A stretch of 64,000 nt of DNA, from positions 62,001-126,000 of the forward strand of contig JARGXX010000013.1 in NCBI GenBank assembly GCA_030374765.1. Direction: 5' to 3'. The translations under genes were made by a program, and so were the position numbers. The DNA comes from Agarophyton chilense (taxonomy: Eukaryota > Rhodophyta > Florideophyceae > Gracilariales > Gracilariaceae). Below are positions 1 to 64,000 of this stretch, piece after piece. Each line of letters opens with the position of its first letter. Position 1 is the stretch's first letter. Under the pieces are notes generated by a model. It was not told where the DNA came from. It worked only from the letters and a program-made list of their open reading frames with translations, and ran no database searches.

Positions 1-236
1 AGCTATAATAGATAGTCAGCCCCCAACCACTTCACGAGCCGTCTCTTACTTACGTTCCATCAACGTTTTACAGTTGCACTGTTCACCCTCGCTGGCGAGT
101 AGTGGCCTTACACCCCACTTCCAGCTCGCTGGTGTTGTAGCTCTACCACCCATTTTCTTTCGAGCGACCCATGGGCAGTCCGAACGCTGTCGCAGGTGTC
201 TGCTCTCTCCGTTAGAGCGGATACTACAATACCGCT

Positions 237-1130
237 ATGCGGGTTACCGTAAATACGCGCGTCAAGATGGCGTCTAAAGCCGTGACAGCGGGTTTTCAAA
301 AACTTGAGTTCCCTCAAATAGAATCCGAAGACAGCGCTTTCAGCAATTCGAAATTCTCCGTTCTTTCCAACTACCATCCAGCGATGCCGCCGTTCGACGA
401 TTACAACTGCATCCCGTAGGCACCGAATTCCTCGGGAAATAACAACCCGAGTGAAATGGGGGCTTTCACTGGCTCCAATACTGCGCCGCTTCCCCAATCG
501 CCTAGGTCGAATATCTCCGCATAGAACTCTTCAGTCCCTTCCCCTTGGGGTCTATCAGTCCCAGTGGTTATGTTTCCCGTGAGCTCCTCATGGCCAGGGT
601 TTCTATTCAGAATGCGGACATATAAGCCAGGGCTCCGTGGTTCCATCCTGAGACGCTTAACAACTCCACGTTGATCAACTCCTTTTTGGAGGATGGTATG
701 CTACCCGAGGACATTCCTGTTGCCGTCGTATTATCCTTCGAATGGAGAGCGCACATTGCGGTGGACCCTCAATATCTACTCCGAAGGAAGAATGAAACAA
801 TGGACAATGTGCGCGTCGTCTTGGCGAGGATCGCTTTTCAGCGTCACCACCGATCCCTAAACGAGGTACCGTTCGAACCGGAGGGCACTGTCAACGTGGC
901 CTTTTTCCGTACTCGCGGCGAAGCTTTGTAAGGAGAGAACATGTTGGAGTTATTCAGTGCTCCCTCCCAGGGTCCAACTTCAGGAGTTTCAACCATAAAC
1001 CTCTGTTGGGGTCGTCCAATCCTCCGTGCGGAGTTTCGCTACTTGAGGTGGTTCCCACAACAGGTTTTATATCGCATGATCCGCTTAAAGCGGCGAGCAC
1101 GCTCCCGATTCGGGTACCTGTGTAACTACA
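237..1130 (+). pseudogene. antisense accessory gene of element A (truncated)
   Basis: This is a remnant of the gene that elements A, B and C all carry on the strand opposite to gag-pol. The recognisable blocks, in order, are APLPQS (about 480), APWFHP (about 624), LPEDIPV (about 710), FFRTRGE (about 903), RPILRAEFRY (about 1012) and RRARSRFGYL (1091-1120). They match the B and C copies in order and spacing. The start is unclear; the ATG at 237 opens a compatible frame. The frame is broken by stops near 417 and 520 and a frameshift near 625. The C-terminal half seen in B and C is missing: after 1130 the sequence passes straight into the tail of the A chromodomain region. The function is unknown and I see no match to a known family. 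Confidence 0.7.
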
Positions 1131-1228
1131 GTATCATCTTTTCCTTCTCCTTCGAGGTCTCCTCTCTCGAGGTTTCTTCTTCTCCTACTTCATCTTTTCC
1201 TTCGAAATCTCCTCTCTCTCGGTTGCGG

Positions 1229-1444
1229 TTAACCCACATGGGTGCGCTCCACACATGGAGGTACAGTGCTTTTTTCCTTGCGGTGATATGCTGTTACATT
1301 CGCGCTCGCAAAGTGCTCGAGGGGTTCCCAAGTTTCTTCTTCGAAGGATTATCCGTACCAGCGTACGCAGTAAAGAATCTCTCCATCGGAGTCATAACTG
1401 CATTCGATAAGTCGATCAACCTCGAACTCTTGTGGGTAGACTTC
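1229..1444 (-). pseudogene. chromodomain at the C-terminus of element A pol
   Basis: The minus strand encodes a chromodomain. An EFEVDRLIE strand is followed by YCVRWYG, then after an in-frame TAA come EEETWEPLEHF and a terminal helix ending in AYHRK. The stop of pol lies at 1229-1231. The aromatic and WEP positions that form the methyl-lysine pocket in chromodomains are visible. In chromoviruses this domain is thought to steer integration to particular chromatin. The single TAA sits where the other copies have a sense codon, so this copy is inactive. Confidence 0.75.
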
Positions 1445-2410
1445 TCTTTCTACCGCCATCCTTGGTGTTCTCGTCTGTATCTGTCCCCTTTTTGGGGTTC
1501 TGTTTTTCGTTAAAGCGTTAAACCGAGCTTCCCAGGGGAGTTTCCACGGATTGTGGTGGCTACAGTTCGTCGTGGAGACGCGAATCCAACTTTGGATTTA
1601 GCGTAGTCCGCGGAGAAGTTCCGGTACCTTCTGAAAGGTATGCGAAATGTACGCGGATAAAGAGTAGGTCCCCCAAGATTCGTTGGGTAACGTCGGAAAG
1701 ACGACGAGTTGAACACGAGATTGACTCGGCTCCCGTTTCAGGTGACCATTCCGACGGTGAAGCTCGACGTACGGCATGTGCTGTTTTGGGGCGGCGGTTT
1801 TGCCCATACGTGTACGTGTGCAAATGAATCTTATTAGGTCAACCCCACACATGTACGGATGCAAACCAATCTTATTGGGTCAAACTCAAACGCGCCATTG
1901 CACGGGCGTTTGACTGGCTGAGATTCGTTGTGCACTACAGTGTCATGCTTTCCTGCGCGTGCAGTACAGTACCGTACCGTGCGACTTATCGAGATTTCTA
2001 CGGTGCTGTACCGTTTGTCCGCGCATATACGGTTGTGCTTCTTCTCACTGCACCGTGTTCGTCACCTTTCAAGGTGTTTCTGAAATAGATTCTTTTCTTC
2101 TCTCCACTTTTGTGGGTTCCTCTGTTCGTCGGAGTTCTTTCCGGTTCATCCTTACTCTTCAGGGTTTTCAGCGTCCGTTGTAGTATACATTCCCACTTCT
2201 GGGTATTCTTTGTCCAATCTTCCAGTTGTCCCAGTTGTGGGGTCAGCTGTAACTGGACGTTCAAGGTTCGCCGGTGTGGCGTCAGCTCGTCGCTCTCTAT
2301 TCTTTCAGGGAGAGACTACCACTGTAGTGCGCGTAATGCCGCCGATCGAACGAGGCGTATCACCATCAATCGGTGTCATCTCCGGAGCCGAACTGGTACT
2401 TGACATTTGA

Positions 2411-2433
2411 CCATCCTCCTCCCCCTCCTTAGG
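2411..2433 (-). promoter_or_regulatory. internal polypurine tract 2 of element A
   Basis: The minus strand reads CCTAAGGAGGGGGAGGAGG inside the spacer of pol, where it encodes PKEGEED. The same tract occurs at the protease-RT linker of A and at matching places in B and C, and resembles the tract next to the 3' LTRs of B and C. A role as an extra plus-strand primer is inference. Confidence 0.45.
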
Positions 2434-5400
2434 TGAGGATACGGGGTTAGAGTTAGTCAATACCCTAGGATCAGGGATAACTCTCGAAAGAGAATCCAGT
2501 CGTGTACGAATACCTGGTTTACCAGTGACAGTAGGCGTAGTCTCTGACTCCAACGGGATATCCGATAGACCACGATTAAGGTGTGGGAGGACCGCTAGGC
2601 GGGATTGATTGTTATCTGTCGTTGACGTTTTCTCCGGCGATTGCGACTCCGATTGAGGTTTTCCTGTTAACTCCGTATGCGGATTCGGTGCTAATACAAC
2701 GCCATCTCGCGATATTCGTTCATGGCGTTCACCTATTTCCAACAACACAGTCGTGTTATCCGCGGAGATAACGCGGTAAGGTCCTTCCCAAATCGGCGAT
2801 AGCTTATGCCGGAGCTCCTGTTCAGGATTATAATACTCCTTTCTCAGGAATACGTAGTCACCAGCGCTTACCTTTGGCAAGGGTCTTCTGACCTTCGCAT
2901 CGAAGTTACGCTTATAATTGGCCTGTGCTTTCTCCATTGACTTCCAAGCCATCGGTGATAGCTGTTTCAACCCCTCTTGCAAGGTATCCCGATAGTTTTC
3001 CGGGGAAGGAAACGTTTGCATTGTCGGTTGCGGTTCCAATGCCCCTGGAGGCGGTATTCTCGAAAGCACCAACTCGAACAGCAAGATATTCGTTATGCAA
3101 TGAACCTGCGTATTGTACGCGTAGGTGACAGCATCCGTAAAAAGATCCTAGGTTTTTGGGTTATCCGCGACATAAGATCTCAGCGCATTGAGTAGCGTAC
3201 GATTGAATCGTTCAACTTTTCTATTACACTGGGGGTGATATGTTGTAACAAAGAAGTTCCTTCTGTCCAGGATTCTGCACAAGTTCTGAAAGAACTTCGC
3301 CGCGAATTGTGAGCCGCTACCCGAGAGCAGTTGTGTCGGTGGGCCATACACAAACACCCAATGGGTTACGAGAGCTTGCGCAACCGCACTGGCGGTGATC
3401 CTCTTCAGGGGCACGGTACGAACTAACTTCGAAAAGCGGTCCGTAATGACCAGAACAAACCGATTACCTCGGGAGGTATGTAGAAGACGACCCAATATTT
3501 CGATGGCAACCAACTATAAAGGGGCCCGTGCCGGAAACAGATTAAGTTTCTTCGAACACTTTCGTAACTTCACGTTGTTCTTGGCGCAGCCCGTACATCC
3601 TCGGGAAACTGCATAGCAGTCAAATTCCATCGCTGGCCACTAGAAATTTTTGCGAAGAGTTAGATATAATTTCCTTCCACCTGGGTGGGCACCTATTTTC
3701 ACGTAGTGAGATATATGTAAGACCCTTTGTCGCAGGAAGTGAGGTACCACAACCTGTGGGTTAGATTGCACCACCCTAATTAAGTATCTCTGGTCGTTGG
3801 CCTGAACAGGTAATTGATGTCTTCCGTTTAACCGGGATCGGATCCGGGTACAGAACGGGTCCATCTGTTGTTCCCTTACCATCTCCTCAGAAGTTATCGA
3901 GATAAAGGAACCCGAAAGGGGCTCCGACGGTTCGGTAGCCAGTAGATCGTCACAGACGTGATCCGAAGTTGACTCGGTTTCCCCCTGTGTAGGTTTCAAC
4001 ATAAAGCATGGTATCTCCAGATCTTTCACTGGTTTCGCGTCGGCGTTTGTTCCCATTCGGGAGAGAGCATCGGCCTGGCAGTTCATGATGCCTTTCTTGT
4101 ACTCGACTTCAAAGTCGAATGCGGCGAGGCGCAGACGCCACCGCATAAGGCGGCATGAAGGCTCCACAATCTCCATCAGCCATTGGAGCGCGGAATGGTC
4201 CGTATGAACTATTAAGTAACTACCCATGAGATAGGGGCGTAGTGTTGCTAAAGACCAAACCACGGCGGGACATTCATTCTCAGATACTGAGTAATTGCGC
4301 TCATACACATTCAGTGTACGCGGCCAGTATCCTATCGGCTCTCTGTCTCCACTAGGCGTGGATTGGGACAACGCACACCGAATCTGCTGGTAACTCGCAT
4401 CGGTCTCGATAGAATACGGAAGTCCCAGAGTAGGTAACGCCAGAATTGGCGGAGACGTTGCAGCGTCTACAAGCAATTGAAATGCTGTAGCCTGTGCTTC
4501 ATCAAGAGGTTCCATCTTCTTTGGCTGCCCTTTACGCAGTAACTCGTTAGAAGCAGCCGATATATCCGCGTACTTCGGTACAAAGGGGGTGGTAGACATT
4601 ACACAATCTTAAGAAGGATCTTAATTCTGTCTATGTCGTCGGATGACGTATCTCATTCAGAGATCTGACTCGAACCGTGTCCACCGATAACTTTCCGGGG
4701 CGCATGATATGTCCTAAGTATTTCACTGAATCAGTGAAGAACTTACACTTCTTAAGCTTCAAAGTGATACTTGCATTACGCAGTACTTTCATAAATTCTG
4801 ACACATGCCATATGTGGTCGTCGAGGTTATTCGAGAAAACGATTATATCATCGAGATAAACGAGACAAGTCCTCCATTTGAAGCGAGCAAGTAAGATATC
4901 AACGGCACGTTGGAACGTCGCTGGCGCGTTAGTCAAGCCAAATGGCATCCGCATGAATCGGTAGAGTCCCTGGTGACAAACAAAGGCGGTTTTAGCGCGG
5001 TCTTCCTTTTTCACGGGGACTTTCCAACATCCCCAATTCGCATCCAGGGTAGTAAATATGTTTTCTCCCCTAAGTAAGTCTATGCATTCATCCATCATTG
5101 GAATAGGGTATACGTCCTTGACGGTAGCGGCATTTAAACGACAGTAGTCGACACAGAATCTCCATGTTCCATCTGATTTCGGAGCTAACACCACTGGTGA
5201 GGCCCAAGGAGATTGGGTAGGTTCGATGACTCCTGCATCTAGGATCTTCTTAATCTGAGTTTTTTTTTCTTCCTCCTGAGCAGTCGGGCCAGCCCTTTAT
5301 GGGTGCTATGCTATCGGCCGTGTACCGGGTACCAGATCAATTCTTTGTTCTGTAATCGAAATCTTGCTAAGGAAACCATCCCACATGGGTGTAAATTCGC

Positions 5401-5570
5401 GCAGCATCTTTCGCAAACTCTCACGATGAGTAAAGGGAACATGATCTAGGTCTAGATTCTTCAACTGTTGAAGAGGATTCCTTGTTTCACCGCTCAGTGT
5501 TGTACCATTAACTTCTTTCTCGACTTCTGAGGTTTTTGGACACTCGACGTCCGGTATCGTCGCAACGACG

Positions 5571-5590
5571 TTCTTCTCCCCCTCCTTAGG
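5571..5590 (-). promoter_or_regulatory. internal polypurine tract 1 of element A
   Basis: The minus strand reads CCTAAGGAGGGGGAGAAGAA in the protease-RT linker, encoding PKEGEKN. It is positionally matched by tracts in B (16412-16431) and C (27657-27676). A central polypurine tract role is inference; a conserved KEGE peptide is the alternative. Confidence 0.45.
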
Positions 5591-6554
5591 ATGAGGGATA
5601 CCGAGAATATCTGAAGCGCTCATCGGCGTCGGTACCACTGTTGTGGGATGAGATAACTGTCCCAATGATTTGGTTTTTCACTAACCACTCCGTGGACTTC
5701 CCAAAAATGGCGACCAACACCTTGAATGGGTGATAGGGATCAATCTGGGATATTCCATTCGCCAGATCTACTTGGCGTGTCTCATACAATGAGTTTAACG
5801 GTTGAACTACCCGTACTGTATGTTGTGGTGATACGACGTTAAACCATACTTGGGATTCCGATGGTATGGAAATTGAATTCGCTAATTGGACACGAGTTGA
5901 TGATCGGCCCGGCTTTCGGGATAACTGCGCAGCAGGTAACGGCACTTGCTTTTTAGACGCAGACCTAAGTGGTTTTCGAACGATCGGTATCGTAGATCCA
6001 TTCGCCATCTCTACAATCCTCGTTCGAGGTTATATCAGTTCAATGAAACGGTCACAGAAGTCACACCCAAGTATTACTGGGGCAGCGAGTGTTTTGCAAA
6101 CGACAAATTGCAGTCGGGCGATATAATTCTCCAACCTCACGACGAGGTCAATGATTCCTTCTATACTCAACGGATTGTTGTTAGCGTCCGCGATATCCAG
6201 AATTGGACCTTGACGTGTTAACGACCGCATCGACGCGGGGAAAAGAGAATCAACCAAAAAGTTTGGCCCAGCTTCTGTATCAAGGACAGAAAGTTGTCGA
6301 ACCATAAATCGGGTAGAAAGGCCAAGGTCCGCATATACCTTGTAATTGCGCTATGACCAGTACCCGATCTGGGATACGCAAATTACGAGACCATATCCAC
6401 GGGCGACGCAGAGTACTGACTTGTTCAGACTCTACGTCAATAGTTATTGAAAAACTTGAAATAATCCTAACAACTGGAGAGCGAGGCTTTGATGCCTCGA
6501 GCGTCCCAGACCTCATCTCTGGGAGCACTCCTCTCGCAATGGAGACTCCCTTCA

Positions 6555-6566
6555 TTAGTTTTTCGG
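6555..6566 (-). promoter_or_regulatory. gag-pol -1 frameshift site of element A
   Basis: The gag frame ends CCG AAA AAC TAA. The pol frame is open in the -1 register across this point (EKLMKGVS) and continues into the protease linker. G AAA AAC directly before the stop resembles a -1 slippery heptamer. Element B has the same motif and C a variant. Confidence 0.6.
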
Positions 6567-8567
6567 AGCAGGTTCCGCAGTGGCGGTCTTACTACCTCCC
6601 GGAGGTGCTAAAGTAGCAGCAAAACCTCCCGCATTCGGGTGAACGTTAACGGACGGGCCACATAATCCAGGGGATTCTTCCACCATAGAAGGTGTAATTC
6701 CCACAGTTGCTGGGTCAAAAACGGACTTCGTTCGAAGATATGAAACATCCGGCACTCGGGATTTCTCCTCAGGAGTTACCAGTTCGTAATTACCGATTAC
6801 TCGGGCAAATTCCTTCAATGTGAGCATACAGTCAGGTGAAGTGTGTCCCGGTTTGTAGCACAGATGGCATATCAGCAATCTGCCTGTTCTGTGCGACGGG
6901 CGGTAATCGAAACGACGCTGTGGAAGCGGATCACTCCAACCAGGGCGATTATTGTGGGTCATTCCAGTTGCATGGAGAAAGTGCGATGCGGACACTCGAG
7001 TAGCCGCGGCATAGAGTGCAGGGTCTCCTTCTGTCTCAACCGATTTAGTCGGGTACTCGGATGTCTGAAGAGAGGATCCAACATTGCTTCCAGCAAGGTG
7101 CACGTTATCATAATCCGGATCGACACGGTGCTCTCCCATGGAGAGCGAAGGTGATCCAGTTTTTATACGGATAGCTCGAGCGGTTCGAGATTTTCCCTTG
7201 GGGCGTTGTCTCGCACGTAGTACGTCACCTTCCACCCGAGCGTATTGTACTAACTTCGGATAAGTCATCTTGCGCTTTTCTTCCCGGCGACGGGCAACGA
7301 GTGCTTGTATAGTAGAATCCAAATCATCTCTAAACACGGTACACCGCTCCTGTGCGGGATAAACATTACCACAGCGATGGAAGGCTTTTTTCAATCTCGT
7401 CGAATAGACGGTCTCCGTTTCATCGGGCTTCTGCTTAGTATCACGCAAGGCAAGTATCGCATTCTGAATTGCGTTTCCTGTCGCATAGGTGCGCAATAAA
7501 TATTGTACGGCTTCGGGCCAACAAGTCAAACCTTCTTCCAAGAATAACGAGGAACCTCCTACAGAAGTAAACTGATCTTCAGCCGTACACTTTAGAAAAT
7601 AGGGTAACGCAATATATGCCTGCGCTTCACTTATATCCAAGATATCGTAATCCGCAACGAAACGAGCAAGAAAGTCTAACACCAGAATTGGGTCTTCTCC
7701 AGAAAAGTAGTTCGCTCTGAGTGGGAGATTCATCCGTTTGATGGCATCCTTGACCTTACCCTTACCATGGGGCGTTCGATATGACGAAGAATCATTTAAG
7801 CGATAGTATCGATATGATAAAAGCTTCCTGTAAAGAGGATTAGTAGGTTTCAATTCCTTCAGTCCACGGTGCTTCTTATCTTCCTTGCGAGAGCGAATAG
7901 CTGCTTTGGAGTGATAAGTAAACTTCGACCGTGTCACACGGGAACGATGACGACCATCGTCGCTGTCGGACGAGTCAGACGAACTGTCTGCTCGGCGGTC
8001 ACTGGAATCTCAACCAGACGAATCCGATGGTTGGATATCAACATTCTTAGATTTTCGAGATACTTGATTCCTCGACTTACGAGCTGAAAGATTCGAAACA
8101 ATTTCGGCTTCCGGATTGTCTGATTTCTTGTCTTCGTCCATTCATATGTTTTTTTCAACTGTCTGTAATCGACCACTCAATTTGAGGATTCGTTCAGAAA
8201 CGTTGTGTACATACTCGTGCGGTCTGCCGAAGCTCTCTAACATAGAGTTGACATCCCTCCGCAATATGCGGGTATCGCTCGATGCACTGTTTAAAAGGAC
8301 CTCCTTGACCTTCCTTTGGAGGCTCTCTAATAACTCCAAAGTGGTGCTCTGCGCGATTTGCATCACGCGAACTTGCGCTTCCAACATCTGGATCTCCCCA
8401 ATGGGGGTACCCGCTTGAACTGGTGATACAGTAGAAGAGGTCTCCACCACCGGAGTAGTGATCGGGTGTCCAACAGTCTGGGCACCCTCTCCAACAGTAG
8501 TCTCCACAGGAGGTACTGCCAGGGCGGGATCGTTTCCTGAGCGAGCGGAGCCACGTGAGCGAACCAT
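6555..8567 (-). pseudogene. element A gag
   Basis: This is a gag-like polyprotein of about 670 codons in one frame, broken by TGA stops at 8142-8144 and near 8010. The N-terminal region is Ser/Thr/Pro-rich and contains the family motif ILRRDVNSMLE (about 8260), followed by a Ser/Asp-rich basic linker. The capsid-like region has LSYRYYRL, FSGEDPILVLDFLARF and a CWPEAVQYLL block. A CCHC zinc knuckle CHLCYKPGHTSPDC lies near 6850. The start ATG at 8567 is 190 bases inside the LTR. Gag proteins form the particle and the knuckle binds RNA; the function is by family. Confidence 0.85.
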
Positions 8568-8736
8568 TAGAGTTTCCGGCGCGGGGCTTTCCCAACTCGG
8601 TCACGAGATTCTCTGTAAAGACAATACAGCCAAAATAATCGAAGCCAAATGATGGGAAACGAAAAAAAAACTCCAAAGCGGGATAGTACAAAGACGAGCA
8701 CAAAAACAAAACCCAATATCAAAATGGGCTAAACCT

Positions 8737-8754
8737 TTATAATTCGGGAGATCA
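8737..8754 (-). promoter_or_regulatory. primer binding site of element A
   Basis: Two bases inside the LTR end the minus strand reads TGATCTCCCGAATTATAA. It is one of five related sites in this window (consensus TGGTCTCCCGAMTTAGAA), each next to an LTR. Confidence 0.6.
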
Positions 8755-8756
8755 CT

Positions 8757-9531
8757 TGTAGTGCAATACCCCGCGAGGGGAAAAGAAACTCAAGGTGTTC
8801 GAAGCCTTGCTCCTTTCTTAGGGGAACTCAGCGTAGAGCCTTCCGTATCTCCCAGCTGTGGGCGTAACTCCACGGAGACTTCAAGATATACCACGGAAGT
8901 GGGGATCGAAACGAATATGAAGTGTACGATGACAATGCCGATAATCCTTAGAACAGGGAAAATACAGGGATAAATAAAGGAGGAAACGCCAACGGAGTAG
9001 TAAAAATAACAAGAAACCAAGAAACAACCCAATGCTGGGGCGGAGAAGAAACCTGTAACACACAGTAAAATATAGGAATAAAAGAAACAGGAAAACATAA
9101 AAATTGTAGAAAGAATCATTCCTTAAGAGATGCCGGTGGGATAATTGAACCGATGGCAATGCGGATAACCTCCAAAGGGAGTAGTAATCCTGCAAGAGCA
9201 TTCACAACTAGAGCCGAACACACGGTAACCATTTACTTTTTGATGGCGACGGCGAGATCGCCGGAGCCCAAGTACTGTTCTACTGTGGCCACTAGACTAA
9301 TTAATTAAATTAAATAAACTAATCTAGTGCCACTTTTTATATTACTACATTTCTAATTAATGTTCTTCTCATGTGGGGACCCATTATAGCGGGGATCCCG
9401 GCCTTCTAAATATAACACGTTACCATAGCCCCAGAATCCTACAACTTTCCTCTCATAAGTAGAGCATCCCCCACGATGGTATCAATATCGACTAATGAGT
9501 ATCCGACACCGGAATATTGCCGAGGGCGTTG
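8757..9531 (-). repeat. 5' LTR of element A, main part
   Basis: The LTR runs from TGTAGTGCAA on the left to GGCGTTG at 9531, where element B interrupts it. The last seven bases, GCACTACA counted with the shared G, resume after B. The two ends form a perfect 10-base inverted pair (TGTAGTGCAA and TTGCACTACA). The right end matches the end of the element C LTR (GGCGTTGCACTACA). It has short similarities to the B LTR in the same order, supporting common descent. Confidence 0.85.
9527..9531. repeat. target site duplication of element B (left)
   Basis: CGTTG directly left of the B LTR is repeated exactly at 20457-20461, directly right of the other B LTR. Five bases is the usual duplication of Ty3/gypsy integrases. 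Confidence 0.9.
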
Positions 9532-10348
9532 TGTAAAGCAATACCAGATGGGGAAATACCTCTCGGGTGTTCGAGTCCTGCTCTCGTGAAGAGGGATAAC
9601 TCAGCGAACGATCCTTCGTGCCACCGATGTGTGGGTGTAAGACCACGGTGGTTCAGGCAATACCTAAGAAAGTGATGAACCCAGGAAAAGGGGGAAGAAC
9701 CAAAGGGGGATCCAAGGACAAGGATACTCCGCGGACAACAGCAAAGTGTAGGGCGAAAATGAAGGGCGAAATAGGACGAACGACCAAGCGTACAGAACTA
9801 TGAAAGGGTTATCCACACTGGATAAGCGAAATAAAGACGGGTAAATACAACCGTATACAAAAGCGGTGTACTGTCCAAAACACAGGAAACCCAACAGAAG
9901 AAAGAAACACACCAATAACGGTGGTACAATGAAGCCTGAGCTTCCCGAGTAGATAGATTAGCCAAACCGGTCGCCGTTTCTCCCGTTAAGAGACGGAAAC
10001 CCGCGTGGGCCACATAATCTAGAGCCAAGCACTCAGTTACCATTTACTTGGTGGTAGCGGTGGCGGTGAAGCCATCGCTTAAGTCTGTTCTAGACATTGA
10101 ACTACACTTGTAGACTATAGTAGTACAAACCAATCCTGGTCCATACACGTATCATGCGTGTAACCCCAGCCTTGCACGTCCATCCGTCCACTATGGTGCT
10201 ACTGTAGAGACTTAACTAAAATACCTTTTAAGGTTTCTAAAATACTAGAAACCAATATTACTGATAAAATGATCAACATGGTCCTCGATCTATCGGGCGC
10301 CATATGAATGGTGCCCCGACCGGTTATACGCGTACGCGTTGCTCTATA
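9532..10348 (-). repeat. 3' LTR of element B
   Basis: This copy of 817 bases begins TGTAAAGCAA and ends TTGCTCTATA. Its partner at 19641-20456 has the unmutated ends TGTAGAGCAA and TTGCTCTACA. The outer half shows many substitutions and small indels against the partner. Confidence 0.92.
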
Positions 10349-10364
10349 TCTCCCCCTCCTTTAA
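10349..10364 (-). promoter_or_regulatory. 3' polypurine tract of element B
   Basis: The minus strand reads TTAAAGGAGGGGGAGA immediately before the 3' LTR, the position where plus-strand DNA synthesis is primed in LTR elements. Confidence 0.85.
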
Positions 10365-10432
10365 GTTGGAGTACGGGGGAAACATCCCAATCCAGAGCGA
10401 CGTACGAACAGCGTAAAAACAGTCCTTCCATC

Positions 10433-12235
10433 ATGGGTGTCGCCGATGTTCCGGTTCCTCGTAAGAAACTCTCGTCTAACTCACTCAGCCCGAGTAATTC
10501 CAACATATTCTCTTCTGCTAAATCGCAGCCTGCTCAACTCTTTCCAAACGGAATGAATCCCTTTTCGGACAACAACGGTCAAGTCCCTATCGGTGCGCCA
10601 AGCTCTGCGGGATCCCAATACCACAGTGGTTTCCTCTCAACTCCGCTTCCTCAGGATACTTCGCAACCTTGCGTGAACAACCCCGTAGACGCTTCCGTGT
10701 GTAATTCGCCTCAGGCGACGCACATCTCAGCGAATGAATCTTGTTGGATATCGCGCGAGTCGCTGGGGGTGCGAGATTCTTTTCAGGACAATTACCTCTA
10801 TTCCAGAGCCCCCTGGTTCCATCCCACTATGGTTCTCAACAATCAGCTGATCGACTCCTATGTAGAGGATGAGTACCTTCCGGGTGAACTTGCAGTTTAA
10901 ATTGTCCGTTCCTTCGATTGGAGGACACGCATCACGGTTAACCCTAATATGCTCCTACGCAGGAGAGATGAAAGTCCCGATGATGCGAGATCCGCTATGG
11001 TGCGTCTGGCCTATAAGCGACTCAACCGTACCTTTGGTGACTCTCCCGTACCGTCGGAGTACAATTTTGATGTTCCCTTCTACCGAACTCGCGGTGAAAT
11101 ATCCTATGGAGATAACCTAGCTGCCTATCCGGAAGCAGAGTACCATGGTCCTGATGTTCACAAGCTTTCTCCTCACATGACGTCTTGGAGCAGACCGATT
11201 CTCCGAGCAGAATTTCGATATATATCGAGAAAATCTCATAGATCCTTTTGTCAGATGATCTGATTCGCCGAAATGCACGTTCCCGATTCGTGTGTTTCGT
11301 ACCGTATCCGAACGTTGAAATTGAACGCCTTCATCCGCGTTTTATTCGAGGGAAGTACGTACCCTTCCCCAGAGGGTGGAATAAGGTCGAAGTACCCCGT
11401 GGGTGTTACGCCGAACTTCCTCCATGTCTTACCTACATAGGTTCAAGATTGTTAGTCGATGAGCACTCGGGATACTGGAACTTGGTCCTGGCGGAATGGG
11501 CGACCCGCGTTGCGGCATTCATTTTTTGGGAGGCCTATGATCAGAACCGATTGTGGCATCTTCCGATGGCTCTTCGGTCAACCATTCGAGCACTTTATCT
11601 CTACCCAGCGTTGGGCTCTGAAGAGAATTGTCGTGAAACTCATTACTTACTGAGTGTCATCGACAGTGTCGATTGGGATACTGTCCCACCTTCGAGCCGC
11701 GCTCGCGGACAAGCTTCTCCGTATGATCGGTCTCCGGGAAGCCGGCATCCAGGTGCTGGTGACTTTGTGTACTACGACCCATGGGACGGTGTGGTTACAA
11801 CCGCTGCCCATGCGGGGGCCGTGCGCCAACTGACTCAGGGCATCCCAGCAGAACATCCAACTGGATTAGTATATTCTGACACCGCTCCGGTTACCGTCGA
11901 TGCAGATGATTCAAACGTGGATAACGAGGATGTTGCCGCCTCTGAAGGAACAGTTCCTAGCCGATCCGAGTGGCGATACGGATTCTCCGGCGGGTTGGAG
12001 ATTTACGACGCTCGCACCGAGTCCGGTTGATCAGCAAGTTGCGGCGATGCGCGTTCATCTCCAATCCATTGGTGTGGATGTCCCTCTCAACATAGCTGAT
12101 TTGGGAGAGCTTCTAGCCATTGCGGCGCAGAGCTATCAACCAAAAGCTGGTGCCTCCCATAGTGGTGGGGCTGCTCATTCGACTGGGGCGCAGTTGTCCC
12201 AAAGGGAGATAGACTCCCCTTCATCTAGTGGATAG
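10433..12235 (+). pseudogene. antisense accessory gene of element B
   Basis: This gene reads opposite to gag-pol and converges on the B chromodomain. It starts at the first ATG inside the LTR border and ends at TAG 12233-12235, about 600 codons. A Ser/Pro/Asn-rich N-terminus is followed by blocks shared with the A and C copies: APWFHP, LPGEL, LLRRRDE, FYRTRGEI, RPILRAEFRY, VEIERL, RGCYAELPP, a Trp-rich block with EWATRVAAFIFWEAYDQ, an LRSTIRAL helix and GDFVYYDPWDG. The tail is acidic, then Ser/Gly-rich. Lesions are a TAA at 10898-10900, a frameshift near 11255 and another near 11950-12020. I do not recognise the family; it is not an envelope or a known retroelement enzyme by eye. Confidence 0.75.
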
Positions 12236-12379
12236 GTGACTTGAGTTGTTTTTAAACATCCTCTTGTTATAATAAATTCTGTGCTTCTCGACTTCTTCGA
12301 GTTCTCGAATTCTTCGAATTATTTGACTTCTCGACTTCTTTGCCGTTTCGGTTTACCCAACTTGGGCACAATCTAAGTT

Positions 12380-12556
12380 TTAAGGTAACGATGTCCCGGC
12401 TCTTCGATGAAAGCGTATAATTTTGGACCTTGTCAGGTGTGCGACAGGTTCCGAAGTGTCCTCCTCAGAATTATATTCATACCATCGGACTTGATAACGG
12501 TAGTCTCCAATTGGAGTGATTTCGTGACGAACAACATGATCCACCACAAACGTCTG
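12380..12556 (-). pseudogene. chromodomain at the C-terminus of element B pol
   Basis: The minus strand reads QTFVVDHVVRHE, then YRYQVRWYEYNSEEDTSEP, then a helix HLTRSKIIRFHRR, ending at TAA 12380-12382. This is the usual order of a chromodomain, with Tyr/Trp positions and an SEP in place of the common WEP. The domain itself is open; the pol upstream of it is not. Confidence 0.75.
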
Positions 12557-13389
12557 TGGGTATATCTAGGGTATTTCCGTCTTTATGACGTATTCTGGTC
12601 TAGAGATCCTTTGTAAGACTCAAAAGGGTTTAGGAGCGAGCCTCAAGTAAGGGATTCCAACTCCGGAACGTGTTCTGATCACTCGCGACTTCGTCAAGAA
12701 CCGTGGTGCCGGTGTAGTTGTAACTTTCGCTATAAGCGACCAAGTCGATCACCTTCTGGTTTTTCGTGAAGCTCTCTTAAATTCGAGTTAATCCGGAATA
12801 TGTCCGCGGGGATTGGACTTCAAACCGATGAGCGGTGTCTTCCACAAAACAGCGGGGTGTCGTTTGCGATTGACAAATCTGTCATGGCGGGGAATCTCGT
12901 GCTTGACACTCCCTGTGCAGGGCGATGGAACACCCAGAGGGTCATAGCGACTCTCATTGGCTTGGCATAAACATGTGCCGTGCCACGGAACTGTGCATCA
13001 GCGAGGTTGTAGTGTACGGTACCATCCAGGGTATCTTTTCTGCACTGTCAAGTCAGAGACCCGTTTGATGACGATTTATGGCTTACGCGTGTGTGGCATA
13101 TCTTCTCGACGTGGTACTGTGCAGTGCGCCGTTGTTTTGCAGCGTTGTTCTGTACAGTACCTGTGATCTCATCTCTGCAGCAGTATCAACCTGGTTCGAT
13201 TCATGAACTTCCTTCATCTCTCTTCGCAATGGCGATCCTCTTCTCTTTTACCCTTCTGCGATTCCTTTCAGGTGCAGGTTTTCCTTCTATGGAGTGTTCA
13301 GTCATCGCCAACCAGCGAGTAATTGTATCTCCATCCGTGGGACTCTCGCGAATTGCCAGACAATTATCTGTAGCACCTTCTTCTGTAGC

Positions 13390-13404
13390 CTCTCCCTCCT
13401 TAGG
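13390..13404 (-). promoter_or_regulatory. internal polypurine tract 2 of element B
   Basis: The minus strand reads CCTAAGGAGGGAGAG in the spacer (PKEGE). It is at the same place as the tracts at 2411 in A and 30832 in C. Confidence 0.4.
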
Positions 13405-16400
13405 CCGGTTCACGGTAGTCGAAATTACCCGAGTAGGTGGGGTCAGCCTAGTGAAAATTGTCGGGGTTATCCGAGATCTTTTCGCTAATGTAGAAGAGCC
13501 TGTAATGACAGTTTCCGAACACTTTGGTAGGTCAGACAAGCCGCGGGTTATGTGCGGGAGAATCTCTTGTCGCGAAGGCGAACTGTCCGTTGAGGATTGA
13601 CCAATACCAGGGAAGGTAGTAGGTTGTAGTACGACTTCCGTTGTGAACGGTGGGGCTCTGGTCACTCTATCCAGGGAAAACCGTTCGTGCCGTTTGTCAA
13701 CTTCCTATACCACTGTGGTCTCATCGATTGAGATGAATCGGTAAGGTCCGTCAGCAATCGGTGAGAGTTTGCGCCGTTTATCCTTTCCAGGATTGTATTA
13801 TTTCTTACGTACGAATACGAAATCGTTAACAGCTATCTGAGGTAAAGGCTTGCAGATTCGATCGTCAAAAATACGCTATAGGCGCCTCGTGCCTTGTCCA
13901 TTGCGTTATGGGCAATTGGCACCATTGTTTTCAACCATTCCTTCCAGGATTCCCGATATAAATTCGGTTAGGGGAACGCGGAGAGCGTCAATTGAGTCTG
14001 TATAGCCACTGATGGTGGGGTGCATGATATTACCAACTCCAATGGTGACAGTGAAGTAACCCGATGCACCTGAATGTTATACGCATACGTCACCGCGTCG
14101 GTGTACAAATCCCATTGCTTGGGGTGATCCGCGACATGGCATCGTAACGCGTTCAGCAATGTACGGTTAAACCGTTCTACCTGACCATTCGTTTGCGGAT
14201 GGTAGGTTGTAGTAAACAGGTTCCTTATTTCGAGTATTCGACACACGGCTTGAAAGAACTTTGACGTAAACTGTGAGCCATTATCTGGTATCAGATGTAC
14301 GAGAGGACCGTAGACGAAGATCCAGTGAGTTACAAAGGTCTGTGCCACAGTATAAGCTGTAATCCGTTTAAGCGGTACTATCCTGACGAGCTTTGAAAAG
14401 CGGTCTTTCATCACCAACAGATATCAATTTCCTCGAGGAGTCCTGATTAGTTCACCTAGAAGGTCGATAGCCACGAATTCCAAGGGCGATCGTGCGTGAA
14501 ATAGCTTCACCTTCTTCCAGTTTTTGCGTAACTTCACGTCATTTTTCGCGCACTCCGTGCAAGAACGGCGTACTTCATAACAGTCAAAAGCCATAGCAGG
14601 CCAGTATAAATCCCTTATAAGGGTCAAGTACAATTTTCTTCTTCCAGGATGGGAACTCAACTTCGAGTTGTGTGAAGGATGGAGTACCCTTTGCTGTAAG
14701 GAATAGGAACCACAACTTGGTGGTTAGATTCGACATTTCGAGCCAGATATCCCTGGTCATCCGTCCCAAAGGGATTTGTTGCTCCTTCATTGAGGCGAGA
14801 ACGGATCTATGTACAAAAAAGAATCCATTTGTTGTTCTCGGATAATCTCTTCAGGAGCCATTGGTACGAATGAACCCGTCAGGGGCTCCGAAGTTTCGGC
14901 ATCCAGTATATCGTCACACACGTCATCCGATGTTATTTTGGCGCTGCCGTCAGCTTCTCCTACTGCAAAAGAGGGAATCTCGAGATCGTCGATAGGTTCT
15001 AGGTTCTGTCTCCGCAGAGGTTCCCAGGCGGGATAACGCATCTGCTTGAGTGTTCAGAGTACCCTTCTTGCAAAGAATATCGAAGTCAAACTCCGCCCAT
15101 CGGAGGCGCCAACTCATGAGGCGTCCCGATGGTTCGGTTATTTCCATGAGCCAACGGAGGGCTGAATGGTCAGTGTGTACCTTGAAATGGTTACCCATAA
15201 GATATGATCGGAGCGTCGCTAATGCCCAAACGACCGCGAGACACTCTTTCTCTGAGACCGAATAATTACGTTCATGAACGTTCAGACTGCGGGACCAGTA
15301 TCCTATTGGATGTCGTTCACCTTCTGTAGAGGTCTGAAATAGTGCACAACCAACTTGGTCTTTGCTCGCATCCGTATCAACTTCAAACGGAAGCCCAAGG
15401 GATGGAAGCGCTAATATTGGCGGAGACGTCACAGCTTCCACAAGGGAATTGAAAGCACAAGCTTCTTCGTCTCCGAATGGTTCCAGTTTAATGGGTCTTC
15501 CTTTCCGAAGGAGCTCATTTAGAGGAGACGCAACATCAGCGAAGTTCAAGATATTTGACCGAATGGGTAAAGAACTTACACTTCTTCAGCTTCAAAGTGA
15601 TTCCTGTCTCGCGCAGTGTCCTCATAACATCCTTAACATGTGAGAGATGCTCGTCGATGTTGTCGGAGAATACGATGATATCGTCCAAATATACCAAAGT
15701 GGTTTTCCACTTAAAGCGGGCTAATAGGATATCTATCGCACGTTGAGACGATGCAGGGGCATTCGTTAAGCCAAGCGGCATTCGGCTGAACCGATACAAG
15801 CCTTGACGGCAGACAGAAGCCGTTTTATCACGGTACTCCTTTCGAACAGGAAATTTCCAATACCCCAATTCGTATCATGGGCGGCAAACACGGTCGCGTT
15901 TTCAAGCGAGTCGATATACTCATCCATCCGAGGGATCGGGTACATATCTTTCATTGTGACTGCATTAAAGCGTCGATAATCAATACCAAATCGCCACAAT
16001 CCATACGCTTTCGGAGCTAAAACAACAGGTGACGCCCAAGGCGACTGAGTTGGTTCTATAACGCCTGCGCGTAACATCTTCTCAACCTGAGTCTGCTTTT
16101 CTTGACGAGCATTCGGTCCAGCCCTGTAAGGGTGCTGAGCGATCGGCCGAGTTTTTTGAAGCAAGTCAATATGGTGTTCCGTGATTCCTATTGTTCCCAG
16201 GAAACCATCCCACCTAGGGGTAAAATCCTTCAAAATTTCTCTTAACTTCTCACGATGAGATTCTGGGACATACTCCAGATCTAATTTTTCCAACTCCTTC
16301 ATAGGATCAACGTCATCTGTACCAGGCAGCGAAGTCTTCTGTTCCAACCCTTTCGGTTGTGTATCCGAATATAGGAACTCAGGCTCTACACGTGCAGTGT

Positions 16401-16411
16401 CAACATCATCA

Positions 16412-16431
16412 TTCTCCTCCTCCTCCTTAGG
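16412..16431 (-). promoter_or_regulatory. internal polypurine tract 1 of element B
   Basis: The minus strand reads CCTAAGGAGGAGGAGGAGAA in the protease-RT linker (PKEEEEN), matching the A and C tracts by position. Confidence 0.4.
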
Positions 16432-17398
16432 TTCGAGGACTCCGAGAACATCGGTAACCTGTATCTTCGTCGGGACGATAGTGGTTGGGTGTGGGAGTAC
16501 TGAGCCCAGTGTTTGATTCTTCGTTAACCATTGATTGGGTTTACGGAAGGTAGCCAAGAGAACCTTGAAAGGAGTATCGGGCTCGATTAGAACCAGATCA
16601 TTGGCCAAAGCAAGTTGATGCTTGGTATACAAAGAGGCCAAGGGTTGCACAATATGTAGCTCATGTTGATGGGATGTCACTATAACCCCTACTTGTGATT
16701 CTGGGGGCACCGTAATCGATTTCGCAACCTTGAGACGCGTTGAGCGGGTATCATTGTCAGGAGATTCCTGGGTAACCGGTAACGGAACTTTCTTTTGTGT
16801 TGCCCGCTTCAGCGGTTTGTTACGATAGGAATCGTGGATCCGTCATCCATTGCAACGGTTCTGGTTCTAGGACGAATTGCTTCAACAAATCGATCACAAA
16901 AATCACAACCCAGTATCGCGGATGCAGCGAGAGAGTCGCAGACTATAAAGTCTAACTGAACCAAATAGGTACCCGATCGCACTGCGAGAAATATCTTTCC
17001 AATCGTATGGAGCGTATTATTATTCGCGTCGGCGATATCCATTCCTGGACCATAGAAAATACTATTACGAAGTGTTGACGGTATGATATCAGCATTGATC
17101 GAGTTTGGCGTGGCTCCTGTATCCAAAACAGATAACTGTCTAACCATGAACTGGTGTGATAGGCCAAGGTCTGAATACACCTTGTATTTACGCTTGGCCA
17201 TCACAAGGACTCTATCCGGAGTACGGGGATTCATAAACCCTATCCACGGACGACGTAGAACAGCCAGGTGTTCCGAGTCAACGTCGGTTTTAACCATATT
17301 CCTTGTAAGGATTGTGACTGGGGAGTGAGGAGGTGACGCCTCGGGAGTCTTCAACCTCAACTTGGAAGACGCCCCTCCATCAGGGGAGACTCGCATGT

Positions 17399-17410
17399 CT
17401 AGTTTTTCGG
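17399..17410 (-). promoter_or_regulatory. gag-pol -1 frameshift site of element B
   Basis: Gag ends CCG AAA AAC TAG and the -1 frame reads on as EKLDMRVSP into the protease linker. The motif is identical to that of A up to the stop codon. Confidence 0.6.
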
Positions 17411-19398
17411 GTTCGAAGCTTCCGCAACAAGCGGTCGACCTCCATCCGGGAAACTGACGGATTCCTATTGTGAGGTACGATGTTCTGGGTCGCATGACCA
17501 GCGTTCGACGTTTCGATTACCGGACGCGGTAGGACCGTTTTCGACGGACCAAAATTAGCTTTGGCTCGAAGATACGACCAATTTGGAACTCGAGCTTGAT
17601 CGGCAGGCAATAGAGACTCGTATTGAGTGACAACAGACGGCATTTCTCTCAAAGTCAACGTGCAACGTGGCGCGATATGACCGAGTCGGTAACAGAGATG
17701 ACAAACAAGTGCACTCAACGCATTACACGGCGGGCGAACATTCACGTCCGTCCGTGGGTGTGGTAGTGTGTCCCTCCATCCGGGACGGGTTGTACGCATT
17801 GAGTGTGTCGCATATGCGAGTGGAGCTGCGGTAACTCTTGTGCCACCATAGAAGGCTGGATCACGTTCATAGGTTTCAACAAAAGTAGCTGGCAAGTCCG
17901 TAGTGGCCATCGAATATTTTTCATTTCCAATGAAATGGACGTTATCGTGGTCCGTTCCAACGGGTCCTCTGTTTAAGAGTGAAAGAGACTGTGAAGACAC
18001 ATCGGCATGAAGTACCTTGGACGGACGAAGTCCAGTAGGTTGTCGGGCACGGGGTGAATATCCCTCAGCTTGGGCGTACTACACCAATTCCAAGTAAAAA
18101 ATCCTCCGTTTTTCTTCACGGCGTCGCGCAACAAGCGCTCTTATGGCAGTATCAAGACCATCAACAAACATTGTACACCGCTCGGACGCGGAATATAAAT
18201 TACCACATCGGTGAAACGCCTTATTCAAACGAGTTGAATAGACCGTTTCGGTTTCACCAGGCTTCTATTTTGTATCGCGAAGAGCGAGGATTGCATCCTG
18301 AATCGCGGTACCAGTGACGTATGACCTCAAAAGGTATTAAACGGCTTCGGGCCAACAGGTAACTCCTCCTTACGAGGCTCTTGAGGATCCTCGAACTGAG
18401 TTGTACTGATCTTCAGCCATTACTTCAAGGAAATACGGTAGGGCAATGTAAGCTTGCGCCTCTTTCATTTGGAGGATGTCAGCTTCCTGAACGAATCTTA
18501 CAAGAAAGTCAAGTATTAGAATAAAATCTTCACCATTGAATTCCTGCCAACGCAGTGTAAGACCCATTCCTTTCATTCAGTCCTTGACCTTTGCAGCCCT
18601 GGGGTGTGCAACTCGACTAGGAATCGTCCAACTAATAGTAACGGTACGAAAGTAGCTTCCGGTACAACGGATTCATCGGCTTCAGATCCTTCAATCCAAT
18701 GTGACGGCGACCCTTCTCGCGGGAGCGAATAACTCTTTGGGTGGTGCTAATAGACTTCGAACGAGTCATCCCAGAAGTTTTGTGGTGATTATCTTCTTCT
18801 GAGGACTCAGAGGACGATTTAGCAGAATGACGGTTAGAATCTGAACTTGATGAACCCGAACTGTAATGTACCTCTTTTTGAAATGAAGACGACTTCGTTT
18901 CTTCTCGAATCCAATCGAATGAACTGACTTGGAAATTTCATCCGCCTTGGTGGCAACGTCTTGATCCCATCGGATTGTCGCTTCAAGCGTGTCCAAACGA
19001 CCTTGGAGTCGTTGTATGTTTGAGCGGACGTCATCAACTTGGTCCGCGTATTCCTTTTTAAAAGTTCCTGGAACACCCAGACATTCCAAAATGGAGTTAA
19101 CATCTCTTCGAAGGACCCGAATTCTTCCTGAAACATCCCGAACACGGGCGTCATACACAATACGACGGAGTTCGGTAGCCTCTTGTAACAGAGAAATATG
19201 AGCGATATTTGAAATGTGCAAACGCGAGTCCAAGTTTTGGTACTCAGTCGAATCAATGATTCGGTTTACCGCTAACGGTGTTTCAACCATTGGTTGTGGT
19301 TCCGCAGGGGCGACCAATTGAGGTTTAGAGGCGGCTAAGGGCGCTCCACGAGCTTCAATATCACTTTGATCAGAAATTAGTTCCTCCGCGGCGGACAT
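17399..19398 (-). pseudogene. element B gag
   Basis: The gag-like frame starts at ATG 19398. The N-terminus carries VLRRDVNSILECLG, the motif shared with A and C, followed by a helix-rich segment (RLQGRLDTLEATI). The capsid-like blocks FNGEDFILILDFLVRF and ILALRDTK lie at 18250-18540. The knuckle CHLCYRLGHIAPRC is near 17690, with the full CCHC set. Several frameshifts and stops occur, among them one near 17455 that takes the reading frame off the SNPKN ending. Confidence 0.85.
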
Positions 19399-19620
19399 CC
19401 AAGAGCGCGGTTCAGCAGGTGCTGTACTCCCTGCCGCTCATGCGGAGCCCTTCAGTTACGTGGGGGCAGGCTGTGACATACTGTACACAGTGAACCCACC
19501 ACTTCTAAATACCAATTAAACCAAATGGGAAGTCTCGAAGAGTAATAGCAAAGTAGCAATGAATGTCCGTAGCAAACGGGATCCGATCTTCAAATCTTCA
19601 ATACCTGTGAGGTTCTTCCC

Positions 19621-19638
19621 TTCAAAGGCGGGAGACCC
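19621..19638 (-). promoter_or_regulatory. primer binding site of element B
   Basis: The minus strand reads GGGTCTCCCGCCTTTGAA two bases inside the 5' LTR, a variant of the site shared by all five LTR elements here. Confidence 0.55.
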
Positions 19639-19640
19639 GA

Positions 19641-20456
19641 TGTAGAGCAATCCCAGATGTGGAAATACCTCTCGGGTGTTCGAGTCCCGCTCACGTGAAG
19701 AGGGATAACTCAGCGAACGAGCTTTCATGCCACCGATGCGTGGTTGTAAGACCACGGTGGTTCAGGCAATACCTACGAAGGTGATGAACCCAGGAAAAGG
19801 GGAAGAATCAAAGGGGGATCGAAGGAAAAGGATATTCCGCGGACAACAGCAAAGTGTAGGGCGAAAATGTAGTGCGAAATAGGACGCACGACCAAGCGTA
19901 CAGACCTATGAAAAAGGTATCAAAACTGGATAAGCAAAACGAAGACGGGTAAAAACAACCCTATACAAGGGCGGTGTACTGTCCTAAACACAGGAAAACC
20001 AACAGAAGAAAGAAACACACCAATAACGGTGGTACAATGAAGCCTGAGCTTCCCGAGTGGATAGATTATCCAAACCGGTCGCTGTTTCTCCCGTAAAGAG
20101 ACGGAAACCCGCGTGGGCAACATAATCTAGAGCCAAGCACTCAGTTACCATTTACTTGGTGGTAGCGATGGAGGTGAAGCCATCGCTGAAGTCTATTCTA
20201 GACATTGAACTTCACTTGTAGACTATAGTAGTGCAAACCAATCATGGTCCATATACGTATCATACGTGTAACCCCAGCCTTGCACGTCCATCCGTCCACT
20301 ACGGTGCTACTGCAGAGACTTAACTAACATACCTTCTAAGGTTTCTAAAATACTAAAAACTATTTTTAATGATAAAATGATCGACGTGGTCCCCGATATA
20401 TCGGACGCCATATGAATGGTGCCCCGACCGGTTATACGCGCACGCGTTGCTCTACA
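19641..20456 (-). repeat. 5' LTR of element B
   Basis: This LTR of 816 bases has perfect inverted ends TGTAGAGCAA and TTGCTCTACA. It pairs with 9532-10348 and is flanked on the right by the duplicated target CGTTG. Confidence 0.92.
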
Positions 20457-20461
20457 CGTTG
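20457..20461. repeat. target site duplication of element B (right)
   Basis: CGTTG, identical to 9527-9531. Confidence 0.9.
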
Positions 20462-20468
20462 CACTACA
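20462..20468 (-). repeat. 5' LTR of element A, outer tip
   Basis: With the preceding target copy this reads CGTTGCACTACA, completing the A LTR after the B insertion. The next bases, from 20469, belong to D1. Confidence 0.8.
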
Positions 20469-20529
20469 GTTCTCTCTAATTCCTTCGATCTGGTTGGGTT
20501 GTACTTGGAGTGTCCCTGGCCTGGAGGTG

Positions 20530-21747
20530 GCCCTGGTGAGGTGCTCTCGTTAACGCACTGCTGTAACGCAATGCGCTACTCGGGAGACCAGCCGCGGGCG
20601 GCGAGAGCTACGCACAGGCAGAGCCTGGAAATCCGGGGTCGGCTATCTGGCCCTAGAGTCCGCAACGACTCAAGAGAGGCGTCGTCTCACAGGCGAGGAG
20701 TGTCGACTAGACACAGACTCCTATCGTTCCACAGGAGCTCTTGGCGTCCGGAAGACGTGCTCGGAGTGGTGTCGATCCGACACGAACCGAAGTGATCGGC
20801 CTGGATATACGCCGCGTATGAAGAGTAGCCGGGGCGAGCCCCGGGATTATACCAGAGCCCGGACGAGCGCCACGACCCTAACGTCGGCAACGACGCACCA
20901 ACCACTTCACCCAACGGGTGGCGATAACAAAGCAGGGCAAGCCCTGAGATTGTACCAGCGCTCAGACGAGAGCGTCTTCTTGGCTATGCCGACTGGCGCC
21001 ACAAAGTGGTAATCACTCACACCCAACGGGTGACAATAGCAAAGCAGGGCAAGCCCTGGGATTGAACCAGCGCCCAGACGAATGCGCCTGCCTGGCTTTA
21101 AAAGCTGCACCTGGAAGTGATACTCACTTATCCGAGGCTCCCGATCCACACCTCTGTATCCAACGGATACGGGTCTACAATCTGCTCGGGCAGTAGAACT
21201 GCCAGCGGTCCAATAGACCGAGCGAAAGTGCAATGCGCCACGCGGCGACCGATCGCCGTGAGGGCAAGGACTGGGCGGGGAATACTCGATAGGCTATAAC
21301 GCGAGAGATACCTCTGCAGCAGTTGATCAAGCTGCTGCCTGTCTTGTCGGCGTCGACTGGGAACGAAGGTCTGATAACCCTATTGTCTCAAGACACGAAC
21401 TAGTAGTTCGGAGGCCTCTCCCGCCTCTTGGACTTTACTTCGGTCTAGCCCCCGGCGACCCGGCGCTCAAGTACCGCCGGCCGCTTAGCAGTTGGCCATT
21501 ACGATAGATTACTACTAATAAATACAATTAAAAATTACAAGACAGCAGTGCAGAGCACTGTATGGTGCCAACCACACGAACTAGCTGCCGGCCATTGCCA
21601 CTCGTATGACACCTAGCGCCATGCACGGTATTCCATCCTGGCAGTATGCCAGCTATTACGGCGTCGTCACTGATTAGTGTAAGGAGGTCGGAGGAGGGTG
21701 GCTACTTGTCCTCAATAAGGGCCCGGCGCGTTGCCTCACAACTGCCA
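20530..21747. mobile_element. 1.2-kb insert of unknown type inside D1 gag
   Basis: This GC-rich stretch has no open frame of note. It contains three imperfect copies of a unit of roughly 100 bases (about 20820-20900, 20915-21010, 21025-21130), each with GCGAGCCC or GCAAGCCC followed by GGGATT, ACCAG and GACGA. Part of the region is AT-rich (about 21510-21540). It interrupts a gag frame whose two sides align to D2, so it is an insertion. Its ends and target duplication are not resolved; a solo LTR or a non-autonomous element are both possible. Confidence 0.45.
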
Positions 21748-21933
21748 TCATGGGTTCTTGGCGAAAGGGTTGTCCAGAGGAGTCAGTAATTCTTGCGGCT
21801 GGCTTCCCGTCCTCCTGCGGTCGCTATCGGTGTCAACCTGAGGTTCAGGCGACGTTATCGGCGTTGTCGTCGCAACTTGTCCTGCCGTAGGAGTCCTATG
21901 GTCTGGTCGGTTGGGTGGGTTTCCAGCATTCAT
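21748..21933 (-). pseudogene. start of element D1 gag
   Basis: The minus strand opens with an ATG near 21932. It encodes a Pro/Thr-rich start with RPDHRTPTAG and SPEPQVD, then DRRRTGSQ and FAKNP, then a stop at the insertion border. The same order (RPDHRTPTAE, SPEPQVD, DRRSTRSQ, FAENP) is found in D2 at 61939-62115. The length is only the first sixth of a gag. Confidence 0.7.
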
Positions 21934-22037
21934 AATGGCGGTTGGGTTCGTATTTCTAGTCCGTTGGTAAATTAAAACAAAGGCTAGAAGCCGTATAAGT
22001 ATTCTTTCTAGTAGTTCGTTCAATTATTGCTAGGGGA

Positions 22038-22055
22038 TTCTAAGTCGGGAGACCA
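22038..22055 (-). promoter_or_regulatory. primer binding site of D1
   Basis: The minus strand reads TGGTCTCCCGACTTAGAA three bases after the LTR end. It is identical to the D2 site at 61818-61835. Confidence 0.7.
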
Positions 22056-22058
22056 AAG

Positions 22059-22416
22059 TGTATCGAAATGACTGGTAGGTAAGCGTAGTGGTCTCAAACT
22101 TGGGTAGCGTGGTAGACCAAGTTCTGAGATTCGTTTTGTTGACGGCGGCACTCCCAGAGTACTTGATGCAATGAGCAGGTGTTCACTGTGTATTTATACT
22201 TTTCGAAGGTACGGAAACGATGGCTTGAAGACCAATTGGTGAAACCTTATGTACAAAAGGAGATACTGTAGTATCCTAACTGTGCCTACCCGATTCTAAG
22301 GGAGAAGCGTCACTCGAGGCTATTAAATATCAATGGAGAGGTGCTGAGATATTCCTTGCACCATAAGGCTATTCTATTACACTAAACAAAATAAAGTAAT
22401 TCTCTAAATATGTCCA
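22059..22416 (-). repeat. 5' LTR of D1
   Basis: This LTR of 358 bases is recognised by its alignment with 61466-61814, including the shared stretches CACCAATTGGTCTTCAAGCC and CAAGTACTCTGGGAGTGCCG. It contains a TATA box on the minus strand (TATAAATA at 22191-22198), the probable element promoter; D2 has lost it. Confidence 0.8.
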
Positions 22417-22436
22417 GCTGAGATCGGGCAGTCCAC

Positions 22437-22886
22437 GTGGCGTCTGTAAGATACCTCAGGATCTGGCGGCTTATAGAACTCCACCGTATTCGTTTCTCCT
22501 TCACAGTCAACATGTTTCGGTGTTTGAAGAGACAAAACACTAGCATACAGTATTATCGACCAAAAGATTCCCGATTGTACCAAGTGTCGATGATAGTATT
22601 TTCAGATGCAAATCGTATCAAAGATAAACGGCTACTGGGGTTCGTGGCTGGTCTTTTGTTCGGAGAGTTGAAAAAAAACTTCATTTTTCATCCGTTAGCT
22701 TGGAGTTCTCGCAAATTCAAAAGAACTATAAAGGCTCTTGATTCTGTAGATCTTTTCGCAACCGGTGTGGTAATATATGAGGAAATGTTACTGCTGCATG
22801 CAATAAATATGATTATTGATATAGAGGTGGGCCATACTGTGTTCGTAGACTCTGGGTGTAAGAGGGCAGGTGAGTCTCCCGTGTGA
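22437..22886 (+). pseudogene. Ty1/copia RNase H fragment
   Basis: This is a frame of about 150 codons. The segment VFSDANRIKDKRLLG, then LAWSSRKFKRTIKA, then DLFATGVVIYEEMLLLHA follows the order of copia-type RNase H: an Asp strand, the SSKKxKR segment and the AE(T/L) helix. The usual catalytic Glu helix reads LDSVDLFA, so it looks decayed. There is no RT upstream and no LTR that I can define. It is most likely the remains of a copia element into which neighbours inserted. Confidence 0.5.
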
Positions 22887-23606
22887 GCCAAGGTGAAGCA
22901 ACGGACGGCGGCACCTCTGATTTAGAATTCGTTTGAATCTGTCTTGAGCGGTCATGAACATGTCCAGAGTATTACGTCACCATTATGAGTCTCCGTATTG
23001 TAGTTGTTGTGTGTACTTATGACCTTACTCTTAGACAAAGGGGAGTCCACGTTGTCTGGGGTTTGTTGTTGTTATTGTCTTTGTGAAAAAGAAATTGACT
23101 AAGTCGAGACCACTTTCTTATATTAAGGGTCTCTACATTGCTCTATGTACGTGTATTTATACCAATGAGCGGTCTTTTTGTAGAGATGTATGCGTTATAC
23201 GATATGGATTCGAGAATCTTAATGCTGACCAATTTCTGTGGATACCTGGAAAATAGAATTTGTTTCATCTCCTCATAAAAACCGACATTCTGCTTTGTCA
23301 AGCTTTAGAGATTTTGCTGTGTGATGAAAAATCTTTTGACTTCCGTACTTCTGAGTCGCGCAGTTGTCAGTCATCTGCAGGTTAAGTGAAATTGTCAAAG
23401 AAAAAAGTGTGAGCAACTGTTCTTAAGATAATAAATAGAAAAGTATGTAAATATTCAGAGTTTGGTATCGGTCCGAACTATTTGCGCACAAGATATTTGA
23501 ACAGGCTTTCATTGTAGAGAACCATTCTATAGGCTGAATGGTAGAATGAGCAAGACTATAAGTAGCGCACCAGCTAGAGTTCGTAGAGTTCTCCAGTCAG
23601 CGAACC
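22887..23606. other. intergenic, no supported feature
   Basis: AT-rich sequence between the copia remnant and the left LTR of element C. There is no gene or repeat that I can support; it may be the tail of the copia remnant. Confidence 0.4.
23602..23606. repeat. candidate target duplication of element C (left)
   Basis: GAACC precedes the left LTR and GAACA (35385-35389) follows the right one. Four of the five bases match. Confidence 0.5.
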
Positions 23607-24400
23607 TGAAGTGCAACCCTCGTGAGGGCCGTTTTCCAGGACTTGGTTGTTTTTCCGCCTCGGGCGATACTTGTGAGATCTATGAGTAATACCGCTACTA
23701 GCGGGCTGGCGTAGCCAGGTGTATACGCGTTGTACGCGAAGTGCACCGGCGGCCGTGCGCCGTGGCCCCGATTCGGGTGTGAGTTACCCACGTGTACCAC
23801 GGGTGGCCCAGGACAGGTTGGCACAGCATAGCTGGATATTTCTCTATTTATTTAGCTTTATTACACTAGGTTAGGGAGCTCTTTGCAGTATTCTACACTA
23901 TATAGTGCCAGGGCGATCTCGGCCTGACACTCAGTAAACCTCCCCAACCAGGGTTCTTGGCTCTAAGTCTTTTTCCGCTTTCGCGAGTCTTCCCCACTCT
24001 ACGGAGGTGAAGCCGCGTTACTAACGGTAGACTTATCCACCCTGCGTCAACAGGAGACTCACCGCTGTTAGCTTGTATATCTTTCATACCACTGCCGTGT
24101 TCTCGCCCCAGTATTGGGTTTGCTACATATTTCTTTTGGCTCTCGTGGCCCATGCCCCCGATCGCCCCCACTGGGTGGTCCCCCCTTTATCACTTGCCCA
24201 CTCCCGTGGAATACAGCTCATACCTGGTCTGCTCCCTTCTAGCATCCCGCACTCTCCCCGCTTGGCGTGCCGGTAAACCTCGGCCATACACCCCGACTTA
24301 GTCGTGTTCACTCCGGAGAGGCTCCGTCGCCGTGCTACCCTCCTTGGAGGAAGACTCGGACATCTTCGTGTATTTCCGCCGCCCTTGGCGTTGCACTACA
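23607..24400 (+). repeat. 5' LTR of element C
   Basis: This LTR of 794 bases starts TGAAGTGCAAC and ends GTTGCACTACA. It is near-identical to 34586-35384. Confidence 0.93.
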
Positions 24401-24403
24401 AAC

Positions 24404-24421
24404 TAGTCTCCCGAATTAGAA
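24404..24421 (+). promoter_or_regulatory. primer binding site of element C
   Basis: TAGTCTCCCGAATTAGAA three bases after the LTR, a variant of the site shared by A, B, D1 and D2. Confidence 0.6.
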
Positions 24422-24560
24422 GGCTGGGGGGAGCTGGTTTGGTTGTTTTTCACATTGCTGTGCTGTCTTCTCTCGTCGAGATCTGCTTTCCAATTTCTTG
24501 GTTTGGACTCACTTGGTGGAAGCTTTTGTTGTCCTATTCTTAGTGGTCAACGCTATATCC

Positions 24561-26689
24561 ATGTCACGACTACCGTCGGAAGCGGAACCCGCGATCACGC
24601 GGAGCCGTTCCGTCAATGACGTGGTGCCTGCGGACCCTGGAAGGGTTCCCCCGCCGTTCCCTCAAGCCGCTCCGAAAGGCAAGAGTATGGGGTCGAACTC
24701 CTCCAAGAACAACAAGCTACCGCCTAAGGCGTCGAAGAATGGACCCAATTCTGGTGCTGGACCGGCCCCTGCCGTGGATGACCCGGCTCCTGCCGACGAA
24801 AAGGCCCAGAAAAACGAGTTCCACATCGACACCAACTCAAGTGTGAGGCAGCAGATCTGCGTAATGCGGGAAGCGCACAATGCCTTCGTGGAAGAGTTCG
24901 AAGCCTTGCGTTCCAGGTGTGATGGCTCTTCTAAGAAGGAAGTGGTTGACGACCTCCGCTTGTTGCGGGCGGACGTCAACACCCTGTTGGAATGTCTTGG
25001 TGGTCCCGCCGCCTACGTGGAAGGTGTCGAGACCCGATTCAATCGTGTTAGTGCCCGTCTCCAGACGTTAGAGCAAACCATTTTGAGGGAAGACGTCCCG
25101 GAGAAGCCAGTTGCTGTGTCGCACCAAGCGAAACACGAGAGGAAAAGGGACGATACCCGCCGTCGGCGTGGAAAGCGTGACAGCGATGACTCGGACTCGT
25201 CGAACTCCTCACGGTCGTCGCGTGGCTCTCACCATTCAAATGGGTCGGACTCGTCAGATTCGTCTTCTGAAGATGGCCATCGCAGGCGTTCATCCCGTTC
25301 TAAACGGTCGTCTGCCACCCAAGGTGTGATCCGCGCCTGCGAGAAGGGAAGAAAACACTCCGGGTTGAAGGAGCTGAAATGCACCAACCCCCTGTACAAG
25401 AAGTTGGTTTCATACCGATACTATCGGCTAGAGAACTCCTCTTTAGATCGCACGCCCCGTGGCACGGGTAGAGTGAAGGATTGCATAAAGCGTATGCAAC
25501 TGTCCCTCAGGAACCAGAGCTTTTCTGGAGAAGACCCATTTTGGTGTTGGATTTCCTTGCGAGGTTCGTCGCCGAAGCGGATATTCTCGGTATGACCGAA
25601 GGACAGGCGTTTATTGCACTCCCGTACTTTATGAAAGGCCTCGCCGAGGATCAATACAACTCTGTAAGAGGTTCGTCTAGAGCCTCCGAAGGAGAGGTAA
25701 CCTGCTGGCCGGAAGCAGTAAAATACATCTTGAGGTCCTACGCCACTAATCACGCGATTCAGTCGGCCATTCTCGCTCTTCGCGATACGCGCCAGAAGTC
25801 TGGAGAAACGGAAACCGAATTCTCGGTGCGCCTAAACAAGGCTTTCCACCGTAGTGTGAACGTACAATCCGCCGGAGAGCGCTGCACCATGTCCATCGAT
25901 GGACTGGACCCCGCTATCCGAACACTCGTGGCCCGTTACCGGGAAGACCGAAGGAAGACCACGTATCTGGAGTTGGTCCAACACGCGCAAGCGGAAGGTG
26001 ACGCTTTAAGAGCTCGTGCCCCCGGACACACGTCGCGAACCGCCAAGGCGTTGGTGATGGAAACGAAGTCGCCATCCCTATCGCTGGGTGCGATTGAGCG
26101 CCCCCAACAGGAGTACGACAACGTACACTTCGCCCGAAGCGATATCCATTCGGTCCCGACAACCGAACTACCGTCTACGTCGGACGACTCATATGTCACG
26201 GCCCAGGATGGACCCCTGCTGTACGCAGACTCTCCCCGTGTTCACGGACCTCGCATCCCGTAATCAAACGGTGCGCTCCGACAGAGTCGCCCTGGATGGA
26301 AGGATACTCGCCAAGCGGTGAAGTTCACGGATGCTCGCTCCGGTTTGCAGCCCTCACGCCCGGGACTCATATGCCATATATACTACGAACACGGTCACAT
26401 TTCACCGGACTGTATCCTCACAATGAGGGAATTAGCCCGAGCAATCGGTAATTATGAGGTGTTGACCCCAGTGGAAAAGCGGATTGTTCCGATGACGTCG
26501 TATCTTCGAGCGAAGATCGATTTTCCACGGAGTATTCCGGAGGCGAAACCACGCAATGCGTTGCTTTACCCTGCCGAGCAGGCTCCCGACCACCGCCCCG
26601 TTCCTTCAAACCCCGCCGCTGGCGCCCCATTGCTAGTGGTTCAGGATTCTGAGGCCCCGCCCCAGGCAGATGGGACTCAGGAAAACTAA
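24561..26689 (+). pseudogene. element C gag
   Basis: The first ATG in the gag frame is at 24561. The N-terminal region is Pro/Lys-rich and disordered-looking, with the family motif LLRADVNTLLECLG near 24960 and then a coiled-coil-like stretch. A basic Ser/Asp-rich linker (about 25140-25320) leads to the capsid-like region: LVSYRYYRL, FSGEDP, CWPEAVKYIL, ILALRDTRQKSGETE. A one-base loss after GACCC near 25535 shifts the frame. A TAA lies at 26261-26263. The knuckle reads CHIYYEHGHISPDC, with the second Cys replaced by Tyr. It ends CAG GAA AAC TAA. Confidence 0.88.
26678..26689 (+). promoter_or_regulatory. gag-pol -1 frameshift site of element C
   Basis: CAG GAA AAC TAA ends gag while the -1 frame is open across it (GKLISGVS). 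It is a variant of the CCG AAA AAC TAR of A and B at the same place. Confidence 0.5.
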
Positions 26690-27656
26690 TTTCGGGAGTC
26701 TCCCCTTCGGGAGAGGCGTCTCCAACAGCGAGGTTGACGACGCCCGAGGCGTCTCCGCCTCGCTCCCCGGTCACAATCCTCACGAGGAAACAGGCCGTCT
26801 CAGACGTGGACTCTGAACACTTTGGTGTTCTACGTCGACCGTTGAAACGTGTTCTTAACCGCCGGTTCCCGGATAGAGTCTTAGTAATGGCCAAGCGCTA
26901 TTACAAGGTGTATGCCGACCTTGGCCTTTCTACCCAGTTTATGGTTCGAGTCCTTACTGTTTTGGACACAGGTGCTGGTCCGAATTTCATCGTGGAGTCG
27001 CTGCTGCCCCCGCCCTTGCGGTCTCAGATCCGCCTTGGCGTGGCGCCCGACGTCGCGGACGCCAATAACAACCCGTTGTCAACGGTTGGAACCGTCGCTC
27101 TCGTCGTTCGCTTGGGCTCATTCGTGGTGAAACTCGACTTTATTGTATGCCTGAAATTGGCTGCCCCCATCATCTTGGGATGTGACTTCTGTGACAGATT
27201 CGTTGACGCCATAAGGCCCCGCTTAAAGCGTGTTGAGATGGAAGACGTCTCGTCGGTCCCGATTGTCCGTCGTCCGCTGCGGCGTGCCTCCAAGAAGCAC
27301 GTACCGCTCCCTGCCGCGCAGGAACCTCCACCCGCTTCTCGGGAGTCTACCAAGCTCCGCGTGGCTGCGTCTGTCCGAATCCCGCCAGAGTCCCAAGTAT
27401 GGGTGCGTGTCACTTCCCGTCAACACGGTTTACGAGTCATTCAGCCTCTCTCATCTCTGTACGATGGATATCAACTCGCCGTGGCGAATGGAGTCACGCA
27501 TGTTGTCCCAGACAAGCCGTTCACCGTGCTCGTTGCCAATCTGGGCTCCACCCCCCAGTCACTGGTGAAAAACCAAGTTAATGGATCGGTAATGCCTCCT
27601 CCCACGGCGATGGTCCCCACTAGGCTGACCGCTGCCGAAGTCCTCGGTCTCGTTCA

Positions 27657-27676
27657 CTCTAAGGAGGGGGAGAAAG
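27657..27676 (+). promoter_or_regulatory. internal polypurine tract 1 of element C
   Basis: CTCTAAGGAGGGGGAGAAAG in the protease-RT linker (SKEGEKA). Confidence 0.45.
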
Positions 27677-30600
27677 CTGCCGTCCAATCACCGAATGATT
27701 CGGAATTGAAACCTGCCGAAACAGAAAAGAAGCCCGTTCCGACGAGTTACGACCGGGTAGACCCCGTGAAAGAACTCAAGGAACTCGACCTCGGTCATGT
27801 ACCGGAGTCACACCGTGAAAGTCTGCGTGAGATGTTACGGGAGTTTACCACAATGTGGGATGGCTCTCTTGGTGAGATAAATACAACGGAACACTGGATA
27901 GATTTATTGCCGAACACCCAACCGGTGGCTCAACACCCTTACAGGGCAGGCCCCAAGGCTCGAGAAGAGGAACAGTTCCAAGTGGACAAAATGCTCCGAG
28001 CTGGAGTGATCGAACCGGCTCAGTCGCCGTGGGCATCCCCAGTGGTACTGGCTCCGAAACCCGATGGGTCCTGGTGCTTTTGCATCGACTAACGTCGCTT
28101 GAATGATGTTACCGTCAAGGACGTGTATCCGATCCCACGAATGGATGAGTACATCGACTCTCTCGGCACTGCTACCGTGTTCACGGCTTTGGACGCCAAT
28201 TGGGGAAATTGGCAGGTTCCCGTTAGGGAGGAGGACCAAGATAAGACTGCGTTTGTCTGTCTCTCGGGACTCTACCGTTTCAAACGGATGCCTTTTGGTC
28301 TAACCAATGCTCCCGCTACCTTTCAGCGTGCTATCGACATTTTGTTGGCCCGCTTTAAGTGGCGTACTTGCCTCGTCTATTTGGACGATATCATTGTATT
28401 CTCAGACAATCTGGATGACCATCTCACCCATGTCAGCGACATAATGACCACGCTACGTGATGCTGGAGTAACCCTCAAACTGAGGAAATGCGAGTTCTTT
28501 ACCGATACTGTGAAGAATCTCGGGCACATAATCCGTCCTGGACGTGTAATGATCGAGGAAGCTCAAGTGAGGTCCCTTCGCAAGGCGAAAGAACCCGCTA
28601 CCCAGACGGAACTGCGCTCCTTTCTAAGATTGTTCAACGTCTACCGACGGTTTATCACTAACTTCGCTGACATCGCGGCTCCCTTGAACGCGCTTCTGCG
28701 GAAAGGTCAACCACCTAAACTGGACCCCTTTACGTCCGCCCAGACGGATGCTTTTAACTCCCATAGGGAGGCTGTCACATCGGCACCGATTCTATCGTTA
28801 CCGAAACCCGGACTACCGTTTTCCGTGGACACGGACTCTAGCGACTACCAAGTAGGCTGTGCGCTCTTTCAAACTACTCCCGAAGGAGAACGCAAACCCA
28901 TTGGGTACTGGTCACGCTCGCTCAATGTCCACGAGCGGAACTACTCCGTGTCAGAGAAGGAGTGCCTCGCAGTTGTGTGGACCCTCTCTACACTCCGCCC
29001 CTACCTCATGGGTGTGCACTTTACCGTTTACAAGGATCACTCGTCCCTACGATGGCTCATGACCATCTCGGAGCCGTCAGGCCGCTTAATGCATTGAAGA
29101 CTCCGCCTCGCGGAATATGACTTTGAAGTGATCTACAAAAAGGGCACTCAGAACGCGCAAGCGGACGCGCTCTCGCGTTTACTCACGAATGGGGAAGCTC
29201 TAGCCGTCGATGACGAGGATATACCTTGCTTCGTCGTAGACGATGGAACACCGAGGGACCCGGATTGGTTACACGATGAATGGAACGAAAGCCCGGAAGC
29301 GGATGATGATATTGACGCATTGCTCGTCTCGGACGATTCAGAGAAACCCCCGCCGGGTAATTTTGTGCCGATACCCCCGGAGGAGATGGTCAGAGAACAG
29401 CAGGGTGACCTTTTATGTACGAAGATTCGCGCCTGGCTTAATGGCGGTGCACCACTCCCTTTCGATGTGAACGATCTTGGATACCTTGTCAGGACGGTTC
29501 AGTCATCCCCACAAGTCGTGGTGCCGCATACTCTGCAGTCTAGAGTTTTGCATCTATCGCACTATGTGAGAATTGGTGGACACGCCAGTGGACGGAAGCT
29601 CTACCTCACTTTGCGAAGGTATTTCTACTGGCCCGCCATGGCGGTGGATTTCTACGCAACGGTGCGGTTTTGTACCGAATTTGCTAAGAATCGGGTGAAA
29701 CTTCGCAAGTACTCAACGAAGTTGAAACTATTCCCGGCACGGGCTCCTCTCGAGTTTGTCGCCATTGACATCCTCGGTAAGCTCCTCACCACACGACGTG
29801 GACATAAGTTTTTACTCGTTATCACGGATCGTTTCTCAAAACTGGTTCGGACCGTACCTCTACGGAAGATATCCGATTTCACGGTTGCACAAGCATTTGT
29901 AACCCATTGGGTATTCGTCTACGGCCCGCCGGTTAATCTTCTATCCGATAACGGAAAACAGTTCGCATCGCGATTCTTCGAGGACGTGTGCAGGATTCTT
30001 GACATCAAGAACCTGTTCACAACGACCTATCACCCCCAGTGTAATGGGCAAGTGGAGCGGTTTCACCGAACGCTATTAGCGTCTCTTCGTTCTTACGAGG
30101 CCGACCACCCAAAGACATGGGATTTATATACCGACGCCTTGAAGTTCGCGTACAATACGCAGGTACAACGTACTACGGGCTTGAATCCATTCCAACTGGT
30201 CTTGTCCCGCCCTCCGCCCGCTGTCGCGTTAGAACCCCAGCCCACGCTGGATGCGTTCCCTTCCGTGATGGATTATCGCCACAGGTGGAAAGAGTAGCTT
30301 ACGAAGCTGATCCCGGTCGCCCGAAGCTCGATGGCTCGTGCCCAAGCCGCTTACAAGCATAATTTCGACTCTCGCGTACGCGGTAAGGCCCCGCCAATCA
30401 AAGCCGGTGACTTCGTCTTCGTCCGTAAGGAGTCCTGGAACCCTGGAAAGAAAAAGAAGCACAAGCTTTCTTCCGTCGCGGACGGTCCTTACAAGGTCAT
30501 TTCGGTGAAAGACGACACCATCGTGGTGGAAATTGTCGACGCTCATGAGCGGATCTCCCGCGACCGCGTTGTACTCGCCCGGCCACCGACGTTGGAAGTA

Positions 30601-30831
30601 ATCGAAATGGGTCAACAATCCCTCTCTGACGATGATGGTGCTCGGCACACAACAGTGGCTTAGCCCACTGCCGTGGTTTCCAGACCTTCTTCGTTACCAC
30701 ACCCTACCCGGGAACTCTCTGACTTGCCGATCTTATCAGACCAAGGCCAGAATGGCCTCTCTTCTCTCACGCCACGGCGCGGTGTCTACCCCCGCCCGTT
30801 GGGCGTTTCAACCACTCCCCATGCCGCTCCG

Positions 30832-30850
30832 TCTCAGGAGGGGGAGGAGG
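30832..30850 (+). promoter_or_regulatory. internal polypurine tract 2 of element C
   Basis: TCTCAGGAGGGGGAGGAGG at the start of the spacer (SQEGEEA). The core CTCAGGAGGGGGA is identical to the tract beside the 3' LTR. Confidence 0.5.
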
Positions 30851-32235
30851 CTCATAACTCTCGTCGAGAGACGGAAACCGCTTCGTCGCGTCATGACAAC
30901 CGTGGTGCACGGACTCCTGGACACACCAGCAAGAACAACGGTGATCCGGACGTCCCGTCTACTGACGTGCCATCTCCGCATTTGCGCGCTACAGCCGTTG
31001 CTGAACCCTCTATGGGAAGCGCCACCGCATCTGCGTCTGATCGCACTCCCCACGGGGACTCTGCTCGACAGGACGCACCACGTAGTGGAAACCCCCTCGC
31101 CGAAGCGAAACAGAAATCGTCGCAGGATGCTGTTCGCCCTCGCGATACTGGACCGGCTATGCCGTCGAGCGTTGACCCGCAGCCCGTGGGTCACGGTTCG
31201 TCGACACCAGCTACGCTGGAAAACTTAGAGCACGCCCTCGCAGGCCCCTCTAGGCCGAATCGATCGGACGTGGTCCCTCGTACTGTACGGCAGGACACAC
31301 CGGCTAAGCCGGGCAAGCACACCGTAGCAGACGGGAGATTCATACCCAGCACGCTTGATGCTGGTTCAGAACCCGCGCGCAGTGGCGGACGCACTCCGAG
31401 TGTCTCGGTTGACCCCGACAGCGTTGTCGAAGGCGCACCGGTCACCCCGGAGAATGTGCCCGTCAAGGACGGAAGCACCTCGTCGCCGAGTGAAGTTGAA
31501 CCCTCGAAAGGGATAGTTGAGGACGAACTCGCTCCCCGCAGGGGTTCCTCGCCGCGCACTTCGCCGCCCGTTGGTGAGGAAGGCACGGTTGACCCGGAGT
31601 TTCACACCCGTCGCGGTACTTTTTCGCCCAAGCGAGCAGACATACCGGCAGCGCCGTTGCACACGCCCTCATGTGAGGAGGCGGAACGCAGCACGGCGCG
31701 GAGTACTCCCAGCCATCAGCCGGACGTGTCACGTGACCAGACGACATCCGGCTCGGGAGATACGCCAATCAACGCCCAAGGCGGCTCACCCGGCAAGGCA
31801 CGACGCCCCGTGATGAAACCGCCTCCCGCGTCAAGTCCAGCACCGTTGCGACGGATTTCACCCCGACGACTCGCGGAACGCGACCGCGAAACCCAGCCTT
31901 GGGATTAGTCCGCGTTCCCCCGAAGGGTGGCCTCTGCACGAGAACTCTCGGAAAGCATTCCGAACCAAGAACTGGGAGAATTGCCCCACGGGAAGGCCTC
32001 CGGCCGAAGCCGTCGAACTAACGCTCTTCGTCATGACGCCTTGGAGGAAGCAACCCGCCAAGCGGCCAAGGCCACCCGGAACCCGGTTTGTTCCCCTACC
32101 CAGGGCATGGAAAGGCAACGCCAACCCATGGACCCCTCGGGGGAAGGGCACAGTAGCCCACACGCACCTGCGGACGTACACCGGTTTGGTTTGGTGACGC
32201 GTACACCGCAAGGGCGGAAAGTCTACGAGAAGGAG

Positions 32236-32390
32236 TTCGTGGTCGACACCATAGTGGAGCACTCATACCATCCGGATGGTTATATTCAACACCTCGTCCG
32301 TTGGTACGGTTTAGGGCCCGAATGGGATTCGGATGAGCCGATGGAACATCTCCCACGTTCGAAGGTGGTGTCATATCACCGCAGAACGCG
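32236..32390 (+). other. chromodomain of element C pol
   Basis: It reads EFVVDTIVEHSYHPDG, then HLVRWYGLGPEWDSDEP, then a helix with LPRSKVVSYHRR. The strand-strand-strand-helix order and the Trp/Tyr positions fit a chromodomain. It is open here but follows five stops in pol. Confidence 0.85.
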
Positions 32391-32612
32391 GACGGGAATC
32401 CAGGCATCGGTTGTTAAAGCCCAGGTTGGATAACACCCACCTCGGTGGAAGAGAAAAGAGAAGTAGGTTTGCTTGAGAACAGGCTAGTGAAGGAAGGTTT
32501 TGGGTTACACAAGTCACTTGGTTTTTATTCGAAGCTATCGATGGAATACCGAGCACTCGGAATACTACTCTAAGTCACAAGGGAAAACTCCCCATCGGGA
32601 TCGCGTGCCCCG

Positions 32613-34550
32613 TCACGGGTTCGGCTCACCGCCCCCGGGTTGGTTACCTCCCTGGAGGCGGGTGATCAAGGCCTCGCGCATCGCGGCAACATCGCCACTC
32701 GCTGCGTTGGTCCCCAGCCCCACCGGTCGCAGGAACTGGGAGATCACGGCCGCTTGACCCGCCAAAGCGGAGCTCGCATCGCCTGGGGCGGACGCCCCAC
32801 CACGTGGGAGATTCACCGGTGGAACAGGAGGTGGTCCAGCTACCGCGTACTCCGACCCAGCCCCCGCGGGGTTATCCAAATCCACGTATGGCGTGGCTGG
32901 CGTCCCCGCGTTATAGGGACCTTCCGCTTCGGATCCCTCGACCTCCGCCTCGGCGTACGCTTCCCCGTCGTCGGGTTCGTTGTCCACCATTGGATCGTCG
33001 CCGTCGTGGACGTGGTAATATTCATCCGCGTCCACGAAACCGATCGGATGCCCCTCGGAGATATGGCGTGGTGCAAACCGGAGTTCGTTCGCTTCCTCCG
33101 CGGAGATTTCGTGCCCTTCCCAAGGGTCAAAGTATACGAAATCACCTCCCAAGGGAGTACGCCTTCCTGGTGACAGGTCCTGACCCCGGCTACCCACGGT
33201 GCGCCCGCTTTGTTCAATCGGAACGGTGGTCCAGTCCAACTGGTCGATGTAATCGAGAAGACCCGCCACTTCTTCGGCGTTGGTTACTCCACCAAGGGGG
33301 AGGCTCAGGTCCAGGCTGCGAATCGCGGACCTCAACCAGAACGGGAGGAACCACAGTCTGTACTGGTCATACACCTCCCAGAGAATGAACACCGCCGCGC
33401 GGACTGCCCATTCGGTAATCACCACGGACCACAGTCCGGACTCGGGATCCTCGATGAGGTACGAACCGTAATACGTGATGACTGGTGGCAGCTCGATGTA
33501 ACAGCCCCGGCAGGCCTCGAGGTTCAACCACCACGGTGGAATGAGGACATAGTGACCCCGTCAGTCGGCCACGCGAAGGCGTTCGATCTCCACGTTCTGA
33601 TACGGGACCAAATACCCGAATCGGGATCGTGCTCGACGCTCGAAGCGGATCAGGGCGAGGAAGTTGGCCCGCGCAAGTCGACGCATGTAGCGGAATTCTG
33701 TCCGGATAATCGGTCGCGTCCGGCACATGGCCTCTTGCCGTGCTATCGGGATGCCCCTCCACGAGAGTGTTTCCAAACCCGCCAGGCGGTCGACGTAACC
33801 AATCTCACCTTGAGTGCGGTAAAGCCGAATGTCGGTGCCGAGACCATCGGGGATGGGATATTCGAAAGGAGCCTGGCGAAGCCGTTGATGCCCAAGAAGG
33901 ACGAAGGCCGCATGAGCGGAAGCCGAGGTTTCATTACCCCAGTGCGCCTTAGCGTGGACCGGAACCGCTACGCGGCGTCGCCAATCCAACGAAGTTTTCG
34001 CCACGGCCGGAATATCGCCCGGAAGCATCTGGTTTCCATCGGTGTACATCGCTATGAGCGCTTCGTTTAACACCGCAATCTGGTGGAACCACGGCGCAAG
34101 CTGGAGAACGGACGCATGATGCCGAGGATGGCGCCCGACAAGCATGTCGTATGGCGGCCACCCTCTCGGGGGGAACATTCCGTACGAAGCAGCAGCCACG
34201 TTCGCGATAGGAATCTGCGGTGCAGCCGATGACGCGCTTTGCGGAAGCGGAGCGGACCGAAAGCCGGAGAAGTACCCCGCAGGGAGACGGTTGGGTTGAT
34301 TGTTTTGGTTGCTCATCGGCGAGCGAAGAGGCCGGATGACCGGAAGAGGAGACCGGCGAAGCGAAAGACGATGCCGAGGAATCGGAGGACTGGCACGCGA
34401 GGATGCGGATTCGGTTGAGATGGAACGTGGAGAACGGTTGTTGCCAGGAGAGTGGAGTTTTGCCGCACTGCGTTTGTTGGCATCGGATGAAGTGGATCCC
34501 AGCGGGCTGGTTGCACTCTTATGCATTCGTCTCGGCGCGTCGCCCACCAT
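32613..34550 (-). pseudogene. antisense accessory gene of element C
   Basis: A frame of 645 codons on the strand opposite to gag-pol begins at ATG 34550, only 36 bases from the 3' LTR. It is broken only once, by TGA at 33561-33563. Across that stop it aligns codon for codon with the B copy (ERL, ten residues, then RGCY). The Ser/Pro/Asn-rich N-terminus of about 100 residues precedes APLPQS, APWFHQ, LPGDIP, LYRTQGEI, RPIIRTEFRY, RRARSRFGYL, VEIERL, RGCYIELPP, a Trp-rich block with EWAVRAAVFILWEVYDQ and GDFVYFDPWEG. An acidic stretch and a Gly/Pro-rich tail end it. The protein family is unknown to me. It converges on pol with about 180 bases between the stops. Confidence 0.8.
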
Positions 34551-34570
34551 CGCGGATGTCGTACTCGCGC

Positions 34571-34585
34571 CTCAGGAGGGGGATA
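34571..34585 (+). promoter_or_regulatory. 3' polypurine tract of element C
   Basis: CTCAGGAGGGGGATA immediately before the TG of the 3' LTR. Confidence 0.85.
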
Positions 34586-35384
34586 TGAAGTGCAACCTTC
34601 GTGAGGGCCGTTTTCCAGGACTTGGTTGTTTTTCCGCCTCGGGCGATACTTGTGAGATCTATGAGTAATACCGCTACTAGCGGGCTGGCGTAGCCAGGTG
34701 TATACGCGTTGTACGCGAAGTGCACCGGCGGCCGTGCGCCGTGGCCCCGATTCGGGTGTGAGTTACCCACGTGTACCACGGGTGGCCCAGGACAGGTTGG
34801 CACAGCATAGCTGGATATTTCTCTATTTATTTAGCTTTATTACACTAGGTTAGGGAGCTCTTTGCAGTATTCTACACTATATAGTGCCAGGGCGATCTCG
34901 GCCTGACACTCAGTAAACCTCCCCAACCAGGGTTCTTGGCTCTAAGTCTTTTTCCGCTTTCGCGAGTCTTCCCCACTCTACGGAGGTGAAGCCGCGTTAC
35001 TAACGGTAGACTTATCCACCCTGCGTCAACAGGAGACTCACCGCTGTTAGCTTGTATATCTTTCATACCACTGCCGTGTTCTCGCCCCAGTATTGGGTTT
35101 GCTACATATTTCTTTTGGCTCTCGTGGCCCATGCCCCCGATCGCCCCCACTGGGTGGTCCCCCCTTTATCACTTGCCCACTCCCGTGGAATACAGCTCAT
35201 ACCTGGTCTGCTCCCTTCTAGCATCCCGCACTCTCCCCGCTTGGCGTGCCGGTGAACCTCGGCCATACACCCCGACTTAGTCGTGTTCACTCCGGAGAGG
35301 CTCCGTCGCCGTGCTACCCTCCTTGGAGGAAGACTCGGACATCTTCGTGTGTTTCCGCCGCCCTTGGCGTTGCACTGCACTACA
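34586..35384 (+). repeat. 3' LTR of element C
   Basis: This LTR of 799 bases is near-identical to 23607-24400. The end carries a duplicated GCACT (TTGCACTGCACTACA). Confidence 0.93.
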
Positions 35385-35657
35385 GAACATATGAAGAGAC
35401 CAAGAAGACCAAGACCAGATGTAAAGCGAAACATACTTAATTTTGGTCCTATATTATTGATGGACTTTGAAAAGCTTTTTATACGCTTCTTGGCAGTACT
35501 TGACAGTTCCCTTCAAAAATTGGAACTGTATACTGAGATTTTAAAGAGTTATACTGTGGTAATTCATTTGTGATGTATCGACACATATCAGTAATGCCGC
35601 ATGTGTTCGATATACCGATCCTATGTGGAAAATTCCGATTTGACCGATTTGGCCTTA

Positions 35658-35674
35658 GGTTCGCTATACCGAAC
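35658..35674 (+). repeat. left terminal inverted repeat of the piggyBac-YqaJ element
   Basis: GGTTCGCTATACCGAAC. It is nearly self-complementary in itself, and pairs with 39616-39632. Confidence 0.55.
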
Positions 35675-35819
35675 ATAAGAGCCGTTTCAGGGGTCCCAAT
35701 GCTAACCCTCACGTGCCAAATTGGCTCTTTTTACTACAACTCTTTGAGCTGGTTTTTAATCCGGATGGAGCTTGGAACTCTCGCCACTTTCAAGATCCAG
35801 AATGGGCTGAGAACCGGCC

Positions 35820-38800
35820 TTGCCTGTCACCCAGGGGGGCCTGCCTTCCATGATGATGTTTCATCAACACATCCGCGCCTCAAATGTGGCTGCACACCCC
35901 ACTCCACGCGCAACTGTTGACTCCAATGTCACGGGCGGCAATCAAGAGGACGCAGTGCATCCAAATGCATCCGGTTCCCCCGTTAGGGCCTGCACCACAG
36001 GAGGTGCGGCTCGTTCAAATGTCGCAGCAGGTGAGACCTCTGGGAGACCATTATCTAGGACTAGGGGGCGGGCTAGGGGGCGGAGGAGATCGTGAAGCGG
36101 GGCAGGAACAAGGGGAAGGGGACGTGCGGGTCGTGGGAGGGGGGGGAGGAATGGTCACGACGCAAGCTATGGATGGACACTGAGTAGCATTGAATGCAAC
36201 AAGGTGGTTCTGGAGAAGGAGTTACGGGATAGCGTCATTCAGCATCGTGCTCGTTTGCTCTGCAGTGTATCCGTGCCCAACATGAAGGTTGAATGCAACG
36301 TCAAGAATCTTGCTCCGACGCGATGTGGGTTTGTTGTCTTGTTCGCCAATGGATTGCTAAGGCAATTGATGGAGTGGTTATATGAACGCATTCGTCTCAA
36401 CAATCTTTCTAATGACCCTGTGTCACTCTCTGACATGTATAGGTACCTCGCCGTCCTCCTCTTTTCTCACACAACTGGTTTTAGTTTTGAAAAGGCCATG
36501 TCTATTCTAAGAAAAGCAGGAAGCATCTCCCCGTCGTTAGAATCTGTCCGATTCATTGCCGAAAATGTTTTGGACTATCCTCCAACCGGCAGGGGCAGTC
36601 AGGAAAATGTTAGTTGGAATGCACAGAGGGATCAAACGCGGTATCTCACTGAATTTGAGACTCTGGCCTTCCGAGAAACTCGCAAAATCTTCTTCACGCC
36701 GTTGCACTTGTTGGCAACGCTGGATGATGATCTGTGCGGCACCAGAGCAACCGACAACCAGGTAAAAATGTTAAGCTCTCGGAAAGCAGACAAGGACTGG
36801 CATTCTGCGGATGCCCTAGCGGACGCTCTTTTCAGGATCGTGATTGCCATAAGGTTTCGGCGACGTGGGGAGTCGCAAATTGAATCTGTCAGGAAGCTAC
36901 TGGCATCGCTCATGGATGGGCGTGGGGAGCAAACTCTGACAGGGTGTATTGTTACAGCTGATCGAGGCTATGGAAAGGAAGCTATTATGGAGATACTGAT
37001 GGAACATGGCCTAGGTTTTGTTTTTGTCATGCCTGACCACATTTTGGGATGCCATCCCTTTGTAGCCAATTCGCTCCTAAATCCACTTCGAGGAGATTAA
37101 GAGGAAGAGGGGGAAAGCACATCAGACGAAAGAGATAGCCTGGAGGTGTCCGTGCATGCTGTACAAGAAACAGAAGGTGCGGCTTCAAATTCCCAGCGGT
37201 AGTCTTCTGTAGCAGACTCGTCAGTTCAGGGCGTTGATGTTTCCCGCGTCGTGCCAAGCACAGCAGCTGGAGAATCCCGTGGTGTCGAAAGAGATGCTCG
37301 GGAAGAATTGTTCGCTGGATTCGACAGGCGCAGGCAGTACGTCATACACGAGGACCCGATTTTGGGCCCAGAAGTGTTCTTTGCCACTAAGACTGCTAAT
37401 GCTTCTGCTCGAAGAGTAGGACAGAACAAGATTGCGGCCAGAGCAGTGAGGGAGCGTGGAACAGTTAAAATTTGCAAGTTACTCAGGTTTTTGTATACCG
37501 TACCGCCGGCATTGCAGAGCAGTTTGAACACCTGGGTCGCTGTGCCGCGATCTAACACAAACTTGAACAAAACTTTGTTCAGTGGTGGATGGCTAAGCAG
37601 CGATCATACAGTTCAATCTGTTCGGGAGATCGTGGAGGGCCGAGTACGTGAGGGTTGTAGTGTGCTAACCCTGGGTCAGCGATGCGCTGACTGGTTCGTG
37701 CTGCGCCAGTTCAGGGTAACAGGGACAAATGCTGGGCACTTGTTGATGGCGAATTCGGATGTTTTGCACATGATGGGCATGGAGGGTGGCACCGTTGAAG
37801 AGGAAAGGACACTGCAGCAATGGTTTGACGTCTTGCATCGGAGATGGTTCAGCTCGAAAGAGTCTACAGAGGCCATGATGAGGGGAACTATAAACGAACA
37901 AGCTGTTACTAATGCGCTGGAGGCGATGCCTTTTGTGAAGGCTTTCTATGAAGTGGGGATGGTGTCAGCTAGAAACTCGAGGTACCTTGCTTGCTCTCCA
38001 GACGGTGTTTTGTGTATGGATAAAGAGTGTTTCGGGCTTTGGTTTGAGGAGGATTTTATACAAATGGATGGAATGCGGATCGCGCTGGTTGCTGTGGAGA
38101 TCAATACTAAGGTGGCAGCAACAACGCTTGGAGAAGTGATGCAGTTGGCGTCTTTGGATGTCGTGCGTTGCACTTTTGGCGATGAAGTATTTCGGGAGTA
38201 TGTGCCTAAGGAGCACAGGGCACAAGTTTTACACCAGCTAATCGTGCTGGGCCTTCGCTACTCTATGTATGTTGTGGCTGCAGAGACTTGAATTGTCTAC
38301 TCAGTCCTCATAAAATGCACGGGAAGTATCCTTACCGCGTGCAGGCATATTATTGAAGACGCTGCAAGGCGTTTGGTGCAGTGGGCACATGAGGACGAAG
38401 TCTCTCTTCAGGCTTTGGTTACGGCAGAGTACATGGACCTGCTAAAGACTCGGCACAAGTTTTGGAAAATTGTTGACAAACATGTCCTTGACAACGGCTG
38501 TTTTCCACCCTTGAAGCTGTTAAAACACGCGGCACAGAGCTTCTATTCTAAGACTAAAGCCGGTGTAGATGGAGCCACGCAACAGAGAACCATTTTGCGC
38601 AGCTCAACCTCTCATTTCAAATGGGAGTAGAAAACCGTGTCGCAGACATTGAAGACGATTGCAATTAATTTCTTCTTTGAATGGAGAATGTATGAGCGAA
38701 AAGACTTGTTGCAGTCGTCGGAATCTTTCAAGTCACTAGACAACTATGGCAACTGTCTAAATAAGGTTCAAACAACGGCAAATATCATGTTTTACGTATC

Positions 38801-39343
38801 ACAGGATTTTATCAGCTATGCTGCAGCTATTCAAATGCAAAGCTCTGAGGTATTGAGTGAAAAGGAAGTAACGGCAGCAGATGAGATGAAACGGTTGGTT
38901 GATTTGGAACGAAATCGGAAGAGAAAGAGGCTCGTGTTCTTCAACGGAACCGATGGCGTTTCATTGCGGCTTGCAGTTAAAAGTCACACTCCTCAGCAGA
39001 AAAAGCTCGTTTATTGTGCATTGTGCGGGTGAAGAAGCCTGGTTGGAGGATGCATAGATCTACTTACTGCTGTGATCTTTGTTCCGTTCATTTGTGCACA
39101 CGTATCTATCCAGGACTTAGAAAGAGCTTTTGGACCCTCTGGCACGCAAACAAGCGGCTCGAAGTTCGAAGAAAGCCCCCGACTGTGGTTACCACAGAAA
39201 TAGAAAGCAATGGTAAAAGTGTTAGTGGCAGTAGGGCACAAGGTGATCAAAGCAACGGTTTCGTGCGGTATAATCGAAGACGTAGGTCTAGAGAGACCGA
39301 TTCTGGTAGTGAGCGATTCACACATAGGCAACGCAGGACGTAG
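35820..39343 (+). pseudogene. piggyBac transposase with embedded YqaJ-like nuclease domain
   Basis: One frame runs from about 35820 to 39030, broken by TGA 36093, TAA 37098, TAG 37200, TGA 38289 and TAG 38628. A frameshift near 39030 leads to the end at 39343. The N-terminal tail is Arg/Gly-rich (to 36170). The piggyBac fold follows: a DMYRYLAVLLFSHTTGF helix (36430), LATLDDDLCGTR with the first catalytic Asp (36715) and VTADRGYGK with the second (36952). At about 37613-38288 there is a lambda-exonuclease/YqaJ-type domain with RVTGTNAG, GTINEQ, CSPDG and VEIN. The piggyBac fold resumes with KAGVDGATQQ (third Asp, 38566) and a Cys-rich C-terminal finger (CALCG, then CCDLCSVHLC and WH, 39008-39150). 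Transposases of this class cut and paste at TTAA; what the nuclease adds is unknown. The gene is inactive here. Confidence 0.8.
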
Positions 39344-39615
39344 TTTGTTGCTTAGGAGCAGTAGTGCAGTAAAAAGGGGTGAATGTGGAAGACAAAGATC
39401 GAGCCTATGGGTGCGGTATAGCGCACTTAACGGCATTTTTTAGGTTGCGGTTTCATGTCTGGAGCTCTGTGTTCTATCCTTCACCGTTCAGAAATTTGGC
39501 TACATCTAAGGCTGAGATTTGGTGGATAGATCGTAGTAAGCCCCTGGATGACGCCTGTCAACTTAGATTGGCCAATAGTTAAGTCTAGCCGAACTACTAT
39601 AGTGCCAAAAAAAGG

Positions 39616-39632
39616 GTTCGCTATAGCGGACC
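39616..39632 (-). repeat. right terminal inverted repeat of the piggyBac-YqaJ element
   Basis: GTTCGCTATAGCGGACC on the + strand, followed by TTAA at 39633-39636. Confidence 0.55.
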
Positions 39633-39636
39633 TTAA

Positions 39637-41164
39637 AATCTGGCACTATGGATATTGCTCTCTCAGCTGCCGGTCTTATAAATATGAGGCACACTTAGTC
39701 GATGCGCTCTCTTCACGATGGCAGTGCACCTCGGTTTTTCACATACAGTTGTACACTCTGTCACGTGTTGTAGGTTCTATGGCCATGACTATATATAGTT
39801 TACAGAACCGGAAAGTCTCAAGTCAGTCAGTCAGTAGTCACCGTAAAAAGGGTGTAGTCAGTCAGTCACAAATACGGCCCTGGCTCCTATTCCGCACGTC
39901 AACCCGGATCTTTGTGGGGGTGGAGCATGATAGCCACCGAAGAGTCGGCTGTGCATTAGCCTTGCACTACAAGAAGAATGTTAGAGAATACTGAGGGGGA
40001 CACGGGGCAGATATGTATATTCAGAAGTACGACACATACAAACCAAGGTGTGTTTTGAAGCTGGCAATGTAGTCAATCAGCTTAAAGACCAATGAGCTCG
40101 ACACTCTGGACGCCAGCTGAGTGAAGTCACTGCTCCTTTTTTTGTGACAGCCAGCTCTATTAGTAGCGGTCTGTCAAGACGTTCTCGGCTTTTTTTATCA
40201 CAAAAACCGTTACAGAAATTTTAAACACTTTTCATATAGCTCAATCTATAGTCGGAGAATGCCTTTCGATGGTTTTAGTGCAAGGAAAGAAACTGAGATA
40301 GACGACATACTGGGGAGTGCGATGCGATATGAGACGAAAGGAATGCAATGTAGGTTTCATTTCTAACGGTCTGTGGTTTTGTGTTCTTAAGCTCGCTAAA
40401 GTGGAAAGCCAAGGCCCGCTTATGTAGAACTTTGAATCCCTCAAATACCTATAAAAAGGTACGTTTTCAAGATTGGACGAGAGCCATCTCAAAGGTACAA
40501 CTTTAGGACACCGTTGATGTACGATCTGTACATCTATGTTGCTGCTGTGACTGATGTGCTTCGTAAATTGGAAGTATGTTGATTGTTGTCTTTTAGTCTT
40601 TGGAAATGAATACGGTTTGCACACAGTGCTACCTTTAAAATGTCTTTGCTTGTTGGTTTTTTTCAGGCGTGCCAACCGACAGAAACGTTTAATAAAAATG
40701 CACAACTGCTGCTTTCAGATATTTACTTGACAGCTTGTCTCCAAAAGCGGCCAAGCCAAGAATAGCGCTGCCAGCAGGGACAATCACGCAACAAATGATA
40801 GACTGTGGCGCTCCCCGCGAAGAGCCGCCATCGCTAACGCAATAGTCCACGTGGCGGCTCTTCATTCGCCGTGCGCGAATCAGACGCGTTGAGTTGCGCA
40901 GCTCCACGGCATCCCTCTCCAGCTCGCGTGCGCAACAACCAATGATGGCGCGCGCGTCGCTGTCTTTTACGCGTCCGCTCGTCTCACATACGTGCACTGG
41001 ACCCGCGCCTCTCGCTGTGCCCCACCTCTTTGTGTGTGGCTGCTGTCCTTCGCCATCGCCTACGCGCTCGCTCAGCGTATGCATACACTTACCGAGCCCC
41101 GTACCGCGTCGCATTGCTACGTACACACCGTCCCCCTCCCCGTTCGCGCTGTCCTCCACCCTCC
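39637..41164. other. intergenic region upstream of the urea carboxylase gene
   Basis: I see no supported gene. It holds short AGTCAGTC runs near 39825-39870. A minus-strand frame of 154 codons at 40241-40705 has no family signature beyond a weak RWLSS segment. From about 40850 the sequence becomes GC-rich, as expected for the promoter side of the following gene. Confidence 0.4.
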
Positions 41165-41192
41165 ACGCCATACGCCATACGCCATACGCCAT
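41165..41192 (+). repeat. four tandem ACGCCAT heptamers
   Basis: Four exact copies of ACGCCAT end 31 bases upstream of the TATA box of the urea carboxylase gene, the spacing expected of a proximal promoter element. A simple slippage repeat is equally possible. Confidence 0.5.
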
Positions 41193-41223
41193 CCATTGCC
41201 TCCCCCTCAGCTCCCGTTCTCGC

Positions 41224-41230
41224 TATATAA
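41224..41230 (+). promoter_or_regulatory. TATA box of the urea carboxylase gene
   Basis: TATATAA lies 217 bases upstream of ATG 41447 in a pyrimidine-rich, GC-rich leader. Confidence 0.55.
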
Positions 41231-41446
41231 TCGCGCGCCTCGTGCCAGTTAAACTTCCTCTTTATTTATCACCTTTTCCTCCTCTTCGCACGCGCCTTCA
41301 TCCGTGGCATCTCCGCGTACTTTCCGCGTCGCGCATCATCCAATCTGTACCGTTATCACGCCTTATTTTTCCCTCCACGCCCTCCGTTCATGTAAGCCAA
41401 GTACGAGTGCAGACAGCCCGTACGTGTGCGACGTGAGCGAGCCGCC

Positions 41447-44400
41447 ATGCAATCCTCGCTGCCCTTCTCCACCATCCTCGTTCCCAATCGCGGTGAGATC
41501 GCCATTCGTCTCCTCAACGCAATCCACGCCCTCAACATCCAATCCGCCACCGTCTACATCTCTTCCGATGCCACTTCCCCTCACGTACGTCTTGCCTCAC
41601 GTTCCTTCTGTCTCGGCTCCGATATTTCCCTGTACACCGACGGAGAACACTTGCTCAGTGCCGCCAAAACTCTTGGTGTTGACGCTGTGCTTCCTGGTTA
41701 CGGCTTTGTTTCGGAGAGGCCAGATGTTGCTGCCGCATTTGAGCGCAATGGCATCACCTGGATTGGACCCTCTTCCGATGTCATCTCCTTGTTTGGCCTC
41801 AAGCACACCGCCAGGGACGCAGCCATTCGTGCCAATGTCTCCATTGTACCTGGAAGTGGTTTGGTGCACTCTGAGCAGCACGCCATAGCTGAAGCCACCA
41901 GTATCGGCTTTCCTGTTCTCGTCAAGGGCTCTGCTGGAGGAGGTGGCATGGGTCAGGCCATTGCCCACCGCCAATCACAGCTTTCCACAGCGTATCGCTC
42001 CGTCCTCAAGCAGTGTTCCACACTCTATTCATCTTCTGAGGTCTATGTTGAGAAGTTTGTGAGTCACGCGAGACATATTGAAGTTCAGGTGTTCGGCGAC
42101 GGCAAAGGAAATGTTCTTGTCTTGGGTGATCGAGAATGTTCAGTACAGAGAAGAAGACAGAAAGTGATTGAGGAGGGAAATGCTCCTAACCTATCCCCGT
42201 TGTTAAGGAAACAACTGAGAGAGGCAGCTGAAAGACTTTGTGCGCAGAATGATTATCTTTCAGCTGGAACCGTCGAGTTCATTGTAGACAGCGTCACGGA
42301 AGACTGGTACTTTCTCGAGGTCAACACAAGGTTGCAGGTCGAACATTGCGTCACTGAACTTGTTACTGGAATTGATATTGTGAAATGGATGATTCTACAG
42401 GCTGCGAACATTGACGTCCTATCCGATGTTGCCGTCATTGAACGCGGATATGCAATTGAGGCCCGCGTCTACGCCGAAAATCCCAGTAAGGCGTACGCCC
42501 CGTCGTCAGGAACCCTTTCCGAAATGGTGTGGCCAAAGCCTTCACTGTGCGAACAAACAGGCTCGCGAATTCGTGTCGACAGCTGGGCGGAACGTGGCTC
42601 CATTGTGTCTCCGTATTACGACCCACTGTTAGGTAAGATAATATCTTGGGGAAAGACACGAGCTTTGGCCATCATCGCGCTGAAGAAGGCTTTGGAGGTT
42701 ACACGCGTGGCTGGCGTAGCTTCGAACGTAGAGTTGTTGCGACAGACAATTGCTCATCCTCAATTTCTTACGGCTCGATACACAACCGACTTGCTGAAAA
42801 CGTTCTCACCCAAGACCATGGCTCTTGAGGTTGTAAAACCTGGCTTACAGTCGTCGCTGCAGGATTACCCTGGGCGAGTTGGATACTGGCATATTGGGGT
42901 TAGTCCTTCTGGTCCTATGGACGCGTATGCCATGTGTACAGCAAATGCGCTAGTGGGAAATCCCATCAGCGCCACCGCCTTGGAGATTACAGTGACTGGT
43001 CCAACCCTGCTGTTCCACTGTGATGCGATTGTTGCTGTAACAGGTGGCAGTTTTGTCATAACTACGGAAGATGGAGCTGTTCTGCCGAGCTGGACCCCTG
43101 TCAGAGTTGCATCTGGTTCTACCGTACAAGTAGCACAAGCACAGCATTCGGAAAATACCGCTAGCTCATCCGCTGCGATAGGAGGAAAGATTGGTTATGT
43201 AGCCATTCGAGGGGGTTTTGATGTCCCGAAATACTTGGGAAGCTCTTCCACTTTTCCAACAGGTAAATTTGGTGGTTTGACTGGCTCTTTTCTCGTCACC
43301 GGTGATTTTCTCCCTGTAGGCAAAGATCCAAACGCCGAGCACGAGATTGGAGAGCAAAACGGACTAAAATTCCGTTGGCCCATCGGAAAACAGCTTCCAG
43401 ACCACTTTATTCCAGAGTATAGTACTACAGAATGGACTGTCGCGGCTTTGAAAGGGCCCCATGCCTCGCTCGATTTTCTGCAAGAAGAGACGTTGGCAGC
43501 CATCTGGACCGCTCCGTACACTGTTCACCATGCCACCAATCGATTGGGAGCTCGTCTCATGGGTCCTGTTCCAAAGTGGACCCGGTTAGATGGTGGTTCC
43601 GCCGGCCTACATCCTTCTAATCTTCACGACTACGCATACGCACCTGGAGCCGTAAATTTTAGTGGAAATACGCCTATTGTTCTCATGCTTGATGGTCCAT
43701 CTCTAGGAGGATTCGTCTGCCCCATTACTGTTGCTACTACGGAGATATGGAAGATGGCGCAGGCTTCACCAGGAGAGCATGTTCGATTCAAGCAGGTCGA
43801 CTTTGACCAGGCCAGAAGTGCCATGTCTCATATGAAATCTCTGTGGGAAGCTGTTCGTTCTTACGATATGGAGGGTCTTGAACGGCTGGCGAGTAAGTGG
43901 TCACCACACTGGATTATGACCTCAAAACCTGTCGATGTACCTGCTGTGCTTGCCAGCCTGGATCCTGCAGAAGGAGATGAAGCTGAGATCAAAGTCGAAT
44001 ATCGTATTTCGGGAGATGAACATGTACTCGTGGAATACGGAGATATCGAGCTTGATCTTGCATATCGCTTTCGCGTACACATGCTCATGGAAGAGCTCCG
44101 CGTGCAAAGTTTCATAAGCGAACTTTGTCCAGGGGTGCGATCTGTTCTTATAAAGTACGATCCAGGCAAAATTCACTTGAACAATCTGGTGAAGATCTTA
44201 ACCGATATGGAGAGTGGTACTCTAGGCTCTGTGGAGAATGTTGTCGTTCCTTCTCGCAAATTGGAATTGCCACTGGCATTCGAGGACAAATGGACCCTGG
44301 AAGCCCAGAGCCGATATCTTCGTTCAATTCGACCGGATGCTCCGTATATGCCGTCGAATGTGGAGTTCGTTCGACGGATAAATGGCCTTGAATCAATAGA

Positions 44401-46603
44401 TCAAGTCAAAGACACAATGAATAACGCTCAATATATGGTCATGGGATTGGGCGACGTGTATCTTGGGGCACCTTGTGCAGTGCCTGTAGACCCCAGACAC
44501 CGCATGGTCACTTCCAAATACAATCCTGCCCGTACTTTTACTCCAGAAGGAGCTGTTGGTATTGGTGGAGCATACATGTGCATATACGGCATGGATTCGC
44601 CAGGAGGTTATCAGCTCACAGGTCGCACGATTCCAATATGGGACAGTTATGGAAATATCCCTGAAAAACGCCGCGGCTCACCGAAGGACATTCCATGGCT
44701 CTTAAGGTTTTTCGACCGTGTTACCTTCTTTCCAGTGTCGGATGAGGAGCTCGAAAATATTAGATCGGAATATCTTAAGGGCAATTATCAAATCAAAATC
44801 ACCGAAGAATCTTTTTCCTACAAGTATTACAGACAATTCTTGGAACACAGCGCAAAGAGCATCGGAGAATTTGAGACAAAAAGAGCGATAGCGTACAATG
44901 AAGAACGCTCTAGATGGATTGAAAAAGGGGAAGGAGAAAGCACTGCGGCAGCTCAGCACGCCAAAGGAAACGGTGATGACAACGGGCCTGGGTCGAAATC
45001 ACTGAGCGGTGACCTACCAATTGGAACTGGATCTTTACCCCCAGGTCATGTTTACATAAGGGCCGGAATGTCTGCCAATGTGTGGTCTGTGGATGCGGGC
45101 GAAAGCCAGAGCGTTTCGAAGGGTCAGCCTTTGTTCACTCTCGAAAGTATGAAGGTTGAAATCACAATCGAGGCTCCGACCTCCGGTTTTGTCGAACGAA
45201 TCTCCGTCAAAAAAGGTGACGTTGTCTCCCCAGATACAGCTCTATGTGTTCTAATATCATCAACTGAGAATGTGATTTCTCAGTGCGACGTTTCTTACTT
45301 ACGAAGCTTGTATCATTCAAGAATCTTCAGTGCAAAGCAAGTGATTGAAAACGTCATGAGGAAAGTGGCGAACCTTGAAAACGTTTTCACGTCGTTGGCT
45401 ACGGAGGCTCAAATATCCTCTCAGCTTCAGGCTCTGGAAGTCGGTCTTCGTAATCATCGCCCAATGCCCTTGTTTGGAGTACCATTTGTGGTTGGGGCCA
45501 ATATTGACGCTTTGGGCTTTGAAACCCACCCTGATCGTCCCGGGCGTCCGTATACTTCCAAAGAAACTTCTCCATTGGTTCATTGTGTCCAAGAGGCCGG
45601 GGCAGTGCTCGTAGGAAAGACAACAGAAGAGCAGTTTAACCTCGGCTATTCTCATTGTGAAACTGGAGGGGAACAGTTGCAAAACCCGAAGTATCCTGGC
45701 AGTATCTGTGGTGGACATGGATCGGCTGCTGTTGCTGTTTCTGAACAGGCTGCAAGCTTTGCAATAGTAGTCGACAGAAATGGAAACTCAACCAATGCAC
45801 CAGCATTTACCTCTATTGTTGGAATGAAAGTCACGGAAGGGTTGCTACCAGTATCTAACAATTCAACTGACTGCGCCTCCATTTTTGCAAATAATGCGAT
45901 GGACATCAAACAGATACTTACGGTCTGTCTTGAAGCGCGGACGAAAACATCACCTATGCTCCGCCCGCTACCAAACTGGAATAAAGCGGCCGGTATGTAT
46001 GACCGAGTGACGATCGGAACTCTTTCCACTCAAGGTGAAGAGCTTGCAACGGATGCTACTTTTAATGCAGTTCCAGCATATCAAAAAGGAATTAACATTC
46101 TCGGAAACCACCAGAACGTTATCCGAGAAGTTGATATTTCACCGTTCGAGGTCGCCGCCTCTCTTTGCCAGGAATACCCTGTCCTCCTTCTGAAACTCGA
46201 AGAGCTGCATGATGCCTTTCGCAGCCAGCCCAAGGATTTGCTACCGAGTGTATTGCAAAGAATCCGACCGTTAGAAAACATGTCCTCATTGTCAACGGGG
46301 ACGGCTTTGTCAAAGTTGGAACATTGCGTGCGAGATGCAGAAAGACGTGTGTGGTCCGAAGTGGATATTCTCTGTCTGCCTGTGATAACGATTCCGAATG
46401 ATGCCAGTGAAGTATCACGTAATCTTCGAAGAGCAACGTCTTCTTTGAAGCACTACGCTCAGCTTGTGACATGCATGGACCTCTGTGCTCTCACCTTACC
46501 ATTATCATCAGAAGAGGAAAATGCTGCCCCAGGAGGTATTATGCTTGTCGCTCCAATGATGAGGGAAGAAATGCTTCTTAGAGTAGGCAGTCAATGGCCG
46601 TAA
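41447..46603 (+). CDS. urea carboxylase fused to a catalytically degenerate allophanate-hydrolase-like domain
   Basis: This intronless gene encodes 1718 residues. ATG 41447 is in good context (GCCGCCATG). Residues 1-450 are biotin carboxylase: an ATP-grasp GGGGMG loop, HIEVQVFGD, RRQKVIEEG and EVNTRLQVEH. From about 460 to 1080 come the KipA- and KipI-like urea carboxylase domains (QDYPGRVGYWHIGV, SGPMDA, LEITVTGPT, VEYGD). The biotinyl domain has the modified Lys in ESMKVE (residue 1236). ATP-dependent carboxylation of urea to allophanate is the family reaction. Residues 1300-1718 have the amidase fold, but the catalytic Lys of VKDNID is Gly (VVGANID, residue 1350), GGSSSG reads GGHGSA and the nucleophile loop reads NGNSTNAP. 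The amidase is therefore probably inactive. Yeast urea amidolyase has the opposite domain order. The C-terminal allophanate hydrolase domain is missing. Confidence 0.92.
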   Translation: MQSSLPFSTILVPNRGEIAIRLLNAIHALNIQSATVYISSDATSPHVRLASRSFCLGSDISLYTDGEHLLSAAKTLGVDAVLPGYGFVSERPDVAAAFERNGITWIGPSSDVISLFGLKHTARDAAIRANVSIVPGSGLVHSEQHAIAEATSIGFPVLVKGSAGGGGMGQAIAHRQSQLSTAYRSVLKQCSTLYSSSEVYVEKFVSHARHIEVQVFGDGKGNVLVLGDRECSVQRRRQKVIEEGNAPNLSPLLRKQLREAAERLCAQNDYLSAGTVEFIVDSVTEDWYFLEVNTRLQVEHCVTELVTGIDIVKWMILQAANIDVLSDVAVIERGYAIEARVYAENPSKAYAPSSGTLSEMVWPKPSLCEQTGSRIRVDSWAERGSIVSPYYDPLLGKIISWGKTRALAIIALKKALEVTRVAGVASNVELLRQTIAHPQFLTARYTTDLLKTFSPKTMALEVVKPGLQSSLQDYPGRVGYWHIGVSPSGPMDAYAMCTANALVGNPISATALEITVTGPTLLFHCDAIVAVTGGSFVITTEDGAVLPSWTPVRVASGSTVQVAQAQHSENTASSSAAIGGKIGYVAIRGGFDVPKYLGSSSTFPTGKFGGLTGSFLVTGDFLPVGKDPNAEHEIGEQNGLKFRWPIGKQLPDHFIPEYSTTEWTVAALKGPHASLDFLQEETLAAIWTAPYTVHHATNRLGARLMGPVPKWTRLDGGSAGLHPSNLHDYAYAPGAVNFSGNTPIVLMLDGPSLGGFVCPITVATTEIWKMAQASPGEHVRFKQVDFDQARSAMSHMKSLWEAVRSYDMEGLERLASKWSPHWIMTSKPVDVPAVLASLDPAEGDEAEIKVEYRISGDEHVLVEYGDIELDLAYRFRVHMLMEELRVQSFISELCPGVRSVLIKYDPGKIHLNNLVKILTDMESGTLGSVENVVVPSRKLELPLAFEDKWTLEAQSRYLRSIRPDAPYMPSNVEFVRRINGLESIDQVKDTMNNAQYMVMGLGDVYLGAPCAVPVDPRHRMVTSKYNPARTFTPEGAVGIGGAYMCIYGMDSPGGYQLTGRTIPIWDSYGNIPEKRRGSPKDIPWLLRFFDRVTFFPVSDEELENIRSEYLKGNYQIKITEESFSYKYYRQFLEHSAKSIGEFETKRAIAYNEERSRWIEKGEGESTAAAQHAKGNGDDNGPGSKSLSGDLPIGTGSLPPGHVYIRAGMSANVWSVDAGESQSVSKGQPLFTLESMKVEITIEAPTSGFVERISVKKGDVVSPDTALCVLISSTENVISQCDVSYLRSLYHSRIFSAKQVIENVMRKVANLENVFTSLATEAQISSQLQALEVGLRNHRPMPLFGVPFVVGANIDALGFETHPDRPGRPYTSKETSPLVHCVQEAGAVLVGKTTEEQFNLGYSHCETGGEQLQNPKYPGSICGGHGSAAVAVSEQAASFAIVVDRNGNSTNAPAFTSIVGMKVTEGLLPVSNNSTDCASIFANNAMDIKQILTVCLEARTKTSPMLRPLPNWNKAAGMYDRVTIGTLSTQGEELATDATFNAVPAYQKGINILGNHQNVIREVDISPFEVAASLCQEYPVLLLKLEELHDAFRSQPKDLLPSVLQRIRPLENMSSLSTGTALSKLEHCVRDAERRVWSEVDILCLPVITIPNDASEVSRNLRRATSSLKHYAQLVTCMDLCALTLPLSSEEENAAPGGIMLVAPMMREEMLLRVGSQWP

Positions 46604-47154
46604 CATATAGCAGAAAAATAGCTTGCTTCGTCGCAGCGGCAAACACTCTACGCTGCTGATAGTGATTTTTATTTTCGTAACTAACTGCTGAACCCACCCT
46701 CTTCCACTTATTCTCAGCGAAACGATTAAATCTCGAGAACGATATTCGTTCTCTTGAAATGACGCCCTCAATTCATAGTATCTTTACAAGGGCGACGAAT
46801 GTTGGAAAGAAGTGTGCGCTGTGTCGTCTCGTGCTAGTGTACGTGCTGCACTTGTGTTCGCAACGCACGCTGTGTTGACACGCTGTGTTGAGGAAAGGTA
46901 GGTTGAATTGCTTGGGATAAAATGAAAACCGTTAACATTCGGAAGGGTTGTATTTTCCTTCAATCTAGGGTTTCTTTTATTAGTTTACTAGCTAGAAGCT
47001 TTCTACTGTCACGCATAAACCAATCTCTGGAAGCGTGTTGTACGGAAAGCTGTGATCTTTCTGGAAGAAAAGAGCTCCCAGTTGCTTGTACAACAAAGCG
47101 CACGTCGCTCAACACGGAACTCACGCCAACGCTCACAACTAGAAAGAAGCGTGT
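46604..47154. other. intergenic, convergent gene ends
   Basis: Two genes end here facing each other. There is no other supported gene, RNA or repeat. Confidence 0.45.
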
Positions 47155-48279
47155 TCACATTGTTCTGAAAACGACGCACTGCCCATCGCTCCGCATGGCG
47201 GCAACATTTTCCACGACGTCGAACGGCGGCGTCACGTTGAGCAGCTGCAGCTGCGAGAAAAACAGGCGCACGCAGCGGTTGCGCACCATCGCGAGCTGGT
47301 CGGCGTGGAACGTTTCGTGGCCGACAGCGGAGAAGGTGGCGTTCGGGACTGGAAACGGCTTGAATTGCGAGATGGAAAACGGCTGCGCGGCGGACAGAGA
47401 GGTGAGGGCGGTGACAGCACCGTCGTCGGCGATGAGCTCAGGCACTATGCCGTTGGTGTTGAGGATTCCCAGACGCTGGCGCGCGTCGCGCGACACGATG
47501 GCCGGCGTGAAGGGCGCGTCCGGCGGCGTGTCGATGGCGAAGAGCGGGACGGAGGCGATGCGGGCGAAGGCAAACGGACAACGGTCGTACGCCTGTTGAC
47601 ACGCCGTGGGCGGCTGTGGGGGCGGCGGAGTGGGGGTGACGGGGGCCACGGTGGGCGGCACGGGGTCGGGAGTGACTTGTACAACGTCGCAAGACGACTC
47701 AGCGACGCGCACCACGTCGGACGGAAGCGCGTCGAAGGAGGAATCCACGAAGAAATCCGGAGCGGTTGCCAAGGCTCGCAGGTACTCCCCGTTGACGGCG
47801 TCGCCCACGCCAACGGTGACGATGGACACGGCGGCAGACTTGACGTCAGGCGCCAGCTCGCTGGCCAGTGGGAAGCCGGTGTCCTCGCCGTCGGTGATGA
47901 GCACGACGACGCGATTGCCAGCCGTGGGGCGCACCTCGCGGAAGCACGCGTCCAGCCCGCTGTACACGCTGGTGCCGCCGCGCGAGCGCGCCGTGCCAAG
48001 CACAGTCGGCACGAAGTCGGCCTCCAGGCGCGGCGTGGCCGCCTGGATGACGAGCGCGCTCGACGAAAACGCATACGCCGAGTACTGCGTGTCGTTGGTA
48101 CGCGACGCCAATTGACGGGCGACGGCGATCACAAAGCGCTGCTGCGTGGCGTACTCGGCGTCGTCGATGGACCCGCTTTGGTCCAGCGCGAAGCACACGG
48201 CGTTCACCGGACAGGTTGCGCGCGCAGCGGCGAGTAGCGCCATCGCCAACGGCACGCAGCACAGCGCGAGGAACATCAT
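47155..48279 (-). CDS. secreted von Willebrand factor A domain protein
   Basis: I choose ATG 48279 or the adjacent 48276, because the following 20 residues (FLALCCVPLAMALLAAARA) form a signal peptide. An in-frame ATG at 48456 would add a basic, Pro/Ala-rich leader of 59 residues. The vWA domain follows with all metal-site (MIDAS) elements visible: DQSGS, GGTSVYSGLD and LITDGEDT. A short Pro/Thr linker (PPTVAPVTPTPPPPQPP) separates it from a C-terminal domain with four Cys that I do not recognise. vWA domains bind proteins or matrix through a divalent metal; an extracellular adhesion or matrix role is inference. The region is much richer in GC than its surroundings, which creates long false frames on the other strand. 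Confidence 0.8.
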   Translation of the reverse strand: MMFLALCCVPLAMALLAAARATCPVNAVCFALDQSGSIDDAEYATQQRFVIAVARQLASRTNDTQYSAYAFSSSALVIQAATPRLEADFVPTVLGTARSRGGTSVYSGLDACFREVRPTAGNRVVVLITDGEDTGFPLASELAPDVKSAAVSIVTVGVGDAVNGEYLRALATAPDFFVDSSFDALPSDVVRVAESSCDVVQVTPDPVPPTVAPVTPTPPPPQPPTACQQAYDRCPFAFARIASVPLFAIDTPPDAPFTPAIVSRDARQRLGILNTNGIVPELIADDGAVTALTSLSAAQPFSISQFKPFPVPNATFSAVGHETFHADQLAMVRNRCVRLFFSQLQLLNVTPPFDVVENVAAMRSDGQCVVFRTM

Positions 48280-48456
48280 GGCGTCACGAAGCCGACTCGA
48301 TGGAGCTACAGCGGAATTGGCGACGATGACGCGCGCGGACGCGGTCTTAAGCGCTGGCGGGCGGCGTGTCGGTGACGGCGCGGGAGCTCGCGCGAGCGCT
48401 CGCGTGGGCGGCGCAAACAGCGCCACGTGAGCGCGATCGCGCACGACACTGCGCAC

Positions 48457-50612
48457 GCGCTATTGTTGGGATGCAGCAGTGCGTCCGTCGGCTGAGGGTA
48501 GCAATCGCAACGGTGTAATCTGCAGCGTGGCAAGTCGCGGATTTGGTTTTTCTCAAACAGTCCAACAATCGAAGCACAAGAAAAGCTTCCTTTGAATTTT
48601 TCCATTGAGCTACCCAGCGCTACCGTCGGTACCTTCGGTAACTCATTCGGGCCAGATCTGAACAAGGGCTTGAATTGAGACGACATTTGAACACCACCAC
48701 CGATAGATACCGCAATGTAGACGCCAAAGAACCATGCTGTCTATGACGATCTGGGAGTAGCAATCTACCCTCCCAATTTCATCAAAAAGCTGCCCCAAAG
48801 AATAGTCAAAATCCCAAAGATTCCCAGAGAATGCGTGAGAACCCTTAAAAAAAGACTCAAAAAAACCCTAAATAAAAAGCGTTCTTAGCGACAAATAATC
48901 TACTATTGGACCGATGGCCTCATGTGAGGCCAACTTTTGTTTCTTTTTGCTCTAGCAAGTCATGGCCTTCGGCCATCAACGGCGCTGTGCACCGCGGCCC
49001 AAAATTTTCAAAGTAAAGATATAAAAAAAGTGATTTTAAAAAAACAACGCATGTTTGATGTTGTCTAATTTCTTTCCACAAACTGTACAGCCTCATACAA
49101 AACCGCGCTTTTCACACTCACAGGCATACCACAAAAAAATGTGTCTTCGCGTCTGTATACACTAGAGGCTTCTCTGCTCTCCGAACACTTTTGAAATGAT
49201 TGTAAAGATTATAAACGGCATGGAAGAAGATGCAAATCGGTGGACAGATAATGAAACCACTTTACGGGAGCATATTCGCACGTATCCTTTTCAAAGATCG
49301 AAGAAATGATGGTGCAAAACTGCGTCGAGGGTCATCTTACAAAGCATAAATTCCAGAATCGTTTTACGTCTGTGGATTCGGCAGCCTCCCAAACAGACAT
49401 AAACACTTTTGTTGTTCAGACCTTTGAGGGCGAATATCGTACCCTTCCCTCAGCTTGGCTTGGGCTTTCAAAACCATGTACAAATTTACGGTTGATTTAT
49501 TGACTTGAAAGAAAGACAGTGCACCTCATACGTAAACTGAAATCATTCTGATTATAGTGAGGGGAGAGAAAACATCGTAGTTTTTTCCTGAGCCGAGGGA
49601 ATTGTACGATGCTCTCCCTCGAAACCGAGCGACAAGGGATGATGTTGTGTTCCGGGGTTAAATTGGCTTTCATTTTGAACTCATTTCAACGAGACAGTTG
49701 GTTTCAAAATGCTTTGTAAACGACATTAAAGGTGAACTATAGTTGATCATTGCTGGTGCTTTCGTAAGTTATTGATTCACCCAATATCGTTGTACCGGGG
49801 TTCACATGAAGTGCAATTCATTGTGTGGCTCGCTTCATGTACCCCGAATTGAATGTTGAAAATCGTCGACAAGGACAAAGAAAACCTAACAAGGTATGAA
49901 GCATTTTAAAGTTGCACGTCAGGGATGACCAGTTATAATATATCATAAAGGAAGACAGTTCTGTGATTCTTCCTTTCGTTGTCTACAGCGAACCGATGAC
50001 ATGATGTTGATTTTGGATGACATAGATTTGGGGAGAAAATTCAGTTGCTATCCAGGCTTTTTTAAGTTCAAAACTGTAGTATGAGGCGTGTAAACGGGCA
50101 ACTGAGATGCCCGGCACTTACTATCATGTTTCAAACAGAGCGGTTCGAAGTGCTAAACTTGAGAACGTGGCACCGTTCACCTCGAACTCTTAAAGGTGGC
50201 AGTAAAGCCTACACTGCGCATTAGTTAGTCATCAAGATAGATCGAGTTACCTGACGCAATCCATCGACTAGTACACATTGCGTTGCGTGTTCTGTCTCAG
50301 TTGGGCAGGAAAGAATGAAAGCCAGGGTCATCCTCAGGGAATAGAAGATTCTGTAAGCTCTGATTTCTTCACGACAAAAACGATCTCAAACATGTTGTCC
50401 TGAGGTTTGTTATATTGACAAGGCTCCATCCTTGTTTCATAAAAAAGGCCATTTTCGTATTTCTGCGTCTCAACGGGATAGATTGAATTTAACGCCCACG
50501 AGCACAACCAGTAACCCTGCACATGGGTTCCTCGCCTCGCAACGATATTTCGATAACCGTTCGTGCAAAAGAAACCTACAAACTCGACACCCAGGGCCAT
50601 CATTCAGAGCGA
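48457..50612. other. long intergenic region with two short palindromes
   Basis: I see no supported gene. Short minus-strand frames near 50334-50603 and a plus frame at 49306-49503 have no family signature. The two perfect palindromes at 48915-48932 and 48962-48976 are the only structure I can point to. Confidence 0.4.
48915..48932. repeat. palindrome with 8-base arms
   Basis: TGGCCTCA and TGAGGCCA around TG. A second palindrome (ATGGCC, TTC, GGCCAT) lies at 48962-48976. The role is unknown. Confidence 0.5.
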
Positions 50613-50619
50613 TATAAAT
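50613..50619 (+). promoter_or_regulatory. TATA box of the first glycine-rich gene
   Basis: TATAAAT, 97 bases upstream of ATG 50716. Confidence 0.55.
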
Positions 50620-50715
50620 GGCATCGTCACACTTTGCTTGAAGCCTCTGTTCAGATTTCATCATCGCATCATTTCTGCTGGAAGCGTCCTTACAATTTTC
50701 AGACAATAATCGAAA

Positions 50716-51423
50716 ATGAATATCTTTCTGCTTTCAACTCTTTTTATCGCGATAGGGCATGCAGCCCTTATTCCGTTGACTCGACAGGGGGGCCAGGGAG
50801 GCCAAGGCGGTTCAGGAACTGCTATCGGTAACTTTAATAATGGAGGAGTGGGAGGGGATGGGGGGAAAGGAGGTGATGGAATACTTGGAGGTGGTGAAGG
50901 GGGAAGTGGAGGGAACGGGATTGTAAACGGTGATTTTTCGTTTGGCGGATTTGGAGGAAAGGGTGGAGACGGTGGCAACGCTATCGTAATCGGAAAAGGT
51001 GGGAATGGTGGTGGTGGAGGGGGCGGCGCTCTTTATGGAGATTTCGGTTATGGTGGATTCGGAGGGGCCGGGGGAGACGGAGGTAATGGAGGTTTCTTTG
51101 GTGGCGATGGCGGTGATGGTGGTGCCGGGGGTCTGGGCTTACTAAATGGTGACTTTGGAATTGGGGCAATTGGAGGGGAAGGTGGAAATGGGGGTGGTTC
51201 GTTCTCAGGCACAGGAGGGGACGGTGGGGTTGGCGGTCTTGGAGCGCTATATGGGGATTTCGGATATGGTGCTTTTGGAGGGAAGGGAGGGAAAGGTGGT
51301 AATGGTTTACTGGGAGGAAACGGTGGAAGGGGAGGCGCCGCTCTGCTTAAAGGTATTTTCGGTCAAGGTGCCGCTGGTGGAAAGGGAGGTGATGGTGGAG
51401 GTCAGCTTCCATTGGGGAAGTAG
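50716..51423 (+). CDS. secreted glycine-rich repeat protein 1
   Basis: The protein has 235 residues. The signal peptide is [17 protein letters not shown], and the mature part starts near LIPLTRQ. The rest is built of Gly-Gly-X triplets interrupted every 35-37 residues by a hydrophobic/aromatic insert of the type LYGDFGYG or LNGDFGIG. Four to five units are visible, and no Cys occurs in the repeat part. Repeated GGX favours extended polyglycine-II-like or loop structure, so a cell wall or extracellular matrix role is likely but inferred. A paralogue with the same signal peptide type and repeat lies at 55068-55757 in the same direction. Confidence 0.8.
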
Positions 51424-54400
51424 ATCGCCAATATCACGGGTGTAATTGCTCTTAGATATATGGATATCCTGGAAGTTCAGCGACACATAACGTTTGGACA
51501 TCGTTTTGATGTTACTATAAGTAGGGCTTTTTCGATCCATACTAGACGATTAAAATGGCTGTGAGAGAGTTTTCACGAATTGTTTTTTGGAGATCGGAGG
51601 AGTATATGTACCTACATCCAAATTTTTAATGTATCTTTGAGTGACATACTCCAAGACAATGGTTTTGCAATGCTCCGGTGTATGTCCATGATCATTAGAA
51701 ATATTTCAAAAACGTAGAAGAATTTAAGCCAGCTGCATATGCATGCATGTAATACAATCAAATATGTCGACTTTTGTAGAGTCAAAGAGTCTACACAAAC
51801 CGAGACAAACTCTTGTTCATAAAAGCTTACTAGTGCCTAGAATGTGGTTCTGTCAGCCGCGGATAGTTCCAGCTGACAGCACCACATGGAGACAACCATA
51901 TTCGATTTATCTTCGAAACCAATAGATATGATACCACGTGCCTGTGATCTTTTTCGCAATTTCTCCAAGAAATGCAGATGGCAAGCTTTATTTGGTTCTT
52001 TTGGTTTGGATGGTGTTCTGCCTACCGATATTGACCACCCACAAGTACACCCAAAACGCTAAAGTGCACCGCAAAGCTGAGCACTGCGAAATCAGGAGTT
52101 GGGAGCGCAATTGCAACCCAAGATGGACTTTAATTCTGATTGAGCTGCGTATTTTTGAATTGCGCAGGCCCTCGAAGTAGATAGCCGCCAGATCACAGCG
52201 ATTCCTACGCAGTGCACGCACCGGAGACAATCCTGAGCGCTATCGACAAGCTGGTCTAGAAGGACCAGATATTGCTATGTAATTAAGAATACCAGGCTAT
52301 GTCTCATAATCTAGGTGCATACAATACAGCGCGATATTTCCCTTTGGTGGCCAACCTGTCTGCCTTAGCGCAACGAGCGCGAACCGCGCAAAGACAACAA
52401 CGGCAAAGTTTGATAACGGGCAGGAGGTTCATGAAAGACTTGACCAGAAAGCCCGGGACTTTCGAGGTTCTATAGTTTCAATGTGCTGGATACAGTCCGG
52501 TTGTTGCCCCTGTGCATGTGTGTCATCAAAAACCGACTGACCCGTTATCGTACGAGGTTTGCGAAACAACCATATCGTATTGAATAAAGAAAGGCCCGAT
52601 TTGATTTCACAATCGACTTGATTTGATATCACGCTCAAAGAGTGTGATACCCGAGAACCGCACAGATACCATCACTCCTGCAGGGTAATGGTGAGGGAAT
52701 AAGTTGTTTTGGGTAATTGTCGTTCTATATAGCAGTACTTTGCAAATGTGCAAAGAGCAATCTGCTGTGCATAAGGAGCATTCAGTGGATCCCGGAGAAA
52801 CGTTTGCAAGAATTTATACATATTTTTTCGAAAATAAGAATACTGGAGAAAAGATGATTTGTGGAATGAGATGGTGTCTCTTTCGCTATGGTAAGAGTTC
52901 TGCTTCACTTTCCTACGGAACCAGTTTCATTGCTGAACTCTTAGGAGTCCACTCTCCGATCCGCGGTTTGAGCTCATGTGAGATAAAAGCTTCGCTGTAA
53001 AACCTACTATAACTTAATGCGTTATTCAAAGATTTGAACAAGTTAAAAAAAGATCTGTAGGGAGTGACTGATATGCAGGGCTGCTCGTATGACCTGGGGT
53101 TACTATTTTTTTAATTCTTATATATATTTTAATATATGCTCCGTTCTTGCGAATTCATGACTCCTATGGCTTAAAAATTTACAGAGAAAGTCACCAGAAC
53201 TTGAGATACTGTACTAGCTAGCTGCCTCGAGTTTTACAGCTAAGCTTGAGTTCTTGTAAAAGGGGTAGACTGCAATCTACCAACGGTACCTTGAGAGTGC
53301 ATAACATGTTCTCCGACATTTGGGCAATTCGCTGAATTTGTATGAAGCTTGGTACGGCCGCAATCTACATCCCACACCGACAGGTGCATGATTTGTTTGA
53401 GTAAGGGCACGAGACAAGAAATTTGGTGCCGGGCGGCGGACACGAATTCGTCGCCGTGTAGAGTTTTTCCACGACTGCAGGTTTCTGATGAAATCTGGCG
53501 AATGGCCGCGCTAGGGCACCGTGAGAAGGGTTGTAAGGCCTATCTACGTACCAGTAGAAGATATGAAAAGTTTACGTTTCATTTTTACAAAAGGAAATGC
53601 AGTGATATGGCGAAAGGCACGAGTACGGTTGCTACGAACCCGAGTAGGGATCCGAGGACCCCTTCTCGCCCAGAGATACATCGCTAGCTAGAGATAACCG
53701 CTCAGTAATCGTACTGCGCAATAACTGACGCGCTGTCAACGCCGCTCTCTCATTCTTCCAACTGAGGAGGAGGCTCTTTTCGCCTTCTCACATACAGGAG
53801 TGGTTTGCAGCAAGTTTTTTCCCTCAAATAATGTCAGCTCTTGCGCTCGAAAAAGCTTTGCATTTTACGTTATTACAAACACGAAATAATGTCCCTTACA
53901 GGAGGCAAGCCAGCTAAAGAAGTTTGTGTACATGTAGAACCCGAAACTAGGCAAAATTACCCTTTTCACGAACTGAGAATGTGTGTGTGATTTGTAGTCA
54001 TAGTTGCGAACAAAGTCTCGTTCTTTTACAAAAAACCGGGGAGAAGAAGCACCAAGGTTAAAAACTTGCACAAGGAATACAGGCATGGACATCACAGGTT
54101 GATTCAATGTCGCTACAAATTAGTGACATCCAGCGAGAAGTCTGAATTTGTGAAACAAAGGCAACTCTGAAGACACCTACCATCAACATGTTGTTGACAA
54201 ACCTGCGTGGCTGGCGACGTACCAATCGCAAATCATATCGAACATGCCCACAAATCCGATGAAAGAGCTTCCATCTTCCACAAACTTCGTCACCATACAC
54301 AACTTCACGTCATTCTGTCTCGGGACCATGTCATACAGCAATGAAATAGATAGGCGAAGAACAATCTTGCATGAGGGCAGAAATGAAGCTTATGTTTCGA

Positions 54401-54943
54401 GAGTGCTCCACATCAACAACCCTCACATTCGCTAGCATCGCTGCCTCGAGCTGATCCCCCCTAAAATGTTCCCCGTCAAAATACTCTCTTTCATCATTGG
54501 TCGCTTTTGATGAAAGATGTATTCTCATATGTCCTGAACTGAAACATCCTATCTATTGCACAAATATGAGAGGTGATCCTCACAAGCATGTTTGTGTAGG
54601 TAGCAGAATGGCGAAAAATGAACGCAGACCGCATCCAAAAATTCGCTTGACCGTTGCAAATATCTCGTTTATTGCATAGGTGATGATGGATGTGCAATCA
54701 GTGCATATCGTAGTGTTAATCATACCACAGTAGGGTTGGTTTCTATCCCATTCATTTTTGATGTGTCTGAATCTTTCCCTACAAGGCAGTGCCAGAGAGG
54801 AATGCAATGCGTTTCAGACAAGGGTCAAACCCAAGAGCTCGGCATCTACGCAGTGAATTTGGGTACCCTGTGATTTCAAAAGTAGTTGATTTGTTGTCCC
54901 TATCGATTGCTAGAGATTTACTTTGTCTGCAGGTTGTGTGCAG
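51424..54943. other. long intergenic region, no supported gene
   Basis: A plus frame at 52704-53000 and a set of short minus frames between 53865 and 54807 cannot be assigned. The latter could be the remains of one decayed gene, because they follow each other on one strand with changes of frame. No repeat or RNA gene was seen. Confidence 0.35.
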
Positions 54944-54950
54944 TATAAAA
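54944..54950 (+). promoter_or_regulatory. TATA box of the second glycine-rich gene
   Basis: TATAAAA, 118 bases upstream of ATG 55068, a spacing close to that of the first gene. Confidence 0.6.
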
Positions 54951-55067
54951 CGCCAGGGGTCTCTTGCGCTCTAAAGTTCGTGCGTTAACTTTCAGAAGCT
55001 TCTTCACAAGCTCAATTCAGTTACGCATTCTATTACTATCACCAGTGATTGGTTTGGGAATCGCAAT

Positions 55068-55757
55068 ATGAAGCTCACTATCGCTCTGGCCGTGTGTCTT
55101 TCCATCGCAAATGCTGCCATTGTTCCGTCCGTTCGGCAGAGGGGAGGAAATGGAGGCCGAGGAGGCGATGGCCTCCTCATTGGGAACAATGGTCGAGGAG
55201 GGGTCGGTGGCGCTGGAGGAAGTGGTGGGAGCGGAGGTGGGAACGGGGGAGATGGTGGAAATGGTGTCCTTATTGGTGACTTTGGAGTTGGTGGGTTTGG
55301 CGGGGCAGGAGGCAGAGGAGGAGACGCCAATGGAATTGGAGACGGAGGCAAAGGGGGTAATGGAGGGGGGGGAGCACTTTATGGGGACTTCGGCTACGGT
55401 GGCTTTGGTGGCCCCGGTGGTGATGGTGGTAGCGGAGGTTTCATTGCGGGCAGCGGGGGACGTGGAGGAGATGGTGGACCTGGATTGCTTGTTGGAGACT
55501 TCGGGGTTGGAGGAATAGGTGGACCAGGCGGCAATGGTGGAAAGGCCTTCTTCGGAATCGGGGGGGACGGTGGAAATGGTGGGCCTGGAGCTCTATACGG
55601 TGACTTTGGATATGGAGGGATTGGGGGTGATGGTGGAATCGGAGGTGATGGATTTGTCGGTGGCAATGGTGGTAATGGTGGCCTCGGAAAGCTTGTTGGA
55701 GACTTCGGTACCGGTGGTGTCGGAGGTGCTGGTGGAGCCGGTGGTAACCAAAACTAA
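55068..55757 (+). CDS. secreted glycine-rich repeat protein 2
   Basis: The protein has 229 residues, with signal peptide MKLTIALAVCLSIANAA. The mature part begins IVPSVRQRGG, close to LIPLTRQGG in the other copy. The GGX repeat is broken at regular distance by [36 protein letters not shown] and LVGDFGTGGVGG, giving the same unit of about 36 residues. The two genes are tandem paralogues 3.6 kb apart. A structural wall or matrix role is inference. Confidence 0.8.
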   Translation: MKLTIALAVCLSIANAAIVPSVRQRGGNGGRGGDGLLIGNNGRGGVGGAGGSGGSGGGNGGDGGNGVLIGDFGVGGFGGAGGRGGDANGIGDGGKGGNGGGGALYGDFGYGGFGGPGGDGGSGGFIAGSGGRGGDGGPGLLVGDFGVGGIGGPGGNGGKAFFGIGGDGGNGGPGALYGDFGYGGIGGDGGIGGDGFVGGNGGNGGLGKLVGDFGTGGVGGAGGAGGNQN

Positions 55758-56036
55758 GATGTCTGACATGAAATTGAGACTGTCGGTTTGTTGTAAGGAT
55801 TGCAGCGCAACAATCTTACATTGCCGAAGAGCAAACTGGTAAATTACGTATATGACCTAGGGAACAGAAATGGTTTTATTCTGTTGTTACCCACGCATAG
55901 TCACCCTCTTGAACTTTTCCCTCTGCTACTTTGGTACATGTGCATTGCTTTGATAAAATTCCAATAATATGTGGACGTATTGGACAGTATATTTCATTTG
56001 TCGAGGTCGGGTCCAAAAAAGGATGATGACGACGTT

Positions 56037-57590
56037 CTAGTATTCTATTCTGTGAAAAAGGACATATTTGTCTGACTTGTGAGAAACGCGGAATCCGTAC
56101 CCAGACCAGTCGACTTGAATGTTTTCATACTGTGGACATGAGGAGCTCATCAACAGCACCATGCCTCCAGGCGCAAGCAACCGATGTAGTTCAAGAGATT
56201 TCAAAGCCAGAATCCATGAGGGGGGTCGCGCAGATTGTTCACAAAGCAAGTGAACAACATCAAATGACCGAGGATAGAATGGACCCGGCTTATTCCAATT
56301 GTGAATAAAGCCTACAGAACCAGAAGTCAGTGCTCTGGTGAGGGCACTCTCGAATTTTGATTGAAATGTATTCGTGACGCTGCGGGAGTTGAGAAGAGTT
56401 TCCATTTGCAAGCACTGATTTCCTGGCTGACAATTGATGTTGAGGATTCGCAGTGAATCGATTCCTGTGCCAGTGAGAGACGAAATCTTGTCAAATGAGC
56501 TGCGGACCGTTGTCGAAAACTCTTGGGCGAAATCGGGAGACCAATCAATATTTGTGACAGCAGGAATTTCATGCCGTGGATTGTCTTTTCTGCATACTCG
56601 CATGATTTTTGCATGAAGATCGCAATTCCAGGGTTGTTTTTTAAGCGCTTCCTTCCATTGTTCTGGGGGAAGCAATTTTTTGTCTCTCAATGGGGTAAAT
56701 GTAAATATAAAATATCCACCAGGAATAACAAGTCGATTGACTTCGTCTAACCATTTGTCATATCCTTGTAAATGGTGCCAACACCATCTACAATGAACAA
56801 TATGAAAAGAGTTTGCCGGAAATGGTAAAGGATTTCCCGAGAAAGATTGCAGCATCGAATTCAAGCGTCTATCTGCGATGATTGACCCCAAACGCAAGTA
56901 GTCATCCGGCAGCACATAGGAAAAAACCTTCAAGGTTGAAGTATGTTCACTTCTCTCATCCTCGAACGCCGCCGAAACAGAACCTATTCCTGCACCAGTA
57001 TCAAGCATGGCCTTGGACGAGTTTGGATTGCTTGATGCTATAGGTGACAAGTCAATCCATTTCAGAACCTCCCTGACGTAGTCAAAATTAGTTCCAAAGT
57101 TTCGAACGGAAGTTCCTCCATTGATTCGAATGATTACATCATCATCCTTGAAAAATGCCCAATTCTGATGATCCATATGTAACTCCACCAACTTGCTGTC
57201 ATTATTGTTGTTGCCGATATTAGCCCGTGGGGTTTTCCAAAAGCATTCTGGTTTTGAATACGGCTTTGTGTAACCCTTTGGAGGAGATACAAAGCAGGGA
57301 GATGCAAAGTTCAGGCTTTCTGGGAAATGAAAGGAATCCACACAAATACCAAAGACTGGATCATCTGATGGCTGTTTTGCAGAAATATTTCGATGCGGCG
57401 TATTTACTACGTCAGAATACTGCTGCTCATGAAATTTCAAGTGGCGAGGCGTAGAATGTGGCAAAAGAGCTCCCAGTTCATTGACAGATAGAAGATACAC
57501 GGATAGAATGAGCACCAAGACAACAATAGAAATTCGTAAAGAATTGGTGACCGTCATTTGAACAACTTCCGGAAGGGGTTGATGCGACAT
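56037..57590 (-). CDS. type II membrane DUF248-like (plant QUA2-type) methyltransferase
   Basis: The protein has 517 residues from ATG 57590. A short cytosolic N-terminus is followed by one membrane segment (SIVVLVLILSVYLL, residues about 25-40), giving a lumenal catalytic part as in Golgi enzymes. SAM-binding motif I reads LDTGAGIGS. Then come PLPFPANSFHIVHCRWCWHHL and LDEVNRLVIPGGYFIFT, the order of plant DUF248 methyltransferases. The second half has VGFIHNWNKPGPFYPRSFDVVH, RLLAPGG and a WSGYGF ending, matching the second half of that family. Plant members act on pectin; here a cell wall polysaccharide is a reasonable guess only. No intron is needed to keep the frame. Confidence 0.75.
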   Translation of the reverse strand: MSHQPLPEVVQMTVTNSLRISIVVLVLILSVYLLSVNELGALLPHSTPRHLKFHEQQYSDVVNTPHRNISAKQPSDDPVFGICVDSFHFPESLNFASPCFVSPPKGYTKPYSKPECFWKTPRANIGNNNNDSKLVELHMDHQNWAFFKDDDVIIRINGGTSVRNFGTNFDYVREVLKWIDLSPIASSNPNSSKAMLDTGAGIGSVSAAFEDERSEHTSTLKVFSYVLPDDYLRLGSIIADRRLNSMLQSFSGNPLPFPANSFHIVHCRWCWHHLQGYDKWLDEVNRLVIPGGYFIFTFTPLRDKKLLPPEQWKEALKKQPWNCDLHAKIMRVCRKDNPRHEIPAVTNIDWSPDFAQEFSTTVRSSFDKISSLTGTGIDSLRILNINCQPGNQCLQMETLLNSRSVTNTFQSKFESALTRALTSGSVGFIHNWNKPGPFYPRSFDVVHLLCEQSARPPSWILALKSLELHRLLAPGGMVLLMSSSCPQYENIQVDWSGYGFRVSHKSDKYVLFHRIEY

Positions 57591-59179
57591 TGGTAGACGC
57601 AATAAGGTACTTTAGAATAGATGAGACGATCGATCGGAAAGAGCGTCAGACACGGCACTGGGTACAAAAAGCAACTCCATACACTGCGACGGCTCACCAG
57701 AAGGGCGGTGAGAACGACCTTGGTCGGAGCAAGGTCAAAGTGTAAGAGAGAGAACGGTTTGGGAATGTGATAACCATTCGTGGGTAGTTAGCTGCATGTC
57801 ATGCGCTTGCACATTGCATCATGTAAGTACTACAGAGATTGGTCCGCTGTACTTGGACCACTCGGTGAATTCCATTCGCCAGAGGCGAAAGATTTTTCAA
57901 TGGATTCTCCGAGAGGATGACGAATGCTTTTGTCAGCATTGGTCAGATGTCCTTCGCAGTGTGGTCGTTGTGATTGTCCCATGCCCTTCGCTTCGATGGT
58001 GAACAGGGGCCTTTGGCTGCTCCTTTGGCCTTTATTGCAAATGATGGGCCTTTAAGACAGCTGAAAAGAATGGGAATAACACAGAACTTCTTTGGCTGCT
58101 TTGCAGATTCGCAGGACTGTTGGTGTTTCACTTGCAGAATTATATAGTTTCGCTACGTGACATACATTCGTAAATCAACCAAAAAACTGACGCTGAACGT
58201 TGAAGTAGGGGCAGACCCAGAGAGTTATTTGGCTTAAACGAGCGAATCGAATGACAGCAGAACACATGAACACGGATCACACTTGGCGCCAAAATATGAA
58301 AAAAATTTGCCATGTGGATGGATACAAAAGTTGAAATTGTGCTCGATAGGTATGAAAAGTCTGTTTCAAAAACATATCCCTTGCCCAGAAATATCAGTAC
58401 ACCCAATAAAAACAACACATAAAAATATCAAGTCAAAATACTGTTTCAAAAACATAACCTTTAACCCTTTTGACACGGAAAGATTTTATGTCTAGTGAGA
58501 TAGACATAAGACAGGCCATTAAAGTTGCGAGCAGGAGTGCCAAGTGACCGGCTGAAGATGAGTTTTCATTCGATTTCTTTGCACACTTTTGCGTCCGCAG
58601 TGGACGGGATGCAACGTCGGCGGGGAGAGAGAGTGGAGGAACAAGCCAAAGAAGGTACTGTTGTCGTCAACTCGCAAGCATCGCATTCAGCAATCACCAT
58701 CTTACCGCAAAACTTGAAAGCCGTGTCTGACTCTCCTTAAAACCCTGGTTCTTTCCTTCTTATCGTAAAACTTTTGAATCATGACTGCGATTCGTGCTAA
58801 CCAGGCTTCGACGTTTTCTAAGCCGTAAAGGGTCTAGCGTCTCTTTTCAGCCAGGGTTGCTTCTCGCCTATTCCGTCTCGTTCTCTTGTCAGTAATCGCC
58901 GAGAGCCACCTTTTTGGTGCACAAAATACCGTAGTGAAGACATCGGTCTGGAAGACAAGGCAAACACCATCAAAGCACCCGCACAACCAATTTTTCATGC
59001 TTATGAGCAAATTATAGTAACCAAAACGGATGATGGAGACGTCGTACGTATGAAATGTAGAGAAACGCTTTTTTGGATGCAATTCGGTCCGATGGTAATG
59101 GTCATAGTGGCAATGGAATACCCTTCTCTTGGTTTATGTGCGGCGAGCAACAAAACGCTCGCAAAAAGGCATACAAAAG
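57591..59179. other. intergenic region, no supported gene
   Basis: This is the upstream side of the methyltransferase gene. A minus frame ending at 58834 and another starting at 59198 (hydrophobic N-terminus) are short and in different frames. I cannot support either as a gene. Confidence 0.35.
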
Positions 59180-59419
59180 CTATAAATTCGAACGCCATGG
59201 AGTTTTAGGGGATGGTCGTTGCATTTGAATTCCGCAGTGTGTGCTAGAAGGCATAAGAAGAATTTGGCCAGACACAACAGGTACGTACATGGAATTCAAA
59301 CAAGAACGAATTTTTTTCTTGAACAATGCATAGGCTGTAGATAGTGTTGATGTAACTTTGTTCCTTCTCTTGCGCCATTTCTTGGATTGAAAGGGTTTTT
59401 GGGCACCGACAAAGGAATA

Positions 59420-61310
59420 ATAAATATAGGAACGAGAACTGCGAAACATTTCTTTGTTATGGTAAAACGCAAAGCAGTTCACATTGAACCCCATTTGGCA
59501 TTCAATATATGAATACATTGTATATCCTCCGCGATCTGGCGATGAGTGCATGTTGCACAGAAAACATTGAATGCTCTTACGGTTCTGCGTTTCTAGCAGT
59601 AAATGCATGGGTCTGTTTGACGCAGTGGTACCGCGGAAAGCGACACCCTTTTCTGTTTATATTCAATATGATATTTGAAAAGCTGTAAAATGATTTGATT
59701 CATCAAAAGACCAACATCAATTATCGAAGTTCTAGCACTTGCAATGGATTTTAGTAAAGCATGTGCATTTATATTGCAGGCATCCAAAATAAAAGTTAAA
59801 ATTCTCGTAGTAACCCGCCGTTCTTTTCGCAATGTAGCTGTTGTTAACCAAAACTGGTCAAATTTATCCGCATCATTCGTAAAGAGGTTGTAAGCGACTA
59901 CAATCGCATGGACGTGTAGTGTAGTTGGTGTCAGAGATTCGTTACCAATCCACCTCATCAATGGTGCTAAAACATTCACACAAGCCACAGCGTGTTCTTC
60001 TGCAGTATTGATTCGATATGTAGGCGTATCGGCTAAGTCATTCGTGTTAAAATTAACCACTGAGCGATCTTTGAACACTATGAATCCTGCGTTTTGGGAT
60101 AACTGTATCGGAGAGTTCGCTGTCTTTGACTTTGAAATACTTGTACCAAACGCCATTCTCCACGTGTTGTATGCCGTAAACTTTCGATTGCTTCCTTCGA
60201 AGCAGGTCTGTATATGCCCTCTACATTGTTGAAACGCACAGTTCCAAGATTTATACACTCTCCGTCACTTAGTATTTGCAGTTGCCGAGCCAACACATGC
60301 CTTGTGTAGAAATTGTCCATCACCATCAAACGTCCATGATCAGGGGTGGGAAAGAGCTGTGTCTGATGCGCAGTTTGTGCGCACCATTATGCAGATGGCG
60401 TTGACTTTCGCGCCAAACTACTGTCCATTTTCCGCTCAACAGCTCCACGGAGATTTCGAAGTAAGTTTGTGTATCGCTGCACTGGCGTTCCTCCAGACTT
60501 ATTTCCTGAATCGTTGTCTTGAAAGCTTTCAAAATACGCATGCGACCCAACCACATCATAAAGGCGAATACCGAACTTTACAGGCTTCGATTTTATATAT
60601 GAACGTGCTGCCGTACGACCTTTTCACCTGATTTTGTTTTCATCAGGAGAGCTTACACCAACGGGAACAGCAAGAGTTGCTGTATTTCTGGCGAAGTGCT
60701 CTATAATCTGCCTACTGTGCCACAATGGGTCAACGACAGCGACATCGGAATCATACGAAGCGTACATTTGTAGCGATGCTCTTATAATCATAAATGTGTC
60801 CATACTCATTGTCTTCCTTAAGAATGGATTACCAAATAAATCAGATGTACCCCATTAATCTTTAAGAAATTTCAATCTTTGCACCGATGTCGCTAGATTG
60901 AGCCCAAAATATGCCAAAAATACAGCCATCCGTAGCGGCCTGATCCGTTTTCCATGCTTCATAAGCTCTTTACTAGTCCATGCTCTGATACAGTTTAGAT
61001 ATGATGGGCTCAAGAGCAGGCTAAACAAACCTAACTCGTTATTGTGGGCGTATGCGCGTCGTATCAGATCTTCCTTGATAGGGTACAGCCCGCTTAGGTT
61101 TCGCTATTCCGTGCAATATGGACATGTCTCATACAAGGTCCTTTTATTGGACGCGCCCAGTGCCGATACAACGAACTCTTCCTTGTCGTCTGCTTCCCAG
61201 TAACAGTCTGCAGCGTTTTCAACGTTGGATTCTGCCGCGTTTCGAGAGACGCCACAGACTTCATCTTCGTGCAAGATTGTGGTTTGAGTTGTGAGTGTAG
61301 TCATAACCTT
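59420..61310 (-). pseudogene. piggyBac transposase remnant without nuclease insert
   Basis: The minus strand carries the full length of a piggyBac transposase in pieces. N-terminal: MAVFLAYFGLNLATS and MSMDTFMIIRASLQMY (60790-60930). First catalytic region: SSPDENK (about 60640). Then FGIRLYDVVGSHAYF (about 60550). Second: VMDNFYTRHVLA followed by GTVRFNN (60260-60325). Third: YNLFTNDADKFDQFW (about 59850-59890). Last: the Cys-rich finger CFLCNMH, then C-x2-C and FYHNKE (59440-59560). Frameshifts and stops separate the pieces. From the second to the third Asp is about 150 residues, against about 535 in the copy at 36 kb, so this one lacks the nuclease insert. Confidence 0.8.
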
Positions 61311-61465
61311 TTAGTTCGCTCCCAATGGTTGAAGCCAAGAAAATATGTCTGCTGATTGTCATGGCACTTGTGAAGGAGCAACGATAACGTTTGAGCCCTG
61401 TAAGCCGCCGGGCCCTGAGAGAACTGACAGATGCCACGTGTACGGGTCGACCTCCGGTGGACTCA

Positions 61466-61814
61466 TGTAGACTATTAATATATTTTAATTAGTGTAATAG
61501 ATTAGCATCACAGTGCCAGGGAGATCTCAGCGCCTCGCCAGTAATATTTACTTGGCTCGAGTGACGCTTCTCTCTTAGAGTACGATAGGCCCTGTTAGGA
61601 TACTAAATAACCCCCTTTGGTATAGTAGTTCCACCAATTGGTCTTCAAGCCATCGTTTCCGTAGCTCCAACCTGTAGGAATACGCAGTAAACTCCAGCCC
61701 ATTGCACCAAGTACTCTGGGAGTGCCGCCGTTAAGGATTCGAACCATAGAACCCGCTCTACCACGATACCATCGGTCGAGACCCATACGCTGACCCAACA
61801 GTCATTGCGTTAAA
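61466..61814 (+). repeat. 5' LTR of D2
   Basis: This LTR of 349 bases aligns with the D1 LTR (22059-22416) over its whole length with many substitutions. It starts TGTAGACT; the right end is mutated (AA in place of CA). Confidence 0.7.
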
Positions 61815-61817
61815 TTT

Positions 61818-61835
61818 TGGTCTCCCGACTTAGAA
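61818..61835 (+). promoter_or_regulatory. primer binding site of D2
   Basis: TGGTCTCCCGACTTAGAA, identical to that of D1. Confidence 0.7.
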
Positions 61836-61938
61836 ACCTTTGGAAAAAATAACCAGGCCACTGGAACGAATAAATATCCGGATTCTAACCTTCGGTTTAA
61901 TTCCCCAACGGACCAGAAGTACAGAAGCTACCGCCATT

Positions 61939-64000
61939 ATGGTTGCAGGAAACACACCCAGCCGACCCGACCACAGGACTCCCACGGCAGAAACAGCTGC
62001 CACTGCAGCGCCGACGATGTCTCCTGAACCTCAGGTTGATAATGTTAGCGACCGCAGGAGCACGAGAAGTCAGTTGCAAGGAGTACTGACTCCCATGGAG
62101 GATCCTGAAAGAATTCGCCGAGAATCCAAGGCCAGGAACACCACAAGGAGAACCCCGTAAGACCGAAGGAATTAGAGAGAATACTACCGCCGGACTTTCC
62201 GACCTTTTCTGGCCCCGTCTCCGTGAGCTCTGCCCAGCCCATGTAGATTACATTGTGGACATGCGACTCGCCACGGCGATCGCTGACCATACGGATTACC
62301 TCGTTACGCGAATCGTCCCCAAGCTCATGGATTCTGAGCTATTCTTAGACTCCCTCATTCAGGTCGTTCAAGGAGCATTCACCAGCCAGTCGTGTAACAC
62401 AGTCCTTAGGACCACTCCACAAGTCAACCATCTGGCTTCCAAATGGCAACCCCCTACCGAACCCCCAGGCGTGGCGGAATTATCCACCCCTCGCCGGGAT
62501 TACCATCAGGAAAACCCCATTGTGGGCCAATCTAGAAGCAGAAGAGAAGCTCCGCGTCTAGATGAGAGACAGGTTGCCCATCAGGAGAATCCAAGGGAAG
62601 GAAAAGCGAGGAGCAGAAGAGAAGCTCCGCGTCTCGAAGAGAGACCGCTCGCCCCACCCGACGGATTATATGAGGTACAGCGACCTCAGGGCTCCATCGG
62701 ATCTGATAGAGAGATCGCTCATTTAGGTCCCTACTCCGCTGGAAAGAAAAGAAGAAACCGTAGGAGAAAGAAGAAAAGAAATAGCAGAAGAAGAGACTAT
62801 TCGGACAAGAGTGATTCCGAATCGGCCTCGACCGAAACGACCGACTCGAAAGTCGATGAGGCATCCGTTTGAGGCCTCAGACCACTGACAACAACCAACG
62901 AACTTTTCTTCAAGGTTCTAGACTACCAGAATTACCGACTGACCGACAGGTCCGCGAAATATTCTGGTTTGCTGGCTCGTAGAGTCGCCAAATGGTCCAA
63001 ACGGATGCAACTAACCATTACGGACAAGTTCTCGGGTTCCGATCCCATTGCTGTTTTTTGGTTTCTCAGTTTGTTCCGTACGGCCTGAGAACCAGGACGG
63101 TGTCCACGAGGACACCGCTCTTTACCATTTCCAATTCTTCCTTACAGGATAGGCGCGTGACCGAGTGGTTTCAAAGATATCTGGCACAATTGGTCTCTTG
63201 GATGCTCAAGACCGTGAGCTCCTCAGGTCATACCCTCAGGTTGTTCATAACCTCTTGGAAACTTACGCCACGGATGACATTATAATGGATGCCCACCAGG
63301 AAGTAATATCCTTCAGGCAGAGCTCCAACCTGACCGAATCGGCTTTCGCAGACGACCTATTGAAGAAGGCTTACCGATGTGGAGACGTGTTCTGCGAGAG
63401 ACGGCTTAAACGTCACTTCATCACGGGATTTCTCCCTGCCATTCGGACATAGGTGCGCAATTACCGCACGGAAAACCCGCAATACTCCTTCCAAAGGCTC
63501 GTTACCTACGCCGAGGGTTATGGCAAAACCTACAAGACCTCCAGGCGTATCGCTGATATAACCAGAAGACACGCAAATCCATTGCGTAAACCCAACCAAC
63601 CCCATTTGGTTAGCTCCACGGAGTCGGGCATGGATGCTTCACTCCATTACGCCGATTCGGGAGATGTCCTCGCGGTCAATTTCAGTGCTCCTCCGTCCAG
63701 GCCCCCGTCATATACCTCCCAGAGAACTACAGCGCCCACTGGACCACCTACACCCAAGTATTCTCCCTTTTCGCCCCGCAAGGACGTTTTTGTTCGCTCC
63801 CCAAGGGCTTGCTTCCTCTGCCTTTCCGTGACCCAACCTTGTGACTGTACGAGGTATCTGCTTGAGGACGCACGTAAAACCCTCCTAGCTCTAAGGGAAG
63901 AGAATTACCGGGTGCGGAGGTCCGAAGGAATGTATAACAGGGCACAGCAACGAACCACAGGGACCCCCGGAAGCTCACGCTATGCCACACCGCCGGATAC
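61939..64000 (+). pseudogene. element D2 gag
   Basis: It starts at ATG 61939 with the Pro/Thr-rich opening shared with D1 (RPDHRTPTAE, SPEPQVD). A shift near 62100 moves the frame to FAENPRPG, EGIREN and an N-terminal helical region up to 62450. A basic region with two copies of a unit of about 27 residues (RSRREAPRLDER, RSRREAPRLEER) follows at 62505-62650. An Arg/Ser tract then leads to the capsid-like part: YQNYRLTDRS, MQLTITDKFSGSDPIAVF (to 63086), LLETYATDDIIMDA and YRCGDVFCERRLKRHF (63250-63420). Stops at 62870 and 63087 and further shifts break it. Near 63810 there is a degenerate knuckle, CFLCLSVTQPCDC. Confidence 0.75.

Follow-up and report, generated by a model that had tools for sequence, protein, structure and literature searches.

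The window analysed here, a 64,000-nucleotide stretch of DNA, is part of contig C13 (G+C 49.8%) of the Agarophyton chilense genome (79.8 Mb, 135 contigs), an alga also named Gracilaria chilensis. It harbours three LTR elements, referred to as A, B and C. Element C occupies positions 23607-35384 and is bounded by a 5′ LTR (23607-24400, +) and a 3′ LTR (34586-35384, +), the latter starting with TGAAGTGCAAC, ending with CTACA and being the presumed source of the antisense transcript discussed below; the pair is 99.5% identical over 794 bases. The gag region (25481-26260, +), named from its position, is 58-62% identical to the corresponding stretches of A and B and has no Pfam match at E 0.001. 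It is followed by what is presumably the protease region (26803-27699, +), 51-64% identical to that of B and without a Pfam match, the label coming from its position and from a motif. The reverse transcriptase (RT) with RNase H (28099-29097, +) was recognized by Pfam PF00078, PF17917 and PF17919, and the integrase (29128-30297, +) by PF00665 and PF17921. The pol part closes with a chromodomain-like stretch (32203-32430, +), where the Pfam Chromo match stays below the curated cut-off (E 1.3e-4, 22.2 bits vs. 25.1; at another locus of the genome, L065, E 8.2e-4). The host element is a chromovirus-like Ty3/gypsy element, as assigned by its domains (RT-RNase H and integrase by Pfam, a sub-threshold chromodomain at the end of pol) and by their order, which is that of Ty3/gypsy by position.

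On the opposite strand, at 32613-34550 (−), lies the gene that is the subject of this work. Translation of 34550-32613 (−) gives 645 codons plus a stop with exactly one internal stop, just as the preliminary description of this DNA had stated, and other copies of the family are intact. The chromodomain-like part stops at 32430 and the gene ends at 32613, so that gag-pol and the antisense gene are convergent and do not overlap. Only 35 bases (34551-34585) separate the antisense start codon from the 3′ LTR; they include the polypurine tract (approximately 34572-34585), which was named from position and composition.

Elements A and B carry relatives of this gene in poorer condition. In B, the gene was placed by the preliminary description at 10433-12235 (+); the similarity spans 10556-11928 (+), where the identity to an intact C-family copy is 34% and then 50%, with a frame change near 11260. 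Next to it are a chromodomain-like stretch (12356-12565, −; 43% identical to that of C and containing a stop) and, on the other side, an LTR (9532-10346, −) that is 92% identical to its partner at 19641-20454. In A, only the first half of the gene was found (542-1138, +; 35% identity, the sole matching part). The second half is absent, because the chromodomain-like stretch of A (1232-1447, −; 42% identical to that of C) begins at 1232. Thus, of a gene first described as present in all three elements, C retains the 645 codons, B a frame-broken relative and A the first half, while the location assigned to it, opposite to gag-pol and between the chromodomain and the 3′ LTR, holds throughout: in A, B and C alike the chromodomain-like part is on the other strand.

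The eight conserved protein blocks listed in the same description were searched for as loosened, hand-typed patterns. All eight occur in order in C, seven in B and four in A, so that their presence in every element, as originally claimed, applies in full to C; base shuffles of the antisense stretch of C yielded at most one of the eight blocks in 500 trials. Nor are the three elements copies of one family, since B and C, with antisense proteins 34-50% identical, represent separate families. Between C and B, the identity is 43% for the chromodomain, 52% for the integrase, 62% for gag and 73-75% for RT, which places the divergence of the antisense protein in the chromodomain/integrase range, the identity being below that of gag and RT.

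Several other features of the window deserve mention. In the pol of element C, approximately 600 Ser/Pro/Arg-rich codons at 30300-32200 (+) separate the integrase from the chromodomain-like end, which is long by the chromovirus standard; a frame of at least 439 codons spans the second half of this stretch plus the chromodomain in three of eight copies (L002, L003 and L006). Near element C, an ORF at 37251-38288 (+) has a weak match to a YqaJ-like recombinase (23.2 bits vs. a Pfam cut-off of 22). A urea amidolyase, i.e., a fusion of the urea carboxylase and amidase domains, is encoded at 41426-46603 (+) in a single frame of 1725 codons, with 62% identity to the Gracilariopsis chorda enzyme and 74% to a EukProt transcript. 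Outside the three elements, positions 21773-22505 and 61369-62099 form an inverted repeat pair of about 730 bases (77% identical). Finally, the stretches 50887-51326 and 55233-55672, lying in ORFs without a Pfam match, are related (67% DNA identity) and possibly represent a tandem gene family.

Copies of the gene and their place in the elements

When the genome was searched with the C protein, 68 places were scored, the best of 2,003 first-look candidates, so that all counts given here are lower bounds. The C family has at least 66 copies covering at least 639 of the 645 residues. Intact copies, which had been proposed as a check of the gene's reality, do exist: 24 of these 66 are free of stops, and 15 of the 31 distinct copies examined are intact. 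With a shorter core query, at least 82 copies of the C family were listed at ≥92%, these being the top 82 among 150 matches. Three C-family genes with equal scores lie within 18 kb on another contig (C22:1511066, 1518208 and 1528425), with RT matches in step, possibly owing to duplication (tandem or segmental) or to the assembly.

Four further groups in the same genome bear the gene. Group D, with about 640 codons, comprises at least 20 members (counted by eye) that are stop-free in the match and have an open frame of at least 600 codons. Group E, for which at least 71 places were scored, is nearest to a protein of G. chorda, P0001. A P0003-like group yielded at least 150 scored candidates, and members among the matches listed are 78-100% identical to P0003, a protein that is itself 42-43% identical to C and E. 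P0003 is deposited from A. chilense and does not come from an independent species, because it matches a place in this genome with 100% identity over 245 residues. With the family of element B, the gene is thus found in the groups C, D, E, P0003-like and B, in addition to P0001 of G. chorda. The intact C, D and E copies share 35-51% of their residues (that is, they differ at 49-65%), and a full-length open frame is retained in many copies and in these three diverged families.

The place of the gene in the C family is nearly fixed relative to the RT on the opposite strand. Among the 82 gene cores, 75 have such an RT past the 3′ end of the gene at 2.7-5.0 kb, and in 56 of these 75 the distance is 4364-4402 bases; the remaining seven have no RT in the list. 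The RT set consisted of 88 picked matches (74 of 121, at ≥90%, plus a further 14 of 150, the others being left out), and 13 of the 88 lack a listed gene, so the prevalence of the gene as counted from the RT side is 75 of 88. An earlier, overlapping listing had paired 57 of 68 C-family genes with an RT at 1.8-3.7 kb. In group E, 25 of 71 genes have a listed RT within 20 kb when a list of 121 RT matches, mostly of the C family, is used; 21 of them are in the expected orientation (one at 7.4 kb) and four are not. The stretch read in E covers the LTR side, with the gene, a polypurine tract and the beginning of the LTR. In group D, as represented by L065, the chromodomain-like ORF and the antisense gene are convergent, and a location opposite to gag-pol between pol and the 3′ LTR was observed in A, B, C and L065.

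In each of the three families, the start codon is separated from the LTR by a short distance that includes a polypurine tract (35 bases in C, 79 in D and 47 in E). With only 35-79 bases available between the start codon and the LTR, transcription of the antisense mRNA probably begins within the 3′ LTR, on its opposite strand; this closeness is most simply explained by a promoter in the LTR itself. A TATATA stretch in the LTR could serve both strands and is too weak a signal to use.

Purifying selection between families

The codon alignment was derived from the protein alignment, and the codon model (iqtree2, GY+F3X4) was fitted to 563 codons. With C, D and E represented by a single intact copy each, omega is 0.126, a value that is only roughly right, the synonymous sites being saturated; it is 0.35 once the remaining intact C copies and another D copy are included. 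Simple counting between families gives 0.70-0.75 for synonymous differences (again saturated) and 0.34-0.47 for nonsynonymous ones. The uncorrected pN/pS in the frame of the gene is 0.48-0.65, whereas it exceeds 1 in all but one of the five other frames.

Within the C family the picture is different. Among the 31 distinct copies, private changes show a dN/dS of 0.90-0.94 and include 17-19 stops. Changes present in at least two copies give 0.68-0.69 with one or two stops (p 0.057-0.073) and those in at least three copies 0.62-0.71 (p 0.13-0.32), neither being significantly below 1; over the 15 intact copies, omega is 0.72. The C burst is so recent that it cannot reveal selection on its own, as mostly post-insertion changes are to be expected in it. 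The ratio in the antisense frame, proposed in the preliminary description as a check, is therefore low between families (0.13) and nearer to one within young C (0.72, about 0.9 for private changes). It is this difference between the low between-family value and the private changes of C which argues that the protein is selected between insertions, and near-neutral decay after insertion combined with constraint in between is the pattern expected of a gene needed for spread. Purifying selection thus operates between the three families C, D and E. Taken together, the intact copies, the fixed architecture and the between-family ratio bear out the initial suggestion of selection on the antisense protein, and we are nearly certain that this is a real protein gene under selection.

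Two explanations would dispense with the protein. A frame open by chance, or as a shadow of a gene on the sense strand, might be invoked for element C, where a sense ORF of 298 codons lies opposite to the antisense gene, and one of the three sense frames does show a pN/pS of only 0.59-0.73 between families. Yet in this frame the third positions fall together with those of the gene, so a low ratio is expected there, and it is interrupted by 16-21 stops; both other sense frames exceed 1, and stops occur in all three (3 to 21 per sequence). The frame-wise ratios together with the failure of the shuffles to produce the blocks led us to reject a chance open frame, and the sense-frame ratios and stops to reject a sense-strand shadow; this explanation retains a negligible probability. 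It is also conceivable that the antisense RNA matters rather than the protein, in that transcripts from the 3′ LTR would pair with the genomic RNA and the resulting dsRNA would limit the element. The geometry of the gene and the LTR fits this, and non-coding antisense transcripts are described for other elements in the available passages of PMC7264820, but such a mechanism predicts neither an omega of 0.126 or a codon-position bias, nor the many stop-free frames of at least 600 codons in families sharing about a third to a half of their residues. We regard it as very improbable.

The protein and its possible role

The C protein starts with a Ser/Pro/Arg-rich segment (residues 1-100, net charge +14), continues with an Arg/Trp-rich middle containing long conserved blocks, and carries an acidic segment at residues 501-550 (net charge −16) before a conserved end. 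The D and E proteins share the Arg-rich middle and the acidic tail, without a strongly basic start. Many Arg, Glu, Asp and Trp residues and one Cys (C350) are invariant across five sequences. In the Pfam search, none of the five family members had a match at E up to 1, a result on which a TRP28/SMC-like antisense ORF was rejected, and no PHROGs family matched at the same threshold, so that a phage-type protein was likewise rejected; the best match among the PDB sequences had E 0.88, and a pattern scan of viral contigs gave 26 pattern matches and no relatives. The preliminary description had failed to recognize the family, and as far as Pfam, PHROGs and the PDB sequences go, it appears to be new. 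Kyte-Doolittle means over 19 residues peak at 1.70 in C and 1.45 in P0001, while the corresponding segment reaches 0.93 in D and 1.17 in E; no segment is consistently hydrophobic enough for a membrane, and a consistent membrane protein was rejected.

A search of 5.8 billion proteins, in which the best 8,000 candidates by word sharing were scored, returned three relatives: P0001 (G. chorda, 617 aa), P0002 (427 aa) and P0003. P0001 shows 63% identity with E and 50% with C. It corresponds to G. chorda BWQ96_03215, deposited as a hypothetical protein, and red-algal annotations may therefore list element genes among those of the host.

We propose that this is an accessory gene of a red-algal chromovirus-like Ty3/gypsy lineage, and our best guess is an accessory regulator. 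According to this proposal, the 3′ LTR would start the antisense mRNA, so that the LTR would work in both directions and the antisense protein could be made independently of gag-pol. The protein might then bind nucleic acid or a nucleoprotein complex, a weaker step suggested by composition, and might regulate the element by acting on its transcription, on its silencing or on the nuclear stage of replication. Our estimate for the whole proposal, with the emphasis on the observed part, is a probability of about 0.5. That the protein is a regulator acting on nucleic acid is put forward tentatively, given its composition and the parallel with the plant antisense ORFs and HTLV-1 HBZ.

Other roles for the protein have to be weighed against this. 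As a suppressor or evader of host silencing, it would bind RNA or block RNA-directed silencing and would be expressed before gag-pol; the Arg-rich conserved middle and the coexistence of several multicopy groups in one genome are in keeping with such a role, which is unlikely given that neither Pfam nor PHROGs places the protein in a family. An enzyme of an unrecognized fold, acting for instance on RNA or DNA, is comparably unlikely: the invariant Arg, Glu, Asp and Trp residues and C350 would suit an active protein of this kind, but the profile searches at E up to 1 and the PDB sequences produced no relative. Still less probable is a structural or envelope/movement-type particle protein. Its location between pol and the 3′ LTR is that of env, but the gene is on the opposite strand and the protein has no consistent membrane segment. 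Returning to the accessory regulator, a bolder form of this reading would see a red-algal chromovirus lineage with bidirectional LTRs, in which the outward strand of the 3′ LTR makes a dedicated ancient regulator whose protein family and fold are unseen elsewhere, kept since before the Agarophyton/Gracilariopsis split and representing an independent parallel to the HTLV-type antisense regulator; we consider it possible but rather doubtful.

The role of antisense genes in LTR elements is treated as an open question in the available part of PMC7264820. The present protein is long, its sequence is conserved between families in which half of the residues or more differ, and dozens of intact gene copies exist in a single genome; the idea of an LTR promoter and the role of the protein are both directly testable in red-algal elements. 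Moreover, the family it represents may be missing from repeat libraries.

Comparison with known antisense genes

In the literature searched, mostly outside subscription journals and in part as excerpts, no antisense gene in a red-algal LTR element was found. The accessible text of PMC8282616, PMC5970526, PMC12502185 and PMC12477816 mentions no antisense gene of such elements; the word "antisense" occurs 0 times in that of PMC8282616 and PMC5970526, and its use in PMC12477816 concerns small RNAs. Red-algal transposons do carry ParB/DNA-methyltransferase proteins, and giant EnSpm elements are known, according to the excerpts of PMC12477816 where these are cited. They are likewise cases of accessory proteins on red-algal mobile elements but belong to other element classes, and their proteins are, by name, different ones.

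Outside plants, Zhao et al. (2011) reportedly described Boty-like elements of Botrytis with an antisense gene, brtn. The Boty antisense gene is also mentioned in the part of PMC7264820 available. By description, it resembles the red-algal case as a retrotransposon antisense gene beyond the plants. A viral counterpart, mentioned in excerpts of PMC7264820 and PMC11963269, is the antisense gene HBZ of HTLV-1. Its promoter lies in the 3′ LTR. It shares with the red-algal gene the antisense position near the 3′ LTR, basic and acidic segments in the protein, and a transcript from the LTR, which in the alga is inferred. The host of HBZ is a retrovirus, unlike the red-algal element, and no bZIP was detected in the red-algal protein (Pfam, E up to 1). 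The HBZ reading frame overlaps other viral genes and its transcript can be spliced, whereas the red-algal gene is one uninterrupted frame.

The closest parallel is offered by plant Ty3/gypsy elements, for which the preliminary description had rightly noted antisense genes: the aORF-3R of Grande (GENE23), RIRE2 and Retand (ORF4/TRP28), read in antisense between pol and the 3′ LTR, as described in the available parts of PMC7264820 and PMC11963269. Their function is given as unknown in excerpts of PMC11963269, where regulatory roles are proposed and GENE23 of Grande is reported as nuclear. The nuclear protein of Grande is described, in the passages available, as having its own promoter in the region upstream of gene23, whereas the red-algal start codon abuts the LTR. 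The TRP28 domain of Retand (PF04195) was not detected in five red-algal members (Pfam, E up to 1), and Retand is described in the same partial sources as a non-chromovirus lineage, whereas the red-algal pol ends in a chromodomain-like stretch. The hosts, too, are plants in one case and a red alga in the other. Nevertheless, place, orientation and conservation across families are the same, and by these three features the red-algal gene belongs to the aORF-3R kind.
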